Position numbers and translations under genes: made by a program
The notes under the pieces: generated by a model
Database searches by the model: none
What the model saw: only the letters and a program-made list of their open reading frames with translations
What the model was told of the DNA's origin: nothing
Part shown: piece by piece, positions 1 through 64,000 of the stretch
How positions within the stretch are numbered: position 1 is the first letter of the stretch
Layout of the letters: every line of letters begins with the position of its first letter
Assembly: GCF_009936275.1 (NCBI RefSeq)
Contig: NZ_AP019797.1
Coordinates: forward strand, 1,603,501 to 1,667,500
Reading direction: 5' to 3'
Origin: Rhodothermus marinus
GTDB taxonomy: Bacteria; Bacteroidota; Rhodothermia; Rhodothermales; Rhodothermaceae
DNA length: 64,000 nt

Positions 1-20
1 TTCAGGACGATCGGGAGATC

Positions 21-266
21 ATGGACTGGGTCTATCAGGTCATCGGGGTGTTGCTGGCACTGGCGCCCATGATCGTGGGGACGATCCTGTGGCACTTCAT
101 CTGGAAGAACAACGATTCCGGCTCGTCACAGGACCCTCCGCCTCCGGGTGATCCGTGGCGGCGGCCGGTACCGCCTCCGCCGAGGCTGCACGGCGATCGG
201 GGGCCGCGTTCGTCCGAGCGGCCGCGCGTGACCATGCCGCGCAAGCCCGTCCGCCTTTTACGCTGA
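21..266 (+). CDS. Small membrane-anchored hypothetical protein
   Basis: An 81-residue protein with one N-terminal hydrophobic segment (about residues 4-26, rich in V, L, I and A). A proline- and arginine-rich tail with the run PPPPGDPW follows and is probably disordered. A GGGAG ribosome-binding site lies a few bases before the ATG. It ends just before the convergently transcribed recombinase gene. I do not recognise a family. A single-span inner-membrane protein is the most that can be said. The reading frame is short and the region is GC-rich, so it may not be a real gene. Confidence 0.4.
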   Translation: MDWVYQVIGVLLALAPMIVGTILWHFIWKNNDSGSSQDPPPPGDPWRRPVPPPPRLHGDRGPRSSERPRVTMPRKPVRLLR

Positions 267-287
267 AGTCTGCTTCAGGCGCCGGTT

Positions 288-1217
288 TCAGAGGTGCACG
301 TAGTCGGCGGCGTTGTCGTCGAGAAAGTCCTGCTGGTGCACGTAAACCATCGTGGTCTGGATGTCCGCGTGCCGTGCCTGAGTCCGCACCTTGTGCAGCG
401 GCGCGCCGCCCTGTACGGCCAGCGTGATCCCCGTGTGACGGAGCGTATGCGCGCCGATACGTCGATCCAGTCCGATCTCCCTGGCCAGTCGTGCCACGAT
501 GTTGTAGATGCTCTGCGCCGAAAGCCGCCGGCCCCGTGAGTTGTTCGAGAAGCTGCGCCAGACCGGACCCCGTGCTTCGCCATAAAAGGCCGCCAGCCGC
601 TCGAGCGACGTCATGCAGTGCGGCGGGATCTTGACGATTTCCTCGGTGCCTTTCTTTGTGCGCGGCAGCCGGAGCACGTAGTGCGCACCGATCTTGCGAA
701 TGTGCTCGAAGTTCATGGCGGCCGCCTCGCTGCGTCGCAGCCAGCAGTAGAGTAGCACGCGCACAAGCGCTTCGTCCCGAATGCCCGTGCGGGGATGCGC
801 CCGCGCCGCCTCCAGCATCTGACGAGCCTCCTCGCGCGAAAGCGTCACGATGTGGCGCTCTTTCGAGGCGCGGGGCAACTGCACCAGGAGCCGGACCACC
901 GGCGAGCGGTCGACCAGTTCGACGGCCTCGGCCCATTTGAAGAACGAACTGACCGCGGCAATCTTGCGTCGGAGCGTATTTTCGGCGCAACCGCTGCGCT
1001 TGAGGTGCTCGATGTAAAGGTTGACGTGTGCGAAGGTGACGCTGCGTACGTTCTCCAGCGAAAGCCGTCCGTCTTCGAAGAAGAGGCCGAAAAATTCTTC
1101 CAGGTCGTTGCGGTAGGCGCGGCGCGTGTTTTCCGAGCGACAGCGCGAGAGAAACAGCGGCAGCAGATCGTCGGCAAAGGCGCTGGCTGCAGGCAGCGGC
1201 AGTTTTTCGGGCAGCAT
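288..1217 (-). CDS. Tyrosine recombinase/integrase (XerC/XerD-like)
   Basis: A 309-residue site-specific recombinase. The N-terminal SAM-like core-binding domain (about residues 15-105) includes the typical ENTRRAYRNDLEEF helix. The catalytic domain carries Arg in WLRRSE (about 162), Lys in RTKKGTE (about 190), the HTLRHT box (about 258-263), a His in ARHAD and the nucleophilic Tyr in TTMVYVH. All active-site positions are therefore present. Length and N-domain fit XerC/XerD-type enzymes, but chromosome-dimer resolution versus mobile-element integration cannot be separated from sequence. It lies at the edge of an accessory region rich in toxin-antitoxin genes, insertion sequences and BREX, which favours a mobile-element role. 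No flanking attachment repeats were found. Confidence 0.88.
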   Translation of the reverse strand: MLPEKLPLPAASAFADDLLPLFLSRCRSENTRRAYRNDLEEFFGLFFEDGRLSLENVRSVTFAHVNLYIEHLKRSGCAENTLRRKIAAVSSFFKWAEAVELVDRSPVVRLLVQLPRASKERHIVTLSREEARQMLEAARAHPRTGIRDEALVRVLLYCWLRRSEAAAMNFEHIRKIGAHYVLRLPRTKKGTEEIVKIPPHCMTSLERLAAFYGEARGPVWRSFSNNSRGRRLSAQSIYNIVARLAREIGLDRRIGAHTLRHTGITLAVQGGAPLHKVRTQARHADIQTTMVYVHQQDFLDDNAADYVHL

Positions 1218-1491
1218 AGGCCGACCTCGTCTGGTTTGTGCCTCAACTTAACAAAAAAGCAGCAGGCGTGCCAGTCCGGAGCTGCGGGGTAACCTTTCCG
1301 ATGGCTTGAGAAGTCCGGCCTTCCATTTTTAGGTTGAAAGCATGCCGGATGTTCAGAAAGGACCTGCTGTATGAAAAAGTGGCTTCAGAGCTGGTGGCGA
1401 CGGATAAGGGACGTAACTGACCGATCCTGCGGAACCTATTGACCACCGGCTATATCTCCCTCGAAAAAGAAACACGAACGCTTTTTCCAGC
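1218..1491. other. Intergenic region between divergent genes
   Basis: About 270 bases separate the leftward recombinase gene from the rightward SWIM gene, so promoters for both should lie here. I saw no convincing -35/-10 pair, hairpin or RNA gene. Confidence 0.4.
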
Positions 1492-3321
1492 ATGGCGCAG
1501 AAGCAGACCCGGCCTGAAATACTGCGCCTTTCCGAGGCCGATATCCGGCGCCGCACCACCGGTAAGACATGGGTGCGTGGCCTGCAGTACTTTCAGGAGG
1601 GCCACGTCCTGCGGGCTGTCTGGCGAGGCGCGACGCTGACCGCCGAGGTGCAGGGCAGTGAGTACATGCCCTACGTCGTACACGTCTCGTTCACACCGGA
1701 AGGCAACCTGCAAACAGCCACCTGCACCTGCCCCTATGAGGGGTTGGGCGACTGCAAACACATCGTGGCCGTGCTGCTGTACCTGCTTCATCATGCGCAG
1801 GATGTTCCGCAGCGTGCTTCGCTTGAAGAACTCCTTGAAAGCATGAGCCGTGAGGAACTGATTGAACTGATACATCAGCTGGCGGCCACTCACCCCGAGG
1901 TCATCGAGTTGATCGAGACGTTCAGGCATGTCCCCCGAGTAGAAAGCAACGCCCGGTCTGGTTTATCTCCTGAGGTGGATGTAGCCGCACTGGTCCGAAG
2001 CCTTCGCACCGAACTATACCAGCTGGCGCAGGCTTACCTTTATTACGATCCCGATGCGTTCGAGGAGGAATTGCCGTTTACCGAGCTATTCGACCCGCTG
2101 CTCGAGCAGGTGCAGGCGCAACTGGCCGAGGGAAAGCCTCGGGAAGCGCTGGCAGCCCTGGAAACATTGACCATGGCCTGGCAGGAAGCCTGCCGGGATG
2201 TCCAGGTGGAATGGCTTATCCAGACGGGTTTGCTGGAAGACGAGCCATGGCTGCAAAAACTGGGCATGCTCTGGGCCGAAGCATTGCTCTCGCTGGAGCT
2301 CTCAGCCGAAGAAAGGGAACACTGGATTCGGCGCCTTGCTCGATGGGTTCGATCTCTGCCGGGCGGTGAGGCGCTGGAGATTGCCGTCACGGCAGTCCGA
2401 CAGGGCTGGGATGACCCTGCACTGGTGGCCGCCATGCAGGGACATATTACGGAGCAGGGCGCCTGGGAAAGCGAGCCACCGGATTTTGCAGACGATCTGG
2501 CGATAATTCGTCTTCGCATTCTGGAGCGGCAGGGACGTGTGCGGGAATTCCTGAACCTCGCGCAGGCGGAAGGGCAATATGTACCGTACGTGCGCAAACT
2601 GGTGGAAATCGGCCAGTACGACCGTGCCGTTGAGGAAGCCAGAGTCCTGCTGGCTTCGCCGGCAGAAATCATGGAGATCGTAAAGGCGCTATGGGCGCAC
2701 CACCGTCAGGCTGAAGCGTTTGCACTGGCCGAATATGGATTGGAGCTTCCAGAGACACTTTCGCGGGTAGACAGGGAGGAGTTGGCCGTGTGGCTTCGGG
2801 ATCAGGCCGACAGCGTCGGCCAGCGAGAACTGGCCCGAAAAGCTGCCTGGGAGGCTCTCCGGATCAACCCGACCCATGACAACTATCGTCGTCTGGTCAC
2901 GCTGCTGGGATCGGAATGGTCTGCCGTCCGCGAGCGCGCCCTGGAAATGGTAGAAGCGCATGCGCTGGGGCCGGAAGAGGCGGTAAGAATCTTCCTGGAA
3001 GAAGGCGAATATGAGCGGGCCATGCGTGTGGTGGAAGCGGACCGATGGTGTCCGGATGCGGTGCTATTGGAAGTTATCGATGTAGTGCGCGAAATGGCTC
3101 CATCGTGGGCGTTTGCGCAGTGCCGCGCTCGGGCCGAGGCGATCATGGACGCCGGACGAGCGGACGCCTACCACGAAGCGGTGCACTGGCTGCAGAAAGG
3201 CCGGGATATTCTGCGTGAGGCCGGCGACTTGGAAACGTGGCAGCGATACCTGACCTCGCTGCTGGATAAACACCAACGCAAATACAAACTACGGCCGATG
3301 CTTGAGCAGCTGAAGCTGTAG
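1492..3321 (+). CDS. SWIM zinc-finger domain protein
   Basis: A 609-residue protein. A SWIM zinc finger of the form C-x-C-x7-C-x-H is visible (C78, C80, C88, H90; CTCPYEGLGDCKH). The rest is an acidic, leucine-rich helical repeat region resembling the alpha-helical solenoid of other bacterial SWIM proteins, such as those next to SNF2 helicases or MoxR/VWA clusters. SWIM domains bind zinc and are proposed to contact DNA or proteins; the exact function of this family is unknown. No helicase lies next to it. The start is the ATG that precedes the conserved N-terminal helix (RPEILRLSEADIRRR). A HicA-like relic and an insertion sequence follow. Confidence 0.8.
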   Translation: MAQKQTRPEILRLSEADIRRRTTGKTWVRGLQYFQEGHVLRAVWRGATLTAEVQGSEYMPYVVHVSFTPEGNLQTATCTCPYEGLGDCKHIVAVLLYLLHHAQDVPQRASLEELLESMSREELIELIHQLAATHPEVIELIETFRHVPRVESNARSGLSPEVDVAALVRSLRTELYQLAQAYLYYDPDAFEEELPFTELFDPLLEQVQAQLAEGKPREALAALETLTMAWQEACRDVQVEWLIQTGLLEDEPWLQKLGMLWAEALLSLELSAEEREHWIRRLARWVRSLPGGEALEIAVTAVRQGWDDPALVAAMQGHITEQGAWESEPPDFADDLAIIRLRILERQGRVREFLNLAQAEGQYVPYVRKLVEIGQYDRAVEEARVLLASPAEIMEIVKALWAHHRQAEAFALAEYGLELPETLSRVDREELAVWLRDQADSVGQRELARKAAWEALRINPTHDNYRRLVTLLGSEWSAVRERALEMVEAHALGPEEAVRIFLEEGEYERAMRVVEADRWCPDAVLLEVIDVVREMAPSWAFAQCRARAEAIMDAGRADAYHEAVHWLQKGRDILREAGDLETWQRYLTSLLDKHQRKYKLRPMLEQLKL

Positions 3322-3633
3322 CATCTTATTTTTTCTCCACAATTCTGCAGTTTTTGCTTCGCGACCATGCCTGTCTCCGGCGGCCTGACGAGATCGATGC
3401 GGCAAAAGCGGCCTTCGGGAAGTCCGCAGGTAGTGTTGCGTCTTTGTGCCTTTGCTCCGGAGCCTCCCGTGTACTCTATGGGCAACATTTTGGATAATTA
3501 ATATGGTAATACGGTATCACCGTAATGCCTGAAACTTCTAAAAAAAGGCCAGACAAAAGCCTGGAAACTTTGATTTTAAGGAGTTGTGTCGCCTGGTAGA
3601 GTGTTTTGGCTTTGAATTTGCCCGGGAGAAGGG
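3322..3633. other. Intergenic region with operator-like palindrome and toxin relic
   Basis: About 310 bases lie between the SWIM gene and IS607 copy 1. No intact gene is present. The right half holds a short palindrome (TACGGT-ATC-ACCGTA at 3510-3524) and then a HicA-like relic. The left 150 bases show nothing recognisable. Confidence 0.5.
3542..3633 (+). pseudogene. Truncated HicA-like toxin relic cut by IS607 copy 1
   Basis: The frame read from about 3542 gives PGNFDFKELCRLVECFGFEF followed by AREKG and a stop formed at the IS junction. The pattern F-x-E/D-L-C-R-L-V-E-x-F-G-F-x-x-x-R-x-x-G is typical of the start of HicA mRNA-interferase toxins, which normally continue with a GSHHIF-type motif holding the catalytic His. 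That catalytic part is missing because IS607 copy 1 begins here. No in-frame ATG is visible before it. The sequence right of the IS does not restore the HicA frame, so the 3' part is lost. The palindrome at 3510-3524 would suit a HicAB operator. Family assignment is by pattern only. Confidence 0.5.
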
Positions 3634-5467
3634 TTGACAACAGCTGAAGTTTGAGGTATCACTCATAGAACTTTATGATATTTCTGTGGAATTATGAAGC
3701 TGTCCGATTAGGCCAGAAAGCACGGCGTCTCTTACAAGACGGCGTGGAAGTGGTGGAAGGCGGGCATTTTGCCAGTACGGGCACGGCAACTGCCGACGGG
3801 TACGATTCTGGTAGAGGAAGAGGCGGTGCCTGAAGCTCATGGGGAGGTAGTGATCTACGCGCGGGTGTCGTCGGCCGAGCAAAAAGGGGATCTGGACCGA
3901 CAGGTGGCGCGGTTGGTCGGGTGGGCGACCGAAAGGCACTTGCGTGTGGCGCGGGTGGTGACGAAGGTGGCCTCTGGTCTCAACGGACGGCGCAGGCAAC
4001 TGCGGGCGCTACTTGCGGACCCGCGGGTAGCGGTTATCATAGTGGAGACGCGGGACCGACTTATGCGTTGGGGTTTCGATCTTGTGGAGGCAGCTTTTGC
4101 GGCGCAGGGACGCAGGATCCTGGTGGTTGACGACCGAGAGGTGGAGGAGGACCTTGTGCGGGACGTACTGGAGGTATTGACGTCGCTGGCGGCGCGGCTC
4201 TACGGACGGCGTTCGGCCCGCCGCCGGGCACAACGGGCGCTGGAGGCCATACGGTGAAGGCACATCAGGCGTTTCGATTTGAGTTGGACCCGAATGCCAG
4301 CCAAAGACGGGCGCTGGCCAGGCACGTGGGCGCTGCCCGCTTTGCCTACAACTGGGGCCTGGAACAGTGTCTGAAGGCTCTGGAAGCGGGGGAGCGGATT
4401 CCTTCAGCCGTGGAGCTTCACAGGGCCTGGAACCGTTGGAAGCGGGCGCACGCCCCCTGGTGGGTGGAGGTCTCCAAGTGCGCGCCGCAAGAGGCCTTCC
4501 GAGACCTCGAGCGGGCCTTCCGGAGCTGGCGGGAGAGGAGGGCCGGCTTTCCCCGCTTCAAGCGAAAGAAGAGCCTTGACGACAACAAAGCCCGCTTTAC
4601 CGGGGCCATTCGGGTCTTTGCCCGTCACATTCAGCTCCCCCGCATCGGGAAGGTCCGGAGCAAAGAGAAGACGGACAGGCTTCTGACTCTTCTTTCCGCG
4701 GGCAAGGCGCGCATTCTGTCTGCCACGATCTCTCGGGAGGCCGACCGCTGGTATGTGAGCCTGACCAGTGAGGTGGAGCGCCCCGACCCCGAACCCAAGG
4801 AGGTGGGAAGCGAGCACGATATCGTAGGCATAGACCTCGGCCTCTCCGCCTTCGCCGTCCTCTCCGACGGCACCCGGATAGAAGCCCCCAGACCTCTGGG
4901 GAAAGCCCTCCGGTTGCTGAGGCGGCGAAGCAAAGCGCTGAGCCGTAAGCAAAACGGTTCCAATAATTACTGCAAGGCCACGCTCCGGCTGGCGAGGCTC
5001 CACCGCAGGGTGCGGAACATTCGCCGGGACTTCTTGCACAAGGTCACCACTGAGCTGGCGAGGACCAAGCCAGTGCTGGTGATCGAAGACCTCAACGTGA
5101 AGGGTCTGATTCGTGGTCGTCTGTCCCGGTCGGTGGCTGATATGGGCTGGAGCGAGTTCCGGCGGCTGCTGGAGTACAAGTGCCACTGGTACGGGAGCAG
5201 GCTGATCGTGGTGGACCGTTTCTTCCCCTCGACGCAGACATGCGCTCAATGTGGCACTGCCGGTCGGAAGCTTCCGCTGTTTGAGCGGACGTTCCGGTGT
5301 GAGCAATGCGGTCTGGAGTTGGACCGCGACCTGAATGCGGCCTTGAATCTATGGCGCTGCGGGCTGGCCACCCTGAACGGCCCTACCGCGAGTTCCGCGG
5401 GAAGTGACGCCTGTGGAGACTCCTCTGGCGGCGGAACCCTCCGAGTCATGGGTCGAGGAAGCAGGAA
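3632..5467 (+). mobile_element. IS607-family insertion sequence, copy 1 (tnpA-tnpB)
   Basis: The element carries a serine recombinase gene overlapped by a tnpB gene, the defining IS607 layout. Ends were set by comparison with the second copy at 58.6 kb: similarity begins at the GG before TTGACAACAGCTGAA and ends at GAAGCAGG(AAG). IS607 elements insert at GG-type dinucleotides without terminal inverted repeats or target duplications, which fits both junctions. This copy is shortened near its right end: about 16 bases present in copy 2 (the terminal hairpin) are absent. It sits in a HicA-like relic on the left and an unrecognised reading frame on the right. Confidence 0.85.
3694..4257 (+). pseudogene. 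tnpA: IS607 serine recombinase TnpA with in-frame amber codon
   Basis: Read from the ATG at 3694 the frame gives MKLSD, then TAG (3709-3711), then ARKHGVSYKTAWKWWKAG and a complete serine recombinase domain (YARVSSAEQKGDLDRQ with the catalytic Ser; RLMRWGFDLVE; C-terminal helix rich in R). IS607 recombinases normally begin MKLSEYA or similar, so the amber replaces the conserved Tyr. Without readthrough, synthesis could start at the TTG at 3769, giving 162 residues that lack the N-terminal MerR-like DNA-binding helix. Copy 2 has the same stop and an identical protein, so the element has moved or been duplicated with it. The stop codon of tnpA overlaps the GTG start of tnpB by 4 bases. Confidence 0.8.
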
Positions 5468-5999
5468 GAAGTCCGGGAATAAAATTCCATGGATTTCGGA
5501 ACGGCTGGTGGAGGCCTGTGTGCTGAGCGCGCAGCCCGACGTGTCGGCGCGGCGGCGGTGCCGATGGCTACGGGCGGCCCTGACGCTGATCGAAGCAATT
5601 GAGGATGAAGAGGTGCAGGAGGGCTTGCGTGATTTCGTGGGCATGGCTGCGGTGGAACTGGGACATGCACGGTTGGTGCGGCAGATAGCGGCAACGATGC
5701 GGGCTCTGGGCGAGGAAGCCGAAGCGGAGCGTCTCTGGCTCCAGGCAGCGTTGCTGGAGGGGCGGAACCGACGCGACGAGCGGCTTGCCACGCTGCCTGA
5801 TGCGGAGAAAAACGCGCTTTTGCCGCTGGTGTTTGACGGGCTTCGTCGACGGGGGCGCTATGGTCGAGCCGGTGAGCTGGCCCGGCTCATCCCGGATCCG
5901 TGTAGGCGGTTAGCTGCATTGCTCTTGCTGGTGCGTGCGATGGCCGGGATCGTGCCTCATGGCGAAGGCACACTGGTCTCCCTGCTGGTGGTGTCGTAA
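4254..5999 (+). CDS. tnpB: TnpB RNA-guided nuclease fused to flanking sequence (IS607 copy 1)
   Basis: TnpB is the transposon-encoded ancestor of Cas12 and uses a guide RNA made from the element right end. The first ~400 residues are a complete TnpB: N-terminal helix-turn-helix (HQAFRFELDPNASQRRAL), RuvC Asp in GIDLGLSAFAVL, Glu in VIEDLNVKG, a zinc finger (CAQCG...CEQCG) and the final Asp in LELDRDLNAALNL. After GDSSGGGT the frame differs from copy 2 because of the short deletion at about 5438, runs through the element end and continues for about 170 residues of non-element sequence. The product would be 581 residues instead of 420. GTG start, 4-base overlap with tnpA. Confidence 0.85.
   Translation: MKAHQAFRFELDPNASQRRALARHVGAARFAYNWGLEQCLKALEAGERIPSAVELHRAWNRWKRAHAPWWVEVSKCAPQEAFRDLERAFRSWRERRAGFPRFKRKKSLDDNKARFTGAIRVFARHIQLPRIGKVRSKEKTDRLLTLLSAGKARILSATISREADRWYVSLTSEVERPDPEPKEVGSEHDIVGIDLGLSAFAVLSDGTRIEAPRPLGKALRLLRRRSKALSRKQNGSNNYCKATLRLARLHRRVRNIRRDFLHKVTTELARTKPVLVIEDLNVKGLIRGRLSRSVADMGWSEFRRLLEYKCHWYGSRLIVVDRFFPSTQTCAQCGTAGRKLPLFERTFRCEQCGLELDRDLNAALNLWRCGLATLNGPTASSAGSDACGDSSGGGTLRVMGRGSRKKSGNKIPWISERLVEACVLSAQPDVSARRRCRWLRAALTLIEAIEDEEVQEGLRDFVGMAAVELGHARLVRQIAATMRALGEEAEAERLWLQAALLEGRNRRDERLATLPDAEKNALLPLVFDGLRRRGRYGRAGELARLIPDPCRRLAALLLLVRAMAGIVPHGEGTLVSLLVVS
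5469..5999 (+). pseudogene. Open frame of unknown origin right of IS607 copy 1
   Basis: The frame downstream of the element end encodes about 175 residues: Arg- and Ala-rich amphipathic helices (RWLRAALTLIEAIEDEE, GELARLIPDPCRRLAALLLL) resembling helical TPR-like repeats. It has no strong start of its own; a GTG near 5508 is possible. It reads in frame with TnpB of copy 1. It is most simply the 3' part of a host gene broken by the insertion, but the left flank carries an unrelated HicA-like relic, so the original gene is not reconstructed. No family recognised. Confidence 0.4.
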
Positions 6000-6135
6000 G
6001 CAAGGACGATTCCGGACATTTCGGGTGACTGACGCCTTGCTGGCAGGTGCTCTGAGGACAGATTCTGGAGTGCGAGGCTGTAGGATGACGAGCGTGGGGG
6101 AGCCGGATCGGGAAGCGGCGCAAGACTGAGAAAAC

Positions 6136-6549
6136 TTACCTGGAAAGCATCGATTCCAGAAAACTCCGTGGGTCCATGATCCGCGGGCGGTGCAGGAGAT
6201 CTCCTAGTGCCAGCAGGTCGCCGTCCCCGGTAATCAGCACATCTGCTTCGGCTTCGATAGCTGCGGCAAGTATCTTACGATCATTTTCGTCTTTCAATTT
6301 GTCCAGAGGAAATCCAGACGTGTCCGGGGGAGTAGGAACGACAGAATGGTGCCTGAGAAAAGCCTCAACGCGCTGCACCTCGTCCGATGGGAGTCCAAAC
6401 TTATCCAGCAGCACGCGCTTTACCTCTTCGAGCACCACCTCGGAAACGGTCAATTCGTGTCGGGCGATTACCAGACGAATCAGATCGGCACACAGGCCGC
6501 GCGTCCCAAATCCGCTTACAATGACGTTTGTGTCGAGGAAGACCTTCAC
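6136..6549 (-). CDS. PIN-domain toxin (PIN_3/VapC-like)
   Basis: A 137-residue PIN-domain ribonuclease. Acidic metal-binding residues are visible in MKVFLDTNVIVSG (Asp6), in VLEEVKR (Glu), in KDENDRKILAAA and in DVLITGDGDLL, the classic PIN arrangement. Such toxins cleave RNA when the partner antitoxin is degraded. It overlaps the upstream antitoxin gene by 4 bases, so the two are translationally coupled. Length is normal for the family and nothing is missing. Confidence 0.85.
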   Translation of the reverse strand: MKVFLDTNVIVSGFGTRGLCADLIRLVIARHELTVSEVVLEEVKRVLLDKFGLPSDEVQRVEAFLRHHSVVPTPPDTSGFPLDKLKDENDRKILAAAIEAEADVLITGDGDLLALGDLLHRPRIMDPRSFLESMLSR

Positions 6550-6764
6550 GACACCTCAGCAAAAACATCTTCATCGGTCAGGTAACCCCGACGCTGAGCT
6601 GCTTCAAGGACGCGACCACGCAGGCGTTCGAATTCCAGTAGCGCCAGATGGCGCTGAAGCGCTTCGCGGATGATTTCGCTGGACTTGCGTCCGGTTTCCT
6701 CGGCCGTTTCTTTCAGGCGGCGGGCCAGCTCATCATCGATGCGACAGGTAAGTACGGTGCTCAT
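6546..6764 (-). CDS. Ribbon-helix-helix antitoxin partner
   Basis: A 72-residue protein starting MSTVLTCRIDDELARRL. The N-terminal strand plus two helices (ETAEETGRKSSEIIREALQ) match the ribbon-helix-helix/CopG DNA-binding fold. The C-terminal part (RGYLTDEDVFAEVS) is the likely toxin-binding tail. It is the first gene of the pair with the PIN toxin and would repress their promoter. The upstream bases (about 6770-6800) contain the near-palindrome ATTACGATGTAAT (6784-6796), a plausible operator. Confidence 0.82.
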   Translation of the reverse strand: MSTVLTCRIDDELARRLKETAEETGRKSSEIIREALQRHLALLEFERLRGRVLEAAQRRGYLTDEDVFAEVS

Positions 6765-6783
6765 GGTACACCAAATGCAAAAC

Positions 6784-6796
6784 GTATTACGATGTA
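6784..6796. promoter_or_regulatory. Candidate operator of the PIN/RHH module
   Basis: The sequence ATTACGATGTAAT forms a short inverted repeat (ATTAC/GTAAT) directly upstream of the leftward antitoxin gene, where a ribbon-helix-helix repressor normally binds. The assignment rests on position and symmetry only. Confidence 0.4.
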
Positions 6797-6964
6797 ATAC
6801 GATGGCAGAAACATAACGTCATGGAGCGGGGCGGGTTTCGAAAAATCAATGGGGAGCCCGGTTGCGAGAAGATGGTCTCGGAGCATTTTGGCCCATAGCG
6901 GCTGTGACGATTCGAGCCGCTTTACGAAGGGCGCTGCGGACATCGGACTTTTGCGTGTCCGCTT

Positions 6965-7954
6965 TCAGTCGGACAGGGAGGTGGAAGAGGCACTATAGCT
7001 CGCCTGCATGGCCGCCAGTTCTTCTCGGATGCGCGCAACCAGCTCCGGCGGCTCCAGCGCCTGCACATCGCGCCCCCAGCTCATCACAAACGCCCGCATC
7101 ACTTCCAACCCCGGCCCTTCGTAGGACACCACCAGACTCCCATCCGGACGCTCTTCCTCGATCACCTGTCCTGTAAAGTACTCTCGCTCGCGGAAGCAAT
7201 GCGCCACGCGGGCGCTGACCCACAGCCGGTAGGTGTAGTATTGATCGTCGGCCACCGCACCCAGCGCGTCGGTCGTGTAATAGACCTCCGGATCGAAGTC
7301 GGGCCGTTCGAACGTCTCGTAGAGGAGCGCCCGGGCGGCGCGGATGCGGGCCAGCGAGAAGTTGGTCGGGCGGCGACGCCGGTGGCACCAGGCCGTCAGC
7401 TGCACGGCATTGCCCACGATGGCCAGACACAGCGGGTTGATCCGTCGATTTCGGTCCAGGCCGCGCCGGGGATGGTCGTAGTCGATTTCGAGCACGCGGT
7501 TTTCGAGCAAGGCCTCGAGCACGGCTTCGAAGATGAGGGGATCGACGTGGGTGCGGGCGATGGCCTGGAAGTAGAAGCGGGGCTTGAGATGCTCGGGCTG
7601 CACGGCGAAGTAGACGGGGCGGAGCTGCGTGCCCAGGCGCTGGAGCAGCTCGCGCAGGTTCTGGCCCAGCGGCAGGCCTTCGAGCAGCGAGGCGGCTGCA
7701 GCGCCGGCCACGCCCAGCGCCAGCACTTCGCGCTCGGTCAACTCCAGCTGGACGCTGGTGGTCTCTCCGACCAGCAGGGCCAGTTCATAGTAGACGTGCC
7801 GTCCCTGACGGGACTTGCGTAGCAGGCCTTCGGCTTCGAGCTGGCCGGCCAGGCGACGCACATGGCGCACGTCGCAGCGAAGCAGAGCGGCCAGTTCCTT
7901 CTGCGTGTGCGGACGCTCCTGCAGCAACGCGAGCAATCTGGTTCGCAGCGACAT
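6965..7954 (-). CDS. WYL-domain transcriptional regulator (BrxR/PafC-like)
   Basis: A 329-residue protein. The N-terminus (residues 1-60, LRTRLLALLQERPHTQKELA and VRHVRRLAGQLEAEGLL) is a winged helix-turn-helix. The middle and C-terminal part (EIDYDHPRRGLDRNRRINPL, VQLTAWCHRRRRPTNFSLARI) is a WYL domain followed by the usual C-terminal extension. WYL regulators sense nucleic-acid or nucleotide ligands and often control defence genes; BrxR is the WYL repressor of some BREX systems. Here it is divergent from two unknown genes and lies about 1.5 kb before the BREX operon. A link to BREX is inferred from position. A perfect inverted repeat (GCGGAC/GTCCGC) sits in the divergent promoter region. 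Confidence 0.82.
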   Translation of the reverse strand: MSLRTRLLALLQERPHTQKELAALLRCDVRHVRRLAGQLEAEGLLRKSRQGRHVYYELALLVGETTSVQLELTEREVLALGVAGAAAASLLEGLPLGQNLRELLQRLGTQLRPVYFAVQPEHLKPRFYFQAIARTHVDPLIFEAVLEALLENRVLEIDYDHPRRGLDRNRRINPLCLAIVGNAVQLTAWCHRRRRPTNFSLARIRAARALLYETFERPDFDPEVYYTTDALGAVADDQYYTYRLWVSARVAHCFREREYFTGQVIEEERPDGSLVVSYEGPGLEVMRAFVMSWGRDVQALEPPELVARIREELAAMQASYSASSTSLSD

Positions 7955-8044
7955 CGTCTCGGCAGGACGGGCTTCCGGTAGGCAGAGTATCGGCGGAGGT
8001 CCGTGGTTTTCAATAGGGGGAGCGCCGGTGGATGAAGCCAGAAG

Positions 8045-8064
8045 CGGACCTGAAAATGTCCGCT
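8045..8064. promoter_or_regulatory. Inverted repeat in the divergent WYL promoter region
   Basis: GCGGAC-8 bases-GTCCGC is a perfect 6-bp inverted repeat between the WYL gene and the divergent 8.1-kb gene. The half-site TGTCCGCTTTC recurs at the 3' end of the WYL gene (around 6956-6966), also facing a GCGGACA. This suits an operator bound by the WYL dimer. It is a candidate only. Confidence 0.4.
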
Positions 8065-8129
8065 TTCGGAGAGGGGCCGCGTAGATTACAGGTGGAAATT
8101 GTCCTTCAAAACCAAACCGTGGAGGTACT

Positions 8130-9080
8130 ATGGCGAAGCGTTACGAGAAGCAGCTGAATCGGCTGTTCGACTACCTGACGGCGGTGCATCAGGAGTTGGT
8201 CGGGTCGCGTCGTCGGCGCTGGGTGTTCGATCTGGACGAGGAGCTTCCGTTTCCGTTCGATGATGAGGAGGAGGCGACTCGGAAGCAGGGCGAGGGTTTT
8301 GTGGCGGAGCGCTGGCAGGAGGTGGCACCGGAGCGTTACATGGCCGCGCAGGGGCTTACGGAACAGGAGCGGCGTCTGGTGCGGGTGCTGCTGATGCAGG
8401 CGCTCTTGGAGCGGACGTCGTTTCGGCCGTTTTGCGGTCGGTTGTCGCAGTTGATGCCGCTGCTGGTGCGGGAGCGCGCTTCGGGCGAGCAGTTCGAGGT
8501 GCTGCGTGCGTTGCTGCCGACGTCCCGTTTGCGCAAGAGCGGGATGGTCAGGGTGCAGGGGGCACTGTTGGGAGACGATCCGCGGGTGAAGTTGAGCGAG
8601 GAGGCGCTGGTGGGGATGCTGGGCGAGTCGGTGTTTGTGCTGCTGGGTCTGGAGCCGCTGAGTGGCCCGAAGGGGTCGGTGCCGGAGGGTCTGGAGCTGG
8701 ACGTTTCGCAGGGGCTCTGGGTGAGTTGCGGTGCGTCGGAGCTTGAGACGGTGGCCGGGATGCTGGCGCGCCTGACGGGCGGCATGGCCTGGCGCGCGCC
8801 GAAGGAACTGGACGTGGATGCTTTGCCCGAGGAGTTGCTGGTGGGGGCCTTTCGGGTGCACGGAGGCGTGCTGGTGCTCGAAGAGGGGGGCGACTACATG
8901 AAGTCGACGCTGCGGAAGCTTTCGCGCCAGATCCCGGTGCTGGAGGTGCAGCCGCAGGCGGAGTTGCTGCGCGTGAAGCATCCGGCCGTGTCGGCGGCGT
9001 CGTCGGCGCTGGAGCGGTGGTTGGCTTCGGTGCTGGCCGGAGGTGATGGTGTGGCGACGGAAGCGCCGGTGCTTTGCTGA
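8130..9080 (+). CDS. Unknown protein divergent from the WYL regulator
   Basis: A 316-residue soluble protein with a strong GGAGG ribosome-binding site 5 bases before ATG. It starts with a helical, basic/aromatic region (MAKRYEKQLNRLFDYLTAVHQ), continues through an acidic stretch (DLDEELPFPFDDEEEA) and is leucine- and valine-rich throughout, with no Walker, nuclease or DNA-binding motif I can identify. It is followed at 12-43 bases by a small gene, and both share the promoter region of the divergent WYL regulator, suggesting a small regulated unit beside the BREX operon. I do not recognise the family. Confidence 0.65.
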   Translation: MAKRYEKQLNRLFDYLTAVHQELVGSRRRRWVFDLDEELPFPFDDEEEATRKQGEGFVAERWQEVAPERYMAAQGLTEQERRLVRVLLMQALLERTSFRPFCGRLSQLMPLLVRERASGEQFEVLRALLPTSRLRKSGMVRVQGALLGDDPRVKLSEEALVGMLGESVFVLLGLEPLSGPKGSVPEGLELDVSQGLWVSCGASELETVAGMLARLTGGMAWRAPKELDVDALPEELLVGAFRVHGGVLVLEEGGDYMKSTLRKLSRQIPVLEVQPQAELLRVKHPAVSAASSALERWLASVLAGGDGVATEAPVLC

Positions 9081-9122
9081 AGGAAGGGGTGTATGTTGAA
9101 CCGCAAACACAGGAGGTGGGCT

Positions 9123-9320
9123 ATGTATTCGGCGAAGGTAGACAGAGACGGGCACACGGTTCGGGTGTATGATGCGCGAGGCGGCGTGTTGTTCACGCGG
9201 TCGGTGCCTGGTCGGATCGTGCAGGTAAACATAAGCGGGAATTTGCTGTCGGTGGTGGATGATCGGGGCACGCTTCGGGCGTACGAGCTACCGCGTGGGC
9301 AGCTGAAGTATCAGCGGTGA
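9123..9320 (+). CDS. Small beta-strand-rich protein
   Basis: A 65-residue protein if started at the ATG at 9123, which has a perfect AGGAGG six bases upstream; an in-frame ATG at 9093 would add 10 residues. The sequence (SAKVDRDGHTVRVYDARG, RIVQVNISGNLLSVVDDRG) has alternating hydrophobic residues and repeated D-x-x-G turns, like two blades of a WD40 or PQQ propeller, but is far too short for a full propeller. It follows the unknown 8.1-kb gene and ends at a strong hairpin. Function unknown. Confidence 0.6.
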   Translation: MYSAKVDRDGHTVRVYDARGGVLFTRSVPGRIVQVNISGNLLSVVDDRGTLRAYELPRGQLKYQR

Positions 9321-9328
9321 GTGGGGCA

Positions 9329-9360
9329 GGGGGTGCGGGTCCTGAGGGATCCGCACCCCC
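9329..9360 (+). terminator. Hairpin terminator after the WYL-linked genes
   Basis: GGGGGTGCGG (9329-9338) pairs with CCGCACCCCC (9351-9360) around a 12-base loop, only 8 bases after the stop codon of the small gene. There is no T-run after it. It separates the WYL-linked unit from the BREX operon. Confidence 0.65.
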
Positions 9361-9401
9361 GATGTTACAGGAAGGTTCAGGTGTCTGAAGGTGAAAGATC
9401 C

Positions 9402-9434
9402 GATAGTAACTTCAATAGGAGCGCTATCAGATAG
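9402..9434. promoter_or_regulatory. Candidate operator/promoter region of the BREX operon
   Basis: GATAGT occurs at 9402 and again at 9430, and CTATC at 9424-9428 makes inverted repeats with both. This sits in the 80-base gap between the upstream hairpin and the brxF start, so it is where a BREX regulator such as the nearby WYL protein could act. No clear -35/-10 pair was recognised. Confidence 0.3.
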
Positions 9435-9443
9435 TCGGGGCCT

Positions 9444-9902
9444 ATGGAGGTAGTAGACCACATAATGGCAAAAATAGAAGAAGCACGGTTGCAATACTAC
9501 CGGCTTGTTCTTCTGGTCGGCCCTATGGGAAGCGGTAAGACAAGCGTTCTGCAGGAGGTTTCAAAACGTGTCACTGTCCCGCTTGTTAATGTCAATCTTG
9601 AGCTTGCACGGCGACTGCTGGAGATAAGCCCGCAGCAACGACCATTTAAGGTGCAGAAGCTTCTTGCGGATATCATCAGCGAAATCAAAGGGGATGTAGC
9701 GCTCCTTGATAATCTGGAATTGCTGTTTGACGTCCATTTGAACCAGGACCCGCTGCGTTTGCTTCAGCAGCTTTCCCGGAATAAGACCATTGTGGCGACC
9801 TGGAATGGTGCTGTTTCGGAAGGTCACTTAACCTACGCAAGCCCAAACCACCCGGAATACAAAAAATACAGTCTTAGCGACACGCTTGTAGTACCATTGT
9901 AA
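9444..9902 (+). CDS. brxF: BREX-3 P-loop protein BrxF
   Basis: A 152-residue single-domain P-loop NTPase with Walker A GPMGSGKT (residues 26-33) and a hydrophobic strand ending in Asp-Asn ([11 protein letters not shown]) as Walker B. Size, motif position and its place just before brxC match BrxF, the marker protein of type 3 BREX. Its biochemical role is not established; it is part of the complex that blocks phage replication. The ATG at 9465 is an alternative start. It opens a run of seven co-directional defence genes. Confidence 0.85.
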
Positions 9903-9922
9903 AAAAAACAAAAGTTTGTGTC

Positions 9923-12900
9923 ATGATGGGGGTGAAGTATCGCGATCTGATTCAATTTGAGCCGGTTGAGACCGTTGTCCAGCTGCGAGAAGCCGATAGG
10001 CTGGCCGCCGCCCGCCAGCTGGTCCGCACGTATGTCATCTCCGAAGAGATGGCTGAGCGGATCATAAACGTGGTTTTGCCTAACCTGCAGTTCGACCAGC
10101 CAGCCGATAACAAAGGGTTGTTGGTAGTGGGCAACTACGGTACGGGTAAGTCGCACCTGATGGCCGTCATTTCCGCCATCTGCGAAAGTGCCGAGCTGCT
10201 GAACGAACTCAGCCACCCTCAGGTGGCCGAAGCCGCTCAAGTCGTCGCCGGCAGGTTCAAGGTGGTCCGTACCGAGATTGGAGCTACCACTATGCCGCTG
10301 CGGGATATTCTCACGAAAGAGCTAGAGGAGCACCTGGCGGCGATGGGTGTGATATACACGTTCCCGAAGGCTGATCAGGTTGTGAACAATAAGACGGCCT
10401 TCGAGGAAATGATGAGCGCATTCCATCAGACTTATCCGGACCATGGGTTGCTTCTGGTCGTAGACGAGCTTCTGGACTATCTGCGTACTCGAAAGGACCA
10501 GGAGCTGATTCTCGACCTTAACTTCCTTCGGGAAATAGGCGAGATTTGCAAGGAGTTGCGTTTTCGTTTTATAGCGGGGGTACAGGAGGCGATTTTTGAC
10601 AGCCCTCGATTCGCTTTTGTGGCCGACAGCGTACGTCGAGTCAAGGACCGCTTTGAACAGATCCTCATTGCCCGCCGCGATGTGAAATTCGTCGTTGCCG
10701 AGCGCCTGCTCAAAAAAACCGGCGAGCAACAGGTCAAGATAAACAATTACCTCAGGCCCTTCGCCCGCTTCTATGGTAACATGAACGAACGGATGGACGA
10801 ATTCGTCCGTCTTTTCCCGGTGCATCCGGACTACATCGATACCTTTGAGCGCATTACAGTGGTCGAGAAGCGGGAGGTACTCAAGACGCTTTCAATGGCG
10901 ATGCGAGCGCTGCTCGACCAGGAGGTTCCGGAGGACAGACCCGGTCTGATTGCATACGATAGCTACTGGGATACCCTGCGCAGCAATCCCGCCTTTCGTA
11001 CGATCCCCGAAGTAAAGGAAGTCATTGAGGCAAGTCAGGTGCTGGAATCTCGCATTGAACAAGCATTCCCTCGTCCTCAGTACAAGCCGCTGGCTCTGCG
11101 GATCGTCCATGCCCTTTCGGTTCATCGGTTGACTACAGGAGACATCTACGCCCCCATTGGCCCGACTGCTCAGGAGCTTAGGGACAGCCTCTGCCTGTAC
11201 CAACCAGGAATTGAAGAGCTGGGAGGTGATCCCGCCGAAGATCTGCTTACCCTCATTGAAACCGTTCTGAAAACAATCCAGCACACTGTCAGCGGCCAGT
11301 TCATCTCTTACAATCCAAATAACGGCCAGTGGTACCTGGATCTCAAAAAAACAGAAGACTTCGATGCCCTTATTGAGAAGCGCACCGAAAGTCTGGACGA
11401 CACAGCCCTGGATCGCGCCTACTATGAGGCGTTGCTGATCGCAATGGAAAAGAAAGATGTGCCGACCCATGTGACCGGGTACCGCATCTGGGAACATGAA
11501 CTGACTTGGCCAGCGCGAAATGCCGGACGGAGAGGATACCTGTTCTTTGGCTCGCCCAATGAACGTTCAACGGCCGTTCCGCCACAGGACTTCTATCTCT
11601 ACTTCATCCAGCCGTTCGCTCCACCTTCTTTTAAAGATGAAAAGAAAGCCGATGAGGTTTTCTTCAATCTGAAGGACTTTAGTGAAGAATTTCTTCAGGC
11701 GCTACGTTTTTATGCGGCGGCGCGGGATCTGGCCTCCTCCGCAACCGGCCACGCAAAGAAAGCATACGAAGACAAAGCGTCAGGATATCTGCAGCAACTG
11801 GTGCAATGGCTGCAGGAGCATGCCGCTGAAGCATTCCATGTGACCTACCAGGGACGAAGCCGGCCCCTGCGTGAATGGATTCAGGGGAAGACCATTCGTG
11901 AAGCGGCTGGCATTTCTCCTCACGAGCGGATAAGCTTTCGGGATCTGATCAACATTATTGCCGCACATATTCTCTCGGCTCACTTTGAAGATCTGGCACC
12001 AGAGTATCCACGCTTTTCGGTGCTCATAACCAACCAGAACCGTGCGCAAGCAGCGCAGGATGCACTACGTGCAATTGCCGGGCAGGGCCGCACCAAGCAG
12101 GCTATCGCTGTACTTGATGCGCTGGAGCTTCTCGACGGCGAGCGGCTTGATCCGTATCACTCTCGGTATGCTAAATATGTGCTCGAACTTCTCAAACAGA
12201 AAGGGCCGGATCAGGTAACCCTGCGCTCGGAGCTCATCCAGGACGTTCATGGCGTGGAATATTTTGCCCCAGAGAAGGGATACCGACTGGAGCCGGAGCT
12301 GGCCACCGTCGTCCTTGCTGCTCTGGTTTACTCTGGAGATGCGGTGTTGGCCATTCCCGGTAAAAAGTTTGAGGCCACAAATATTGCCGAGCTTGCGAGC
12401 ACACCCGTTGCCGATCTGGTCAAGTTCAAGCATGTTGAGCCTCCAAAGGAGTGGAATCTCCCCGCACTTCGGGCGCTTTTTGAATTGCTTGGCCTGGCGC
12501 CGGGTATGGCGCAGCTTGTCACTCAGGGAAAGGATGAGCCGGTTCAGCAACTTCAACAGGCCGTTGAAACGAAGTTAGATGAACTGGTGCGGGCTCAGCA
12601 GCTGCTACAGGAAGGGGTGGGGTTCTGGGGACAGCCCCTGATCGACGAAGAACAGGTGCGAACCTGGCGTGCCCGGCTCCAGAAAACCCAATCGTTTCTG
12701 GAATCGTTGCACGTATTCAACACCCCGGGCAAGCTGAAAAACTTCCGCTACGACGCTTCGGAGATCAGGCAGCATGAGGATGGCCTGAGAGTCCTGGAGC
12801 AGATCAAGTCCCTGCAGGAGCTGGTTCAGGCCCTGAGTCCGGTGGCTTCGTATCTGTCTGAAGCCATGCGTCTGATGCCCGAAGACCGTCCGTGGGCAGA

Positions 12901-13669
12901 ACGGGCCCGAGATGTCAGAACACAGGTGCTGAAGCAGGTAGCAGACCTCGCGCGACAGGGAGCAGTTGCTGATGCGATCGGCCCACTTCGCCAGACCCTT
13001 GAATCGCTCAAACGGGATTACATAACAGATTACCTTGCATTGCACGCCCGGGCGCGACTGGGCATTAACGAAGACCGACGAAAGGCGGATCTCCTGAAGG
13101 ACGAGCGTCTGAAAAACCTGCAAGTTCTGGCCACGATCGAAATTCTGCCACACCAGCAGCTTGTCGCCCTGCAAAATCGCTTGGCCAACCTGAAAAGCTG
13201 CTTTGCGCTCACTGAAAGAGAGCTCGAGACATCGCCCATCTGCCCCCATTGTAACTTTAATCCCGCAGCGGAGCCCGTGAAAGCTTCCGCTGCAGCCGTG
13301 CTTGATGGTCTCGATCAGGAGATTGACAACCTGCTGGAGTCCTGGATTCGTGCGTTGCTGGAAAACCTGGAAGATCCGACCATCCGCGGTAACCTTGAGT
13401 TGCTTAAGGCTGAAGCCAGAAGACAGGTAGAGGCGTTTCTGGAATCCGGCCAGCTTCCCGATCCGCTGGTTCCTGAGTTTGTTCAGGCCCTCCAGGAGGT
13501 TCTGTCCGGGCTGGTCAGGGTTACGGTAAAAACCGAAAATCTTCGGGCCGCGCTTCTTAAAGACGGTTCGCCGGTAACACCGGAGGAGCTTTTACGGCGC
13601 TTTCAGGCCTATCTGGATGAACTCACCAGGGGCCATGAGCAGGGTAAGGTGCGTATTGTACTGGAATAA
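9923..13669 (+). CDS. brxC: BREX-3 large ATPase BrxC/PglY
   Basis: A 1248-residue protein with Walker A GNYGTGKS at residues 70-77 and Walker B-like [12 protein letters not shown] near residue 180. A long helical C-terminal half follows, with a CPHCNFNP half zinc-binding motif near residue 1110. This size and architecture are those of BrxC/PglY, the large AAA+ ATPase present in every BREX type and essential for phage exclusion. It starts 20 bases after brxF; two adjacent ATGs (9923 and 9926) are possible starts. The gene is uninterrupted. Confidence 0.9.
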
Positions 13670-13707
13670 TCATGCACAGACGCTAAATTATTATAGAACA
13701 AAATAGC

Positions 13708-16700
13708 GTGCAGGAAATGGGCAACACGCATATTCAGCTGAAGTTGGAGCTTGCGCATGCAGAGACGCAAGGCCACCAGAAAGAACACCCTGTCGAATGT
13801 CTTGGAAAGACCTTTCCAAGCGACGAGGCACGGCGGGAGTACTTCCTCGGCCTCCTGCGCGAGGGTCTGGAGGAGCTCTATGCCAAGCTCGGCGGCGTGC
13901 CCTTCACCACGGTAGAGGAGGCGGTGGCGCGAATGCGGGCCGTGGAGAAGTGGCCAATGGGCGATGACGCGCGTCTCCGCAAGCTTGCCGAGCGGATGCG
14001 TGAGGCCCACCGTCAGGAACCGCACAAAGACCTGCTGCAGCTCTGGAAGGATCAGATCGGCTTCCCGCACGGGGAGATCGAGGACATCCTGAACCTCTCC
14101 GATCCGCCGTATTACACGGCGTGCCCGAATCCCTTCATCGAGGAGTTCATCAAACACTACGGCAAGCCTTACGACCCGGAGCACGACGACTATCACCGTG
14201 AGCCTTTCGCGGCCGATGTGAGCGAAGGCAAGAACGACCCTATCTACAACGCCCACTCCTACCACACGAAGGTGCCGCACAAGGCAATCATGCACTACAT
14301 CCTGCACTACACCGAGCCGGGGGACCTGGTCTTCGACGGCTTCTGCGGGACCGGCATGACCGGCGTGGCGGCGCAACTCTGCGGCGACCGCAGGGCGGTG
14401 GAATCGCTGGGCTACAAGGTGGATGATCAAGGCGTCATCTACCAGCAGGAGACGGACGAGAACGGCAAGACGGTCTGGAAGCCTTTTTCCAAGCTCGGGG
14501 CGCGTCGCGCCGTCCTTAACGACCTCTCGCCTGCGGCTACCTTCATCGCCTACAACTACAACACGCCGGTGGACGTGCAGGCCTTCGAGCGCGAAGCGAA
14601 ACGCATCCTTAAGGAGGTAGAAGAAGAATGCGGCTGGATGTACGCTACGCTCGCCAACCCGAAGCCTGGCGAAGCCGAGCTCTGGGCGGATAAACTCAAG
14701 GCCTGTCGGTCGGCTGAGGAAGTAAGGGCCCTTGTTCAGTCAATCCCGAGCCCGGGCCGGATCAACTACACCGTCTGGTCCGACGTCTTCGTCTGTCCGG
14801 AGTGCACCCGGGAGGTGGTCTTCTGGGAAGCGGCGGTGGACAAGGAAGCCGGCAAGGTGCACAGCGAGTTTCCCTGCCCCCACTGCGGTGCCACGCTCAC
14901 CAAGCGGAACATGGACCGCGCCTGGGTGACCAAGTACGACAAAGCTATCGGCAAGCCCATCCGCCAGGCCAAGCAGGTGCCGGTGCTCATCAACTACAGC
15001 GTGGGCAAGAGGCGTTTCGAAAAGACGCCCGACGCCTTCGACCTGGCGCTGATCGAGAAGATCGAGGCGCTGGATATTCCCTATTGGTTCCCGACCGACC
15101 GTATGCCGGAGGGTGAGGAGTCGCGGCGTAACGATGACATTGGCCTCACCCACGTCCACCATTTTTATACCAAGCGGAATCTGTGGGTGTTGGGGGCGAT
15201 TAGTAAATCTCTCGGTACTAGAACACGCCTTGTTTTTCAATCCATAGTAGCCACACTTTGTTCCCGGCTTGTCCGATACAATATGGGCAATCGCGGCAAT
15301 GGTTCACTATCTGGGACGCTCTATGTCAGTTCACTTATAGCCGAGACTCGTCCAACATGGGTTATGCTGGGCAAAGTCTCTGACTTTGCCAATGCGTTTG
15401 CAGCTCCGACTTATTCCTATGTTGAGACCCACTCAACATCTTTCCTCAGACTTAAGAATAACGATGTTGACTACATCTTCACCGACCCGCCCTTCGGCGG
15501 CAACCTGATGTACTCCGAGCTCAACTTCCTCTGGGAAGCCTGGCTCAAGGTCTTTACCAACAACAAGCCCGAAGCGATCGAGAACAAGGTGCAGGGCAAG
15601 GGCCTGCCGGAGTACCAGCGGCTGATGACCGAGTGCTTCAAGGAGTACTACCGCGTGCTCAAGCCAGGCCGCTGGATGACCGTGGAGTTCCACAACTCCA
15701 AAAACGCCGTTTGGAACGCCATTCAGGAGGCCCTTCAGGCTGCGGGCTTTGTCGTCGCCGACGTGCGCACGCTGGACAAGAAACAGGGCTCTTTCAAGCA
15801 GGTGACCAGCGCCAACGCAGTCAAGCAGGATCTGGTCATCTCATGCTACAAGCCAAACAGCGAACTGGAAGAACGTTTCAAGCGTGAAGCCGGCACCGAG
15901 GAAGGCGTCTGGGACTTTGTCCGCACGCACCTCAGGCAGCTTCCGGTGGTGGTGGAGAACAATGGGAAACTGGAAGTCATTGCCGAGCGACAGGCCTATC
16001 TGCTCTATGATCGCATGGTGGCGTTCCACGTCCAGCGGGGTGTGATGGTGCCCCTCTCCGCGGCGCAATTCTATGCAGGCCTCGCCCAGCGCTTCCCGGA
16101 GCGCGACGGCATGTACTTCCTGCCCGAGCAGGTGGCGGAGTACGACAGAAAGCGCATGCGGGTAAAGGAAGTCCAGCAACTCCAGCTTTTTGTCACCGAC
16201 GAGGCCAGCGCCATCCAGTGGCTGCGGCAGCAGCTCACGCGGAAGCCGCAGACCTTCCAGGAGCTCCACCCGCAATTTCTCAAGGAGATTGGCGGCTGGC
16301 AGAAGCACGAGAAGCGACTCGAGCTTTCCGAGCTGCTGGCGCAGAATTTTCTGCGCTACGACGGTAAGGGGCCGATTCCGCCGCAGATCGTTTCGTGGAT
16401 GCGGCAGAGTGCAGAGCTGCGCGGGATCATTCAGGAAGAGCTGAACGCCGGCCGGGCCACAGAAGACAACCAGGGGCTGCACACAACCCATCCGGAACTT
16501 CTGCGGCGGGCAAAGGACCGCTGGTATGTGCCAGATCCAAACCGAGCCGCTGACCTGGAGAAGCTGCGCGAGCGGGCCCTGCTGCGGGAGTTTGAGGAGT
16601 ACAAACAGTTCAAAGGGCGCCGCCTGAAGGAGTTCCGCCTGGAAGCCGTGCGGGCTGGCTTCAAGAAGGCCTGGCAGGAGCGGGACTACCAGACCATTAT

Positions 16701-16800
16701 CCAGGTGGCCCGCAAAATTCCTGAAACCGTCCTTCAGGAGGATCCCAAGCTGATCATGTGGTACGATCAGGCTGTCACTCGCTTGGGCGAGGAGGGATAA
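13708..16800 (+). CDS. pglX: BREX-3 adenine-specific DNA methyltransferase PglX
   Basis: A 1030-residue gamma-type N6-adenine methyltransferase. SAM-binding motif I is FDGFCGTGMTG (residues 209-219) and the catalytic motif IV is TDPPF (592-596); an additional SDPPY lies at 131-135. Two CxxC pairs (VCPECTREV...PCPHCGATL, about 370-395) look like an inserted zinc ribbon. In BREX, PglX methylates a non-palindromic site on host DNA as the self marker and is also needed for defence. The GTG at 13708 and the ATG at 13717 are both possible starts. The zinc ribbon and overall order support the PglXI type of BREX-3. Confidence 0.9.
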   Translation: MQEMGNTHIQLKLELAHAETQGHQKEHPVECLGKTFPSDEARREYFLGLLREGLEELYAKLGGVPFTTVEEAVARMRAVEKWPMGDDARLRKLAERMREAHRQEPHKDLLQLWKDQIGFPHGEIEDILNLSDPPYYTACPNPFIEEFIKHYGKPYDPEHDDYHREPFAADVSEGKNDPIYNAHSYHTKVPHKAIMHYILHYTEPGDLVFDGFCGTGMTGVAAQLCGDRRAVESLGYKVDDQGVIYQQETDENGKTVWKPFSKLGARRAVLNDLSPAATFIAYNYNTPVDVQAFEREAKRILKEVEEECGWMYATLANPKPGEAELWADKLKACRSAEEVRALVQSIPSPGRINYTVWSDVFVCPECTREVVFWEAAVDKEAGKVHSEFPCPHCGATLTKRNMDRAWVTKYDKAIGKPIRQAKQVPVLINYSVGKRRFEKTPDAFDLALIEKIEALDIPYWFPTDRMPEGEESRRNDDIGLTHVHHFYTKRNLWVLGAISKSLGTRTRLVFQSIVATLCSRLVRYNMGNRGNGSLSGTLYVSSLIAETRPTWVMLGKVSDFANAFAAPTYSYVETHSTSFLRLKNNDVDYIFTDPPFGGNLMYSELNFLWEAWLKVFTNNKPEAIENKVQGKGLPEYQRLMTECFKEYYRVLKPGRWMTVEFHNSKNAVWNAIQEALQAAGFVVADVRTLDKKQGSFKQVTSANAVKQDLVISCYKPNSELEERFKREAGTEEGVWDFVRTHLRQLPVVVENNGKLEVIAERQAYLLYDRMVAFHVQRGVMVPLSAAQFYAGLAQRFPERDGMYFLPEQVAEYDRKRMRVKEVQQLQLFVTDEASAIQWLRQQLTRKPQTFQELHPQFLKEIGGWQKHEKRLELSELLAQNFLRYDGKGPIPPQIVSWMRQSAELRGIIQEELNAGRATEDNQGLHTTHPELLRRAKDRWYVPDPNRAADLEKLRERALLREFEEYKQFKGRRLKEFRLEAVRAGFKKAWQERDYQTIIQVARKIPETVLQEDPKLIMWYDQAVTRLGEEG

Positions 16801-16804
16801 GGCA

Positions 16805-18658
16805 ATGCGCCTGAAAACACTTGTACTACGAAACTTCAGAGGCTATAAAGGGGAGGTCCGGATTCCCATACATCCAGACCTAACGGCTTTTGTCGGGAAA
16901 AACGATGTGGGTAAATCTACCATACTCGACGCGCTGGCCATATTCTTTGATTTTCCGCTTGTGAAGTTCGACACATCGGACCGGTGCGTCTATGCAGAGG
17001 ACATGGAAGTTCGCATTGGCTGTGTCTTTGACGAGTTACCCGATTCCCTTACGCTGGATGCCACATCAACAACAAAGCTGCAGGAGGAATATCTTTTGAA
17101 CGAAGATGGCGACCTGGAGATACACAAGGTTTTCGATTGTTCTGCGAGAACACCTAAGCCTCGTGTTGTGGCGCGGGCCATGCATCCCGCCGCTGAGGAT
17201 TACAACGATCTGTTAGAGCTTAAAAACTCAGATCTCAAGAGGCGACTTAGGCAGAAACAGGTTGACGCTACCGGTATCGACCTGAGGAGCAACCCTTCCA
17301 TTCGCAAGGCCCTCTGGGCTTCCTGTGATGACCTTCGTCTCACGCTCAGGGATGTTGAACTGAACAAGGAGGACGCAAAGAAGATCTGGGAGCAGCTTCA
17401 ACGCTACTTACCGATTTTCGCCCTCTTCCGTTCAGACCGTCCCGGCACGGACGAGGACAGCGAGGTTCAAGATCCCATGAGGCTTGCCGTCAAGCAGGCA
17501 ATTTCTGAACTGGAAGGGGATTTGCAGGCAATTCAAGACAGGATTCGGGACGCCGCTTTAGATGTTGCCAGACGGACATTAGAGAAGCTCAAGGATTTGG
17601 ACCCAAACCTGGCCAAAGAACTGAACCCGACATTCCGCTCCGATCCTAAATGGGACTCGTTGTTCAAGCTGACGCTCACCACGGACGATCAGATTCCTGT
17701 CAATAAAAGGGGAAGTGGTGTTCGCCGGTTAATCCTTCTTGGTTTTTTTCGCGCCGAGGCCGAGCGACGGCTGGATGAGGAACGAAAGTCAAAAGTTATC
17801 TATGCGATCGAGGAACCGGAAACCTCGCAACATCCGTCAAACCAGCGCAGGTTGATTGAGGCGCTCAAGGACCTCGCTTCGGCGGATGGATGTCAGGTTC
17901 TTATCACGACGCATGTTCCCGGTCTGGCCGAGATGATACCAACAGAGGCCCTCCGATACATTCAGCTCGGGAGCGACGGCACGCGCGAGGTTAAGGAGGG
18001 TACAGATGAGGTCCTCCGGGCAATAGCTGATGATCTTGGCGTGATTCCCGATAACCGTGTGCGTGTGTTCGTTTGTGTGGAAGGTCCCAATGATGTTGAG
18101 TTTTTAAAAAACATGGCCAGGGTCTTGCTTAAAGCCGGAGAAAAATGTGGTTTTGATCCGGATAACACTCCAGAAGTCGTGTTTTTGCCACTTGGCGGTA
18201 GCACATTGCGGGATTGGGTGAACAATCACTACCTCAAACCCTTGAAACGTCCTGAGATTCACATCTATGATGGGGGGACGGATTATTCGTCCAGGTATCA
18301 AGCTCAGGTGGAGAAGATTAACCAACGCAACGATGGATCGAAGGGGTTCTTAACCAAGAAACGGGAAGCAGAAAATTACCTGCACCCTGATGCAATCCGT
18401 GAGGTGCTGGGCGTCGAAGTGGAGGTGTCCGATGAGAATGATGTGCCTGAAGCGGTGGCACGCGCTATCCATAACCGCCAGGAGGGGAATGTGCCATGGG
18501 AGCAGCTCAGCGACAGAAGGCGAAAAAGGAAAAAGGATGAAGCAAAGAAGCGGCTGAACACCGAAGTGGCAGCCGCAATGACGGTAGAGCGGCTCCGAGA
18601 GCGTGGAGCCTTGGATGAGATTCGTGAGTGGTTTGGGGCAATTAAGGCATTGATATAG
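16805..18658 (+). CDS. OLD-type ATPase/TOPRIM nuclease inserted in the BREX operon
   Basis: A 617-residue protein of the OLD (overcoming lysogenization defect) group. The N-terminal ABC-type ATPase has Walker A GKNDVGKS (31-38) and the Walker B/H-loop region YAIEEPETSQHPS...LITTHVPGL. The C-terminal TOPRIM domain begins at VFVCVEGPNDVEFL, with the catalytic Glu and a later basic/acidic helix region. Such proteins cleave or nick DNA in an ATP-dependent way and occur in several phage-defence systems, for example Gabija GajA and retron partners. It starts 4 bases after pglX ends and 3 bases before the helicase, so it belongs to the operon, though it is not a standard BREX-3 gene. No UvrD-like GajB partner lies next to it. 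Confidence 0.88.
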   Translation: MRLKTLVLRNFRGYKGEVRIPIHPDLTAFVGKNDVGKSTILDALAIFFDFPLVKFDTSDRCVYAEDMEVRIGCVFDELPDSLTLDATSTTKLQEEYLLNEDGDLEIHKVFDCSARTPKPRVVARAMHPAAEDYNDLLELKNSDLKRRLRQKQVDATGIDLRSNPSIRKALWASCDDLRLTLRDVELNKEDAKKIWEQLQRYLPIFALFRSDRPGTDEDSEVQDPMRLAVKQAISELEGDLQAIQDRIRDAALDVARRTLEKLKDLDPNLAKELNPTFRSDPKWDSLFKLTLTTDDQIPVNKRGSGVRRLILLGFFRAEAERRLDEERKSKVIYAIEEPETSQHPSNQRRLIEALKDLASADGCQVLITTHVPGLAEMIPTEALRYIQLGSDGTREVKEGTDEVLRAIADDLGVIPDNRVRVFVCVEGPNDVEFLKNMARVLLKAGEKCGFDPDNTPEVVFLPLGGSTLRDWVNNHYLKPLKRPEIHIYDGGTDYSSRYQAQVEKINQRNDGSKGFLTKKREAENYLHPDAIREVLGVEVEVSDENDVPEAVARAIHNRQEGNVPWEQLSDRRRKRKKDEAKKRLNTEVAAAMTVERLRERGALDEIREWFGAIKALI

Positions 18659-18661
18659 TGG

Positions 18662-21499
18662 ATGAGTCAAAACACACATTCGCTATCAGGCAAATGGTAC
18701 TACCTCCCCGAGTATGGCGAACTTTGTCAGCTTATTGAGGCCCAGGCGCTCTGGGGCGAGACGGTCTGTCGCGTCTGGTTGCCGGGTCGAAATGCCATTG
18801 TGCAGCTACCGGCTTCACGCCTGAAGCCAGTAGAAGAAGCGGGATTCCGGACCAAAGAGAGCCTTGCTTATGTAGTGGCCGCAGCACGTGTGGCTGATGC
18901 GCTCAGCCGGGACGTATTGCTGGCACCTGTGGCCTCTTCTGTGATTCCACTTCCACATCAGATTTATGCCCTTTCGCGAGCGATTTCCGGCGACCGCGTG
19001 CGCTACCTTTTGGCCGACGAAGTCGGATTGGGCAAAACTATCGAGGCAGGCCTCATCATGCGGGAGCTCAAGCTCCGGGGCTTGGTGCGGCGTACGCTGG
19101 TTGTGGCTCCAAAGGGGTTGGTCCGTCAGTGGATTGCCGAGATGGCCACCCATTTCAATGAGACCTTTCATCTGATCCTTTCCGAAGATTATCGGACTCT
19201 GAAGCGACTGAATCTCCATCCTAATCCATTTCAAGCGTTTGATCAGGTGGTCGTTTCTATGGACTCGGTCAAGCCGCCCAGACTGAAGCAGGCCGAAGAT
19301 CCAGTACGCGAACGCTTCGAAGATTTGATCACCGCCGGATGGGATCTGATTATCGTGGACGAGGCGCACCGACTGGGAGGTAGTACCGATCAGGTAGCCC
19401 GCTACAGGCTCGGTCAGGCTCTGGCTGAAGCGGCACCGTATCTGCTCCTTCTGTCAGCCACGCCGCATCAGGGGAAAACCGACCAGTTTCGGCGTCTCAT
19501 TTCGCTGCTTGATCCGATGGCCTTTCCAGAAGACGAAAGTATTACCCGTGATCGGGTGCGTCCTTACGTGATTCGCACAGAGAAGCGCCAGGCCATTGAT
19601 CCGGAGGGGAAGCCGCTTTTTAAGCCCCGCTTCACACAACTTGCACCGATCGTCTGGGACGATCGCCATCAGCATGAACGGCTGCTCTACGAGGCCGTCA
19701 CCGAATACGTACGCCAGGGATATAACCGGGCGGTTGCTGAGCGGCGCAACTACATCGGGTTTTTAATGGTCCTGATGCAACGGCTGGTTACCTCAAGTAC
19801 CCGAGCTATTCGTACCACGCTGGAGCGGCGCTTGGAAGCGCTGAAGACCCGGGCGAAGAAACTTGCCCGAAAGGAATTCTTCGATGAGGAGGAATGGGCC
19901 GATCTGGACGGGCAGGAGCAGGTGGAATGGCTCCTGAACACCCTTTCGTTTGAGGCGTGGGCGCAGGAACGGAAAGAAGTCGAACACCTTCTTGAACTGG
20001 CCAGGCGTTGCGAACGCCAGGGACCGGACGCCAAAGCAGAGGCCCTGCTGGACTGGATCTACCGACTTCAGGCTGAAGAGAACGATCCCAACCTGAAGGT
20101 GCTCATCTTTACTGAGTTTGTCCCGACTCAGGAGATGCTTTACGAGTTTCTTACTGAGCGGGGCTTTAAAGTGGTGTGTATCAACGGGTCTATGGATCTG
20201 GAAGAACGTCGGCGTGCTCAGCAAAACTTTGCCGGGGAAGCGCGGATTCTCGTTTCCACCGACGCAGGTGGGGAGGGGCTCAACCTTCAATTCTGTCATG
20301 TAGTGATTAACTACGATATCCCTTGGAATCCGATGCGCCTGGAGCAGCGGATCGGTCGAGTTGACCGCATTGGCCAGCCAAAGGTGGTGCGGGCTGTAAA
20401 TTTTGTGCTGAGGGATTCCGTTGAACATCGCGTGCTGCAGGTGCTGGAGCAGAAGCTTGCGGTGATTCTGGAGGAGCTCGGGGTGGATAAAACGGGAGAC
20501 GTGCTTGATTCCGCTCAGGCAGAACAGCTCTTTGATGAGCTATATCTTGCAGCCATTCTCCATCCTGAGAAGCTTGAGGAAAAGGCCGAAGAGTTGCTCG
20601 CAGGCTTTCAAGAGCTGGCCCGGGATGTGCGTCAGAGTCTCTCGCTGCTCGGATCTGCCACGGAACTGGACGCGCGAGAAGCTCAGCGTATGATTGCTCA
20701 TCCATTTCCGCACTGGGTAGAACGCATGACGGTCAATTATCTGCAAGCACATGGGGGACGTGCAGAGAAACAGGGAGGTTTCTGGGCGCTTACCTGGCCG
20801 GATGGCGAGCAGCTGAAGGGCGTAGTATTTTCAGTTCGAGAGGCCGAAGAGAGTCCGGCGGGCATTCATCTGACGCTTGAGCATCCCAGAGTGCGCGGCC
20901 TGGCCATGCGCCTGCCCACTTTTGTGCCGGGTCAACCTGTACCGGTGGTCTCCATTCCCGAGTTGAGCTCGAAAGTGCAGGGATTCTGGTCGCTGTGGGA
21001 GATATCTATTCAGTCGAACACAATAACAATCCCTGGCATGTCCGTTTCAACCTTTGCGCGACAACGCCGAATGTTGCCGGTTTTTCTGGCGGATAATGGT
21101 CGAGTGTTTGTCCCGACAGCTCGGCACATCTGGGATCTTCTATTGACCAGACCGTTTACCGTTCTTCGTCATCTGGACAGCCAAGATTCGCGGCATGTGT
21201 TTGAGCGCCTTCGCAAGGTAGCAGAAGAACAGGGTCAACCTCTGTATGAAGAACTGGTGCGTGAGCGCCAGGAACAGCTGGAACGGGAGCGCCAGAAGGC
21301 TGAATATGCGTTCGCTGCCCGGCGTCGGGCCATAGAGCGCATTGGGCTTATGCAGGTGCGAGATCATCGTCTGCGACTTCTTGAGAAAGAGGAGGCTCGT
21401 TTCCGGGAACAGCTTGCGCTGGCGGCACAGGTTATTCCAGAAATGAAGGCGCTCGTTTTGATTCGAGTGGAAAAGGAGGTTCATGAGCGGCTGGCGTGA
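18662..21499 (+). CDS. brxHII: BREX-3 SNF2/RapA-like helicase BrxHII
   Basis: A 945-residue superfamily 2 helicase/translocase. Motif I DEVGLGKT (119-126), motif II DEAH (233-236), motif III LLSATPHQGK, and the C-terminal motifs STDAGGEGLNLQ and EQRIGRVDRIGQ are all intact, giving a RapA/SNF2-like protein. Its place between pglX and pglZ matches brxHII of type 3 BREX. The C-terminal ~150 residues are charged and helical, probably a coiled coil. Its last 17 bases overlap pglZ, so expression of the two is coupled. Confidence 0.88.
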   Translation: MSQNTHSLSGKWYYLPEYGELCQLIEAQALWGETVCRVWLPGRNAIVQLPASRLKPVEEAGFRTKESLAYVVAAARVADALSRDVLLAPVASSVIPLPHQIYALSRAISGDRVRYLLADEVGLGKTIEAGLIMRELKLRGLVRRTLVVAPKGLVRQWIAEMATHFNETFHLILSEDYRTLKRLNLHPNPFQAFDQVVVSMDSVKPPRLKQAEDPVRERFEDLITAGWDLIIVDEAHRLGGSTDQVARYRLGQALAEAAPYLLLLSATPHQGKTDQFRRLISLLDPMAFPEDESITRDRVRPYVIRTEKRQAIDPEGKPLFKPRFTQLAPIVWDDRHQHERLLYEAVTEYVRQGYNRAVAERRNYIGFLMVLMQRLVTSSTRAIRTTLERRLEALKTRAKKLARKEFFDEEEWADLDGQEQVEWLLNTLSFEAWAQERKEVEHLLELARRCERQGPDAKAEALLDWIYRLQAEENDPNLKVLIFTEFVPTQEMLYEFLTERGFKVVCINGSMDLEERRRAQQNFAGEARILVSTDAGGEGLNLQFCHVVINYDIPWNPMRLEQRIGRVDRIGQPKVVRAVNFVLRDSVEHRVLQVLEQKLAVILEELGVDKTGDVLDSAQAEQLFDELYLAAILHPEKLEEKAEELLAGFQELARDVRQSLSLLGSATELDAREAQRMIAHPFPHWVERMTVNYLQAHGGRAEKQGGFWALTWPDGEQLKGVVFSVREAEESPAGIHLTLEHPRVRGLAMRLPTFVPGQPVPVVSIPELSSKVQGFWSLWEISIQSNTITIPGMSVSTFARQRRMLPVFLADNGRVFVPTARHIWDLLLTRPFTVLRHLDSQDSRHVFERLRKVAEEQGQPLYEELVRERQEQLERERQKAEYAFAARRRAIERIGLMQVRDHRLRLLEKEEARFREQLALAAQVIPEMKALVLIRVEKEVHERLA

Positions 21500-23504
21500 T
21501 CATATTTTGAGAGCGTTTACGCCAGGAGCCGCCCGGCTTACTCTTGTGGCGGATCCGGATGATTTGTTGCTGGACGAAAACATACTTCAGGAAATTCGCG
21601 CAAGAGGTTTTGAGTTAATTCCTTTTGAGGATTCCGTGGCTTTTCGCTATGTCTACGAGTCCAGATTTCGTTCTTGGTGGGATCGCGGTGAGGAGACCGA
21701 GCTGGTGGTTGTATTGCGCTTGCCATCAGGCCAGCTTGAATGCCTGCCATATGATTTGCTTCAGGCCGGGCGTCAGCTTTCATTCAGTCTGAGTGATCTG
21801 TTTCCCAACCTGAGCTATCCGGTCGTATCTGCGCTGGATCGTGCCGATCTTGATAAGCTGTATGCAGCTCAAGAAGAATACAGGCCTGAGCCGCTTGGGG
21901 AAAATGCAACAAAAGATTTCGTCCTGCGCCATGTGTTTGATATTGTAATTGTACCAGAGCATATCAGGAAGCCCGAAGATCTGCTTCGGGTGCTATTGCG
22001 ACTTCATTATCGCCAGCAGCGCATTCCAGAAATTCTCGTTGAATACCTGAACAGGCTTTTGCTGCAGAATCCGTGTTTTAAAGACTGGCCCCTTGAGATA
22101 ATCGTGTCGGATTCGGAAGCCTTTTTTTCGTTTCTGCAGGAGCGATGGCCGGTCTTCCTTGATTGGCTTATCCAGCCCCAAGAGTTTGCGGCTATACGAG
22201 AGGTCCAGGAGCGCTATGGTTTGAAGTTTTCGGGACCGGCGCTTTTGCCTTTTAATCATGAGGATGTGCGTGTTTATGTAGACAATTTATTTCTTGATGG
22301 AAAATTACAACCTGTGTCACATTCACGGGCTGACCAGGTTATTCAGATAAATCCCTGGGTCATTTGTGGGATTCTGCGGTCTGAGAAAGAGTCCCGGCAA
22401 CAACGCATAAAGAAATTGCTTGATACATTGGAGAAAGAGACGGTGCTCACAACGGCAGAGGTGAGACATGAAGCATGGGCGTATTTTGCTTATCGCTGGG
22501 CAGAGCTCTGGGCGCTCCTTCGCGATCCAGATGCTTTTTTAGACGACATATATCGTGAGCATGTGGAGAAATTACAGGCTCGTATAGATGCGTGTTTTTT
22601 GACATGGGTACAGCAACGTTATCCAAGTTTGATCAACCTTCCGCCTACCGTACCTACCATGCTGCATCATATTCCTCGGTATTTTGCCAGACAGCTTGAG
22701 GGAAGACAAGACGTGAAAATCGCTTTTTTGGTGATAGATGGGCTTGCTCTGGATCAATGGATTGTGGTGCGCCAGGAACTCAAGCGGCAGGATAAAAATC
22801 TTCAGTTCGGAGAAAAAACGGTATTCGCCTGGATACCGACAATTACCCCGGTGTGCCGTCAGGCTGCTTTTGCGGGGAGGCCGCCATTCTTCTTTCCGAA
22901 AAGTATTCACACCACGGATAGGGAGGCGTCCCTGTGGACTCAGTTCTGGACAACTTGGGGCTTGAGCCAGGATGAGGTGGGCTATTGTAGGGGGCTGGGT
23001 GATAACCTTGGGGAACGCGTTGAAGAGATGCTCAACCAACCCCGTCTGCGTGTTGCTGGGTTGGTTATTGACAAGGTAGATCGAATTATGCACGGTATGG
23101 AGCTGGGGGCGGCCGGAATGCATAACCAGGTGCGTCAGTGGGTCAGGGAGGGATTTTTGAAGGAGCTTTTGGATTTGCTGAATGCGCATGGATTTCAGGT
23201 CTATCTTACCTCAGATCACGGAAACGTTGAAGCGGTGGGTATGGGCAAACCTCAGGAAGGTGCGGTAGCAGACGTGCGCGGGGAACGAGTCCGTGTGTAT
23301 AAAGATCCTGCCTCCAGGGCAAGAGTTAAGAAACAATTTCCAAGCGCATTGGAATGGCCACCAATAGGCCTTCCAGAAGACTACCTTCCGCTCATAGCTC
23401 CCGAACGGATGGCGTTTGTGCAGAAAGGAAAAATTCTGGTGACTCATGGAGGCATCAGCCTTGAGGAGCTGATTGTGCCCTTTGTGCGGGTTGAAAGACG
23501 ATAG
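21483..23504 (+). CDS. pglZ: BREX-3 alkaline-phosphatase-superfamily protein PglZ
   Basis: A 673-residue protein. The C-terminal half is an alkaline-phosphatase-like PglZ domain: metal site FLVIDGLALDQW (Asp419) and the second site TSDHGNVEAVG (Asp578, His579). PglZ is common to all BREX types; the domain has been shown in other systems to be a nuclease-like or phosphodiesterase-like metalloenzyme. The N-terminal half is helical with no motif I can name. It overlaps brxHII by 17 bases. Complete, with metal ligands present. Confidence 0.88.
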   Translation: MSGWRDHILRAFTPGAARLTLVADPDDLLLDENILQEIRARGFELIPFEDSVAFRYVYESRFRSWWDRGEETELVVVLRLPSGQLECLPYDLLQAGRQLSFSLSDLFPNLSYPVVSALDRADLDKLYAAQEEYRPEPLGENATKDFVLRHVFDIVIVPEHIRKPEDLLRVLLRLHYRQQRIPEILVEYLNRLLLQNPCFKDWPLEIIVSDSEAFFSFLQERWPVFLDWLIQPQEFAAIREVQERYGLKFSGPALLPFNHEDVRVYVDNLFLDGKLQPVSHSRADQVIQINPWVICGILRSEKESRQQRIKKLLDTLEKETVLTTAEVRHEAWAYFAYRWAELWALLRDPDAFLDDIYREHVEKLQARIDACFLTWVQQRYPSLINLPPTVPTMLHHIPRYFARQLEGRQDVKIAFLVIDGLALDQWIVVRQELKRQDKNLQFGEKTVFAWIPTITPVCRQAAFAGRPPFFFPKSIHTTDREASLWTQFWTTWGLSQDEVGYCRGLGDNLGERVEEMLNQPRLRVAGLVIDKVDRIMHGMELGAAGMHNQVRQWVREGFLKELLDLLNAHGFQVYLTSDHGNVEAVGMGKPQEGAVADVRGERVRVYKDPASRARVKKQFPSALEWPPIGLPEDYLPLIAPERMAFVQKGKILVTHGGISLEELIVPFVRVERR

Positions 23505-23540
23505 GAGTATTTCAATTCAACATCAGAGAGAGAGCTAACC

Positions 23541-24305
23541 ATGGTGCACCGTTCTAACCATATTGGATTTAGCCAACGTGTTCGCTTGGAATGGCTGGAA
23601 CTAACGGCGAATCTGGTACTCGCCGGCAATGATGAGAAGGTGATTTATAATAGTCTTCAAGAATTGTTAAAAGATAAGCTATCTGTTGATAGCAATGCCC
23701 GCTGGGGTAACCGGGCGAAGACGATTTCTATCTTAATGCGGATATGGGTGCGGCCCCCTGGCAGATTGCGATCCTTTCACCAAGAGGGCCTTAGCCTGCT
23801 TTCGCATCTGCCATCTGAGGAGCATCTGGCAGTGCACTGGGGTATGACCATAGCTGTATACCCGTTCTGGGAAGCTGTTGCGGCACAGGTGGGGCGATTG
23901 CTCAGGCTTCAGAGAGTCGTCAGTCATGCCCAGGTGCGGCGCCGTATTATGGAATGGTATGGCCAACGTCCTACTGTTAAGGATGCAGTTCGCCGAGTGC
24001 TTCGCTCTATGATTGATTGGGGAGTTTTAAATGAGGGTGGAAATAGCCGAGGTGAATACGTGCGGGGGCGTTCCTTAAGTATAACCGACACAAGGCTGAT
24101 TACCTGGCTGGTGGAAGCGTTTTTGCACGCTCAACCCAACGGCTCGGGATCACTTGAGACGATTCTCAATGCGCCAAGCTTTTTTCCTTTCCGGATGAAT
24201 TTTATTTCCGCCGCCCAGTTGGTTTCAGGCTCTGAGCGGCTTGAAGTGCTGAGGCATAGCCTGGACCAGGATTTGATTTTGCTACGCTCAGAAGCCAGTG
24301 GTTAG
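23541..24305 (+). CDS. BrxA-like protein closing the BREX-3 operon
   Basis: A 254-residue helical basic protein, 36 bases after pglZ. In BREX-3 the last gene is normally brxA (DUF1819), a small winged-helix DNA-binding protein. The pattern FWEAVAAQVGRLLRLQ followed by TVKDAVRRVLRSMIDWGVL resembles the DUF1819 winged-helix region, as does the position. Sequence conservation in this family is low, so the name is based mainly on context. The protein may instead be a less typical BREX accessory. GC content begins to fall downstream of it. Confidence 0.6.
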   Translation: MVHRSNHIGFSQRVRLEWLELTANLVLAGNDEKVIYNSLQELLKDKLSVDSNARWGNRAKTISILMRIWVRPPGRLRSFHQEGLSLLSHLPSEEHLAVHWGMTIAVYPFWEAVAAQVGRLLRLQRVVSHAQVRRRIMEWYGQRPTVKDAVRRVLRSMIDWGVLNEGGNSRGEYVRGRSLSITDTRLITWLVEAFLHAQPNGSGSLETILNAPSFFPFRMNFISAAQLVSGSERLEVLRHSLDQDLILLRSEASG

Positions 24306-24518
24306 CCTTGTAAAGGTTGAGAGGTTTTTGAATTAAAGATAAAACCTTGCTTGTTCGATTAATAGCTAAAGATCTTTTAACTGTTATTCCCAATCCATAA
24401 GGCTCTAAATAGAGATTCTAACGCTTTTGGGGTTCAAGGGAAAAAGGTCTTGTGCCTCAGGGGACTGCTAGACTAAACAAACTGGCGTGTTCAGATAAGA
24501 TATCAAGGAAGGGGCTGA
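24306..24518. other. AT-rich gap between BREX and TIGR04255 cassette
   Basis: About 210 bases, clearly more AT-rich than the surroundings, with no gene, hairpin or repeat I can identify. It probably holds the promoter of the TIGR04255-HEPN cassette. Confidence 0.4.
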
Positions 24519-25250
24519 ATGGCTGCCCAATACAAAAAACCACCGATCATAGAGGCACTCTGTGAATTTCGCCTTGGCCAGGATACGGAATGGGATTTGA
24601 CCGTTCCGGGGCAATTTTACGAAAGAGTTAAGGACCAATTCCCCCATCGAGAGCATCGTACGGTTCAGGTAGTTGAGTTTGCGTTCCAGCCCCAGAATGT
24701 TCAGCAGCAGATTCGATCAGAGGAGCGAGTTTTGCTCTTTACACCCGATCGAAAGGCGCTGGTACAGATAGGACCCCGACTGCTGGTCGTTAATGTGTTA
24801 AAACCATATCCTTCCTGGCAGCGCTTTAAACCGCTTATAGAGAGGGCCTGGCAAGCGTTGCAGCAGGTGATAACCTTAAGGCAGTTGGAACGGATTGGTT
24901 TGCGGTATATTAACCGTATAGAATTTGAAGCTTCCAAGGTCGACCTGAAGGTATATTTTGATTACTACCTGCACGTGGGTACTCGGCTACCACAGGAATA
25001 CGCCTCTTTTGCTGTACAGGCGGTGTTTCCGTTTGCTGAGGGAAGAGATCGATGTCTGGTTAGATTGGCTTCGGCTGAGAGCGAACAACAGCGATCTGCG
25101 GTGATACTTGACATCAACTACCACTGGGCGCGTCCCGGTGCGGTTGAAATTACCAGAGCACTCGAATGGGTCGAAGAGGCACATAGTAGAGTAGAAGAAG
25201 TATTCGAGGGATGTATTACCGACGAAATGAGACGAATTTTTAATTCGTGA
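24519..25250 (+). CDS. TIGR04255 family protein
   Basis: A 243-residue protein starting AAQYKKPPIIEALCEFRL, the hallmark N-terminus of the sporadically distributed TIGR04255 family (P-x-I-x-E-A-x-x-E). It continues with the conserved LERIGLRYINRIEF and a C-terminal helix (VEEAHSRVEEVFEGCITDEM) typical of the family. Its function is unknown; members occur in variable, defence-rich parts of genomes. It is the first of three tightly packed genes after the BREX operon: 4-base overlap (GTGA) with the next possible start, or 8 bases to the ATG at 25259. Confidence 0.85.
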   Translation: MAAQYKKPPIIEALCEFRLGQDTEWDLTVPGQFYERVKDQFPHREHRTVQVVEFAFQPQNVQQQIRSEERVLLFTPDRKALVQIGPRLLVVNVLKPYPSWQRFKPLIERAWQALQQVITLRQLERIGLRYINRIEFEASKVDLKVYFDYYLHVGTRLPQEYASFAVQAVFPFAEGRDRCLVRLASAESEQQRSAVILDINYHWARPGAVEITRALEWVEEAHSRVEEVFEGCITDEMRRIFNS

Positions 25251-25258
25251 AAGCTGAT

Positions 25259-25825
25259 ATGTTTGCCGACACACTTACACTGACTGCCGAGGATGCCGAA
25301 TCCGTGAAAGAGCAGCTATATCAGATGGGGTCTGCTCTAAGCGATCTTGTCTCTGAAGAGATAGAGAGGTTTGAGACTTTAAGCTTAGTGGAGGGAAATT
25401 TTAATTCAATGCTTGCGCAGGCTTCGTATTCTGGTCGATTTAGATCGGAACCAGAAGTCTCTATTGAAGCAGAAATTGAGAAATTGTTTCAATGGATCAA
25501 AGAACAAGGAGTTGCCCTGAAAAGAATTGATCAGGTGAGAGAATATCTACTGCAGTTTCCAGACCTGCTGGATATAATACCCGAAGCGATTTGTTCAACC
25601 AGAAAGCATTTCCCAGAAGGGCAACTGACCCTTGACATTTACCAGGATCCTGAGATTGAAGACCAGTATCTTGTTTTGTATGTCAGGCTTGCGCACTACG
25701 ATGAGACAACGCTTGACCGATTGCAGAAAGCAGAAGCCGCGTTTCTGGATGCTCTTTCTGACAGAGAAGGATGGATTCAGTTGACCACGGATTTTCGTGA
25801 GCCGGACGTAAACAATGTCCTTTGA
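25259..25825 (+). CDS. Unknown middle gene of the TIGR04255-HEPN cassette
   Basis: A 188-residue acidic protein (from ATG 25259; a GTG at 25247 overlapping the upstream stop would add four residues). The N-terminal half is helical (EDAESVKEQLYQMGSALSDL). The C-terminal half has the alternating pattern QLTLDIYQDPEIEDQYLVLY, predicted beta strands. No catalytic motif is visible. The end overlaps the start of the HEPN gene by 11 bases, so the two are coupled. The coupling suggests it acts with the HEPN protein, but a function is not known. Confidence 0.7.
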   Translation: MFADTLTLTAEDAESVKEQLYQMGSALSDLVSEEIERFETLSLVEGNFNSMLAQASYSGRFRSEPEVSIEAEIEKLFQWIKEQGVALKRIDQVREYLLQFPDLLDIIPEAICSTRKHFPEGQLTLDIYQDPEIEDQYLVLYVRLAHYDETTLDRLQKAEAAFLDALSDREGWIQLTTDFREPDVNNVL

Positions 25826-26180
25826 CTGGCTTTCGTATCTGGATTTGGCCAGAGTTCTGGCCGGACAAAGCAATGTGAGTCATTTACAGGAGGCAGCAAA
25901 TCGTTCTGCAGTGAGCAGAGCTTACTATGCTGCTTTCTGCTTTTGTCGAAATTACGCCGAGCAACATCTGGGCTTTCAGAGAAGCAGTTTAGCAGCTGAA
26001 CATGCGCAGCTAAGAAAGCATCTGAGCAAGCGCAATAAAGGAAAAGTGGCCTCCGATTTAAACAAATTGAGACAGTGGCGTAATCAGTGTGATTACGATG
26101 ATAGTGTAAATCGATTGCATCAGATGGTCAGAAACAGCATACGTCTCGCTGAACAGGTCATATTGCAGATCCAGCAATAA
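25815..26180 (+). CDS. HEPN-domain protein
   Basis: A 121-residue all-helical HEPN protein. The first signature is NRSAVSRAYYAAFCFCRNYAE and the second LRQWRNQCDYDD near residue 90. HEPN proteins are frequent RNases or RNase-derived subunits of toxin-antitoxin and defence systems; catalytic ones carry R-x4-6-H. Here the equivalent motif is R-N-Q-C-D-Y, so the His is replaced by Tyr, as in the R-x3-D-Y subgroup, and RNase activity is uncertain. It is the last gene of a three-gene cassette with TIGR04255 and an unknown protein. Confidence 0.78.
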   Translation: MSFDWLSYLDLARVLAGQSNVSHLQEAANRSAVSRAYYAAFCFCRNYAEQHLGFQRSSLAAEHAQLRKHLSKRNKGKVASDLNKLRQWRNQCDYDDSVNRLHQMVRNSIRLAEQVILQIQQ

Positions 26181-26238
26181 TTGGCCTGCCATATAACGCT
26201 TCGCTCTACTTTACAAATTCGGCGCCAGGGGCTATCAT

Positions 26239-26263
26239 CCTGTCAAATTCCGCCGATAACAGG
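26239..26263. promoter_or_regulatory. Candidate SOS-type operator before umuD
   Basis: CCTGT and ACAGG form an inverted repeat spanning 25 bases about 30 bases before the umuD start. umuDC genes are usually LexA-controlled, and this is the only clear symmetric element in the upstream region. The LexA box of this lineage is not known to me, so this is only a candidate. Confidence 0.25.
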
Positions 26264-26294
26264 CAAAAAAAGAACTTTTTTTCCGACAGGACGC

Positions 26295-26729
26295 ATGAGC
26301 ACACGCGTTGTCGAAGTGGTGCCGGTTCGTATCGGGGAGCCGCTGCGGTTGCCGCTGCTGCTGAGCCGGGTGCCGGCCGGTTTTCCTTCGCCCGCTGATG
26401 ACTACATCGAAGAGGCGCTCGACCTGAACGAACTGCTCATCCGCCATCCCGCGGCCACCTTCTTCATGCGTGTCGAAGGCGACTCGATGATCGAGGCTGG
26501 AATCCACTCAGGAGATCTCTTGATCGTCGATCGGGCGATCGAGCCGCGACCGGGGCACGTGGTGGTGGCAGCCGTCTGCGGTGAACTGACCGTCAAGCGT
26601 CTGAAGCTGCACGAAGGGCGGCTGTGCCTGATGCCGGAAGACGGCTCCCATGAGCCGCTGCCGATCCGCGAAGAGATGGAAGTGGTCATCTGGGGCGTGG
26701 TCACCTGTGTTATCCACCCACTTGTTTGA
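26295..26729 (+). CDS. umuD: UmuD-like S24 peptidase
   Basis: A 144-residue UmuD homologue: a LexA-fold serine-lysine peptidase with Ser64 in EGDSMIEAG and Lys101 in LTVKRL, and an Ala-Gly self-cleavage site (VPAGFPSP, residues 28-29). After RecA-stimulated self-cleavage UmuD' joins UmuC as the translesion polymerase Pol V. The open frame extends further upstream, but the ATG at 26295 gives the usual family length and start ([12 protein letters not shown]). umuC starts 7 bases after its stop. Both are typical residents of accessory islands. Confidence 0.92.
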
Positions 26730-26736
26730 ACAGCCT

Positions 26737-27996
26737 ATGCCCGGTGCGATTGCTCTGGTTGATTGTGCGTCGTTCTACGTGTCCTGTGAGCGGGTTTTCG
26801 ATCCTTCGCTTCGAGGGGTGCCGGTCGTGGTGCTGAGCAACAACGATGGTTGCGTGATTGCCCGCTCAGAGGAGGCGAAGGCGCTGGGTATTGCGATGGG
26901 CACGCCGTATTTCCAGATTCGAGAAAAGCTGGAGCGGGAGGGAGTGCGGGTTTTTTCGAGCAACTATGCGCTCTACGGGGACATGTCGCGTCGGGTGATG
27001 GCCGTGCTACGTTCGTTCAGCCCGCATGTGGAGGTTTATTCGATTGACGAGGCGTTCCTGGAGCTTCCGAGAGCGTCGGAGGAGGAGCTGAGGCGCGAGG
27101 CGCTCCGGATCCGGGAGCGGGTGGGGCGCTGGACGGGGATTCCGGTGCGGGTTGGCGTTGGCCCGACGAAGACACTGGCGAAGCTGGCCAGCGAGCGGGC
27201 GAAGGCGGTGCCGGAGCAGGTGCTGGCGTTGATGCGTCCGGAGCACATCGAAGCAGTGCTGGAGGAAACGCCGGTGGAAGAGGTGTGGGGCATAGGGCGC
27301 CGACATGCGGCCCGTCTCGAAGCACTTGGTGTTCGTACGGCGCGGCAGCTGCGGGATCTGCCGGATCGATGGGTGCGAAGGCATCTGAGCGTCACGGGGC
27401 TCCGAACAGTGTGGGAGTTGCGAGGCATTTCCTGTCTGCCGCTGGAGCTGGCGGCTCCGCCCCGACGAACGCTGGTGCGGAGTCGATCGTTTGGACGCGC
27501 GGTAACTGATCTGATGGAATTGCGGGAGGCGGTGACGATGCATGCGAGCCGGGCGGCAGAGAAACTGCGTGCGCTGGGGTTGGCTGCCGGAGCGCTGGTG
27601 GTGTTTGTCTCGACGGGCGCCTATGGTCAGGGCCCGCACTACAGCGGGAGCCAGCTAGTGGGATTACCGCTGCCGAGCAACGACATGCGCATGCTTGCCC
27701 GGGCGGCCTGGGACGGATTGCGGCGGGTCTACCGGGCAGACTGTGCATACCGGAAGGCCGGCGTGCTGTTGCTGGATCTGGTGCCAGCTGGGGTCGTGCA
27801 GGGAGATCTCTTCGCCGCTCTGGATGAGCGATCCAGGTCCTTGATGCGGGCGGTGGACGCGCTCAACCGCCGCTGGGGCGGAGAGACGATCCGCCTGGCC
27901 AGTGCGGGTTTTGCGCGACCGTGGGAGATGCGGCAGCAGCGACGCTCCCCGCGATATACAACATCGTGGGCCGAGCTGCCGGTCGTGAGGGCCTGA
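26737..27996 (+). CDS. umuC: Y-family DNA polymerase UmuC (Pol V catalytic subunit)
   Basis: A 419-residue Y-family polymerase. Catalytic acidic residues are in [16 protein letters not shown] (N-terminal) and [10 protein letters not shown]; the little-finger and C-terminal UmuC-specific region follow ([15 protein letters not shown]). It performs error-prone synthesis past DNA lesions together with cleaved UmuD. The ATG at 26737 ([10 protein letters not shown]) was chosen over upstream in-frame codons, which would read into umuD. The gene is complete. Confidence 0.92.
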
Positions 27997-28045
27997 TCGA
28001 TGCAACTCAATGCGTCCGCTAGGGAAGTGCTGATCGCTATCACGG

Positions 28046-28076
28046 TTATACTTTCAAGTATAATACTTTTGAGTAT
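28046..28076. promoter_or_regulatory. Tandem palindromic operator-like repeat
   Basis: A perfect palindrome TTATACTT-TC-AAGTATAA (28046-28063) is followed directly by a near-copy ATACTTTTGAGTAT (28063-28076). A TATAAT -10-like hexamer (28059-28064) lies between the two. It sits upstream of the 28.1-kb gene and looks like a two-site repressor operator over a promoter. No regulator gene is adjacent. Confidence 0.5.
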
Positions 28077-28100
28077 AAATCAAAATGAGGTTATTCGGCG

Positions 28101-28481
28101 ATGTGGCTTTTTACAAGGGAAGGCTTCTTCAGCGTGGTATGTGCGCGGCAGGGCGATGGGCAGCGTGGCCGGCCCATCGACCCAGAACGCGTGATGGTTC
28201 GGGCGCGCGTGCGTGCCCATCTGGAAGCGTTGCAGGCGCGGTTTCCGGAGCTTCTGGGCGGCTGTGCGATCCGGGAGTTTCCGGGAGCCGACTACGCCTG
28301 GCGCCTTTTCGTGCCGAAGTCGGTCTGGGCGGAGGTGGTGCGTCGCCTGGCCGAAGACATTGACTACGACAATTTCAAGGCGGCCACGGCCCGGCGTCAG
28401 GGACTGGATGGGGCGGCCTACGTGGAGGCGTTGCATGCGGTGTGGAGGACGATGCTCGGCCTGCAGCGTCAGCAGTTGTAG
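28101..28481 (+). CDS. Conserved protein of unknown function (MWLFT-x-GFFSVV family)
   Basis: A 126-residue protein starting MWLFTREGFFSVVCARQ and ending with RLAEDIDYDNFKA...YVEALHAVWRTML. These are the signature ends of a widespread single-domain bacterial family (about 90-130 residues) of unknown function. The domain is alpha/beta with a strongly conserved Asp-Tyr-x-x-Phe (DYDNF). A decayed second copy lies downstream of the sulfatase (57.9 kb), and both copies are followed at once by the same TTGTGTAAG palindromic repeat. A two-site palindromic operator lies upstream. No partner gene is evident. Confidence 0.75.
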   Translation: MWLFTREGFFSVVCARQGDGQRGRPIDPERVMVRARVRAHLEALQARFPELLGGCAIREFPGADYAWRLFVPKSVWAEVVRRLAEDIDYDNFKAATARRQGLDGAAYVEALHAVWRTMLGLQRQQL

Positions 28482-28493
28482 CATGCCGCGCGA

Positions 28494-28717
28494 CCTTGTG
28501 TAAGGAAAGGGTAATCCTCCCCGCGCTGGAGCGTTCTGTCCGGGCAGAGAGGCGACCGCCAGGCCGGCGGTGGCGATCAGGGCCCAACCGGAAAAAGTTC
28601 TTTTCTGGACGCTTTCTCGTGATCTGGGAGAAGGCATGTTTGCGTCAGTGGGGGAGGGCTGAAGAGGGGGCCTTGTGTAAGGAAAGTTCAATGGCGTGCC
28701 CCTTGTCTTACACAAGG
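28494..28717. repeat. Intergenic repeat with TTGTGTAAG arms, copy 1
   Basis: Starts with CCTTGTGTAAGGAAAG at 28494 and ends with a full palindrome at 28671-28717 (CCTTGTGTAAGG ... CTTACACAAGG). The 160 bases between hold GGAAAAAGTTCTTTTC and a GAAGGCATGTT stretch that match the copy at 61.1 kb. It lies between two convergently transcribed genes, and its right arm overlaps the stop codon of the RNase J-like gene. It codes for nothing visible; it could be a bidirectional terminator or a small non-autonomous mobile element. Confidence 0.65.
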
Positions 28718-30297
28718 ACCCGGGTGTTTGTCCCCCGGAGCAGTTCGCGCCAGTGCTCTGGAGCTTCCGTGTGCACGGGCAGCAGATGGTGAGGATGCAG
28801 CCGGCGCGCCACTTCCACAAGGTCGTCAGCCGGCGCATGGCCCGACGTGTGGTAGGGATTCTCTGCTTCGGCAGGGTTGGAGGGGGGATTTGCCAGCCAC
28901 TCAGGCAGTGGCCGAAAATCCAGCGCCCGCAGCCAGTGCATCAGCACCGCCAGGTCCAGCACCTGTTCTTCGTCGGCCCAGTAGCTGTTGCTGAAGATAT
29001 AGAGGCCCTGTCGGCGTGGTCGACCCATCGCCTGCTCAAGCAGCCGCAGGTCCAGCAGGCGGTTAATTTCATAAAAGCCGAAGGCCAGCAGAAAGGCGCC
29101 TGGATCCTGTGCGATTTCTTCCAGGCTGACCGGATGGATGTCGGACTGCTCCCAGAGCCAGGCCTCCCAGGTCGGGCGACGGGCACGCGGCTCCTGGAGG
29201 ATCCGTGCCGCCTGGAGTGTTGCCTGCCAGGAGGGATCCGCTTCAGCGAGCGCCTGAAGCAGGTAGGCGTCCTTTGGGGTGATGACCAGGTGGCGATCCA
29301 GATCGCGGGCTACCTCCAGACAGGCCTGGAGCCTTTCGAGATTGCGCGGAGCAAAGTCCACGGCGATGGGTGCGCCGGCATGCCGGCGGATCGCCTCATG
29401 CAACGCCGCCTGGACGGCCGCTTCGGTGCGGGCCGGGCCCTGGCTGTCCAGGCGGGTGCCTTCGATGATGAGCAGGAAGACGTCTCGACCTTCGAGCCGC
29501 TGTAGGAAGCTTTTCGTATGCTGGCCCCATCGGCCATGGCGCCGCAGATCGCCCGTGTAGACGACCGGACCGGCGGGTGTTTCGATATAGAACGCCAGTG
29601 CGCCCGGCACGGAATGGTCCACCGGGAAGGCTTCGACCTGGAAGCAGCCAACCGAAAGCGGGGTGGTGACCGGAGTCCAGGGGTGTCCGTCGAGCGTCCT
29701 GGTTTTAGCCGGAGACTGCAGCGGAAAACTGTCCAGGCGTCCCAGCAGCAGGCGATAGGGGCGGCGCAGGTAGGAACCCCTGCGAACGGATTCAAGAATG
29801 CCCTCGTCGTTGGGAAGGCGGGGGCTTAAATAAGCGGCTTCGGCATCCAGGCCGATCTGCGAGGTATCCTGCATGGCCTTGAGGATGGCGGCCGTGGCGG
29901 CGCTGGCCACGACGGGCAGGTCGGCGCGCAGGTAGGCCACCGAACCGCTATGATCCAGATGGGCATGCGAGAGCAGCAGCGCCTGGATGTAAGCGCCGTC
30001 GGGTGCGCCGTCCAGAAAGCGGCGTTCCAGTTCCGAGGGAAAGAGCGTGTCGTCGGCAGCGTCGCGGTAGAGTCCGCGGAAGCGCGGCAGCAGCCCGAGG
30101 GCCAGCAGATCGCGCAGGCCGAGCGTAGAGCGTGGCCCGAGAAACTCCGTGAAGTGGCGGTTCCAGCGATTGAAGGAGCGGCCGAAGTCCAGCAGCAGGG
30201 CCTCGCCGCCGGCTTCGAGCAGGATCTGGTTGCCGCCGATTTCGGCCCAGCCGCCGAAAACGCTGACGGAGAGATCTCCACAACGAAAGTGCTGCAT
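28708..30297 (-). CDS. RNase J-like MBL-fold hydrolase
   Basis: A 529-residue metallo-beta-lactamase-fold protein with the beta-CASP insertion. The zinc site SHAHLDHSG (about residue 105), the second site VDHSVPGA, and the C-terminal HTSGHAPADDL and LLPVHTE motifs are those of RNase J/Rnj exonucleases and related beta-CASP hydrolases. These degrade mRNA 5'-to-3' or process RNA. The housekeeping RNase J of Bacteroidota-like organisms may be a different gene; this one has an extra helical segment (residues ~320-400) and stands alone, so it may be a divergent paralogue. Its TAA stop lies inside the palindromic repeat arm. Confidence 0.78.
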   Translation of the reverse strand: MQHFRCGDLSVSVFGGWAEIGGNQILLEAGGEALLLDFGRSFNRWNRHFTEFLGPRSTLGLRDLLALGLLPRFRGLYRDAADDTLFPSELERRFLDGAPDGAYIQALLLSHAHLDHSGSVAYLRADLPVVASAATAAILKAMQDTSQIGLDAEAAYLSPRLPNDEGILESVRRGSYLRRPYRLLLGRLDSFPLQSPAKTRTLDGHPWTPVTTPLSVGCFQVEAFPVDHSVPGALAFYIETPAGPVVYTGDLRRHGRWGQHTKSFLQRLEGRDVFLLIIEGTRLDSQGPARTEAAVQAALHEAIRRHAGAPIAVDFAPRNLERLQACLEVARDLDRHLVITPKDAYLLQALAEADPSWQATLQAARILQEPRARRPTWEAWLWEQSDIHPVSLEEIAQDPGAFLLAFGFYEINRLLDLRLLEQAMGRPRRQGLYIFSNSYWADEEQVLDLAVLMHWLRALDFRPLPEWLANPPSNPAEAENPYHTSGHAPADDLVEVARRLHPHHLLPVHTEAPEHWRELLRGTNTRVLV

Positions 30298-30577
30298 CAG
30301 GAGGGAGGTTTGCTTCGGCCGCTACGGAAAAGATGCGTGTCTCTGAGCTTTTCTGCAAGCAATGCTGGCGGCATGTCAACATCAGGGTTATGCGCCACGG
30401 AACGGATTAGAGAAACTTTCCCGGCCTGGAAAACACTATGTGTCGTTCTAATTCAGAATGGTCCGTCTATATCGACCAGGTTCTCCGCGTGCACGGAGAC
30501 AGTTCCTGATGCCAGTTACGCCGGAATCCTGCAGGGTGCTTGAATGCCGGAGTGCCTCCGCCTGCAATTCCGTTGCA

Positions 30578-31009
30578 TCATTCCTCGCCCAATGGGCCGC
30601 AGATTTCCACGCCCACTCGAGATGCAGCGGCTCTGAGAGCCTTGTCTTGAGTAGCCAGAGGTATACGCATGCGCAGGGCCAGATCCAGATAGACCGCATC
30701 GTATACCGATAGCTCTTGCTCTCGAGCCAGCAGCAGGATTTCTCCAAAAGCGCGTTCCGGCAAGATTGGCTCTATCGAAATGGGAAGTTCTTGAAGAAGC
30801 TCCAGAAATCGTTCCGAATCCACGGGCTTTACTCTCCCTCTGCGCTCGGCCACAAGCAGGGCGTTTGCGACTTCCAGAAACCACAGGGCCGGCACCCTTG
30901 CCTGCCCCTGTTTCAGTTGCTTGAGTACTCCCTGTGCATACCGGTTCAATTCCTCTCGAAATGCCCACGACAGAGTTACCGAGGCATCCAGTACGAATTC
31001 CTGTACCAT
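30578..31009 (-). CDS. vapC: PIN-domain toxin (VapC-like)
   Basis: A 143-residue PIN-domain ribonuclease: FVLDASVTLSWAF (Asp near the N-terminus), PALWFLEVANALL (Glu), ELSVYDAVYLDLA (Asp) and LATQDKALRAAA (Asp) are the usual four acidic positions. It is the toxin of a pair with the upstream Phd-type antitoxin; the stop of the antitoxin and the ATG of the toxin share one base. Closest in pattern to VapC toxins that cleave tRNA or rRNA, but the target cannot be read from sequence. Confidence 0.86.
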   Translation of the reverse strand: MVQEFVLDASVTLSWAFREELNRYAQGVLKQLKQGQARVPALWFLEVANALLVAERRGRVKPVDSERFLELLQELPISIEPILPERAFGEILLLAREQELSVYDAVYLDLALRMRIPLATQDKALRAAASRVGVEICGPLGEE

Positions 31010-31248
31010 TACATCCGTCCTTCTTCGATAAGCTCTTTGATCGTCAACCCGCTCAGACTGTGCTTGCGGCCGAATTCCAGAATGTCCTGAATGACTTCTT
31101 CTATATCTCGTTTTCTACGAAAAGGTATTGGCTCCAGGACCGCAACGGGCAAACCGTGGCGTGTAATCACGAATCGCTCTCCCTTCTCTACCCGTCGAAG
31201 AAGCTCGGAAAATCGGGTTTTCGCCTCGTAGGCACCAATTTCAGGCAT
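31009..31248 (-). CDS. Phd/YefM-type antitoxin
   Basis: A 79-residue antitoxin: MPEIGAYEAKTRFSELLRRV followed by GERFVITRHGLPVAVLEPI is the Phd/YefM DNA-binding domain, and the C-terminal half (IQDILEFGRKHSLSGLTIKE) is the toxin-binding tail. It forms the first gene of the pair with the PIN toxin. A repeated GACTGGTCTA sequence with flanking inverted repeat lies about 15 bases upstream and is a likely autoregulatory operator. Confidence 0.88.
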   Translation of the reverse strand: MPEIGAYEAKTRFSELLRRVEKGERFVITRHGLPVAVLEPIPFRRKRDIEEVIQDILEFGRKHSLSGLTIKELIEEGRM

Positions 31249-31261
31249 AATACTTCCTTTA

Positions 31262-31288
31262 TTTAGACTGGTCTACGACTGGTCTAAA
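31262..31288. promoter_or_regulatory. Operator-like repeats of the Phd/PIN module
   Basis: TTTAGAC (31262-31268) and GTCTAAA (31282-31288) form an inverted repeat, and GACTGGTCTA is directly repeated within it. Two spaced sites of this kind are typical for Phd-type repressors acting with toxin as co-repressor. It lies just upstream of the antitoxin start on the minus strand. Confidence 0.6.
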
Positions 31289-31320
31289 TATAGCAAAAGG
31301 ACGGCTGATTATCAAGGCCC

Positions 31321-31530
31321 CGCCATTTGTTCGACCGGCTCCATCAGGCCGTCGAAATCCTGGCCGCCATCCTGCCTGCCCGCTTCGGCGCGCCTGAACA
31401 AAATCGCGGCAAAAATGCGCGTCTTGCGCGAGGTCGCCTACAAGCACCTGCAACGCGCCGATCTGCACACGGTCCTCCGGCGGCTGTTGCCCGGACCCCT
31501 TCTGCTACAGGGGTAGGGGACCCCGGGGCT
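31321..31530 (+). pseudogene. IS4-like transposase N-terminal relic
   Basis: Two overlapping frames give LHQAVEILAAILPARF and then IAAKMRVLREVAYKHLQRA followed by DLHTVLRRLLP and a stop. Joined, this looks like the N-terminal region of IS4-family transposases (x-I-L-x-A-R-x-x-R-L-x-x-I-A). It is frameshifted and truncated. It ends with CCCTTCTGCTACAGGGG, a sequence also found in a related relic at 58.57 kb, probably the remains of element ends. Family assignment is by pattern only. Confidence 0.4.
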
Positions 31531-31626
31531 GACGGACTGGCAAGATACAGGGGCAGTTGCGAAGGACCTAAACGCTTTGCATTTGTAGCGCAGACCGCTT
31601 CGGGATCGGACGCTGCAGGCTGCCGA

Positions 31627-31845
31627 TCATCCGAAGCCAAACAGCGGCGGCAGCACAAAGACGACAAACACCGCCCAGAGTGCATAGACCGGTAGATAGC
31701 GGCCGATTGTGAGTTCCAATCGGGTGTAGTCCGCCTTTCCGTGAAGCAGGCGCATATAGTCTCGGCCGATCCAGGCCAGATGGATGAAGATCAACAGGTT
31801 GGCGCCCAGCACCACGATGCGGTTGGGTGTAAGGCCAAAGGTCAT
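31627..31845 (-). pseudogene. C-terminal fragment of a membrane protein
   Basis: A 72-residue frame with two hydrophobic spans: GLTPNRIVVLGANLLIFIHL and RYLPVYALWAVFVVFVLPPL. This pattern resembles the end of a large polytopic membrane protein of Bacteroidota (TPNRxxVLGxNLLIF). The N-terminal part is missing, so it is most likely a relic, although a small two-span protein cannot be excluded. Confidence 0.5.
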
Positions 31846-31859
31846 TATTTGAAAGAAAA

Positions 31860-32184
31860 TGGCCTGCCCCTTCGAACTGACTGACGGTCAGGGTGGTGAA
31901 GACCAGACCTCCGAGTACGCACCAGCAGGCTGGCTGTGGTCAGAAGCGCGCCACATGGGCACAAGTCACAACAGGTACCAGTCGGGTGTGAGCCATAGCA
32001 GGGGCAGGCGCACCAGGAGCGCGGCGCCCAGGGCGATGGCGAGAACTTTCCACAGGGCGGGATGCCTCCAGAAGCCCGGGCGCTCCGGTCGGTAGGTGAG
32101 CCGGACGTACCAGACAGTGTCAATGAACGCGGCGATCTGCTGTCGTGCAGCTGCAGCTTGTTAGGACGTCTGTAGGGTGCCATT
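31860..32184 (-). pseudogene. Second membrane-protein fragment
   Basis: On the minus strand a frame of about 65 residues without a start codon reads IAAFIDTVWYVRLTYRPE and ALGAALLVRLPLLWLTPDWY and then stops near 31970: one amphipathic segment and one hydrophobic span. A stop codon precedes it. It looks like another piece of a degraded transport or membrane gene and faces the LacI promoter. The rest of the gap shows nothing. Confidence 0.35.
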
Positions 32185-32191
32185 TCGGGGG

Positions 32192-32232
32192 TTGACAATA
32201 AAGGAAGAATGGGTTATAATGGAAACGTTTCC
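32192..32232 (+). promoter_or_regulatory. Consensus promoter with LacI-type operator
   Basis: TTGACA (32192-32197), 17 bases, TATAAT (32215-32220): a perfect sigma-70 consensus. The palindrome GGAAACGTTTCC follows directly (32221-32232). A LacI-family protein bound there would cover the transcription start. The LacI gene starts 52 bases further, and a second, weaker AAAACGTTTT site is at 32264-32273. The layout indicates autoregulation and control of the whole sugar locus. Confidence 0.85.
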
Positions 32233-32263
32233 ATTTTTGAATCTCGAAATGGATCATTTTGCG

Positions 32264-32273
32264 AAAACGTTTT
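32264..32273. promoter_or_regulatory. Second LacI operator-like site
   Basis: AAAACGTTTT is palindromic, shares the AACGTT centre with the main operator, and lies 11 bases before the lacI-type start. It could be a second binding site. Smaller and AT-richer than the first. Confidence 0.5.
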
Positions 32274-32284
32274 TACCCTGAAGA

Positions 32285-33316
32285 ATGGCCGTTACGATAC
32301 GGGATGTAGCGCGGGCGGCTGGCGTAGGAGTGGCCACCGTCTCGCGGGTGCTCAATAACAGTGGACCTGTCAGGGATGAAACCCGCAGACGCGTGGAGGA
32401 GGCCGCACGTCGTCTGGGCTACGTACCGCATGGGGCAGCGCGGAGCCTGATCACACGTCGCACGCAGACGCTGGGTGTGCTGCTGCCGGATCTCTACGGC
32501 GAGTTCTACTCTGAACTCATGCGCGGCTTGGATCAGGAAGCCAGGCGTAGAGGCTACTATCTGCTGGTCTCGGGAATGCATGCCGATCCCAAGGAGATCC
32601 GCACCATCGTGGGAGCAATGCGGGGGCGTGTGGATGGGCTGATCCTGATGGCGCCCCATCTCTCACAGGAACTGCTGAAGGAGCATCTTCCGCAAGATGT
32701 GGCGCTGGTGTTGATCGGTGCGCGTGCACCCTTCCCATGCGACACGGTGCGCGTCGACAATCTGGCAGGTGCCCGGGCAGCCGTTGCCCATTTGATTTGT
32801 CAGGGACATCAGCGCATCGCCATCCTTTCGGGTCCCCTGAGCAACCAGGAAGCCAGAGAACGGCTGGAGGGATACCGCCTTGCGCTGCAGGAAGCCGGGA
32901 TTTCTGTACGCCCGGAGCTGGAAGTGGAAGGCGACTTCACGGAGGCCTCCGGATACGAGCTTGGCCGCCGAATTTTGTCGCTGGCCCCTTCGGCCGTGTT
33001 TGTTGCCAATGATGCCATGGCGATTGGCCTGCTCCGGTTTCTGCATGAAGCCGGGGTCCACGTGCCGGACCAGCTGGCGCTGGTGGGTTTTGATGACATC
33101 CCGATGGCGCGATACACGCGCCCGGCGCTCACCACGGTGCAGAGCCCCATCTTTGAACTGGGATCGTGGGCGGTACGCCTGCTTGAGGAGGCGCTGGCGG
33201 AAGGTTCTGGCCACGGGCCAAAGGATATTGTACTACCCACGCGTCTGGTGGTGCGAGAGTCCTGTGGGGTCGCCGAGGGACGCGTTATCTCTCCAGGATC
33301 AACCATCAACCACTAA
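32285..33316 (+). CDS. LacI-family transcriptional regulator of the glucan locus
   Basis: A 343-residue LacI/GalR regulator: helix-turn-helix and hinge (VTIRDVARAAGVGVATVSRV, residues 3-22, then LGYVPHGAARSL) and a periplasmic-binding-protein-like sensor domain (GVLLPDLYGEFYSELMRG ... VFVANDAMAIGLLRFL ... LVGFDDIPMARYTRPALTTV). It precedes the sugar locus genes on the same strand by 16 bases and has palindromic operators over its own promoter. It probably senses an oligosaccharide released by the locus and derepresses it. Complete. Confidence 0.92.
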   Translation: MAVTIRDVARAAGVGVATVSRVLNNSGPVRDETRRRVEEAARRLGYVPHGAARSLITRRTQTLGVLLPDLYGEFYSELMRGLDQEARRRGYYLLVSGMHADPKEIRTIVGAMRGRVDGLILMAPHLSQELLKEHLPQDVALVLIGARAPFPCDTVRVDNLAGARAAVAHLICQGHQRIAILSGPLSNQEARERLEGYRLALQEAGISVRPELEVEGDFTEASGYELGRRILSLAPSAVFVANDAMAIGLLRFLHEAGVHVPDQLALVGFDDIPMARYTRPALTTVQSPIFELGSWAVRLLEEALAEGSGHGPKDIVLPTRLVVRESCGVAEGRVISPGSTINH

Positions 33317-33332
33317 CCCGATGGAGGGCACT

Positions 33333-35246
33333 ATGAGAACCGTTACGATGCTGGCCCTGCTCGTGCCGTTCTTGGCCTTGCAGGCTATGGGACAGCCCGC
33401 TCGCACCTTCGATGTGGTGTGGGCCCGCGACGTTGAGGGCGCAACCATGACCCTTGATGGACGTCTGGATGAGCCGGTCTGGCAACAGGCCGAAAAGATT
33501 CCACTGGTATGGGAAAATCCCACCTTTTATGAACCCGGGGGAGGCTGGGATAACTTTTTTGATTCCTTTACCATTACACCTACAGATCCTGTCAACGGTA
33601 CTGTTTATCTACTCAGAGATGGTAATAAGCTGTGGATTGGAGTGGTTGCTCAGGATAAATCCATTGGAGGCGATCCGGGGGGCGACTTCTTTCGCAACGA
33701 CGGCCTGATCATTGCCATTCTGAACAAGAACCGCCGCCAGACGGCCTACGACGGCCCCAACTACACCAAGGACGTCAACGTTGACGAGTTCTTCTTCACC
33801 TGGCGTGGTAGCGGCAATCCCGGGGATCCGCCTACGTTGAACCTTGGCGGAAGAGGTGGCGACCTGACAGACGACCGTACTGTCTGGGATGGAGCCGCCA
33901 CGGTTGATGGCACCTCGAACGATGATGCCACTGAAGACACCGGCTATACCCTGGAGATGTGGATCGACCTGTCAAAGCTGGGCTTTGACATGACGCGTCC
34001 TGAAGGAGATCACGTGCCGATCTCCTTCGGATTGTATGATTACGACTATGCCTGGCCGGCCGACCCCACCCGGCAATACCTCTCTCGGGCCTGGTGGCAG
34101 AATCCCTGGGGGAATGACATGCCACACGGCGTTGGTTACGTGTTTGGTCGTCCGGACGTAACCGTCAGCTCGGGTTCGGTTCCGGAGGTCAACGAACCCG
34201 ACTTCCGTATCCCAGTGGCTCCGACCGGGGCTGTTGTCACGCTTGACGGACGTCTCGACGAGCCGGTATGGACTGCCCTTGAACCGACGCTCTCGTTGCA
34301 GTACCAGATGCCGCCGGAGGCGCTTGATGCCCTGCCCGGACTGTTTGGTCCTTACCAGACGCATTGGTTCCGTCCGGGGGGCGACGCGGAGAACGCTCCG
34401 CCCGTGGTAGATCCGACGATCGGTCGCATCTATCTGTTTGCTGTCGGCAAGACGCTCTATGTCGGGTTGGATACAGATGACCAGGCCATCAACGGCGACC
34501 TCAGCGATGGAATACGCGTCAACATTCGCGCCAAACAGAACAGCCGTCCGGGTGCTCCTTATGTTGTCAAGCGTTTCCGGGTAGCCATTGATTCCAGCAG
34601 TTCGGCCGTACGGATGGAGGATGCCGCCCCGGACAGCGCGGGCAACAGTCCGGTTCAGGCGGCCATCTATCTGAAGGGGAGCTCCACGGTGGCCGATCCC
34701 TCGGATGTGGACGAAGGCTATCAGATTGAGATGGCCATTGATCTGACTCAGATCCCCGGATATGAAGATGAAACGGAAGTCGCCTACACGATCGGGTTGG
34801 GCTTCACCTATTTCGATGGCGACGGGCTGGACCCGGCTGAGCAGAGCTACAGCACCTTTGTCTGGTACATGAATGAGGGCAATGCCGACATCTGGGGAGG
34901 CCCTACGGCACTGGCGTATGTGGATCCGCTTCTGATCGTCGCCAATGAGGCCGTGGCCGAGCCGTTGCCTTCCACCGTTCGGCTACTGGGGAACGCTCCC
35001 AATCCCTTCCGTGGAAGCACCACGATCGCTTACGAGCTGCCCGCAGCCGGCGAAGTATTGGTGCAGGTCTTCGATGTGCTGGGACGGACTGTAAAGACGT
35101 TGCACCTCGGCCTTCAGCAGTCCGGACGCCAGGAGATCACTTTACGTGCATCTGACCTGGCCCCGGGTCTCTATTTGTATCGCATACACTGGCGTAATGA
35201 GGTGCGTGCCGCACAGGCAACGGGACGTCTGATCGTCGTGCAGTAG
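33333..35246 (+). CDS. Secreted T9SS cargo with two CBM9-like domains
   Basis: A 637-residue protein with a signal peptide (MRTVTMLALLVPFLALQAMG). Two related modules start at TMTLDGRLDEPVWQQAEKI (about residue 35) and VTLDGRLDEPVWTALEPT (about 300); the motif D-G-x-L-D-E-x-V-W is that of CBM9-like DOMON sugar-binding modules. The C-terminus (NAPNPFRGSTTIAYELPAAG ... GLYLYRI) is a type IX secretion sorting domain that anchors cargo to the outer surface. It follows the LacI gene closely. A surface glycan-binding role, replacing the SusD position, is inferred. The ATG at 33333 has GGAGGG upstream. Confidence 0.82.
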   Translation: MRTVTMLALLVPFLALQAMGQPARTFDVVWARDVEGATMTLDGRLDEPVWQQAEKIPLVWENPTFYEPGGGWDNFFDSFTITPTDPVNGTVYLLRDGNKLWIGVVAQDKSIGGDPGGDFFRNDGLIIAILNKNRRQTAYDGPNYTKDVNVDEFFFTWRGSGNPGDPPTLNLGGRGGDLTDDRTVWDGAATVDGTSNDDATEDTGYTLEMWIDLSKLGFDMTRPEGDHVPISFGLYDYDYAWPADPTRQYLSRAWWQNPWGNDMPHGVGYVFGRPDVTVSSGSVPEVNEPDFRIPVAPTGAVVTLDGRLDEPVWTALEPTLSLQYQMPPEALDALPGLFGPYQTHWFRPGGDAENAPPVVDPTIGRIYLFAVGKTLYVGLDTDDQAINGDLSDGIRVNIRAKQNSRPGAPYVVKRFRVAIDSSSSAVRMEDAAPDSAGNSPVQAAIYLKGSSTVADPSDVDEGYQIEMAIDLTQIPGYEDETEVAYTIGLGFTYFDGDGLDPAEQSYSTFVWYMNEGNADIWGGPTALAYVDPLLIVANEAVAEPLPSTVRLLGNAPNPFRGSTTIAYELPAAGEVLVQVFDVLGRTVKTLHLGLQQSGRQEITLRASDLAPGLYLYRIHWRNEVRAAQATGRLIVVQ

Positions 35247-35255
35247 CTTTGAGGA

Positions 35256-35289
35256 CGGGTGTCGGGGTCGCATGCGACCCCGACACCCG
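35256..35289. terminator. Perfect 34-base palindrome between surface-protein gene and TonB receptor
   Basis: Two 17-base arms (from CGGGTGTCGGGG) mirror exactly with no loop bases. It begins 9 bases after the stop codon at 35246 and ends 16 bases before the TonB receptor ATG. It is most likely a strong hairpin that terminates or attenuates transcription between the first gene and the rest, although a bidirectional protein-binding site cannot be excluded. No T-run follows. Confidence 0.7.
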
Positions 35290-35305
35290 CAAAACTTTGT
35301 GACCC

Positions 35306-37996
35306 ATGCATGGTAGTTTGCGCTTTGGCGTCTGGATCCTGGCATTCTGCCTCGGTCAGAGTGTCTGGGCCCAGAGTGGTAAACTGGCCGGACGCATTAC
35401 CGACAGTCAGGGGATGCCCCTGCCGGGAGCGACGGTGCTGGTAGAGGGCACCATGCTAGGAGCGGCGGCCGACGCAGCGGGTGACTACCTGGTGCTCCGC
35501 ATCCCTCCGGGCACCTACCGCGTGCGTTTCAGCATGGTGGGCTACCAGACCAAGATTATCGAAGGGGTCCAGATCGCCTCCAATCAGACCACGCGCCTGG
35601 ATGTGACACTGGAGGAAGAGGTGATCGAAGGGCAGGAGGTGGTGGTGACCGCAGAGCGCCCTGTCGTTGACGTTACGCTCACCAGCACGATGGCCACGGT
35701 TTCACGGGAGGAGATTGAACAACTGCCCGTGCAGCGCTTGGAGGACCTGGTGAATCTACAGGCGGGCGTGGTCGATGGCCACTTCCGGGGCGGACGGCTT
35801 GGCGAAGTGCAGTTCCAGGTGGACGGTGTGACGGTAAACAACCCGTTCAACAACCAGTCCATTCTCACGCTGGATCGCTCCGTGTTGCAGGAGGTGCAGG
35901 TTATACAAGGTACATTCGATGCCGAATACGGCCAGGCGCTAAGCGGCGTGGTCAACGCGGTGCTGCGTAGCGGGTCGCCCGATCGCTACGAGTTCTCCCT
36001 GGAAGCCTATGCCGGGGACTATGTGAGCCCAGGTAACGATTCCATGGAGGTGCGAACGCGTGAAGGCGTCGAACGAGTAGCCCTGTATCCATTTATCTCC
36101 CGGATTGATCCGCTGACCATCCGAAACCTGCAGGCCAACCTGAGCGGACCACTGCCACTGATTCCTCAGACCACGTTTTTGATCAACGGACAGCGCTATG
36201 AGAACCTCGGCTACCTGATGGGGGTGCGTCGTTTTCTGCCACTGGCGCACGACTCTACAGATTTCGAGCGAGGCGTCTTTGTGGAGAACGGCGATCATAA
36301 AATCGTGCCCATGCAATTCGAGAAGCGCTGGTCCTTTCTCGGAAAAATCAGCAACCGATCGATCCCCAACGTCCAGCTCAACTATCAGGCAGTGGGGGGC
36401 TGGGTGCGCCGTAAACAGTACAACCACGCCTTCCGATTCAATCCAGACGGGACCCGTACGATTCGTGAGTTCTCGATTTCGCACGGGCTGGACCTGACGC
36501 ACACCCTCTCCGGCACCACCTTCTACGAGCTGAGCCTGCGCCACAACTTTTTTGACCACAAGAACGTGCGCTTCGACGACGTGCGCGATCCGAGGTATTT
36601 CGAGTATGGCGCTCCTCAGGGAAGCCCGGTTTACGAAGATGGAGCCATTATCCAGGGAGTGGACCTGGGGCGCTTTGTGCAGCAGACCAATGCTCTGGTG
36701 GCCAAGCTGGCGGTCACCAGCCAGGTGACAAAGGTGCATCTGATCAAGGCGGGGGTTGAGGTGCAGCCGTTCATTCTGAAGTTTGGCGTACCCGGTCTGA
36801 TCACGCAGGGGGATGTGGGAGGCCGGCAGGGGCTGGTGGTGCGGGAGGACTCGATCGGGGCCCGCGTGCTGACCTACAAACCGGTGCAGGGAGCTGCCTT
36901 CGTGCAGGATCGTATCGAGTGGGGAAACCTCCGGATTCGCGCAGGGCTTCGTTTTGAATTCTTTGACGCGAACGGCCGTGTGCCCAGCGACTGGGAAAAT
37001 CCGGCCAACGCCATTCCCGGAGCGCCACCCTCTCGTCTGGTGCCCACTTCAATTAAATGGGCTGTGGCGCCCCGCCTGGGGGTTTCCTTTCCGATTCTGG
37101 CCAACGCTTCGGTCTTCTTCTCCTATGGTCACTTCTATCAGATGCCCGGTCTCGGCCTGCTTTTCGATAACGCGGATTACTCAATCCTGAAGGACCTGCA
37201 GGCCGGTAGCGTCAGCTACTCGGTCATGGGTAATCCAGACCTTAAGCCTGAATTTACTGCATTGTACGAGTTCGGCTTCAAGGCAGCGCTGACGGAAAAT
37301 CTGGGACTGGACGTCAACCTGTTTTACAAGGACATCCGCGATCTGCTCGGCGTAGTGTTCCAGTCCACCTATACGGCTGCCGAATATGCACGTTTCGGTA
37401 ATGTAGACTTCGGCAACGTTCGGGGCTTTACACTTTCGCTTGACCAGCGCAACTGGGGGCCGCTCAGCGTGGCGATCGACTACACCTACCAGGAAGCTCT
37501 GGGGAACAGCAGTGACCCCCGCGAGACAGCCAACCGGGCCGCAGCCGGAGAGGATCCCCGTCCCAGGCAGGTGCCACTCAACTGGGACCAGCGCCACACG
37601 CTCAATGTCAGCGTGCTGCTAAGCCGGCCCGACGACTACGCGGTGACGGGAATCCTGCGCCTGGCCTCCGGCCAGCCCTATACCCCCACGCTCGGATCGG
37701 GCTTTGGGGCCGAGCTGGAGCCTAACTCGGGACGCAAACCGTCGGCCATGCAGATCGATCTGCAGGCGGAAAAGTACTTTCGCTTTGGAGGTTTGCAGCT
37801 GGCTGTCTTCCTGCGCGTGTTCAACTTAACGGATACCCACTTTTTCAACGGCTTCGTGTACGCCGACACGGGCAGCCCTTTCTATACACTCAATCCCATT
37901 GCCCAGCGCAATCCGGATCCCGGACGGTTGTATCCGCCGCGGCGTGTGGAATTTGGCGTCAGACTGCAACGTAACTGGTTGGCATCGAGACAATAA
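35306..37996 (+). CDS. TonB-dependent outer-membrane receptor
   Basis: An 896-residue receptor: signal peptide, CarboxypepD_reg-like domain (GKLAGRITDSQGMPLPGATV, residues 25-100), plug (TVSREEIEQLPVQRLEDLV, VDGVTVNNPF, GTFDAEYGQALSGVV) and a long beta-barrel ending in an aromatic-rich strand. It would import large glucan fragments across the outer membrane using TonB energy. It is shorter than typical SusC proteins and has no SusD-like gene next to it. It is followed by a T9SS protein and a PorV-like gene, which probably form the surface complex with it. Starts 16 bases after the palindrome. Confidence 0.88.
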   Translation: MHGSLRFGVWILAFCLGQSVWAQSGKLAGRITDSQGMPLPGATVLVEGTMLGAAADAAGDYLVLRIPPGTYRVRFSMVGYQTKIIEGVQIASNQTTRLDVTLEEEVIEGQEVVVTAERPVVDVTLTSTMATVSREEIEQLPVQRLEDLVNLQAGVVDGHFRGGRLGEVQFQVDGVTVNNPFNNQSILTLDRSVLQEVQVIQGTFDAEYGQALSGVVNAVLRSGSPDRYEFSLEAYAGDYVSPGNDSMEVRTREGVERVALYPFISRIDPLTIRNLQANLSGPLPLIPQTTFLINGQRYENLGYLMGVRRFLPLAHDSTDFERGVFVENGDHKIVPMQFEKRWSFLGKISNRSIPNVQLNYQAVGGWVRRKQYNHAFRFNPDGTRTIREFSISHGLDLTHTLSGTTFYELSLRHNFFDHKNVRFDDVRDPRYFEYGAPQGSPVYEDGAIIQGVDLGRFVQQTNALVAKLAVTSQVTKVHLIKAGVEVQPFILKFGVPGLITQGDVGGRQGLVVREDSIGARVLTYKPVQGAAFVQDRIEWGNLRIRAGLRFEFFDANGRVPSDWENPANAIPGAPPSRLVPTSIKWAVAPRLGVSFPILANASVFFSYGHFYQMPGLGLLFDNADYSILKDLQAGSVSYSVMGNPDLKPEFTALYEFGFKAALTENLGLDVNLFYKDIRDLLGVVFQSTYTAAEYARFGNVDFGNVRGFTLSLDQRNWGPLSVAIDYTYQEALGNSSDPRETANRAAAGEDPRPRQVPLNWDQRHTLNVSVLLSRPDDYAVTGILRLASGQPYTPTLGSGFGAELEPNSGRKPSAMQIDLQAEKYFRFGGLQLAVFLRVFNLTDTHFFNGFVYADTGSPFYTLNPIAQRNPDPGRLYPPRRVEFGVRLQRNWLASRQ

Positions 37997-38009
37997 TCCT
38001 GAGAGGAAG

Positions 38010-41000
38010 ATGTTCAAGTACTGCTTCAGCACTGGCGTATTGCTGATGGGCCTGGTGCTGGCCGTCCGCGCCCAGCAACTGGAGCCGGTGACTCCCCCTC
38101 AGTGGCGTAGTCAGATCAGCGCCGAGCGCATGGGCATTCACGATGCCAATCGTATCCGCACCATTTTTTACAACTTTGGAATGGTGGGGGACTTCCAGGT
38201 CAATCCGGACCTGAGTGTTTTCCACTCGGTGGAGGTGCCCAAAGGGACGGGTTTGAACTATTCCGATGGTATTACGCCCTTTGTGCTCACACGGGTACCC
38301 CGGGCCTCCAATCCCAACGATTCCATTTACGTCATGCTTACCGGTTATCGGGAGCGGCAGGCGGTGGATCCGTTTCATCCAGGCCGCCAGATGCGTTTTG
38401 AGCCGCGGCCGGGATTCTTCGAACCGGATCCCACCATCAATCGGGCGCGCTCGATTGCCATTTCGAATGATCCGCGCACGTGGCCTGGTGCCGTCGACGC
38501 CAACGGCAACCCGCGTGAGGGCGTCTCGCCGGAGCAATGCTGGTACGACAAGATCAACGACCCCGATGATCCGGGCTGGTGCGGTTCCTGGAACGGCTAC
38601 TTTGGCAAGCGTCCCAACGCCGATCAGGAATCCTTCTTCGTGATGGACGACAACTTCTACGCCACGTTTGACTTCTACCCGGACGCACGGGACTCCACGC
38701 GTCGCGGTCTTGGGCTGCGGGTAGAGGTGCGGGGTTTCCAGTGGTCCAACCCGCAGGCTCAGAACGTCATCTTCTGGCACTATGATATCGTCAATGAAAG
38801 CACCACCGACTACCCCAATATGATCTTCGGGCTCTACATGGACTCGGGAGTCGGAGGCTCTCAACTGTCGTGCGACGGGGTCTACGAAAGCGACGATGAC
38901 AATGCCTTCTACAATACGGATCTGGGCCTTAACCTGGTCTACACCTGGGATAAGGGCGGACATGGCGTCAGTCTGCGCTCCAACTGCGAGCCTACTGGCT
39001 ACGTGGGGTACGCTTATCTGGAGACCCCGGGAAATCCCTTCGACGGGATAGACAACGACGAGGACGGCATTATCGATGAGCGTCGCGACAGTGGTCCGGG
39101 CGAGAAAATCGTCGGACAGGAGGCTATCCGTGCCTATGTGAGTAGCCATTACGACCTGGAAAAGTTCGAACGGGCCTACGGTCCACTGGAGAATAGACCC
39201 GCCTACAGGGCCGGGGTGTGGTGGACTGGGGACGAGGACCTGGACTGGGTGTGTGAAGCACACGACACGGGAGCCGACGGCGTTTTCGCCAATCCTGAAG
39301 AAGGTATTGAGCCCGATACCGGCGAGGGAGACTGCATCCCCACGGAGGGAGAGCCCAATTTCGACCGAACGGATATCACGGAAAGCGATATGATCGGGCT
39401 GACCGGTTTCAAGATGAACCGGATTCGCCCGGGTGCTGGCTCACCGGCCACCGAAACAGATAACATCGTCTTCTTTATGGACCAGAATGAATGGCCCCGG
39501 CGCCTCTACCAGCAGTTCACGCACCCGGACCCCGCCGTGCGATTCGACCGGCCGCTGGTACAGAACTACAACATCGGCTTTCTCTTCGCTTCGGGACCGT
39601 TCGAGTTGAAGGCGGGACAGCGCGAGCGGTTCAGCCTGGCTCTGGCCTACGGCGAGGATCTGATCGATCTGGAGACGACCGTCCGTGTGGTCCAGTCCAT
39701 CTACAATGCCAATTACCAGTTCGCCATCCCGCCACCTGCACCCACCGTGCAGGCCTATGCGGGTGATGGATATGTCACGCTTATGTGGGACAACCGGGCC
39801 GAAAAAGCCATCGATCCCGTCACGGGCGAAAACGACTTTGAGGGCTATCGCATCTACCGGGCCACCGATCCCAATTTTCTGGACGCCCAGCTCATTCGCG
39901 ACGCCCGGGGTGGAGGACCCATCGGTAACGGCAGACCCATTGCGCAGTTCGACCTGATCAACGGTATCCGGGGCTTTTCGGAGCAGGCCGTGCAGGGCGT
40001 GCAGTACTGGCTGGGCGAGGACAGTGGCATCGTGCACACCTGGACGGATTCTTCTGTGGTCAACGGGCAGACCTACTACTACGCGGTAACGGCTTACGAC
40101 CGGGGTGTGGGACCACCCTTTAACTTCTATCCCTCAGAAAATGCCATCTCTGTATCCCGGACGTTGCGTGGGGGGACCATTCTGCCGCGCAATGTGGTGG
40201 AGGTGCGCCCCAACCCGCCGGTTCCCGGCTACGTGCCGGCCTCGGTGGAGGAAGGATCGGTGCGTCACGTTGCGGGCCGTGGCGTGGGCGAGGTGGAGAT
40301 CCGCGTGTTGCATCCCGATCTGGTGCCGGACGGGCACACCTTCCGTCTGGAGTTTGAGGCGCCGGAAGACAGTATCCGTGCGCATTCTTATCGGCTGGTG
40401 GACGTGACCACCGGTGAAGAGCTCTTCGACGATGGGCGCGATCTGGAGGGTCAGGGTACCGGTCCGGTGGGCGCCGGCCTGCTCCCGGTCATCCGTACCC
40501 TGTCCTGGCCCGAGGTGGACACGGTGGCCAGCGGGTTCGTCTCCGGAAGCACCACCCGTGTGCGCCTGCGGCCGGTCTACCAGTTCACCCGGTCGCCCAA
40601 TCTGCGCCGTCCCGGCTATCCGGAAGATCTGCTGATCGTCTTTGCTGACGAACCGCTGGATACTTCGCGTGCGGCCATCGGCATGCCCGCCACCCCGGCC
40701 CATTTCAAGGTGGTGTCGGCCTCCGGGCGGCAGTTCGACTTTCGCTTCCGGGACGTCAATGGAGATCGCACGCTCAGCGCAGATGGTGAGTTCATCGATG
40801 TATTGCTGCCGGAGCGAGAAGGGGGGCGGCTGGTCGTCACCTGGCGCATCTTCTACGACGCGGCGCGTACGCCCCCCGGAGCCATGCCGCCGGGAGATGG
40901 AGACGTCTACCGGCTGGTTGTGCGCCTGCCTCTGACGGCTGACGACGTCTTTGAGTTTACCACGCGGGGTGCTTACGTCGACGAGGCGCGGGCACGAGAC

Positions 41001-41321
41001 CAACTTCGGAAGCAGGAGCCCTACGTCGTGCCCAATCCGTACGTGGCCGCCGCCTCGTTCGAGCCCGAGCGCTTTGCCGTAAGCGGTCGGGGAGAGCGGC
41101 GCATTGAGTTTCGCAACATTCCGGCGGGTGCCACCATCCGCATCTACACCGTGCGGGGTGAACTGGTGCAGACGCTCTACCACGACGGCTCCAGTACCGG
41201 GATGGTGCCCTGGAATCTACGTACGAAGGACAACCTGGAGATCGCCCCCGGCCTCTACATCTTTCACGTGGAGGCCCCGGGCGTGGGCGAGTACATCGGC
41301 AAGTTTGCGGTTATCAAATAG
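38010..41321 (+). CDS. Large T9SS-exported surface protein
   Basis: A 1103-residue secreted protein: signal peptide MFKYCFSTGVLLMGLVLAVR, a long beta-rich body, an FnIII-like segment (YVTLMWDNRAEKA ... GYRIYRATDPNF, about residues 595-650), a module at about 865-975 (RRPGYPEDLLIVFADEPLDT) also present in the following GH144 enzyme, and a C-terminal sorting domain (TIRIYTVRGELVQTLYHDG ... GLYIFHVEA). Such proteins next to TonB receptors in Rhodothermota take the place of SusD/SusE-like surface binding proteins. It has no recognisable enzyme domain. 13 bases after the receptor stop, with GAGGAAG ribosome-binding site. Confidence 0.75.
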   Translation: MFKYCFSTGVLLMGLVLAVRAQQLEPVTPPQWRSQISAERMGIHDANRIRTIFYNFGMVGDFQVNPDLSVFHSVEVPKGTGLNYSDGITPFVLTRVPRASNPNDSIYVMLTGYRERQAVDPFHPGRQMRFEPRPGFFEPDPTINRARSIAISNDPRTWPGAVDANGNPREGVSPEQCWYDKINDPDDPGWCGSWNGYFGKRPNADQESFFVMDDNFYATFDFYPDARDSTRRGLGLRVEVRGFQWSNPQAQNVIFWHYDIVNESTTDYPNMIFGLYMDSGVGGSQLSCDGVYESDDDNAFYNTDLGLNLVYTWDKGGHGVSLRSNCEPTGYVGYAYLETPGNPFDGIDNDEDGIIDERRDSGPGEKIVGQEAIRAYVSSHYDLEKFERAYGPLENRPAYRAGVWWTGDEDLDWVCEAHDTGADGVFANPEEGIEPDTGEGDCIPTEGEPNFDRTDITESDMIGLTGFKMNRIRPGAGSPATETDNIVFFMDQNEWPRRLYQQFTHPDPAVRFDRPLVQNYNIGFLFASGPFELKAGQRERFSLALAYGEDLIDLETTVRVVQSIYNANYQFAIPPPAPTVQAYAGDGYVTLMWDNRAEKAIDPVTGENDFEGYRIYRATDPNFLDAQLIRDARGGGPIGNGRPIAQFDLINGIRGFSEQAVQGVQYWLGEDSGIVHTWTDSSVVNGQTYYYAVTAYDRGVGPPFNFYPSENAISVSRTLRGGTILPRNVVEVRPNPPVPGYVPASVEEGSVRHVAGRGVGEVEIRVLHPDLVPDGHTFRLEFEAPEDSIRAHSYRLVDVTTGEELFDDGRDLEGQGTGPVGAGLLPVIRTLSWPEVDTVASGFVSGSTTRVRLRPVYQFTRSPNLRRPGYPEDLLIVFADEPLDTSRAAIGMPATPAHFKVVSASGRQFDFRFRDVNGDRTLSADGEFIDVLLPEREGGRLVVTWRIFYDAARTPPGAMPPGDGDVYRLVVRLPLTADDVFEFTTRGAYVDEARARDQLRKQEPYVVPNPYVAAASFEPERFAVSGRGERRIEFRNIPAGATIRIYTVRGELVQTLYHDGSSTGMVPWNLRTKDNLEIAPGLYIFHVEAPGVGEYIGKFAVIK

Positions 41322-41347
41322 CCCGGCGGATTTTATCGATTGGCGTC

Positions 41348-42358
41348 ATGAAAAGACCAGGTAGACTTTTGCTGATGATCGGGCTGCTGGGATGGTTTGC
41401 GGGTGGAGGATATGCCCAGACCAAGGTGGCCACAACGGTCGGGCAGGTGCTTCTGATTGAGCCCAGCGCTCGTGCGGCCGGTATGGGCAATGCGGGCGTG
41501 ACGGCCTATGCGGACGCGATGGGGCTCTACTTCAACCCGGCCATTCCAGCCTACCTCGAACAATCGGCGGTGGCCATGACCTACAGCCGCTGGCTGGCAG
41601 ACCTGACCTACACCTATACGACGGCCTCCCTGAGGCTGGGCGCCAACGCCCTGTCGCTTTCCGTGACGACCATGCATTCCGGAGAGATGGACGTGCGCAC
41701 GGTGGAGCAGCCACTTGGTACGGGTGAGCGCTATACAGTTCAGTATCTGGTGTTCGGGCTGGGCTTCAGCCGCCGTCTGACCGATCGATTCAGTGCGGGA
41801 ATTCAGGCCAAGTTGCTGCGCGAAACGATCTGGCACAGCAGCCTCTCTGCATTCGCACTGGATGTGGGCGTGCTCTATGAGCTTCCGTTTCAGGCATATC
41901 TGGGGGCCAGCCTGTCGAACTTTGGCACGAGGGGGCGCTACGACGGTCGGGATCTGCGCGTGCGCTACGACCTGGATCCCAATCGCCACGGCGATAACAG
42001 CAGCCTGCCCGCCGCATTTCATACGGAGAGTTACCAGCTGCCCATTCTTTTTCGGGTGGGTATGGGCTTTCCACTACAACTGGGCGCGGGACAGCGCCTG
42101 CTGCTGACGGCGGACGCGCTTCAGCCCAGCTTTAATACGGAAAGTCTCAGTCTGGGGGCCGAGTGGCAGATTCTGGACATGCTGGCACTTCGGGCCGGCT
42201 ATCAAAATCTGTTCGAGCGGGATTCGGAATTCGGCCTCACCCTGGGAGTGGGTCTTCAGCAGGATCTGGCTCCCGTGCGCTTTCACTTCGATTACGCATG
42301 GGCCAGTCATCGCCACCTGGGTTCCGTACACCGCCTGAGCGCCGGCATCGCTTTCTAA
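41348..42358 (+). CDS. PorV/PorQ-family outer-membrane protein
   Basis: A 336-residue beta-barrel protein with a signal peptide. The conserved SARAAGMGNAGVTAYADAMG and YFNPA at the start and repeated amphipathic strands are typical of the PorV/PorQ (UPF0164) family. PorV shuttles T9SS cargo to the attachment complex; family members beside T9SS cargo and TonB genes are probably dedicated partners. It sits between a large T9SS protein and a T9SS-tagged GH144 enzyme, which supports this. It may equally be a FadL-like porin for oligosaccharides. Confidence 0.8.
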   Translation: MKRPGRLLLMIGLLGWFAGGGYAQTKVATTVGQVLLIEPSARAAGMGNAGVTAYADAMGLYFNPAIPAYLEQSAVAMTYSRWLADLTYTYTTASLRLGANALSLSVTTMHSGEMDVRTVEQPLGTGERYTVQYLVFGLGFSRRLTDRFSAGIQAKLLRETIWHSSLSAFALDVGVLYELPFQAYLGASLSNFGTRGRYDGRDLRVRYDLDPNRHGDNSSLPAAFHTESYQLPILFRVGMGFPLQLGAGQRLLLTADALQPSFNTESLSLGAEWQILDMLALRAGYQNLFERDSEFGLTLGVGLQQDLAPVRFHFDYAWASHRHLGSVHRLSAGIAF

Positions 42359-42372
42359 ATGGGGGCGAGAAG

Positions 42373-45177
42373 ATGCTCCGATTGTGTTACATGTGCGTCC
42401 TGGTGGCGATGGGGCTTGCCGGTCAGGTACTGGCCCAGGGGCGCACCACCTGGGTCCTTTTCGACGAGAGTCCCGACCCCTCATATTACGCGCAAGTTCG
42501 GGGGCACTTCGAGGGCGGCGATTCTCTGGTACTGGCTGGCCCTGAAAATCGGGCGTTGCCTCTGACGAACCGAGCACGCTCAGGCGTAGTAGCGGGTCGC
42601 CTCATCTATCGCCACACCACGGGCGGGCATTGGGAATTGATTGTGTACGGCCTTGAAGCTCCATACAACCTTTCCGGAGCAGATACGCTGGTATTGTGGC
42701 TGAATGCTCCTGAATCCCTTCCGGGCGTCTGGCTTCCGGCAATCTCGCTTGTCGACGAAAACGATCGGGAGACAGCGTCGATTCCACTGCGGGCGGGCAC
42801 CGGGGTGGGGTGGAATAGCGCACGCAGCGGCTGGCTGGAGGGTAGCACGACAGATGTCAGGCTTTCCGTCAGGTACGTGGAGACGCTGCCCGCCGAGTTG
42901 CCACGTCCGGGATACCCCGAGGATCTGCTGTTCATTTTCGACGACGTGGTTCTGGACACCTCTCAGGCGGCGATCGGATTGCCGGCCCGCCCCGCACGCT
43001 TTATCGTGCGTACGGCAGATGGTAAGCCTCTGGCCTTTCGTTACTATGAAATCAACAGCAATCAAACGCTGGATACGACGGGGGAATACGTTGAGGTGCT
43101 GACGCCCGAGCCCGAGACGGGCCGGCTTCGCCCGACCTGGCATGTCGAAGTGACGCGCACGGCGACCCGTCCCCCGGGCTCGGGAGACCGTTACCTGCTC
43201 GCCGTAGACAACGACGGCCTCGATGCGGATAGCACAACCTGGCAGGCTTTCCGTATTGCCTGGAGCGACTTTGGCCCGGTAGGTGACTTTGAGATGGAGC
43301 GCGTGGCGGGGTTTGCTCTGCGTGCGGGAGACGCGGACACCCGGGGCCTTCGAGAACTCTGGTTTGACGATGTGCATGTGGTGGACGACGGTCTCTCCAC
43401 GTCGGCGCCTGAGCCTCCCGCCAGCCTGCGAGCAGAGGTCGGGGATTCAAGTGTGGTGCTCTACTGGGAGCCCGTCGAGGGAGCCGTGAAATACCGGGTG
43501 TACCGACGTGAGGGTGAAAATGGGCCGTTTGTACTGCGGGCCGAGGTGGTGCCCCCTGAGGACTTTGCCGATCTGGACGTCGTCAACGGACAGCGTTACA
43601 CCTATATTGTACGCAGCGTTGACGCGCAGGGACGTGTGAGTTCCGATAGCGAACCGGTGCAGGCCACGCCCCGGCCTGGACTGGAGGACGCCTTTCTCGA
43701 ACTGTTGCAGTATCGATCCTTTCTCTACTTCTGGAAGGAGGCCAACCCCATCAACGGGCTCATTCGCGATCGGAGCAGAGAGGGCAGCCCGGCCAGCATT
43801 GCGGCCGTCGGTTTTGGCCTGTCCGCCCTGACGGTGGGCATCGATCGGGGATGGATCACCCGTGAGGAAGGGCGCGCGCGCGTGTTGAAAACACTGGAGT
43901 TTTTCTGGGAGGCGCCCCAGAGTGCGGCCCCGGACGCCACGGGCTATCAGGGTTTTTTCTACCACTTTCTGGATTTTCAAACGGGTAGAAGAGCCTGGCA
44001 GTCGGAGCTTTCCACGATAGACACGGCGCTGCTGCTGGCGGGCATTCTACACGTGCGGCAGTACTTTGACGGGGCACATGAAGACGAAGTGCGGATTCGT
44101 GCGCTGGCTGATTCGATTTACGGCAGGGTTCGATGGGACTGGTTTGCTCCTCGCGCTCCCGCCCTGGCACTCGGATGGAAACCGGAGGAAGGATTCCTAC
44201 CCTACGACTGGACCGGCTACAACGAGGCCATGATCATGTACCTGCTGGCATTGGGTTCGCCGACGCATCCGCTTCCTTCTGAAGCCTGGGAGGTGTGGAC
44301 AAGCACCTATCGATGGGCTACTCATTACGGGTATAGCTTTGTAGAATTTCCTCCGCTTTTTGGCCATCAATACAGTCACGTCTGGATTGACTTTCGAGGC
44401 ATTCAGGACGCCTACATGCGTGCGAAGGGCATTGATTATTTCGAGAACAGCCGACGGGCCACGCTTGCCCAGCGCGCCTACCACATGGCCAATCCCAATC
44501 GCTATCCCAACTACAGCGCCGACGAATGGGGACTGACCGCGTCTGACGTTCCGGGCGGTTACATGGCGCGCGGGGCCCCGCCGCCGATGAACGATGACGG
44601 CACACTGGCACCCACTGCGCCTGGAGGATCCATCGCCTTCGCGCCAGAGGCATCGGTGTGGGCACTTCGCACCATGTACCGGCGCTACCGCAACCGGCTC
44701 TGGGGGCCGTATGGGTTTCGCGACGCTTACAACGTGCAGTTGGACTGGTTCGATTCGGACTACATCGGCATTGATCAGGGGCCGATTGTGCTCATGATCG
44801 AAAACTTTCGTACAGGGGCCATCTGGCAACGAATGATGACGCACGAGGCCGTGGTACGTGGTCTGGAGCGAGCAGGATTTCAACCGGTTGCGTCTTCCGT
44901 ATTACCGGCCCCTGTCTTCGATAAGGAAAAGTTGCGCTGCTTCCCCAATCCGTTTACCCATCGGCTACGGATAGAGCACGGCCATGTGCCAGGAAGGCGC
45001 GTCTCCATTGTGGTCTACGATGTGCTGGGGCGAGAGGTACATCGTTTGACCTTCGGTCTCGAAGATTCTGGCTCCCTTCTGCTGGACACTTCCAGGTGGC
45101 CTTCCGGGCCTCTGCTGATTCGGATGCGCTCCGGAGCCTCAGACGTCGAGTGTTTCGTTCTCCACCTGAAATCCTGA
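42373..45177 (+). CDS. GH144-type endo-beta-1,2-glucanase with T9SS domain
   Basis: A 934-residue secreted enzyme: signal peptide, an N-terminal module of about 350 residues that includes a stretch (RPGYPEDLLFIFDDVVLDT, about 177-285) shared with the preceding large T9SS protein, an FnIII domain (about 350-435), a GH144 catalytic domain (about 440-840: YRSFLYFWKEANPINGLIRD, GYQGFFYHFLDFQTG, HQYSHVWIDFRGIQDAYMRA, DWFDSDYIGIDQGPIVLMIEN) and a T9SS sorting domain (FPNPFTHRLRIEHG). GH144 cleaves beta-1,2-glucan into sophorooligosaccharides. It would act at the cell surface. Upstream in-frame sequence is inside the PorV gene, so the ATG at 42373 was chosen. The family call is from my recognition of the GH144/glucoamylase-like pattern, not a search. 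Confidence 0.82.
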   Translation: MLRLCYMCVLVAMGLAGQVLAQGRTTWVLFDESPDPSYYAQVRGHFEGGDSLVLAGPENRALPLTNRARSGVVAGRLIYRHTTGGHWELIVYGLEAPYNLSGADTLVLWLNAPESLPGVWLPAISLVDENDRETASIPLRAGTGVGWNSARSGWLEGSTTDVRLSVRYVETLPAELPRPGYPEDLLFIFDDVVLDTSQAAIGLPARPARFIVRTADGKPLAFRYYEINSNQTLDTTGEYVEVLTPEPETGRLRPTWHVEVTRTATRPPGSGDRYLLAVDNDGLDADSTTWQAFRIAWSDFGPVGDFEMERVAGFALRAGDADTRGLRELWFDDVHVVDDGLSTSAPEPPASLRAEVGDSSVVLYWEPVEGAVKYRVYRREGENGPFVLRAEVVPPEDFADLDVVNGQRYTYIVRSVDAQGRVSSDSEPVQATPRPGLEDAFLELLQYRSFLYFWKEANPINGLIRDRSREGSPASIAAVGFGLSALTVGIDRGWITREEGRARVLKTLEFFWEAPQSAAPDATGYQGFFYHFLDFQTGRRAWQSELSTIDTALLLAGILHVRQYFDGAHEDEVRIRALADSIYGRVRWDWFAPRAPALALGWKPEEGFLPYDWTGYNEAMIMYLLALGSPTHPLPSEAWEVWTSTYRWATHYGYSFVEFPPLFGHQYSHVWIDFRGIQDAYMRAKGIDYFENSRRATLAQRAYHMANPNRYPNYSADEWGLTASDVPGGYMARGAPPPMNDDGTLAPTAPGGSIAFAPEASVWALRTMYRRYRNRLWGPYGFRDAYNVQLDWFDSDYIGIDQGPIVLMIENFRTGAIWQRMMTHEAVVRGLERAGFQPVASSVLPAPVFDKEKLRCFPNPFTHRLRIEHGHVPGRRVSIVVYDVLGREVHRLTFGLEDSGSLLLDTSRWPSGPLLIRMRSGASDVECFVLHLKS

Positions 45178-45190
45178 TTCTCAATAGCCT

Positions 45191-47470
45191 ATGGTTCGGA
45201 AACGTCTGACAATAGCGCTGCTCTATCTGCTTATCGTTTCGACCGGCGCTGTGGCACAGCCGGTGGACCGGGCTCGCGAGGACTCGCTCATCGAAGCGCT
45301 GCTGGCCCGCATGACGCTCGAGGAAAAGCTCGGCCAGCTCACGCTCTACAACGGCGGCATGGCCGAAACCGGCCCCGTCGTGCGCGAAGGCGAGCCCGAC
45401 GCCATACGTCGCGGCCGCGTGGGCGCCGTGATGAATTTATTCGGGGCTGAGGCCGTCTGCGCCATGCAGCGCCAGGCCGTCGAGGAAAGCCGGCTGGGCA
45501 TTCCGCTGCTGTTTGCGCTGGACGTGATCCACGGCTTTCGGACGATCTTTCCGGTGCCGCTGGCCGAGGCGGCCACGTTCGACCCGGCGCTGGTCGAGCA
45601 GGCGGCCCGCGTGGCGGCCGTGGAGGCGTCGGCGGTGGGGCTCAACTGGACGTTTGCGCCGATGGTCGACATTGCACGGGATGCCCGCTGGGGCCGGATC
45701 GTCGAGGGCAGCGGTGAGGATCCGTATCTGGGTTCGGTGATGGCGGCGGCGCGCGTGCGGGGTTTCCAGGGGCGTGATCTCCGGGCTCCGACGACGATCC
45801 TGGCCACGGCGAAGCACTTTGCGGCCTACGGGGCGGCCGAGGCCGGACGCGACTACAACACGGTGGATGTTTCGGAGCGGACGCTTCGGGAGTTGTATCT
45901 GCCGCCGTTCGAGGCGGCGGTGCGCGCCGGAGCGCTTTCGATCATGTCGGCCTTCAACGAGATCGGGGGCGTGCCGGCCACGGCCAACCGCTGGCTGTTG
46001 ACCGACGTGCTCCGCAACGAATGGGGCTTCGAAGGGCTGGTGGTGAGTGATTACACCTCGGTCTGGGAGTTGCTTTTCCATGGAATTGCGGCCGACAGTG
46101 CCGAGGCGGGGCGCAAGGCGCTTGAAGCGGGGGTGGACATGGACATGGTCAGCGGGATTTACGTGCGGAAGCTGGCCGAGGAGGTGCGCGCCGGACGGCT
46201 TCCGGAGGCGGTGGTGGACGAGGCGGTGCGGCGCGTGTTGCGCGTGAAGTATCGGCTGGGGTTGTTCGAGGATCCCTACCGCTACTGTCGGGATGCCGGC
46301 CGCGAGCAGGTGTTGCTGTCGCCGGAGCACCGGCGGCTGGCACGGGAGGTGGCGCGTAAGGCGATCGTGCTGCTGAAGAACGAGGGGGAGCTGTTACCGC
46401 TGGCCGACACGTTGCAGCGGGTGGCGGTCATCGGGGCGCTGGCCAACGATTCGGCGAGTGTGCTGGGGCCGTGGGCGGCGGCGGGGCGTCCGGAGGATGG
46501 CGTGACGATTCTGGAGGGGATCCGGTCGGCGCTCCCCGGGGCGACGGTGCGCTACGCGCCGGGCTATGCGGAGGTGCCTCCCGGGAGTTTTCAGGAGATG
46601 GTGGCGGCGGCGTTGAGCACGGACACGAGTGGATTTGCGGAGGCGGAGGCGGTGGCACGCTGGGCGGAGGTGGTGATTCTGGTACTGGGTGAGCACCGGG
46701 AGTTGAGCGGGGAGGCGGCCAGTCGGGCGTCGGTGGAGCTTCCGGGGGTGCAACTGGAGCTGGCGCGGCGTCTGCTGGCGCTGGGTCGGCCGGTCGTGGT
46801 GGTGTTGATGAACGGACGGCCGCTGGCGATTCCGGAGCTGGCCGCTTCGGCACCGGCGATCGTGGAGGCGTGGTTTCTGGGGACGGAGATGGGGCACGCG
46901 GTGGCGGACGTGCTGTTCGGGAAGGCGAGTCCGGGAGGACGGCTTCCGGTGTCGTTTCCGCGGGCGACGGGTCAGGAGCCGCTTTACTACAACCACAAGC
47001 CGACGGGACGGCCGCCGCGGGCCGAGGAGAAGTACACGTCGAAGTACGTGGACGTGCCCTGGACGCCGCTGTATCCGTTTGGGTACGGGCTGACCTACAC
47101 GACGTTTGCGTACGACAGTCTTCGGTTGAGCCGGAGGCGGCTGGGGCTGGACGACACGCTGGAGGTGGTGGTGTGGGTGACGAATACGGGTCGGCGTCGG
47201 GGGGAGGAGGTGGTGCAGCTGTACGTGCGGGATGAGGTGGCGTCGGTGACGCGCCCGGTGAAGGAGTTGAAGGGCTTTGCGCGGGTGGAGCTGGCGCCGG
47301 GCGAGACGAAGGCGGTGCGGTTTCGGTTGCCGGTGCGTGCGCTTCGGTTCTGGGGTTTGGAGGGGGGCTGGGTGGTGGAGCCGGGCTGGTTCACGCTGTG
47401 GGTGGGTCCCTTGTCGGCCGAAGGGCTGCAGGCACGGTTCGAGGTGGTGGCCTCTGGAAAAACAAACTGA
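45191..47470 (+). CDS. GH3 beta-glucosidase
   Basis: A 759-residue glycoside hydrolase family 3 enzyme with a signal peptide (MVRKRLTIALLYLLIVSTG). The (beta/alpha)8 domain has the nucleophile Asp287 in VVSDYTSVWEL and the KHFAAYGAAEAGRDYN loop; an alpha/beta sandwich and a C-terminal FnIII-like domain (VQLYVRDEVASVTRPVKELKG) follow, as in BglX. It should remove glucose from oligosaccharides in the periplasm. Position between two GH144 genes suggests it trims sophorooligosaccharides. 13 bases after the first GH144. Complete. Confidence 0.9.
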   Translation: MVRKRLTIALLYLLIVSTGAVAQPVDRAREDSLIEALLARMTLEEKLGQLTLYNGGMAETGPVVREGEPDAIRRGRVGAVMNLFGAEAVCAMQRQAVEESRLGIPLLFALDVIHGFRTIFPVPLAEAATFDPALVEQAARVAAVEASAVGLNWTFAPMVDIARDARWGRIVEGSGEDPYLGSVMAAARVRGFQGRDLRAPTTILATAKHFAAYGAAEAGRDYNTVDVSERTLRELYLPPFEAAVRAGALSIMSAFNEIGGVPATANRWLLTDVLRNEWGFEGLVVSDYTSVWELLFHGIAADSAEAGRKALEAGVDMDMVSGIYVRKLAEEVRAGRLPEAVVDEAVRRVLRVKYRLGLFEDPYRYCRDAGREQVLLSPEHRRLAREVARKAIVLLKNEGELLPLADTLQRVAVIGALANDSASVLGPWAAAGRPEDGVTILEGIRSALPGATVRYAPGYAEVPPGSFQEMVAAALSTDTSGFAEAEAVARWAEVVILVLGEHRELSGEAASRASVELPGVQLELARRLLALGRPVVVVLMNGRPLAIPELAASAPAIVEAWFLGTEMGHAVADVLFGKASPGGRLPVSFPRATGQEPLYYNHKPTGRPPRAEEKYTSKYVDVPWTPLYPFGYGLTYTTFAYDSLRLSRRRLGLDDTLEVVVWVTNTGRRRGEEVVQLYVRDEVASVTRPVKELKGFARVELAPGETKAVRFRLPVRALRFWGLEGGWVVEPGWFTLWVGPLSAEGLQARFEVVASGKTN

Positions 47471-47478
47471 CAGAAAGC

Positions 47479-48933
47479 ATGATTCAGAAATTGCGCCGTT
47501 CTGGATGGATTGTCGTCGTGCTCGTGGGCTTCATATCGGGAGGGTGCATGCAAGAGCACGGCGACGTTTCCAGTGATCCCTTTCTTGACTCGTTGCAGGC
47601 GCGCACGTTTGCCTTCTTCTGGGAGACCGCCCATCCCGAAACCGCCTTGATCCCGGATCGGTGGCCTACACGGACGTTTTCGAGTGTGGCGGCCGTGGGA
47701 TTCGGGCTCAGCGCCTACCTTGTCGGTATTGAGCGCGGATATATTTCCCGGGAGCAGGGAGCAGAGCGGGTCTACCGAACCCTGCGCTTTCTCTGGGAGG
47801 CGCCTCAGGGACGGGACCGGACGCGTGTGGCGGGGTACAAGGGCTTTTTTTATCACTTTCTGGAGATGGATTCTGGCCATCGGTTCCAGCAGGTGGAACT
47901 GTCGAGCATCGATACGGCGCTGCTGATGGCCGGAGTGCTCTCGGCGCAGGCATACTTTGATGGCGACGATCCGATGGAGCGGGCCATCCGTGCCTATGCG
48001 GATTCCCTTTATCAGCGGGTGGAGTGGGACTGGATGCAGCCCCGGCCTCCCCTGATCGCGATGGGGTGGCATCCCGAACGGGGCTATCACACGCATGACT
48101 ACACGGGCTACAGCGAGGCCATGATTCTGTACGTGCTGGCACTCGGTTCGCCCACGTTTCCCGTCGATCCTGAGGCCTGGGAGGCGTGGACGAGCACCTA
48201 TCAATGGGGGACCTTCTACGGCCAGACGTTTGTGCAATACAGCCCGCTATTCACACATCAGTACAGTCATGTATGGATTGATTTTCGGGGAATCCAGGAT
48301 GCCTACATGCGTGCGAAGGGCATCGATTATTTCGAGAACAGCCGGCGGGCCACACTTGCCCAGCGCGCCTATGCCATAGAGAATCCTGATGGCTGGCGCG
48401 GCTATGGTCCAGACGTGTGGGGGCTGACCGCATGTGACGGTCCGATGGATACCACCGTTGTGATTCAGGGGGTGCAACGCCGCTTTCGTAGCTACGCGGC
48501 TCGAGGAGCCAGCCTGGTCTACATCATGGACGACGGGACCATCGCTCCCACGGCGGCGGGCGGATCGCTGCCCTTCACGCCTGAGCTTTCGTTGCGCGCG
48601 CTCAAGACAATGAAGGAACGCTACGGCGAAGGAATATGGGGACGGTATGGCTTTCTGGACGCCTTTAATCCTACTTTCCAGCTGGCGGAAGCACGGTTAC
48701 GCCATGGACGGGTCGTGCCTGGTCTGGGATGGTTCGACACGGATTACCTTGGAATTGACCAGGGGCCCATCTTGCTGATGGCCGAAAACCTGCGCAGTGA
48801 GCTTCTGTGGCGCCTGATGCGCCGAAGCCCCTACATCGTCCGGGGATTGAAGCAGGCGGGATTCTCCGGAGGGTGGCTGGATGGAGAAGAGATGCCCGAA
48901 ATTCCCCGGGTGATCCATGAACGGCAGCCATAG
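47479..48933 (+). CDS. GH144-type endo-beta-1,2-glucanase lipoprotein
   Basis: A 484-residue enzyme with a lipoprotein signal peptide (lipobox ending at Cys23, SGGC). The catalytic domain matches the first GH144 closely (RTFAFFWETAHPETALI, VAAVGFGLSAYLVGIERG, QYSHVWIDFRGIQDAYMRA, DTDYLGIDQGPILLMAEN) but lacks the N-terminal modules, FnIII and T9SS domain. It is therefore membrane-anchored, probably in the periplasm or outer leaflet, and may act on imported chains. It follows GH3 by 8 bases. Together the two GH144 genes give surface and anchored activities. Confidence 0.82.
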   Translation: MIQKLRRSGWIVVVLVGFISGGCMQEHGDVSSDPFLDSLQARTFAFFWETAHPETALIPDRWPTRTFSSVAAVGFGLSAYLVGIERGYISREQGAERVYRTLRFLWEAPQGRDRTRVAGYKGFFYHFLEMDSGHRFQQVELSSIDTALLMAGVLSAQAYFDGDDPMERAIRAYADSLYQRVEWDWMQPRPPLIAMGWHPERGYHTHDYTGYSEAMILYVLALGSPTFPVDPEAWEAWTSTYQWGTFYGQTFVQYSPLFTHQYSHVWIDFRGIQDAYMRAKGIDYFENSRRATLAQRAYAIENPDGWRGYGPDVWGLTACDGPMDTTVVIQGVQRRFRSYAARGASLVYIMDDGTIAPTAAGGSLPFTPELSLRALKTMKERYGEGIWGRYGFLDAFNPTFQLAEARLRHGRVVPGLGWFDTDYLGIDQGPILLMAENLRSELLWRLMRRSPYIVRGLKQAGFSGGWLDGEEMPEIPRVIHERQP

Positions 48934-48962
48934 CCCACGCGCCAGGACGCGGTAGAAGGGTC

Positions 48963-50264
48963 GTGTGCGATCGGCTTAGAAAGCTCATCCAGTTGAAAGG
49001 GTGGCCGCTGATTTTACTCGGCTGGCTGATCCTCGGCGGATGCGGCCGGGAGGATGCCAGGGAGAGATTGGTCTTCTGGGTATTTGGGCGGGAGGGGGAG
49101 CAGGTACGTCCGCTGATCGAGGCCTTTGAGCTGGAACATCCCGATCTCCGGGTGGACCTGCAGCAGATTCCCTGGTCGGCGGCCTACGAGCGCCTGCTGA
49201 CGGCCTATGTGGGAGGTCAGCTGCCCGATGTGGCTCAGATGGGCAACAGCTGGCTTGCCCGGTTCGCCGAGCTGCATGCGCTGGAGGATCTTGGCACGTG
49301 GATTCGGGAAGCCGATCTGGATACGACGGATTTTTTTGAGGGGGTCTGGATGGCCAATCGCATTGATGGGTGTCTTTACGGCCTGCCCTGGTATGTGGAC
49401 ACGCGGGTGATCTTCTACCGAACCGATTTGCTGCGCAGGGCTGGTTATGAGCGGATGCCCACGACCTGGTCAGAGTGGTCACGGTTGATGCATCGGCTGG
49501 TCGCTCCGCCCGTCGGGGCGCGCTACGCCCTATGGCTCCTGCCCGATTGGTCTTCACTCGTCATTTTCGGCATGCAAAACGATGCGCCGCTACTGGGTGC
49601 CCGAGGAGCATACGGAAACTTCAGGGACGAGCGTTTTCGGCGGGCCTTTCGATTCTATCTGAGCCTTTTTGGTGCTCGGCTGGTGCCCCTTTCGAGTACC
49701 ACGCAGCTTGGCAGCGTGTATCAGGAATTTGCGCGAGGACAGCTGGTGCTGTTTATCAGTGGTCCCTGGAGTGTCGGCGAACTCCGGGATCGACTGCCGG
49801 ACTCGCTTCAGAACCGCTGGGCTACGGCACCGCTGCCCGGTCCCGAAGGACCGGGGTTGTCGCTGGCAGGGGGGGCCAGCCTTGTGATCTTTCGGGGTAG
49901 CCGGCACCCTGAAGCCACTCGAAAGCTGATTCGCTTTTTGACGAGACCCGATGTGCAACTGCGCTTTTATGAGTTGACCGGAGATCTCCCCGTTCGTCGT
50001 TCGGTCTGGCAATTGCCACCCCTGCGCGACGATCGACAGATCGACGGGTTTCGAGAGCAGCTGGCGCGCATACGTCCATTGCCGACCATCCCGGAATGGG
50101 AAGCGATTGCCGCGCGCATTCACTACTACGCCGAGGCGGCCAAGCGCGGTCTGCTGAGCCCGGAAGAGGCACTCACCATGTTGGATCGCGAAGTGGATCT
50201 TCTTCTGGATAAGCGTCGTCGCTGGATTTCGGCCGGAGAATACCACCCGGCCGCCCACGACTGA
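48963..50264 (+). CDS. ABC sugar-binding lipoprotein
   Basis: A 433-residue extracellular solute-binding protein of the family 1 (MalE-like) type: lipobox with Cys27 (LILGGC), LVFWVFGREGEQVRPLIEAF, DVAQMGNSWLARFAEL and GLPWYVDTRVIFYRTDLL. It binds oligosaccharides for the two following permeases. By context the ligand should be sophorooligosaccharides from GH144. The GTG at 48963 gives a normal signal peptide. No ATP-binding subunit gene lies in the locus, so a shared MsmK-type ATPase elsewhere is expected. Confidence 0.88.
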   Translation: MCDRLRKLIQLKGWPLILLGWLILGGCGREDARERLVFWVFGREGEQVRPLIEAFELEHPDLRVDLQQIPWSAAYERLLTAYVGGQLPDVAQMGNSWLARFAELHALEDLGTWIREADLDTTDFFEGVWMANRIDGCLYGLPWYVDTRVIFYRTDLLRRAGYERMPTTWSEWSRLMHRLVAPPVGARYALWLLPDWSSLVIFGMQNDAPLLGARGAYGNFRDERFRRAFRFYLSLFGARLVPLSSTTQLGSVYQEFARGQLVLFISGPWSVGELRDRLPDSLQNRWATAPLPGPEGPGLSLAGGASLVIFRGSRHPEATRKLIRFLTRPDVQLRFYELTGDLPVRRSVWQLPPLRDDRQIDGFREQLARIRPLPTIPEWEAIAARIHYYAEAAKRGLLSPEEALTMLDREVDLLLDKRRRWISAGEYHPAAHD

Positions 50265-50288
50265 GGTCGCCGGCTCTGCTGGTCAACC

Positions 50289-51191
50289 ATGTGCGTCATG
50301 AAAGACGGAGGCCTGAGCATAGAGTTGCGTGTGGCCGGGTGGTTCCTGGGACCGGCTCTATCGGTTGTTCTGATTTTTCAGCTAATGCCAGCAGGCGCCG
50401 CCTTTTTGCTCAGCCTTACCGACTTTGATCTGTACACGTTCGCAGCGCCCGACACGCTCAGGATAGTTGGCCTGCGTAACTACCAGATGCTGCTGCAAGA
50501 CGGGCGCTTCTGGCTGGCGCTGAGAAACACGCTTTACTTCGTGGGACTTGGGGGAGTGCTGACGCTGGGACTGTCACTTGGAACGGCGCTCTGGTTGAAT
50601 CAGCGGTTTGTGCGCTTCAGGGCGCTGCTGCGAACCGTTTATTTCGCTCCGGTCGTTACGACGCTCGTGGCTGTGGCCATTGTGTGGCGCTACATATACC
50701 ATGCGCGCTATGGCCTGTTGAATCAGGGGCTGCAACTGTTGGGTCTGGAGCCCGTGGACTGGTTGGGCGACCCCCGATGGGCGCTGCCCTCGCTTGTTTT
50801 GATGGCTGTCTGGAAGAATTATGGCTACAGCCTGCTGATTTTTATGGCCGCGCTGCAGGCCGTGCCTGAAGAGCTGTATGACGCGGCCCGTATCGACGGT
50901 GCCGACCTCTGGCAACAGTTTCGTCATGTAACGTTGCCCACGCTGCGTCCCGTCGTGCTGCTTACGGGCTTGGTCACGGCCAACGGGTACTTTCAGGTGT
51001 TTGCCGAGCCCTACGTGATGACGGGAGGCGGGCCGCTGGACGCGACGCTCACCATGGTGCTGCTGCTCTACGATCAGGGGTTTCGCTGGTGGCGTCTCGG
51101 ATATGCCGCTGCACTGGCCTTTGTGCTGTTTGTATTGATGCTACTGCTTTCCGCGGTGCTGTTGCGTTTGCAGCGGGAGGCTCAACGCTGA
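50289..51191 (+). CDS. ABC sugar permease (MalF type)
   Basis: A 300-residue inner-membrane protein with about six hydrophobic spans. The conserved EAA loop is EELYDAARIDGADLWQQF, which contacts the ATPase. It pairs with the next permease to form the channel for the binding protein. Starts 24 bases after the binding protein; a second in-frame ATG at 50298 is possible. Confidence 0.9.
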   Translation: MCVMKDGGLSIELRVAGWFLGPALSVVLIFQLMPAGAAFLLSLTDFDLYTFAAPDTLRIVGLRNYQMLLQDGRFWLALRNTLYFVGLGGVLTLGLSLGTALWLNQRFVRFRALLRTVYFAPVVTTLVAVAIVWRYIYHARYGLLNQGLQLLGLEPVDWLGDPRWALPSLVLMAVWKNYGYSLLIFMAALQAVPEELYDAARIDGADLWQQFRHVTLPTLRPVVLLTGLVTANGYFQVFAEPYVMTGGGPLDATLTMVLLLYDQGFRWWRLGYAAALAFVLFVLMLLLSAVLLRLQREAQR

Positions 51192-51197
51192 GGTCTT

Positions 51198-52028
51198 ATG
51201 CGCGTGCGAGTTTCAGGATCGAGGCTATTTGGCTATTTGTGGCTGGTGCCGTTGGCCCTGCTGACGGCGTTACCCCTGTTCTGGATGGTATCCGCTTCGC
51301 TGATGCCCGGCGGAGCGGCCACCACCTACCCGGTTCCCCTTGTTCCACATCGACCGACGCTTGAGCACTACGTCTCGCTGTTTGAGCGCTTCCACATGCT
51401 GCGCTACCTGGGCAACAGCCTGCTCGTGGCCGGAAGCATTACGTTGGGCTCGCTTCTGCTCAATGCACTGGCCGGTTATGCCTTTGCCATGCTGCGCTTC
51501 AGAGGGCGTGAGCGATTGCTCCGGCTTGTGCTGGCGGTGCTGTTGATTCCCGTTCAGATCACGATACTGCCCCTTTTTCTGATGATGCGGGCGATGGGAC
51601 TGGTCGGAACGTTTGCCGGAGTCATTCTGCCCAATCTGGCCAGTGCTCTGGGGATTTTCTTGATGTACCAGTTTATGCGAACCTTTCCGATCAGCCTGAT
51701 CGAGGCCGCCCGGATGGATGGCGCTTCCGAATGGCAGATCTTCTGGCGTATTGCTCTGCCGCTCAGTCGCCCCATGCTGGTTACGCTGGGGCTGCTGACG
51801 TTCATGAGCGCCTGGAATGATTTCCTCTGGCCGCTGGTCATTCTGACGCGCCAGACGCATTATACCCTGCCGGTGGCTCTGGCCAATCTGATCGGAGAGC
51901 GGGTGCAGGATGTCGAGCTGGTTATGGCCGGCTCGGTTGTAACTACGATGCCGGTATTGCTGCTCTTTCTTGTGCTGCAGCGCTACTACATACCGGTTCT
52001 TCTGAGAGGTGGCCTGAGCGGAATGTAA
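51198..52028 (+). CDS. ABC sugar permease (MalG type)
   Basis: A 276-residue inner-membrane protein with six spans and the EAA loop SLIEAARMDGASEWQIFWRI. It forms the second half of the sugar channel. Starts 6 bases after the first permease and ends 12 bases before the GH94 gene, whose ribosome-binding site (AGGAGGG) follows its stop. The ATPase subunit is absent from the locus. Confidence 0.9.
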   Translation: MRVRVSGSRLFGYLWLVPLALLTALPLFWMVSASLMPGGAATTYPVPLVPHRPTLEHYVSLFERFHMLRYLGNSLLVAGSITLGSLLLNALAGYAFAMLRFRGRERLLRLVLAVLLIPVQITILPLFLMMRAMGLVGTFAGVILPNLASALGIFLMYQFMRTFPISLIEAARMDGASEWQIFWRIALPLSRPMLVTLGLLTFMSAWNDFLWPLVILTRQTHYTLPVALANLIGERVQDVELVMAGSVVTTMPVLLLFLVLQRYYIPVLLRGGLSGM

Positions 52029-52040
52029 AAAGGAGGGCCC

Positions 52041-55000
52041 ATGCAGACGCGCGTAACGGAAGTGGTTCAGCAGTTTGATGGGGCCTCCAGAAATGGATGG
52101 CGCCGGTGGGTTCTGCGGCGGGGAGCGATGGTCAGCTGGCTCCAGGAGGACGGAGGCGGGGGACTCAGTCGTGGTGAGATTCTACTTACCAGATGGCATC
52201 CGGATCGGGCCGTCCTGGACACCGGCCACTTTCTGTATGTCCGTGATCTGGAAACCGGGCGCTTCTGGTCGGTCGGATTGCGTCCCACCATGCGCGTTCC
52301 CGAGCGTTATGCCATCCTGGAAGAAGGGGATGTCTGGCATCTGTTCCGGGAAGACGAGGGAGTGGCCTTGCACCTTAAGGTCTGGCTCGCGGAGGACTTT
52401 GAAGCGGAGATCCGTCAGCTTCGTCTTGTTAATCGAAGCGGGCGTAGGCGCTACCTGGAGGTCACGAGCTATGCCGAGGTCGCGCTGGCCCCGCCCCACA
52501 TCGATCTGGCACACCCGGTTTTTTCCAAGCTGTTTCTTCAGACAGATGTGCTGCCTCCTGCCGGGCTGATTGCATGGCGGCGGCCTTCTGTACCTGAGGA
52601 GGAAGCCCGCTATCTCTATCAATACCTGCTGGGCGGCGAGCAGGTAACCTGGGAGACAGACCGGCTGCAATTCGTGGGACGAGGATGCACGTTGCGGTCT
52701 CCCCGGGCTTTAATAGAGCGCGATACGTCTCTCAACGGTTCGGTTGGCAGCGTGCTGGATCCCATCTTGAGCCTGCGGACCTCGATCTGGCTGGGAGCCG
52801 GCTCGGAGGTGTGTCTCTGGTTCGTCACGGGCTGCTCAGAGAAGAGGAAAGAGGTTCCCTCTCTTGGGAGACACTTCGAAAAGCTCTTTTGCGCGCAGCA
52901 CAGAAAATCTCAATGTCTACAAATTGCTGTTCCGCCAGGCCGTTCATTCGGCGGCAATCATGATACTGCGCCATACCGTCGAGCTTCGGCGTCTGATGTG
53001 CTGCCGCTTCCGGAGGTGCCGCTATCCCATTTTAATGGCTGGGGCGGGTTTTCGGAAGAGGGTACCGCCTACGTAATCCGACTGAAACCGGAGTCCACCG
53101 GAAGGCTCCGTCTTCCGCCAAGGCCCTGGGCGAATGTGGTGGCGAGCGAGAAGGCGGGTTTTGTCGTCACGGAACGTGGAGGCGGGTACACATGGGTGGG
53201 CAACAGTCGGACCAACCGGTTGACGCCTTACTACGGCGATCCCGTGGCGGATACCTGTGGCGAGGCGCTCTACCTGCGCGATGAAGATGCGCGCACCTAC
53301 TGGTCTCCTCTGCCCGGACCCGCACCGGCGCCAGCGCCCTACGAGGTCTCACACGGAATGGGTTACACGCGGTTCTGGCATGGAAGTCAGGGCCTCTTGC
53401 AGGAGACCTGCTGTTTCGTTCCCCGGGATTTACCACTGAAGATTATTCAACTTCGGCTCAGGAACGCTCAGAAGACACGTCGGAGGCTCAGCCTCTTCTA
53501 CTTTGCCCGGTGGGTTCTGGGGGAGCTGCCCATCGATCGAAGTGCAATCAGAACACGTTGGCGGCCGGATCTTTGTGCTATGCTGGCGGAGAATCCGTCG
53601 CGTGGTTTGCCCTACACACACCGAGTGGCTTTCGCAGCACTTGTGGCGCCCAAAGCCAATCGCGTGACGGCGACGACGGATGGAGAGAACTTTATCGGGA
53701 GGTATGGTTCGCTTGAGGCTCCCGAGGCCGTGGTTCGAGGCAAATGGCTGGAGGAACATGTCGGTACTGGCTGTGATCCGTGCGCGGCAATTCAGGCGAA
53801 CATGACGCTGGAACCGGGGGAAGAGACCGAGTGCCTGATTCTGCTGGGAGAAGCTGATTCTGATGAAGAGGCAGCGGTATTCATTCGCGACTTCCAGCAG
53901 AAGGGGCGGGCAGACCAGGCCCTGGAGGAGATGCAGGCCTTCTGGCAAAAGCTCTGCGGTCGGCTGCAGGTGCAAACGCCGCATCCCGAACTGGATTTGA
54001 TGGCGAACGGATGGCTTCTGTACCAGACCGTTAGCTGTCGACTCTGGGGGCGTTCGGCCTACTATCAGCCAGGCGGAGCGTATGGCTTTCGCGATCAACT
54101 TCAGGACGCTGCAGCGCTGGTTTACGTCTGGCCGGAGCGGACACGACAACAGCTACTGCTGCATGCGGCCCATCAGTTTGTCGAGGGGGACGTGCTGCAC
54201 TGGTGGCATCCGGAGGGGGTCGGGCCGCGCACCCGTTTCTCCGATGACCGATTGTGGCTGCCCTACCTCACGTTGCACTACCTGCGCGTGACCGGCGACG
54301 AGCGTATTCTGGAAGAGAAGGTTCCATTTCTGGAGGGACCTGCGTTAGAAGAGGGAGAGGTGGAGCGCCTGATTCGGCCCGAAGCGGGGCCAACGGATAC
54401 GTTCCTTGAGCATTGTCTGAGGGCCATTGATCGTTCGCTGGAGACCGGACCTCACGGTCTGCCTCTCATCGGATGTGGTGACTGGAACGATGGCCTGAGC
54501 CGTGTGGGTGTCGGTGGAAAAGGAGAGAGTGTATGGCTGGGATTTTTTCTCGGCGACATTCTGGCCGGATTCATCCCGTTGTGCGAGCGGCTGGGCCTTC
54601 AGGAACGGGCGTCTCGGTACCGTGCGCATTTTCTGAAGCTTCAGAAGGCCCTGGAAGCTGCAGGATGGGACGGGGCATGGTATCGCAGAGCCTACTTTGA
54701 CGACGGAACGCCGCTGGGAGCCCGCGACGGCGAAGCGTGTCGGGTGGATGTTCTCGTGCAGGCCTGGTCTGTGCTTTCAGGAGCGGGGCGTGCGGATCGC
54801 GCTCGGAAGGCCATTGAGGCTGCGCTGCAGTATCTGGTAGACCCGGAGGCGCGGTTGATTCGTCTGCTGACGCCGCCGTTTGATGGCATGCGTCCACATC
54901 CCGGCTACATTCAGGGTTACGTGCCCGGCGTTCGCGAAAACGGAGCCCAGTACACCCATGCTGCCCTGTGGTTCATCAAAGCGCTGGCAGAAAGCGGTCG

Positions 55001-55466
55001 ACTTGATCTGGCCGCCGAGATGCTCTGCTGGATCAGTCCGGTGGCTCGTACTCGCTCTTTGGACGAAGTCGAACGATACGGCGTCGAGCCATACGTGGTG
55101 GCCGCAGACATCTACGGAGTGCAGCCCCACGTTGGCAGAGGTGGATGGACCTGGTATACGGGATCGGCCGGCTGGATGTACCGGGTGTTGCTTGAATCGA
55201 TCATTGGCTTTGGGCTGGAATCCGGTCAGTGGCTAAGACTTCGTTTGAGTTGGCCTGCCTCTTGGCCGGGCTACCAGATACGCTACCGCGAACCGAAGAC
55301 CGAAACACTGTACCTGATTGAAGCGCGGCGCGATGAAAAGGAGACGGGCGCATGGCTCGACGGGAAGCCCGTCGTTTCAAAGGATGGGTACGTCTACGTT
55401 CCCCTCCTGCAGGATGGTGGCGAGCATCACGTGCTTCTGAAAGGTGGCAAAGGCGCAACGTCATAA
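52041..55466 (+). CDS. GH94-type 1,2-beta-oligoglucan phosphorylase
   Basis: An 1141-residue cytoplasmic protein without a signal peptide. The catalytic GH94 (alpha/alpha)6 barrel has the GDWNDG motif (residues 813-818) with the catalytic Asp. The N-terminal supersandwich domain, the FNGWGGFSEEGTAYVI start of a second domain (about residue 330) and the length near 1100 match the sophorooligosaccharide (1,2-beta-oligoglucan) phosphorylase type, as opposed to ~800-residue cellobiose phosphorylase. It would split imported oligosaccharides with phosphate to glucose-1-phosphate. Residues ~255-325 look unusual; other frames carry helix-like sequence there, so a local sequence error or compensating frameshifts is possible. 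Strong AAGGAGGGCCC before ATG. Confidence 0.82.
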   Translation: MQTRVTEVVQQFDGASRNGWRRWVLRRGAMVSWLQEDGGGGLSRGEILLTRWHPDRAVLDTGHFLYVRDLETGRFWSVGLRPTMRVPERYAILEEGDVWHLFREDEGVALHLKVWLAEDFEAEIRQLRLVNRSGRRRYLEVTSYAEVALAPPHIDLAHPVFSKLFLQTDVLPPAGLIAWRRPSVPEEEARYLYQYLLGGEQVTWETDRLQFVGRGCTLRSPRALIERDTSLNGSVGSVLDPILSLRTSIWLGAGSEVCLWFVTGCSEKRKEVPSLGRHFEKLFCAQHRKSQCLQIAVPPGRSFGGNHDTAPYRRASASDVLPLPEVPLSHFNGWGGFSEEGTAYVIRLKPESTGRLRLPPRPWANVVASEKAGFVVTERGGGYTWVGNSRTNRLTPYYGDPVADTCGEALYLRDEDARTYWSPLPGPAPAPAPYEVSHGMGYTRFWHGSQGLLQETCCFVPRDLPLKIIQLRLRNAQKTRRRLSLFYFARWVLGELPIDRSAIRTRWRPDLCAMLAENPSRGLPYTHRVAFAALVAPKANRVTATTDGENFIGRYGSLEAPEAVVRGKWLEEHVGTGCDPCAAIQANMTLEPGEETECLILLGEADSDEEAAVFIRDFQQKGRADQALEEMQAFWQKLCGRLQVQTPHPELDLMANGWLLYQTVSCRLWGRSAYYQPGGAYGFRDQLQDAAALVYVWPERTRQQLLLHAAHQFVEGDVLHWWHPEGVGPRTRFSDDRLWLPYLTLHYLRVTGDERILEEKVPFLEGPALEEGEVERLIRPEAGPTDTFLEHCLRAIDRSLETGPHGLPLIGCGDWNDGLSRVGVGGKGESVWLGFFLGDILAGFIPLCERLGLQERASRYRAHFLKLQKALEAAGWDGAWYRRAYFDDGTPLGARDGEACRVDVLVQAWSVLSGAGRADRARKAIEAALQYLVDPEARLIRLLTPPFDGMRPHPGYIQGYVPGVRENGAQYTHAALWFIKALAESGRLDLAAEMLCWISPVARTRSLDEVERYGVEPYVVAADIYGVQPHVGRGGWTWYTGSAGWMYRVLLESIIGFGLESGQWLRLRLSWPASWPGYQIRYREPKTETLYLIEARRDEKETGAWLDGKPVVSKDGYVYVPLLQDGGEHHVLLKGGKGATS

Positions 55467-55482
55467 CAGACGAAAGAATGCA

Positions 55483-56438
55483 ATGAGTCGCAAGGGGCTT
55501 TGCGGAGACGCATTGAGGACAGGATGGCCGCCTCAAGCGGAGCAATGGAAGCCGTCGGTGACATGTTTGGGATTGCTCTGCTTGCTGTTGCTGGCCGGAT
55601 GCGGGTCGAAGGCAACACCTGCGCGAACCGAGGCGCCGGAAGAGATTCCCGAAGGGATGGTCTGGATTCCCGGAGGCGTGGCGCGGATCGGGTCTGAGCG
55701 GGGCTTTGAGGATGAGCGACCTGTTTTCGAAGTGACCGTTTCGGGCTTTTTGCTGGATGTTCATCCGGTCACGGTGGCGCAATTTCGACAGTTCGTGGAG
55801 GCGACCGGCTATAGAACCGATGCCGAACGCTTTGGAAATTCGGCCGTCTATGATCCTCTAACGGATCGGTGGATGCTTAAGACGGGCGCGGTCTGGCATC
55901 ATCCGCTGGGACCCGATGGTCCTCCCGCCGAGGATACGCATCCGGTAACGCATGTGTCCTGGTACGATGCCAGCGCCTATTGCGCCTGGGCGGGGAAGCG
56001 GCTGCCCTCCGAGGTGGAGTGGGAGTATGCGGCACGTGGTGCGGGAAAACATCGCGGCCCTTATCCGTGGGGGGATCATCTGGATGTAGAGGACGCCCCG
56101 GGGCCAACATCTGGCGGAGCCCGACTCCCGATGGTGACGATCCGGACGGCTATCGTCTTACCTCTCCGGTGGGAGCGTTTGGGACAACCTCGCTCGGCCT
56201 TATGGATATGGTGGGCAACGTATGGGAATGGACCGCGGACTGGTATCGTTCCTACTCGGAGCGCCATCTCCCTTTTACGCCCGGGCCCGGTTCCGAGAAA
56301 GTGCAGCGGGGAGGGTCGTTTCTATGTCATGCTGCTTTCTGTCATGGCTACAGGGTATCGGCCCGAAGCCACGCTACGCCAGAGTCCTCTTTCTTTCACG
56401 TAGGATTTCGCTGTGCACGTGATTCAAACTTCAGATAA
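55483..56438 (+). pseudogene. Formylglycine-generating enzyme (sulfatase activator), frameshifted
   Basis: A SUMF1-type FGE with a lipoprotein signal (LLLLAGC, Cys40). The first frame runs to about PWGDHLDVED. The rest (PGANIWRSPTPDGDDPDGYR ... MDMVGNVWEW ... QRGGSFLCHAAFC ... VGFRCA) continues in another frame, entered by a -1 shift near 56095-56105 at CCCCGGGG. Both active-site Cys of the C-H-x-x-x-C motif are in the second frame, so the catalytic part is intact if the shift is a sequencing error. The enzyme converts the sulfatase Cys to formylglycine. It overlaps nothing functionally and precedes the sulfatase by 14 bases. Upstream overlap with GH94 suggests translational coupling; the ATG at 55483 is 16 bases after that stop. 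Confidence 0.8.
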
Positions 56439-56452
56439 ACCGAGGTACAGTC

Positions 56453-57895
56453 ATGCGCTGGTTATTGATTTTACTGTTGACCCTTATGACTTCGTGGGAG
56501 ACCTTCGCGCAGTTTCGTGAGAGGCGCCCCCAGAATGTTGTGCTCATCCTGAGCGACGACCACCGTTATGATTTTATGAGCTTTATGGACCAGGCGCCGG
56601 ACTTTCTCGAAACGCCCGGCATGGATCGCATGGCTCGCGAGGGGGCACACCTGCGAAATGCCTTTGTGACTACATCGCTCTGCTCGCCAAGCAGGGCTTC
56701 GATTCTTACGGGACAGTATGCACATCGGCATGGCGTGGTGGACAACACCACACCCGTGCCCCCAGACGTTCGTTTTTTTCCACAGGATCTGCAGGCGGCG
56801 GGCTATCGCACAGCGTTTATCGGTAAGTGGCACATGGGTGAGGCAGATGACCATCCGAGGCCGGGGTTTGACTACTGGGTGAGCTTTCGCGGACAGGGCG
56901 TCTATTACAATCCGACGCTTAACGTCAATGGCCTCCGGGTGAGGCGCGAGGGATATATCACGGATTTGCTGACTGACTATGCGATTGAGTGGCTGCGCGA
57001 ACGTGCCGCCGATGGCGCACCGTTTTTTCTTTATCTGTCACACAAGGCCGTCCATGCAGAATTCGAACCGGCGGAGCGCTATGCTGGCCGATATGCTGGG
57101 GTGGCCATCCCTTATCCGCCCACCATGGCTAATACGGAGTCAAACTACAGAAACAAGCCACACTGGGTGCAGGCGCAACGTAAGAGTTGGCACGGGGTGG
57201 ATTATGCCTATCACGGGCAGTTTGACTTCGATACGTTCTACCGACGCTACGCTGAAACGCTGCTCGCCTTGGACGAAAGCATCAGCAGGGTACTGGATTT
57301 TCTGGAGCAGTCAGGACTGGCAGAAAACACCCTGGTTATTTACATGAGTGACAACGGATTTCTTCTCGGAGAGCATGGTCTTATTGACAAGCGAAACGCC
57401 TATGAAGAATCCATCAGGATTCCGATGCTGGCCTGGGCACCCGGGTACATTGCTCCGGGCGCAAAGATTGACGCGCTGGTTCGCAACATCGATATAGCGC
57501 CCACCATTCTGGAACTGACGGGCGTCTCGACCACGATTCTAATGGATGGTCGCTCGTTTCTTGGATTGCTCACCGACCCTCAAGCGAATGAAGAAGATCG
57601 AGAATTTCTGTATGAATATTACTGGGAGTATGCTTTCCCTCATACACCCACAACCTTTGCGCTTCGGGGCGATCGTTTCAAGTACATCTTTTATCATGGT
57701 ATCTGGGATATTCAGGAGCTCTATGACCTGGAGCTGGACCCTCTGGAGCAGCACAACCTGATATTTGTACCGGCCTATCAGTCACTGGTGCAGCAGATGC
57801 GCAATCGTTTGTTTGATCTGCTTGAGGAGGCCGATGCCATGCGGGTCCCCGTTCGGCGTGGAAGCTGGCAGGCCGGTGAGCGCAAACTGGATTGA
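56453..57895 (+). CDS. Type I sulfatase
   Basis: A 480-residue secreted alkaline-phosphatase-superfamily sulfatase: signal peptide (MRWLLILLLTLMTSWETFAQ), metal site LILSDDHRYD (35-36), formylglycine motif CSPSRASILTG (Cys77), FIGKWHMG, and YMSDNGFLLGEHG. The Cys requires conversion by an FGE, encoded just upstream. It removes sulfate esters, probably from a carbohydrate, in the periplasm. As the last gene of the sugar locus it implies that the polysaccharide or its oligomers carry sulfate, or that the pair serves a second substrate. Complete. Confidence 0.9.
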   Translation: MRWLLILLLTLMTSWETFAQFRERRPQNVVLILSDDHRYDFMSFMDQAPDFLETPGMDRMAREGAHLRNAFVTTSLCSPSRASILTGQYAHRHGVVDNTTPVPPDVRFFPQDLQAAGYRTAFIGKWHMGEADDHPRPGFDYWVSFRGQGVYYNPTLNVNGLRVRREGYITDLLTDYAIEWLRERAADGAPFFLYLSHKAVHAEFEPAERYAGRYAGVAIPYPPTMANTESNYRNKPHWVQAQRKSWHGVDYAYHGQFDFDTFYRRYAETLLALDESISRVLDFLEQSGLAENTLVIYMSDNGFLLGEHGLIDKRNAYEESIRIPMLAWAPGYIAPGAKIDALVRNIDIAPTILELTGVSTTILMDGRSFLGLLTDPQANEEDREFLYEYYWEYAFPHTPTTFALRGDRFKYIFYHGIWDIQELYDLELDPLEQHNLIFVPAYQSLVQQMRNRLFDLLEEADAMRVPVRRGSWQAGERKLD

Positions 57896-57934
57896 CTGAA
57901 GTAAAGCAACACCACGGCTCCGGGAGGGCTTGTT

Positions 57935-58036
57935 TTAATGCGTCGTCTAACCGAAGAGAACTCCGGGGTCGAGCGGCCTACCTGGAGGGCGTTGTATGCG
58001 GTGTAGAAGGTGCGGCCTGCAGCGTCGACAGCAGTA
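57935..58036 (+). pseudogene. Decayed copy of the MWLFT-x-GFFSVV family gene
   Basis: ATGCGTCGTCTAACCGAAGA and then GAGCGGCCTACCTGGAGGGC up to GTGTAGAAGG align with the 28.1-kb gene region encoding RRLAED and AAYVEALHAVW, with an internal deletion and in-frame stops. The alignment continues downstream into the shared repeat. It is a relic without coding capacity. Confidence 0.6.
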
Positions 58037-58050
58037 GCGTGCCAACTCGA

Positions 58051-58098
58051 CCTTGTGTAAGAAAAAAGTACTTTTGTTGCGCTGAATGTTACACAAGG
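58051..58098. repeat. TTGTGTAAG palindromic repeat, copy 2
   Basis: CCTTGTGTAAG at 58051 pairs with GTTACACAAGG ending at 58098. It follows the decayed MWLFT-family copy just as copy 1 follows the intact gene; the 25 bases before it also align (CAGCGTC...GTAGC-TGCC...GACCTTGTG). Confidence 0.65.
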
Positions 58099-58211
58099 TG
58101 GCGAGCAGATGTGTCGGGGTGCCCATGGCCAGCTATGACATTCCTATGGAACGGTTAACTCGTTATGTGTTATACGATTTCCGGGAAATCATAGTGCATG
58201 TGAAAAAGCAC

Positions 58212-58290
58212 GGGCGCACACTACAGTGCGCCCCTACCGGACAAACGACGACCTTCCTACCACGTAGGGGCGGACCCCTTGTGTCCGCCC
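58212..58290. repeat. Paired GC-rich palindromes
   Basis: GGGCGCAC-6-GTGCGCCC (58212-58233) and GGGCGGAC-7-GTCCGCCC (58268-58290) are perfect hairpins, and CCCCTAC/GTAGGGG between them adds a third inverted pair. Sequences with a GTAGGGGCGGAC core are common intergenic repeats in several bacterial genomes; I infer the same here. Confidence 0.6.
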
Positions 58291-58379
58291 GATTATACCC
58301 GACGGATTACGTCCGCCAGACGAGGTGCGGTACCCTCATGCACCGGTAAATCAGCGATCCCATATTAGGCCGCCAGAAT

Positions 58380-58590
58380 CTTGGTCGCCATCCTGCGCGC
58401 TCGCTCATCTCGCCTGGGCGAAATCGCTGTCCAGATGCGCCCCTCGCTATAGTCCGCTTACAGGCGCTTGCTATATGCGCCCCCTGTAGCAGCTGACAAA
58501 CCCCTGCTTGTGCTGGCTCCGAGATTGTGCGAGGGTTGACGGAGGGGGAACTGGCTCAAAAGACCCCTTCTGCTACAGGGGTGGGGGACC
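58380..58590 (+). pseudogene. IS4-like transposase relic with inverted ends
   Basis: A frame reads VAILRARSSRLGEIAVQMRP before a stop, like the N-terminus of IS4-type transposases and like the relic at 31.3 kb. CCCCCTGTAGCAG at about 58481 and CTGCTACAGGGG at about 58570 form an inverted repeat enclosing about 90 bases. IS607 copy 2 begins immediately after, at the GGGG. It appears to be a decayed element. Confidence 0.4.
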
Positions 58591-58655
58591 CAGGGGTTGA
58601 CAACAGCTGAATTTTGAGGTATCACTCATAGAACTTTATGATATTCTGTGGAATT

Positions 58656-59219
58656 ATGAAGCTGTCCGATTAGGCCAGAAAGCACGGCGTCTCTTACAAG
58701 ACGGCGTGGAAGTGGTGGAAGGCGGGCATTTTGCCAGTACGGGCACGGCAACTGCCGACGGGTACGATTCTGGTAGAGGAAGAGGCGGTGCCTGAAGCTC
58801 ATGGGGAGGTAGTGATCTACGCGCGGGTGTCGTCGGCCGAGCAAAAAGGGGATCTGGACCGACAGGTGGCGCGGTTGGTCGGGTGGGCGACCGAAAGGCA
58901 CTTGCGTGTGGCGCGGGTGGTGACGAAGGTGGCCTCTGGTCTCAACGGACGGCGCAGGCAACTGCGGGCGCTACTTGCGGACCCGCGGGTAGCGGTTATC
59001 ATAGTGGAGACGCGGGACCGACTTATGCGTTGGGGTTTCGATCTTGTGGAGGCAGCTTTTGCGGCGCAGGGACGCAGGATCCTGGTGGTTGACGACCGAG
59101 AGGTGGAGGAGGACCTTGTGCGGGACGTACTGGAGGTATTGACGTCGCTGGCGGCGCGGCTCTACGGACGGCGTTCGGCCCGCCGCCGGGCACAACGGGC
59201 GCTGGAGGCCATACGGTGA
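58656..59219 (+). pseudogene. tnpA: IS607 serine recombinase TnpA with in-frame amber codon, copy 2
   Basis: Same arrangement as copy 1: ATG, MKLSD, TAG (58671-58673), then the HGVSYKTAWKWW helix and the serine recombinase domain with catalytic Ser in YARVSSAEQ. The frame from the TTG at 58731 encodes 162 residues identical to copy 1. Whether the protein is made by amber readthrough, from an internal start, or not at all cannot be told. Its stop overlaps the tnpB GTG by 4 bases. Confidence 0.8.
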
Positions 59220-60478
59220 AGGCACATCAGGCGTTTCGATTTGAGTTGGACCCGAATGCCAGCCAAAGACGGGCGCTGGCCAGGCACGTGGGCGCTGCCC
59301 GCTTTGCCTACAACTGGGGCCTGGAACAGTGTCTGAAGGCTCTGGAAGCGGGGGAGCGGATTCCTTCAGCCGTGGAGCTTCACAGGGCCTGGAACCGTTG
59401 GAAGCGGGCGCACGCCCCCTGGTGGGTGGAGGTCTCCAAGTGCGCGCCGCAAGAGGCCTTCCGAGACCTCGAGCGGGCCTTCCGGAGCTGGCGGGAGAGG
59501 AGGGCCGGCTTTCCCCGCTTCAAGCGAAAGAAGAGCCTTGACGACAACAAAGCCCGCTTTACTGGGACCATCCGGGTCTTTGCCCGTCACATTCAGCTCC
59601 CCCGCATCGGGAAGGTCCGGAGCAAAGAGAAGACGGACAGGCTTCTGACTCTTCTTTCCGCGGGCAAGGCGCGCATTCTGTCTGCCACGATCTCTCGGGA
59701 GGCCGACCGCTGGTATGTGAGCCTGACCAGTGAGGTGGAGCGCCCCGACCCCGAACCCAAGGAGGTGGGAAGCGAGCACGATATCGTAGGCATAGACCTC
59801 GGCCTCTCCGCCTTCGCCGTCCTCTCCGACGGCACCCGGATAGAAGCCCCCAGACCTCTGGGGAAAGCCCTCCGGTTGCTGAGGCGGCGAAGCAAAGCGC
59901 TGAGCCGTAAGCAAAACGGTTCCAATAATTACCGCAAGGCCACGCTCCGACTGGCGAGGCTCCACCGCAGGGTGCGGAACATTCGCCGGGACTTCTTGCA
60001 CAAGGTCACCACTGAGCTGGCGAGGACCAAGCCAGTGCTGGTGATCGAAGACCTCAACGTGAGGGGGCTGATTCGTGGTCGTCTGTCCCGGTCGGTGGCT
60101 GATATGGGCTGGAGCGAGTTCCGGCGGCTGCTGGAGTACAAGTGCCGCTGGTACGGGAGCAGGCTGATCGTGGTGGACCGTTTCTTCCCCTCGACGCAGA
60201 CATGCGCTCGATGTGGCACTGCTGGTCGGAAGCTTCCGCTGTCTGAGCGGACGTTCCGGTGTGAGCAATGCGGTCTGGAGTTGGACCGCGACTTGAACGC
60301 GGCCTTGAATCTATGGCGTTATGGGTTGGCCCACCTGACGGGCTCTACCGCGAGTTCCGCGGGAAGTCAAGCCTGTGGAGACTCCTCTGGCGGCGGAACC
60401 GTCCTCTGGGACGGGTCTACGAGTCATGGGTCGATGAAGCAGGAAGTGGCCGGTCATCTGGATTGCCTTCCGGACTGA
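59216..60478 (+). CDS. tnpB: TnpB RNA-guided nuclease (IS607 copy 2)
   Basis: A 420-residue TnpB with intact RuvC residues (Asp in GIDLGLSAF, Glu in VIEDLNVRG, Asp in LELDRDLNAALNL) and zinc finger (CARCG...CEQCG). The last ~40 residues are encoded by the right end of the element and ~30 bases of flank, which overlaps the guide-RNA region. Most differences from copy 1 are single substitutions, concentrated in the last third. This copy keeps the hairpin needed for a guide RNA and is the better candidate for an active nuclease. Confidence 0.9.
   Translation: MKAHQAFRFELDPNASQRRALARHVGAARFAYNWGLEQCLKALEAGERIPSAVELHRAWNRWKRAHAPWWVEVSKCAPQEAFRDLERAFRSWRERRAGFPRFKRKKSLDDNKARFTGTIRVFARHIQLPRIGKVRSKEKTDRLLTLLSAGKARILSATISREADRWYVSLTSEVERPDPEPKEVGSEHDIVGIDLGLSAFAVLSDGTRIEAPRPLGKALRLLRRRSKALSRKQNGSNNYRKATLRLARLHRRVRNIRRDFLHKVTTELARTKPVLVIEDLNVRGLIRGRLSRSVADMGWSEFRRLLEYKCRWYGSRLIVVDRFFPSTQTCARCGTAGRKLPLSERTFRCEQCGLELDRDLNAALNLWRYGLAHLTGSTASSAGSQACGDSSGGGTVLWDGSTSHGSMKQEVAGHLDCLPD
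60345..60445 (+). ncRNA. Candidate TnpB guide RNA (omega RNA) scaffold, copy 2
   Basis: The right end of TnpB elements encodes the guide RNA: structured scaffold, then flanking DNA as guide. Here CCGCG-AGTTC-CGCGG (about 60347-60361) and the perfect hairpin CCGTCC-TCTG-GGACGG (60399-60414) precede the end at GAAGCAGG. The guide would begin at about 60446. Boundaries are approximate. Confidence 0.45.
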
Positions 60479-60638
60479 AACAGATGACGATGCGCCATGG
60501 AACGGTTTCCGAGTCGGGTCGGTGCTGGAGGGCTTCCTCGAGGGCCTGTCGGAAGGCGGCGGGATTTTCGCGGTAGAGCGCTTCGAGCCGCTCGGGTTGG
60601 TGGAGGTTTTCCAGGATGGTGCGGGCTTCCGGCGACAT
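60417..60638 (-). pseudogene. N-terminal remnant of a gene cut by IS607 copy 2
   Basis: The minus-strand frame starts MSPEARTILENLHQPERLEA and continues LYRENPAAFRQALEEALQHR...WRIVICFS up to about 60447, where element sequence takes over. It is a plausible start of a real gene (acidic, helical) disrupted by the insertion. The rest was not found left of the element. Family unknown. Confidence 0.45.
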
Positions 60639-60656
60639 GGCGGTTTACTGGTAGAG

Positions 60657-61394
60657 GTTGTCGGCGGCGAGTAATACAGGTTGAAATTTCTGATTTTTCT
60701 CTATCTTTTACCGGACAAAATCCAGCGTTTCACTGACGGGTAGCATTGCGGACATCCAGAAGTGTGACTGGGTGTTGAGTGACTCGTTTCCGACGGCTCG
60801 CCATGGAGGACACCTCACGAGCGACAGGTTGCGGCCGCATGCGCGGGGTTACGCCGATTCAGAAGGGAGAACTGGAAGCCTCGGTAGTGCAAAAGCTTTG
60901 CGTGTTGGGCGAGGCCGGAGTGCTTCAGGGGAGCGGCCGCCGTCTTGAACCTGTTGACCCCGTCGTCAGTGTTTCGGGCTCCCCGGGGGTGGCTGATATC
61001 ATCGTGCAAGAACGCAGATAGCGGCTGATTCAGGTCAAATGTTGCGCGTTTGGAAATAGCAACTCGCTTTCGTAAGGGCCGAACGCAAACGACTGATTCG
61101 GCCGGGAGAGAAAGAGGTTTTATCCGATTTCGGACGGGGAGCGAAAAGGTTCTTTTCCGGGCGACTGCTCCAGGCCAGAGAGAAAGCCATGTTCTACTGG
61201 TGGGGATGATCGGGCCGGTATGTCTTGTGTAAGGCGAAAGTGCCGTGGTGCACTGTCTTTACACAAGGGCTGGTCGCTCCGGGGGCAGTTGTACCAACGC
61301 TCAGAAGGAATCCAGAGATTTTTTTCAGGCAATTAGGCTATGACATAAGGTTGTCACCCGCGGCCATTTTATTTGCAGCAAGAGAATTTTCCAT
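60657..61394. other. Gene-free region before the cas genes
   Basis: About 740 bases without a convincing gene. An open frame at 60779-61021 has atypical composition and no ribosome-binding site. The right part holds the third TTGTGTAAG repeat. No CRISPR repeats or leader were recognised. Confidence 0.5.
61145..61268. repeat. TTGTGTAAG palindromic repeat, copy 3
   Basis: CTTGTGTAAGG at 61224 pairs with TTACACAAG ending at 61267. The upstream 80 bases (GCGAAAAGGTTCTTTTCC ... GAAAGCCATGTT) align with the same part of copy 1 at 28.6 kb, so the repeat unit is longer than the palindrome. Confidence 0.6.
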
Positions 61395-61418
61395 TTGAAT
61401 CTTTACCCGGAAGAAGCC

Positions 61419-61751
61419 ATGTTTGCTCTCGAAGAACTACAGGAGCAAATCGCCGGTGAGCTGCTGACGTATGCGAAAGAAATCCTTCGAAATCATGAAG
61501 AAATGACCGGCGTACCGCTGGGTGATGCTGAAGAGATGTATGAGGTGCTTGTTCAAAACGAATACCCCGGTTTGCTTGCTCGTAACGCCGTCAGGGCCAG
61601 AGACGTTGACGAATTTATTGAGTTGCTTGAAAAGGATCCGGATCTGATTCGAGCGGCTGAGGCTGCCCAGAATGCGGTTTTCTATGAGCTCGAAGATTAT
61701 GACCGGGATACTATGCGGTTGGTGCTTGTTCTGGCTCTGAGTCTCGTGTGA
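61419..61751 (+). CDS. Small acidic protein upstream of cas6
   Basis: A 110-residue, strongly acidic helical protein (ALEELQEQIAGELLTYAKEI; NEYPGLLARNAVRARDVDEF) with no motif I can name. The ATG at 61419 is preceded by GGAAG and chosen over an upstream TTG. It ends 25 bases before cas6 on the same strand and probably shares its transcript. It could be a Cas accessory protein or an unrelated gene. Confidence 0.6.
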   Translation: MFALEELQEQIAGELLTYAKEILRNHEEMTGVPLGDAEEMYEVLVQNEYPGLLARNAVRARDVDEFIELLEKDPDLIRAAEAAQNAVFYELEDYDRDTMRLVLVLALSLV

Positions 61752-61776
61752 ATTAACATATTGCATTTCAGGGGTT

Positions 61777-62565
61777 ATGCGCGTTGACCTTTACCTGTGT
61801 CCTGCGGGCGGTCGGCAGAAAGTGGCACTGCCCGTTCATTACAATGTACTGCTTCAGGGAGTGGTCTATTCCTCTCTGAACGAAGCGCTGGCACGCAGAG
61901 TCCATGATCATGGCTGGCAAGTCGGCGGACGGCGTCTGAAGCTGTTCACCTTCTCGCGCTTACGCGGAGATTTTCGTTGCAGGAGTGGTAGGCTCATTTT
62001 TTACGGTAAAATTGCCTGGACGATCGCCTCCCCGGAAGAGGAAATTCTGGAATCTCTGGTGGTGCACCTGCTGCGGGCAAAAGTACTGCAAATAGGGCAA
62101 GCAAAACTGGAGCTTCTTTCCGTTGAGGTGCCCGTGCCACCTTCATATCGGCGGCCGATCTGCCTGAGGGCGCTTTCGCCGATAACGGTCTACAGCACCT
62201 TCGAAACCTCAGATGGTCGCAAAAAGACATACTACTACACGCCCAGAGAGCCGGAGTTCGGACGCCTGGTGCTGGAGAACCTGCGGCGCAAAATCCGCGC
62301 CTGGATGGGGGAGGATATTCCTCTCGATGGTGCGACATTCAGGCCCGTGCGAGTGAGCAATCGCAATCTGGTGGTGGCGCGTTATAAAGACACCATCATC
62401 AAGGGCTGGACAGGTATCTATGAACTGGACGCACCTGAATCCTACTTCCGTATGGCGTTGGACGCGGGGCTTGGAGCCAAGAACAGTCAGGGCTTCGGGT
62501 GTGTAGAGGTATGGGCGCCGACGAAAAGCGTTTCGCTCAAGGAAGTCGAGGCCGGGAAAAGATGA
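61777..62565 (+). CDS. cas6: CRISPR-associated endoribonuclease Cas6
   Basis: A 262-residue Cas6: two ferredoxin-like halves (MRVDLYLCPAGG at the start), the conserved LRALSPITVY segment and the C-terminal glycine-rich loop GLGAKNSQGFGCVEVW that binds crRNA repeats. It processes pre-crRNA. It is followed by the cas8b gene after 46 bases, in line with a type I-B operon. Catalytic His is not fixed in this family and was not assigned. Confidence 0.9.
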   Translation: MRVDLYLCPAGGRQKVALPVHYNVLLQGVVYSSLNEALARRVHDHGWQVGGRRLKLFTFSRLRGDFRCRSGRLIFYGKIAWTIASPEEEILESLVVHLLRAKVLQIGQAKLELLSVEVPVPPSYRRPICLRALSPITVYSTFETSDGRKKTYYYTPREPEFGRLVLENLRRKIRAWMGEDIPLDGATFRPVRVSNRNLVVARYKDTIIKGWTGIYELDAPESYFRMALDAGLGAKNSQGFGCVEVWAPTKSVSLKEVEAGKR

Positions 62566-62611
62566 ATCATTGTACATTCTGAATCGGGTCAAGCATTCAG
62601 GAGGAAGGACC

Positions 62612-64000
62612 ATGCTTTATGCTTTGCGCACCCTGGGCGAGATTTTGGGCGGGGCGCGGTTGCATGACCCCGTTGTCGCGGATCGGGTAATAACCCTGGA
62701 GTTTGATGCGGGGGGACGGTATCTGGGTACTAGCCTCCATCAATTCAGTGCCAAGGATGTTCCTCGCTACCTTTACAAAAAGGCCAAAGGCAGTAACCCA
62801 CCCACGCTCACGCCCACTCTGCTGCTCAATCGTAAGGAAATCCAGAAGAGCCTGAAGAATGCGCGCAATGCGTACCGCAAGCTGCGAAAACTAAACCGCG
62901 ATCTGCCCGAACTGGAGTTGTTGACGAAGGAGGGAGAAACGCTTCGTAAGATGGAAAAGGGCATCGTATGTGCTCTTAAGAACATTCCCGAGAAGGAGCG
63001 TGTCCTCTTTACCGTGCGCATTGATGGTCAATGGATGGGCGAAAGGGAAGATTTTCGTAGCACTCTACGAAGCAAGTTTCGCGAAGAAGGTCGGGAAAGC
63101 GCTGTAGATGGCGTATGTGCTGTCTGTGGTGAAAAAACCGAGATCAGTGGTGATATTTCACCCTTTAAATTCTATACGATTGACAAACCTGGCTATGTGG
63201 TTGGAGGGTTCGATAAAGCACGGGCGTACAGGGCCTTTCCTCTGTGTTACGAGTGCCGCGATCTCATTCGGCGAGGGCGTCAGCATGCGGAAGAAAACCT
63301 GAGTTTTGATTTGGCGCCCAACATTCGCTATCTCATTATCCCGGACTTTATTTTGGGTGCCGATGTTGTACGCCAGGAGGTTCTCGCTATCCTGACTGAT
63401 GAGAGAGAACAACGCCAGAAACGCTTGCATACCTTAAGTCGTCGGGAGATCAGGCGTATCACCGAAGACGAAGAAGAGATTCTGGAACTGCTCAGCCAGG
63501 AGAAGGATGTGATGACGTTTCACTTCCTCTTCATGAGTCGCCAGCAGGGCCGCGAAACGATAGACCTGTACATTCAGGATGTATATCCTTCGCGGTTACG
63601 GGCTTTGTTGGAGGCCAAGGCCGCGGTGGATCGGTCGATGCGTGTTCCCCGGGAGGATGGCACATGGCTCGAGTACAACTTCACTTACGCCACGCTGCAC
63701 CGTTTTTTCTCCAGGTCTGATCCCAACAGGAGAAATTCCGATCTCCTGCGTCATCTTTATGACCTGGTAGACCAGACCTTCCGTGCCGTGCCGGTTTCGA
63801 CCGACTATCTCATGCCTTTTCTCATGCTCCAGATTCGTCACGATGTGGTCACGCCAGATCGACGTGATCAGGGTCTGTATCGCTTTACCATTCTTGACGC
63901 TCTAGCCGTGTTACTGTTTATATGGTGGACAACAAAAATGGAGGTGCCCATGACGGTTCCATCACCCACTACCCTGGAAGAGTTCTTGGATGGCCTGCCC
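62612..64000 (+). CDS. cas8b: Type I-B CRISPR Cas8b/Csh1-type protein (cut by window end)
   Basis: Open for 463 codons to the end of the window. It starts MLYALRTLGEILGGARLHDP. A zinc-binding core is visible as CAVCGEKTEISGDISPFKFY (about residue 171) and LCYECRDLIRRGR (about 211), followed by RYLIIPDFILG, which are hallmarks of the Cas8b/Csh1 large subunit of type I-B Cascade (TIGR02556-like). The protein recognises the PAM within the interference complex. The 3' part is not in this window. GGAGGAAGG precedes the ATG by about six bases. Confidence 0.82.
   Translation, partial: MLYALRTLGEILGGARLHDPVVADRVITLEFDAGGRYLGTSLHQFSAKDVPRYLYKKAKGSNPPTLTPTLLLNRKEIQKSLKNARNAYRKLRKLNRDLPELELLTKEGETLRKMEKGIVCALKNIPEKERVLFTVRIDGQWMGEREDFRSTLRSKFREEGRESAVDGVCAVCGEKTEISGDISPFKFYTIDKPGYVVGGFDKARAYRAFPLCYECRDLIRRGRQHAEENLSFDLAPNIRYLIIPDFILGADVVRQEVLAILTDEREQRQKRLHTLSRREIRRITEDEEEILELLSQEKDVMTFHFLFMSRQQGRETIDLYIQDVYPSRLRALLEAKAAVDRSMRVPREDGTWLEYNFTYATLHRFFSRSDPNRRNSDLLRHLYDLVDQTFRAVPVSTDYLMPFLMLQIRHDVVTPDRRDQGLYRFTILDALAVLLFIWWTTKMEVPMTVPSPTTLEEFLDGLP

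Follow-up and report, generated by a model that had tools for sequence, protein, structure and literature searches.

The DNA analysed here, referred to as the window, is a stretch of 64,000 nucleotides from Rhodothermus marinus. Its positions 24519-26180 hold three coupled genes (Table 1), with exactly the open reading frames given in an earlier, sequence-only reading; the TIGR04255 and ORF2 genes overlap by 4 bp, and the ORF2 and HEPN genes by 11 bp. Pfam, NCBIfam and PADLOC agree with that reading that the first gene encodes a TIGR04255-family protein and the third a HEPN protein, and none of the three databases has a family for the middle protein, ORF2. Upstream of the cassette lie BrxF, BrxC, PglX, an AAA_15 ATPase, BrxHI, PglZ and BrxA (NCBIfam, PADLOC), the PglZ being of BREX-3 type (E 2e-252), and umuD and umuC were confirmed downstream, so that the cassette does sit between BREX-3 and umuDC. 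None of the BREX models in NCBIfam and PADLOC matches the TIGR04255 protein, ORF2 or HEPN protein of the window, and in the loci read other cassettes do not adjoin BREX; we therefore rejected the cassette as a core component of BREX. The AAA_15 ATPase (617 aa, window 16805-18658), which is encoded between PglX and BrxHI within the BREX operon, has AriA as its nearest PADLOC model (5.6e-62).

Table 1. Features of the cassette and its island, in window positions.
Feature	Position	Strand	Description
TIGR04255-family protein	24519..25250	+	243 aa; fold predicted to be TBP-like; putative sensing or stabilising subunit
ORF2 (middle protein)	25247..25825	+	192 aa, GTG start; proposed antitoxin
HEPN protein	25815..26180	+	121 aa; putative RNase toxin with a variant active site (Y37-Y38, H63, R89-xxx-D93-Y94)
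Low-GC island (BREX and cassette)	9341..26224	.	delimited by blastn to congener G004 (L145) and GC profile

The cassette had been described as more AT-rich than its neighbours. This is true with respect to the downstream DNA (GC 0.63-0.67, against 0.46-0.47 in the cassette), but not with respect to the end of the BREX operon (0.48-0.51). Thus, the cassette is part of a low-GC island and does not stand apart from BREX. In blastn, the congener G004 aligned to window 5495-9341 (89%) and 26224-26378 (92%), and between those flanks it has 8.6 kb of different DNA with, among others, restriction-modification genes for an EcoRV-type endonuclease, a D12 methyltransferase and a ResIII/HSDR_N protein. 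With the same flanks and other contents in the congener, BREX and the cassette together fill a variable defence site as a single block of 16.9 kb, of which the cassette forms the end. The conserved domain of ORF2 described below (ORF2C) was present in only 2 of 296 sampled genomes of the window's phylum, a rarity consistent with horizontal acquisition. At the same site in the congener (L145, G004:C2:86000-104000, from 16362-16511 onward), the first part of umuD runs directly into the last part of umuC, which looks like the remnant of an internal deletion in umuDC.

The HEPN assignment of the third protein came from a Pfam match below the cut-off (0.004) and from PADLOC HEPN_IX (4.9e-6). Searched against the PDB, a profile of its family found 9xbd (E 4e-9), 9xbc (4e-8) and the HEPN protein of retron-Kva2 (36ht, 1.4e-4), and, weakly, 2hsb (AF0298, E 0.056). 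As the sequence-only reading had noticed, the window protein has Tyr in place of the His of the canonical Rx4-6H motif (R89-N-Q-C-D-Y94), and this replacement is family-wide. Among 29 distinct HEPN proteins adjoining an ORF2C, R30, S34, R35, Y37 and H63 were found in 29/29 and Y38 and Y94 in 28/29, while R89 and D93 were found in 28/28 and 27/27 of those aligning there. The family thus has the conserved upstream His and the Arg of R-xxx-D-Y that mark an alternative-His HEPN. In the alignment to 36ht, a first segment places Y40-42 on Y37-38 and H64 on H63, and a second, very weak segment places R122-xxx-DY on R89-xxx-D93-Y94. In retron-Kva2 the mutations H64A, R122A and Y40-42A abolish defence, and activation depletes tRNA (2026 preprint, PMC13405049).

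Does the missing His mean that the effector is another protein? The earlier reading had raised this doubt, and a catalytically dead HEPN, with a structural or regulatory function, would fit the Tyr in place of the canonical His. We regard this as highly improbable. The replacement is the rule in the family; H63 and R-xxx-D-Y are essentially invariant and match residues mutated in an active HEPN (PMC13405049); an upstream His was proposed as the alternative active-site residue of the AF0298-like HEPN variant by Anantharaman et al. (PMC3710099); and neither TIGR04255 nor ORF2 belongs to a known catalytic family. Because the invariant H63 and R-xxx-D-Y align with the mutated residues of retron-Kva2, the HEPN protein is most likely an active RNase and, judged from its sequence, very probably the effector of the cassette. 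By analogy with the retron, its target is probably tRNA or other cellular RNA. The alternative-histidine active site, hitherto characterised in a retron, would then extend to a widespread non-retron module.

The resemblance to retron-Kva2 (type IX) covers the non-canonical site, in which His and Arg lie apart and which shares YY(Y) and R-xxx-D-Y in the profile alignment, and a three-part logic of a sensor and a restrained HEPN. However, the retron has a reverse transcriptase, msDNA and a winged-helix protein where the cassette has TIGR04255 and ORF2. With no reverse transcriptase among the three genes, and no Rfam match at 9000-28000, the cassette is not a retron. The AF0298-like HEPN-T proteins (PF05168; PDB 2hsb) also lack the His of Rx4-6H, have a conserved Asp there and an alternative His upstream, and cluster with restriction-modification operons, whereas partners like ORF2C and TIGR04255 are not described for them in the searched parts of the same paper (PMC3710099). 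Related HEPN proteins were also seen in phage contigs (L121-L126), where they follow a 250-284-aa protein without known family that replaces ORF2C.

ORF2 consists of a variable, helical N-terminal part (about residues 1-72) and a conserved alpha/beta domain, ORF2C (about residues 73-187), and its conservation is confined to the C-terminal ~110 residues. In an AF2 model the C domain was predicted with a pLDDT of 94-98 in the order alpha-alpha-beta-beta-alpha-beta, and the linker before it was poor. The ORF2 profile gave only chance matches in the PDB and no sequence match to a known antitoxin; in the fold search no match to a PDB chain had an E-value below 1e-3, the C domain weakly resembling OsmC/MamM-CTD-like folds. 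Pfam matches of ORF1 or ORF2 to LysX_preATP_grasp, Rotamase_2, DUF2203 and DUF6907 fell below the cut-off and were discarded. A nucleotidyltransferase (MNT) identity of ORF2 was likewise dropped, having no match in Pfam or NCBIfam. The cassette thus resembles the HEPN-MNT (type VII) systems in having a small HEPN toxin beside a partner gene, but its partner is no nucleotidyltransferase by sequence.

The ORF2 alignment, used in an unbiased search through 251 Chloroflexus-phylum genomes, returned 13 matches, 11 of them directly 5' of a HEPN gene, and 6 of these 11 loci have TIGR04255 in front. ORF2C matches in L135 and L144 lacked an adjacent HEPN and were set aside as chance. In an Opitutaceae MAG (L026, a single case), a Panacea antitoxin domain (PF13274, 5e-11) and ORF2C form one protein directly before HEPN, a link to the Panacea (DUF4065/SocA) network, although the window ORF2 has no Panacea domain in Pfam. 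In L147, a protein of 908 aa, again before HEPN, ends in ORF2C and weakly matches adenine DNA methyltransferases (MmeI_Mtase 1.3e-4, BREX-2 PglX 6.6e-6). Gloeothece plasmids carry a two-gene pair of HEPN and an ORF2C of 118-119 aa. As several such pairs lack TIGR04255, the third component is not obligatory. ORF2C therefore acts like a constant partner of HEPN that is combined with exchangeable N-terminal modules, which would suit an antitoxin or adaptor. The pair also shows genomic traits of type II toxin-antitoxin systems, namely adjacent small proteins, overlapping genes and a mobile distribution that includes plasmids. On these sequence features ORF2C is probably an antitoxin, and we are confident that ORF2C and HEPN act as a toxin-antitoxin-like pair, which would make ORF2C a newly defined antitoxin-like domain. 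In two loci (L117:1114-1464 and L138:846-1229) a 116-127-aa protein without a family precedes ORF2C-HEPN in place of TIGR04255; it is possibly an alternative regulator.

The complete cassette, TIGR04255-ORF2-HEPN in identical order, was found in 16 loci by the ORF2 genome scan and HMM parsing. The earlier reading had made its proposal depend on such co-occurrence in other genomes, and it survived. Hosts include the Thermus brockianus plasmid pTB1, Tectomicrobia, Chloroflexus, Acidobacteriota, Methanoculleus and a Methanocorpusculaceae archaeon, and further cassettes came from genomes sampled from the Chloroflexus and Methanoculleus phyla and from a viral contig (L044); several of the cassette-bearing genomes are MAGs. 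A gene order conserved across phyla in 16 loci makes the cassette more than a chance arrangement. Pairwise protein distances in these loci, not corrected for shared species history, were correlated (0.81 for TIGR04255 and ORF2, 0.87 for TIGR04255 and HEPN, and 0.87 for ORF2 and HEPN; permutation p 0.0002), which at the level of sequence shows common inheritance of the three genes. In Thermogutta, L021 and L058 are probably one cassette split across two contig ends. At L075/L133 (G595:C68) the TIGR04255 gene of a HEPN cassette is broken by a TAG stop; the HEPN gene looks disrupted too, as in a decayed copy.

Defence genes adjoin several of these cassettes. A ResIII-type protein follows the cassettes of L020 (by Pfam) and L021 (by sequence likeness), an Mrr endonuclease adjoins L019, an MZB/DEAD helicase L016 and HsdS L137, and L008 lies near a DNA methylase and Cas6; these are the neighbourhoods of individual loci, and in L018, L022 and L059 there was no obvious defence gene in the stretch read. 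Taken with the gene order, the overlaps and the correlated divergence, the restriction or BREX neighbours in several genomes support the proposal of a single system, with a putative layout of sensor, antitoxin and effector.

What does the first protein contribute? It matches NCBIfam TIGR04255 (sporadTIGR04255) over the whole model (1-252 of 252; E 3.3e-48, 164.7 bits against a cut-off of 30). The family is indeed sporadic, as had been stated: it was present in 15/296 genomes of the window's phylum, 19/251 of the Chloroflexus phylum and 30/197 of the Methanoculleus phylum. It is named in no paper of the open literature searched. TIGR04255 is mostly the first gene of a compact set in which the second and third genes vary, and it is thus not tied to HEPN. 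Besides ORF2C and HEPN, the sets contain PemK/MazF, a frequent 'QSCDL' family and others. PemK/MazF is the third gene in L031-L033 and L097 (PF02452, 4e-13 and 1.5e-9), with L032-L033 counted through their cluster, c10. Second genes of one family, c6, are followed by MazF in L097 and by a 'QSCDL' protein in L095, L099, L103, L111 and L113; as read from these sequences, this exchange of partners is a direct signature of swapping between putative toxins. The other third genes after TIGR04255 are a source of candidate toxins.

In the AF2 model of the TIGR04255 protein (pLDDT 89, pTM 0.85), a half with the order strand-helix-four strands-helix precedes another that resembles it; no sequence trace of an internal duplication was found. 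The 17 top-ranked PDB matches of the model were TBP chains (E 2.8e-4 to 4.1e-3, probability 0.92-1.00), with a whole-chain TM-score of about 0.3 and an rmsd of about 11 over both halves. Given this low TM-score, we put the TBP-like fold forward as likely only. One possibility is that the protein is a TBP-like saddle that binds nucleic acid, either as a repressor of the operon or to detect phage DNA or RNA hybrids. The TBP matches share the same strand and helix order, the TBP-like domains of RNase HIII offer a precedent, and a TBP-like domain is fused to some HEPN toxins among the relatives of RNase LS (PMC3710099); the TBP match is, however, at fold level only and in a predicted model, and we consider direct binding of nucleic acid rather unlikely. 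The RNase LS system itself, RnlA-RnlB, is like the proposed layout of the cassette in having a HEPN RNase toxin and a separate antitoxin, for which phage T4 Dmd can substitute (PMC5308261). In the cassette, by contrast, HEPN and the predicted TBP-like domain belong to different proteins, the HEPN site is of the alternative type, and no kinship of ORF2 to RnlB was established.

A second possibility is the logic of toxin-antitoxin-chaperone (TAC) systems, in which TIGR04255 would fold or protect an unstable ORF2 through the N-terminal part of ORF2, and loss of the chaperone would free the toxin. The cassette shares with TAC systems three genes, a common third component and exchangeable toxins, and one TIGR04255 family accompanies different putative antitoxin/toxin pairs, which would suit a generic chaperone. 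Most TIGR04255-linked ORF2 proteins have 30-65 extra N-terminal residues, whereas the stand-alone ORF2C of phage and Gloeothece start 3-18 residues from the domain. Yet the TIGR04255-linked L019 has only 6 residues before the match, long N-termini also occur in ORF2 proteins without TIGR04255 (L025, L117 and L138), and the TIGR04255 protein is predicted to be TBP-like, and none of the 50 PDB matches listed was a SecB chain. A chaperone is for these reasons an unlikely identity for it. Whether as sensor, nucleic-acid binder or chaperone, its exact role is assigned with lower confidence than the module as a whole.

We propose that the cassette is a modular three-gene, self-inhibited toxin-antitoxin or abortive-infection module (probability about 0.6). 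The proposal builds on the conserved cassette, the HEPN family and its putative catalytic residues, the pairing of ORF2C with HEPN, the Panacea fusion and the swapping of candidate toxins under TIGR04255, all of which are read from sequence. From these we infer toxicity, its neutralisation, sensing by TIGR04255 and a part in phage defence. HEPN would be an RNase toxin, dimeric like the HEPN of retron-Kva2, that attacks tRNA or other cellular RNA; ORF2C would bind and silence it, and the variable N-terminal part of ORF2 would tie ORF2 to its regulator. This regulator would be the TBP-like TIGR04255 protein, keeping the complex together or sensing infection. Once TIGR04255 is engaged or displaced, HEPN would be freed and growth would stop. 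TIGR04255, a family without known function, becomes in this way a candidate component of toxin-antitoxin or defence systems.

Viral sequences bear on what the module is for. Seven IMG/VR contigs carry a stand-alone ORF2C without an adjoining HEPN, with up to 62% identity to the window ORF2C, and two of them (L003 and L005) contain phage-type genes. The ORF2 model also had a fold match to a viral protein of 104 aa (A0A823A1N8, E 8e-6). The phage evidence for ORF2C comes from the IMG/VR contigs; named phage records gave no match for ORF2 or TIGR04255. A stand-alone viral ORF2C suggests a possible phage antidote, that is, counter-defence.

The module might instead be a plain addiction module that stabilises its island or plasmid, with no anti-phage role, as cassettes on plasmids and viral contigs and two-gene forms on plasmids could indicate. 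The additional TIGR04255, the repeated proximity to restriction or BREX genes and the hotspot location fit defence better, and viral contigs that carry a lone ORF2C suit counter-defence by phages, so that we think a pure addiction role improbable. On balance, we favour phage defence as the function of the whole module, by a modest degree. More tentatively, and with clear reservation, TIGR04255 could be the TBP-like sensor of a modular three-part immune superfamily of bacteria and archaea, in which adaptor-antitoxins and toxins (HEPN, MazF/PemK and several unknown families) are exchangeable and against which phages carry a bare ORF2C antidote.

Further sets headed by TIGR04255 were seen. Cluster c2 (17 proteins, in L095, L062, L099, L103, L107, L111 and others) follows TIGR04255 and has 'QSCDL' and '(L)SQAFARFFMRVGLP' motifs; the members tried had no match in Pfam, PADLOC or NCBIfam, and this 'QSCDL' family is a candidate new effector. 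In L029, L036, L072 and L041 (clusters c3/c7/c12), the gene after TIGR04255 often encodes an 'NWDGYGA'-like motif, and a small third gene without known family comes next. In L014, L048, L049 and L054 (clusters c8/c9) it is followed by a c8 protein, with an HTH domain in L014, and then by a third protein, which has a 'QHPCAL'/'QHPCAI' motif in L048 and L054. The c8/c9 loci sit on a Rhodococcus plasmid and on viral contigs.
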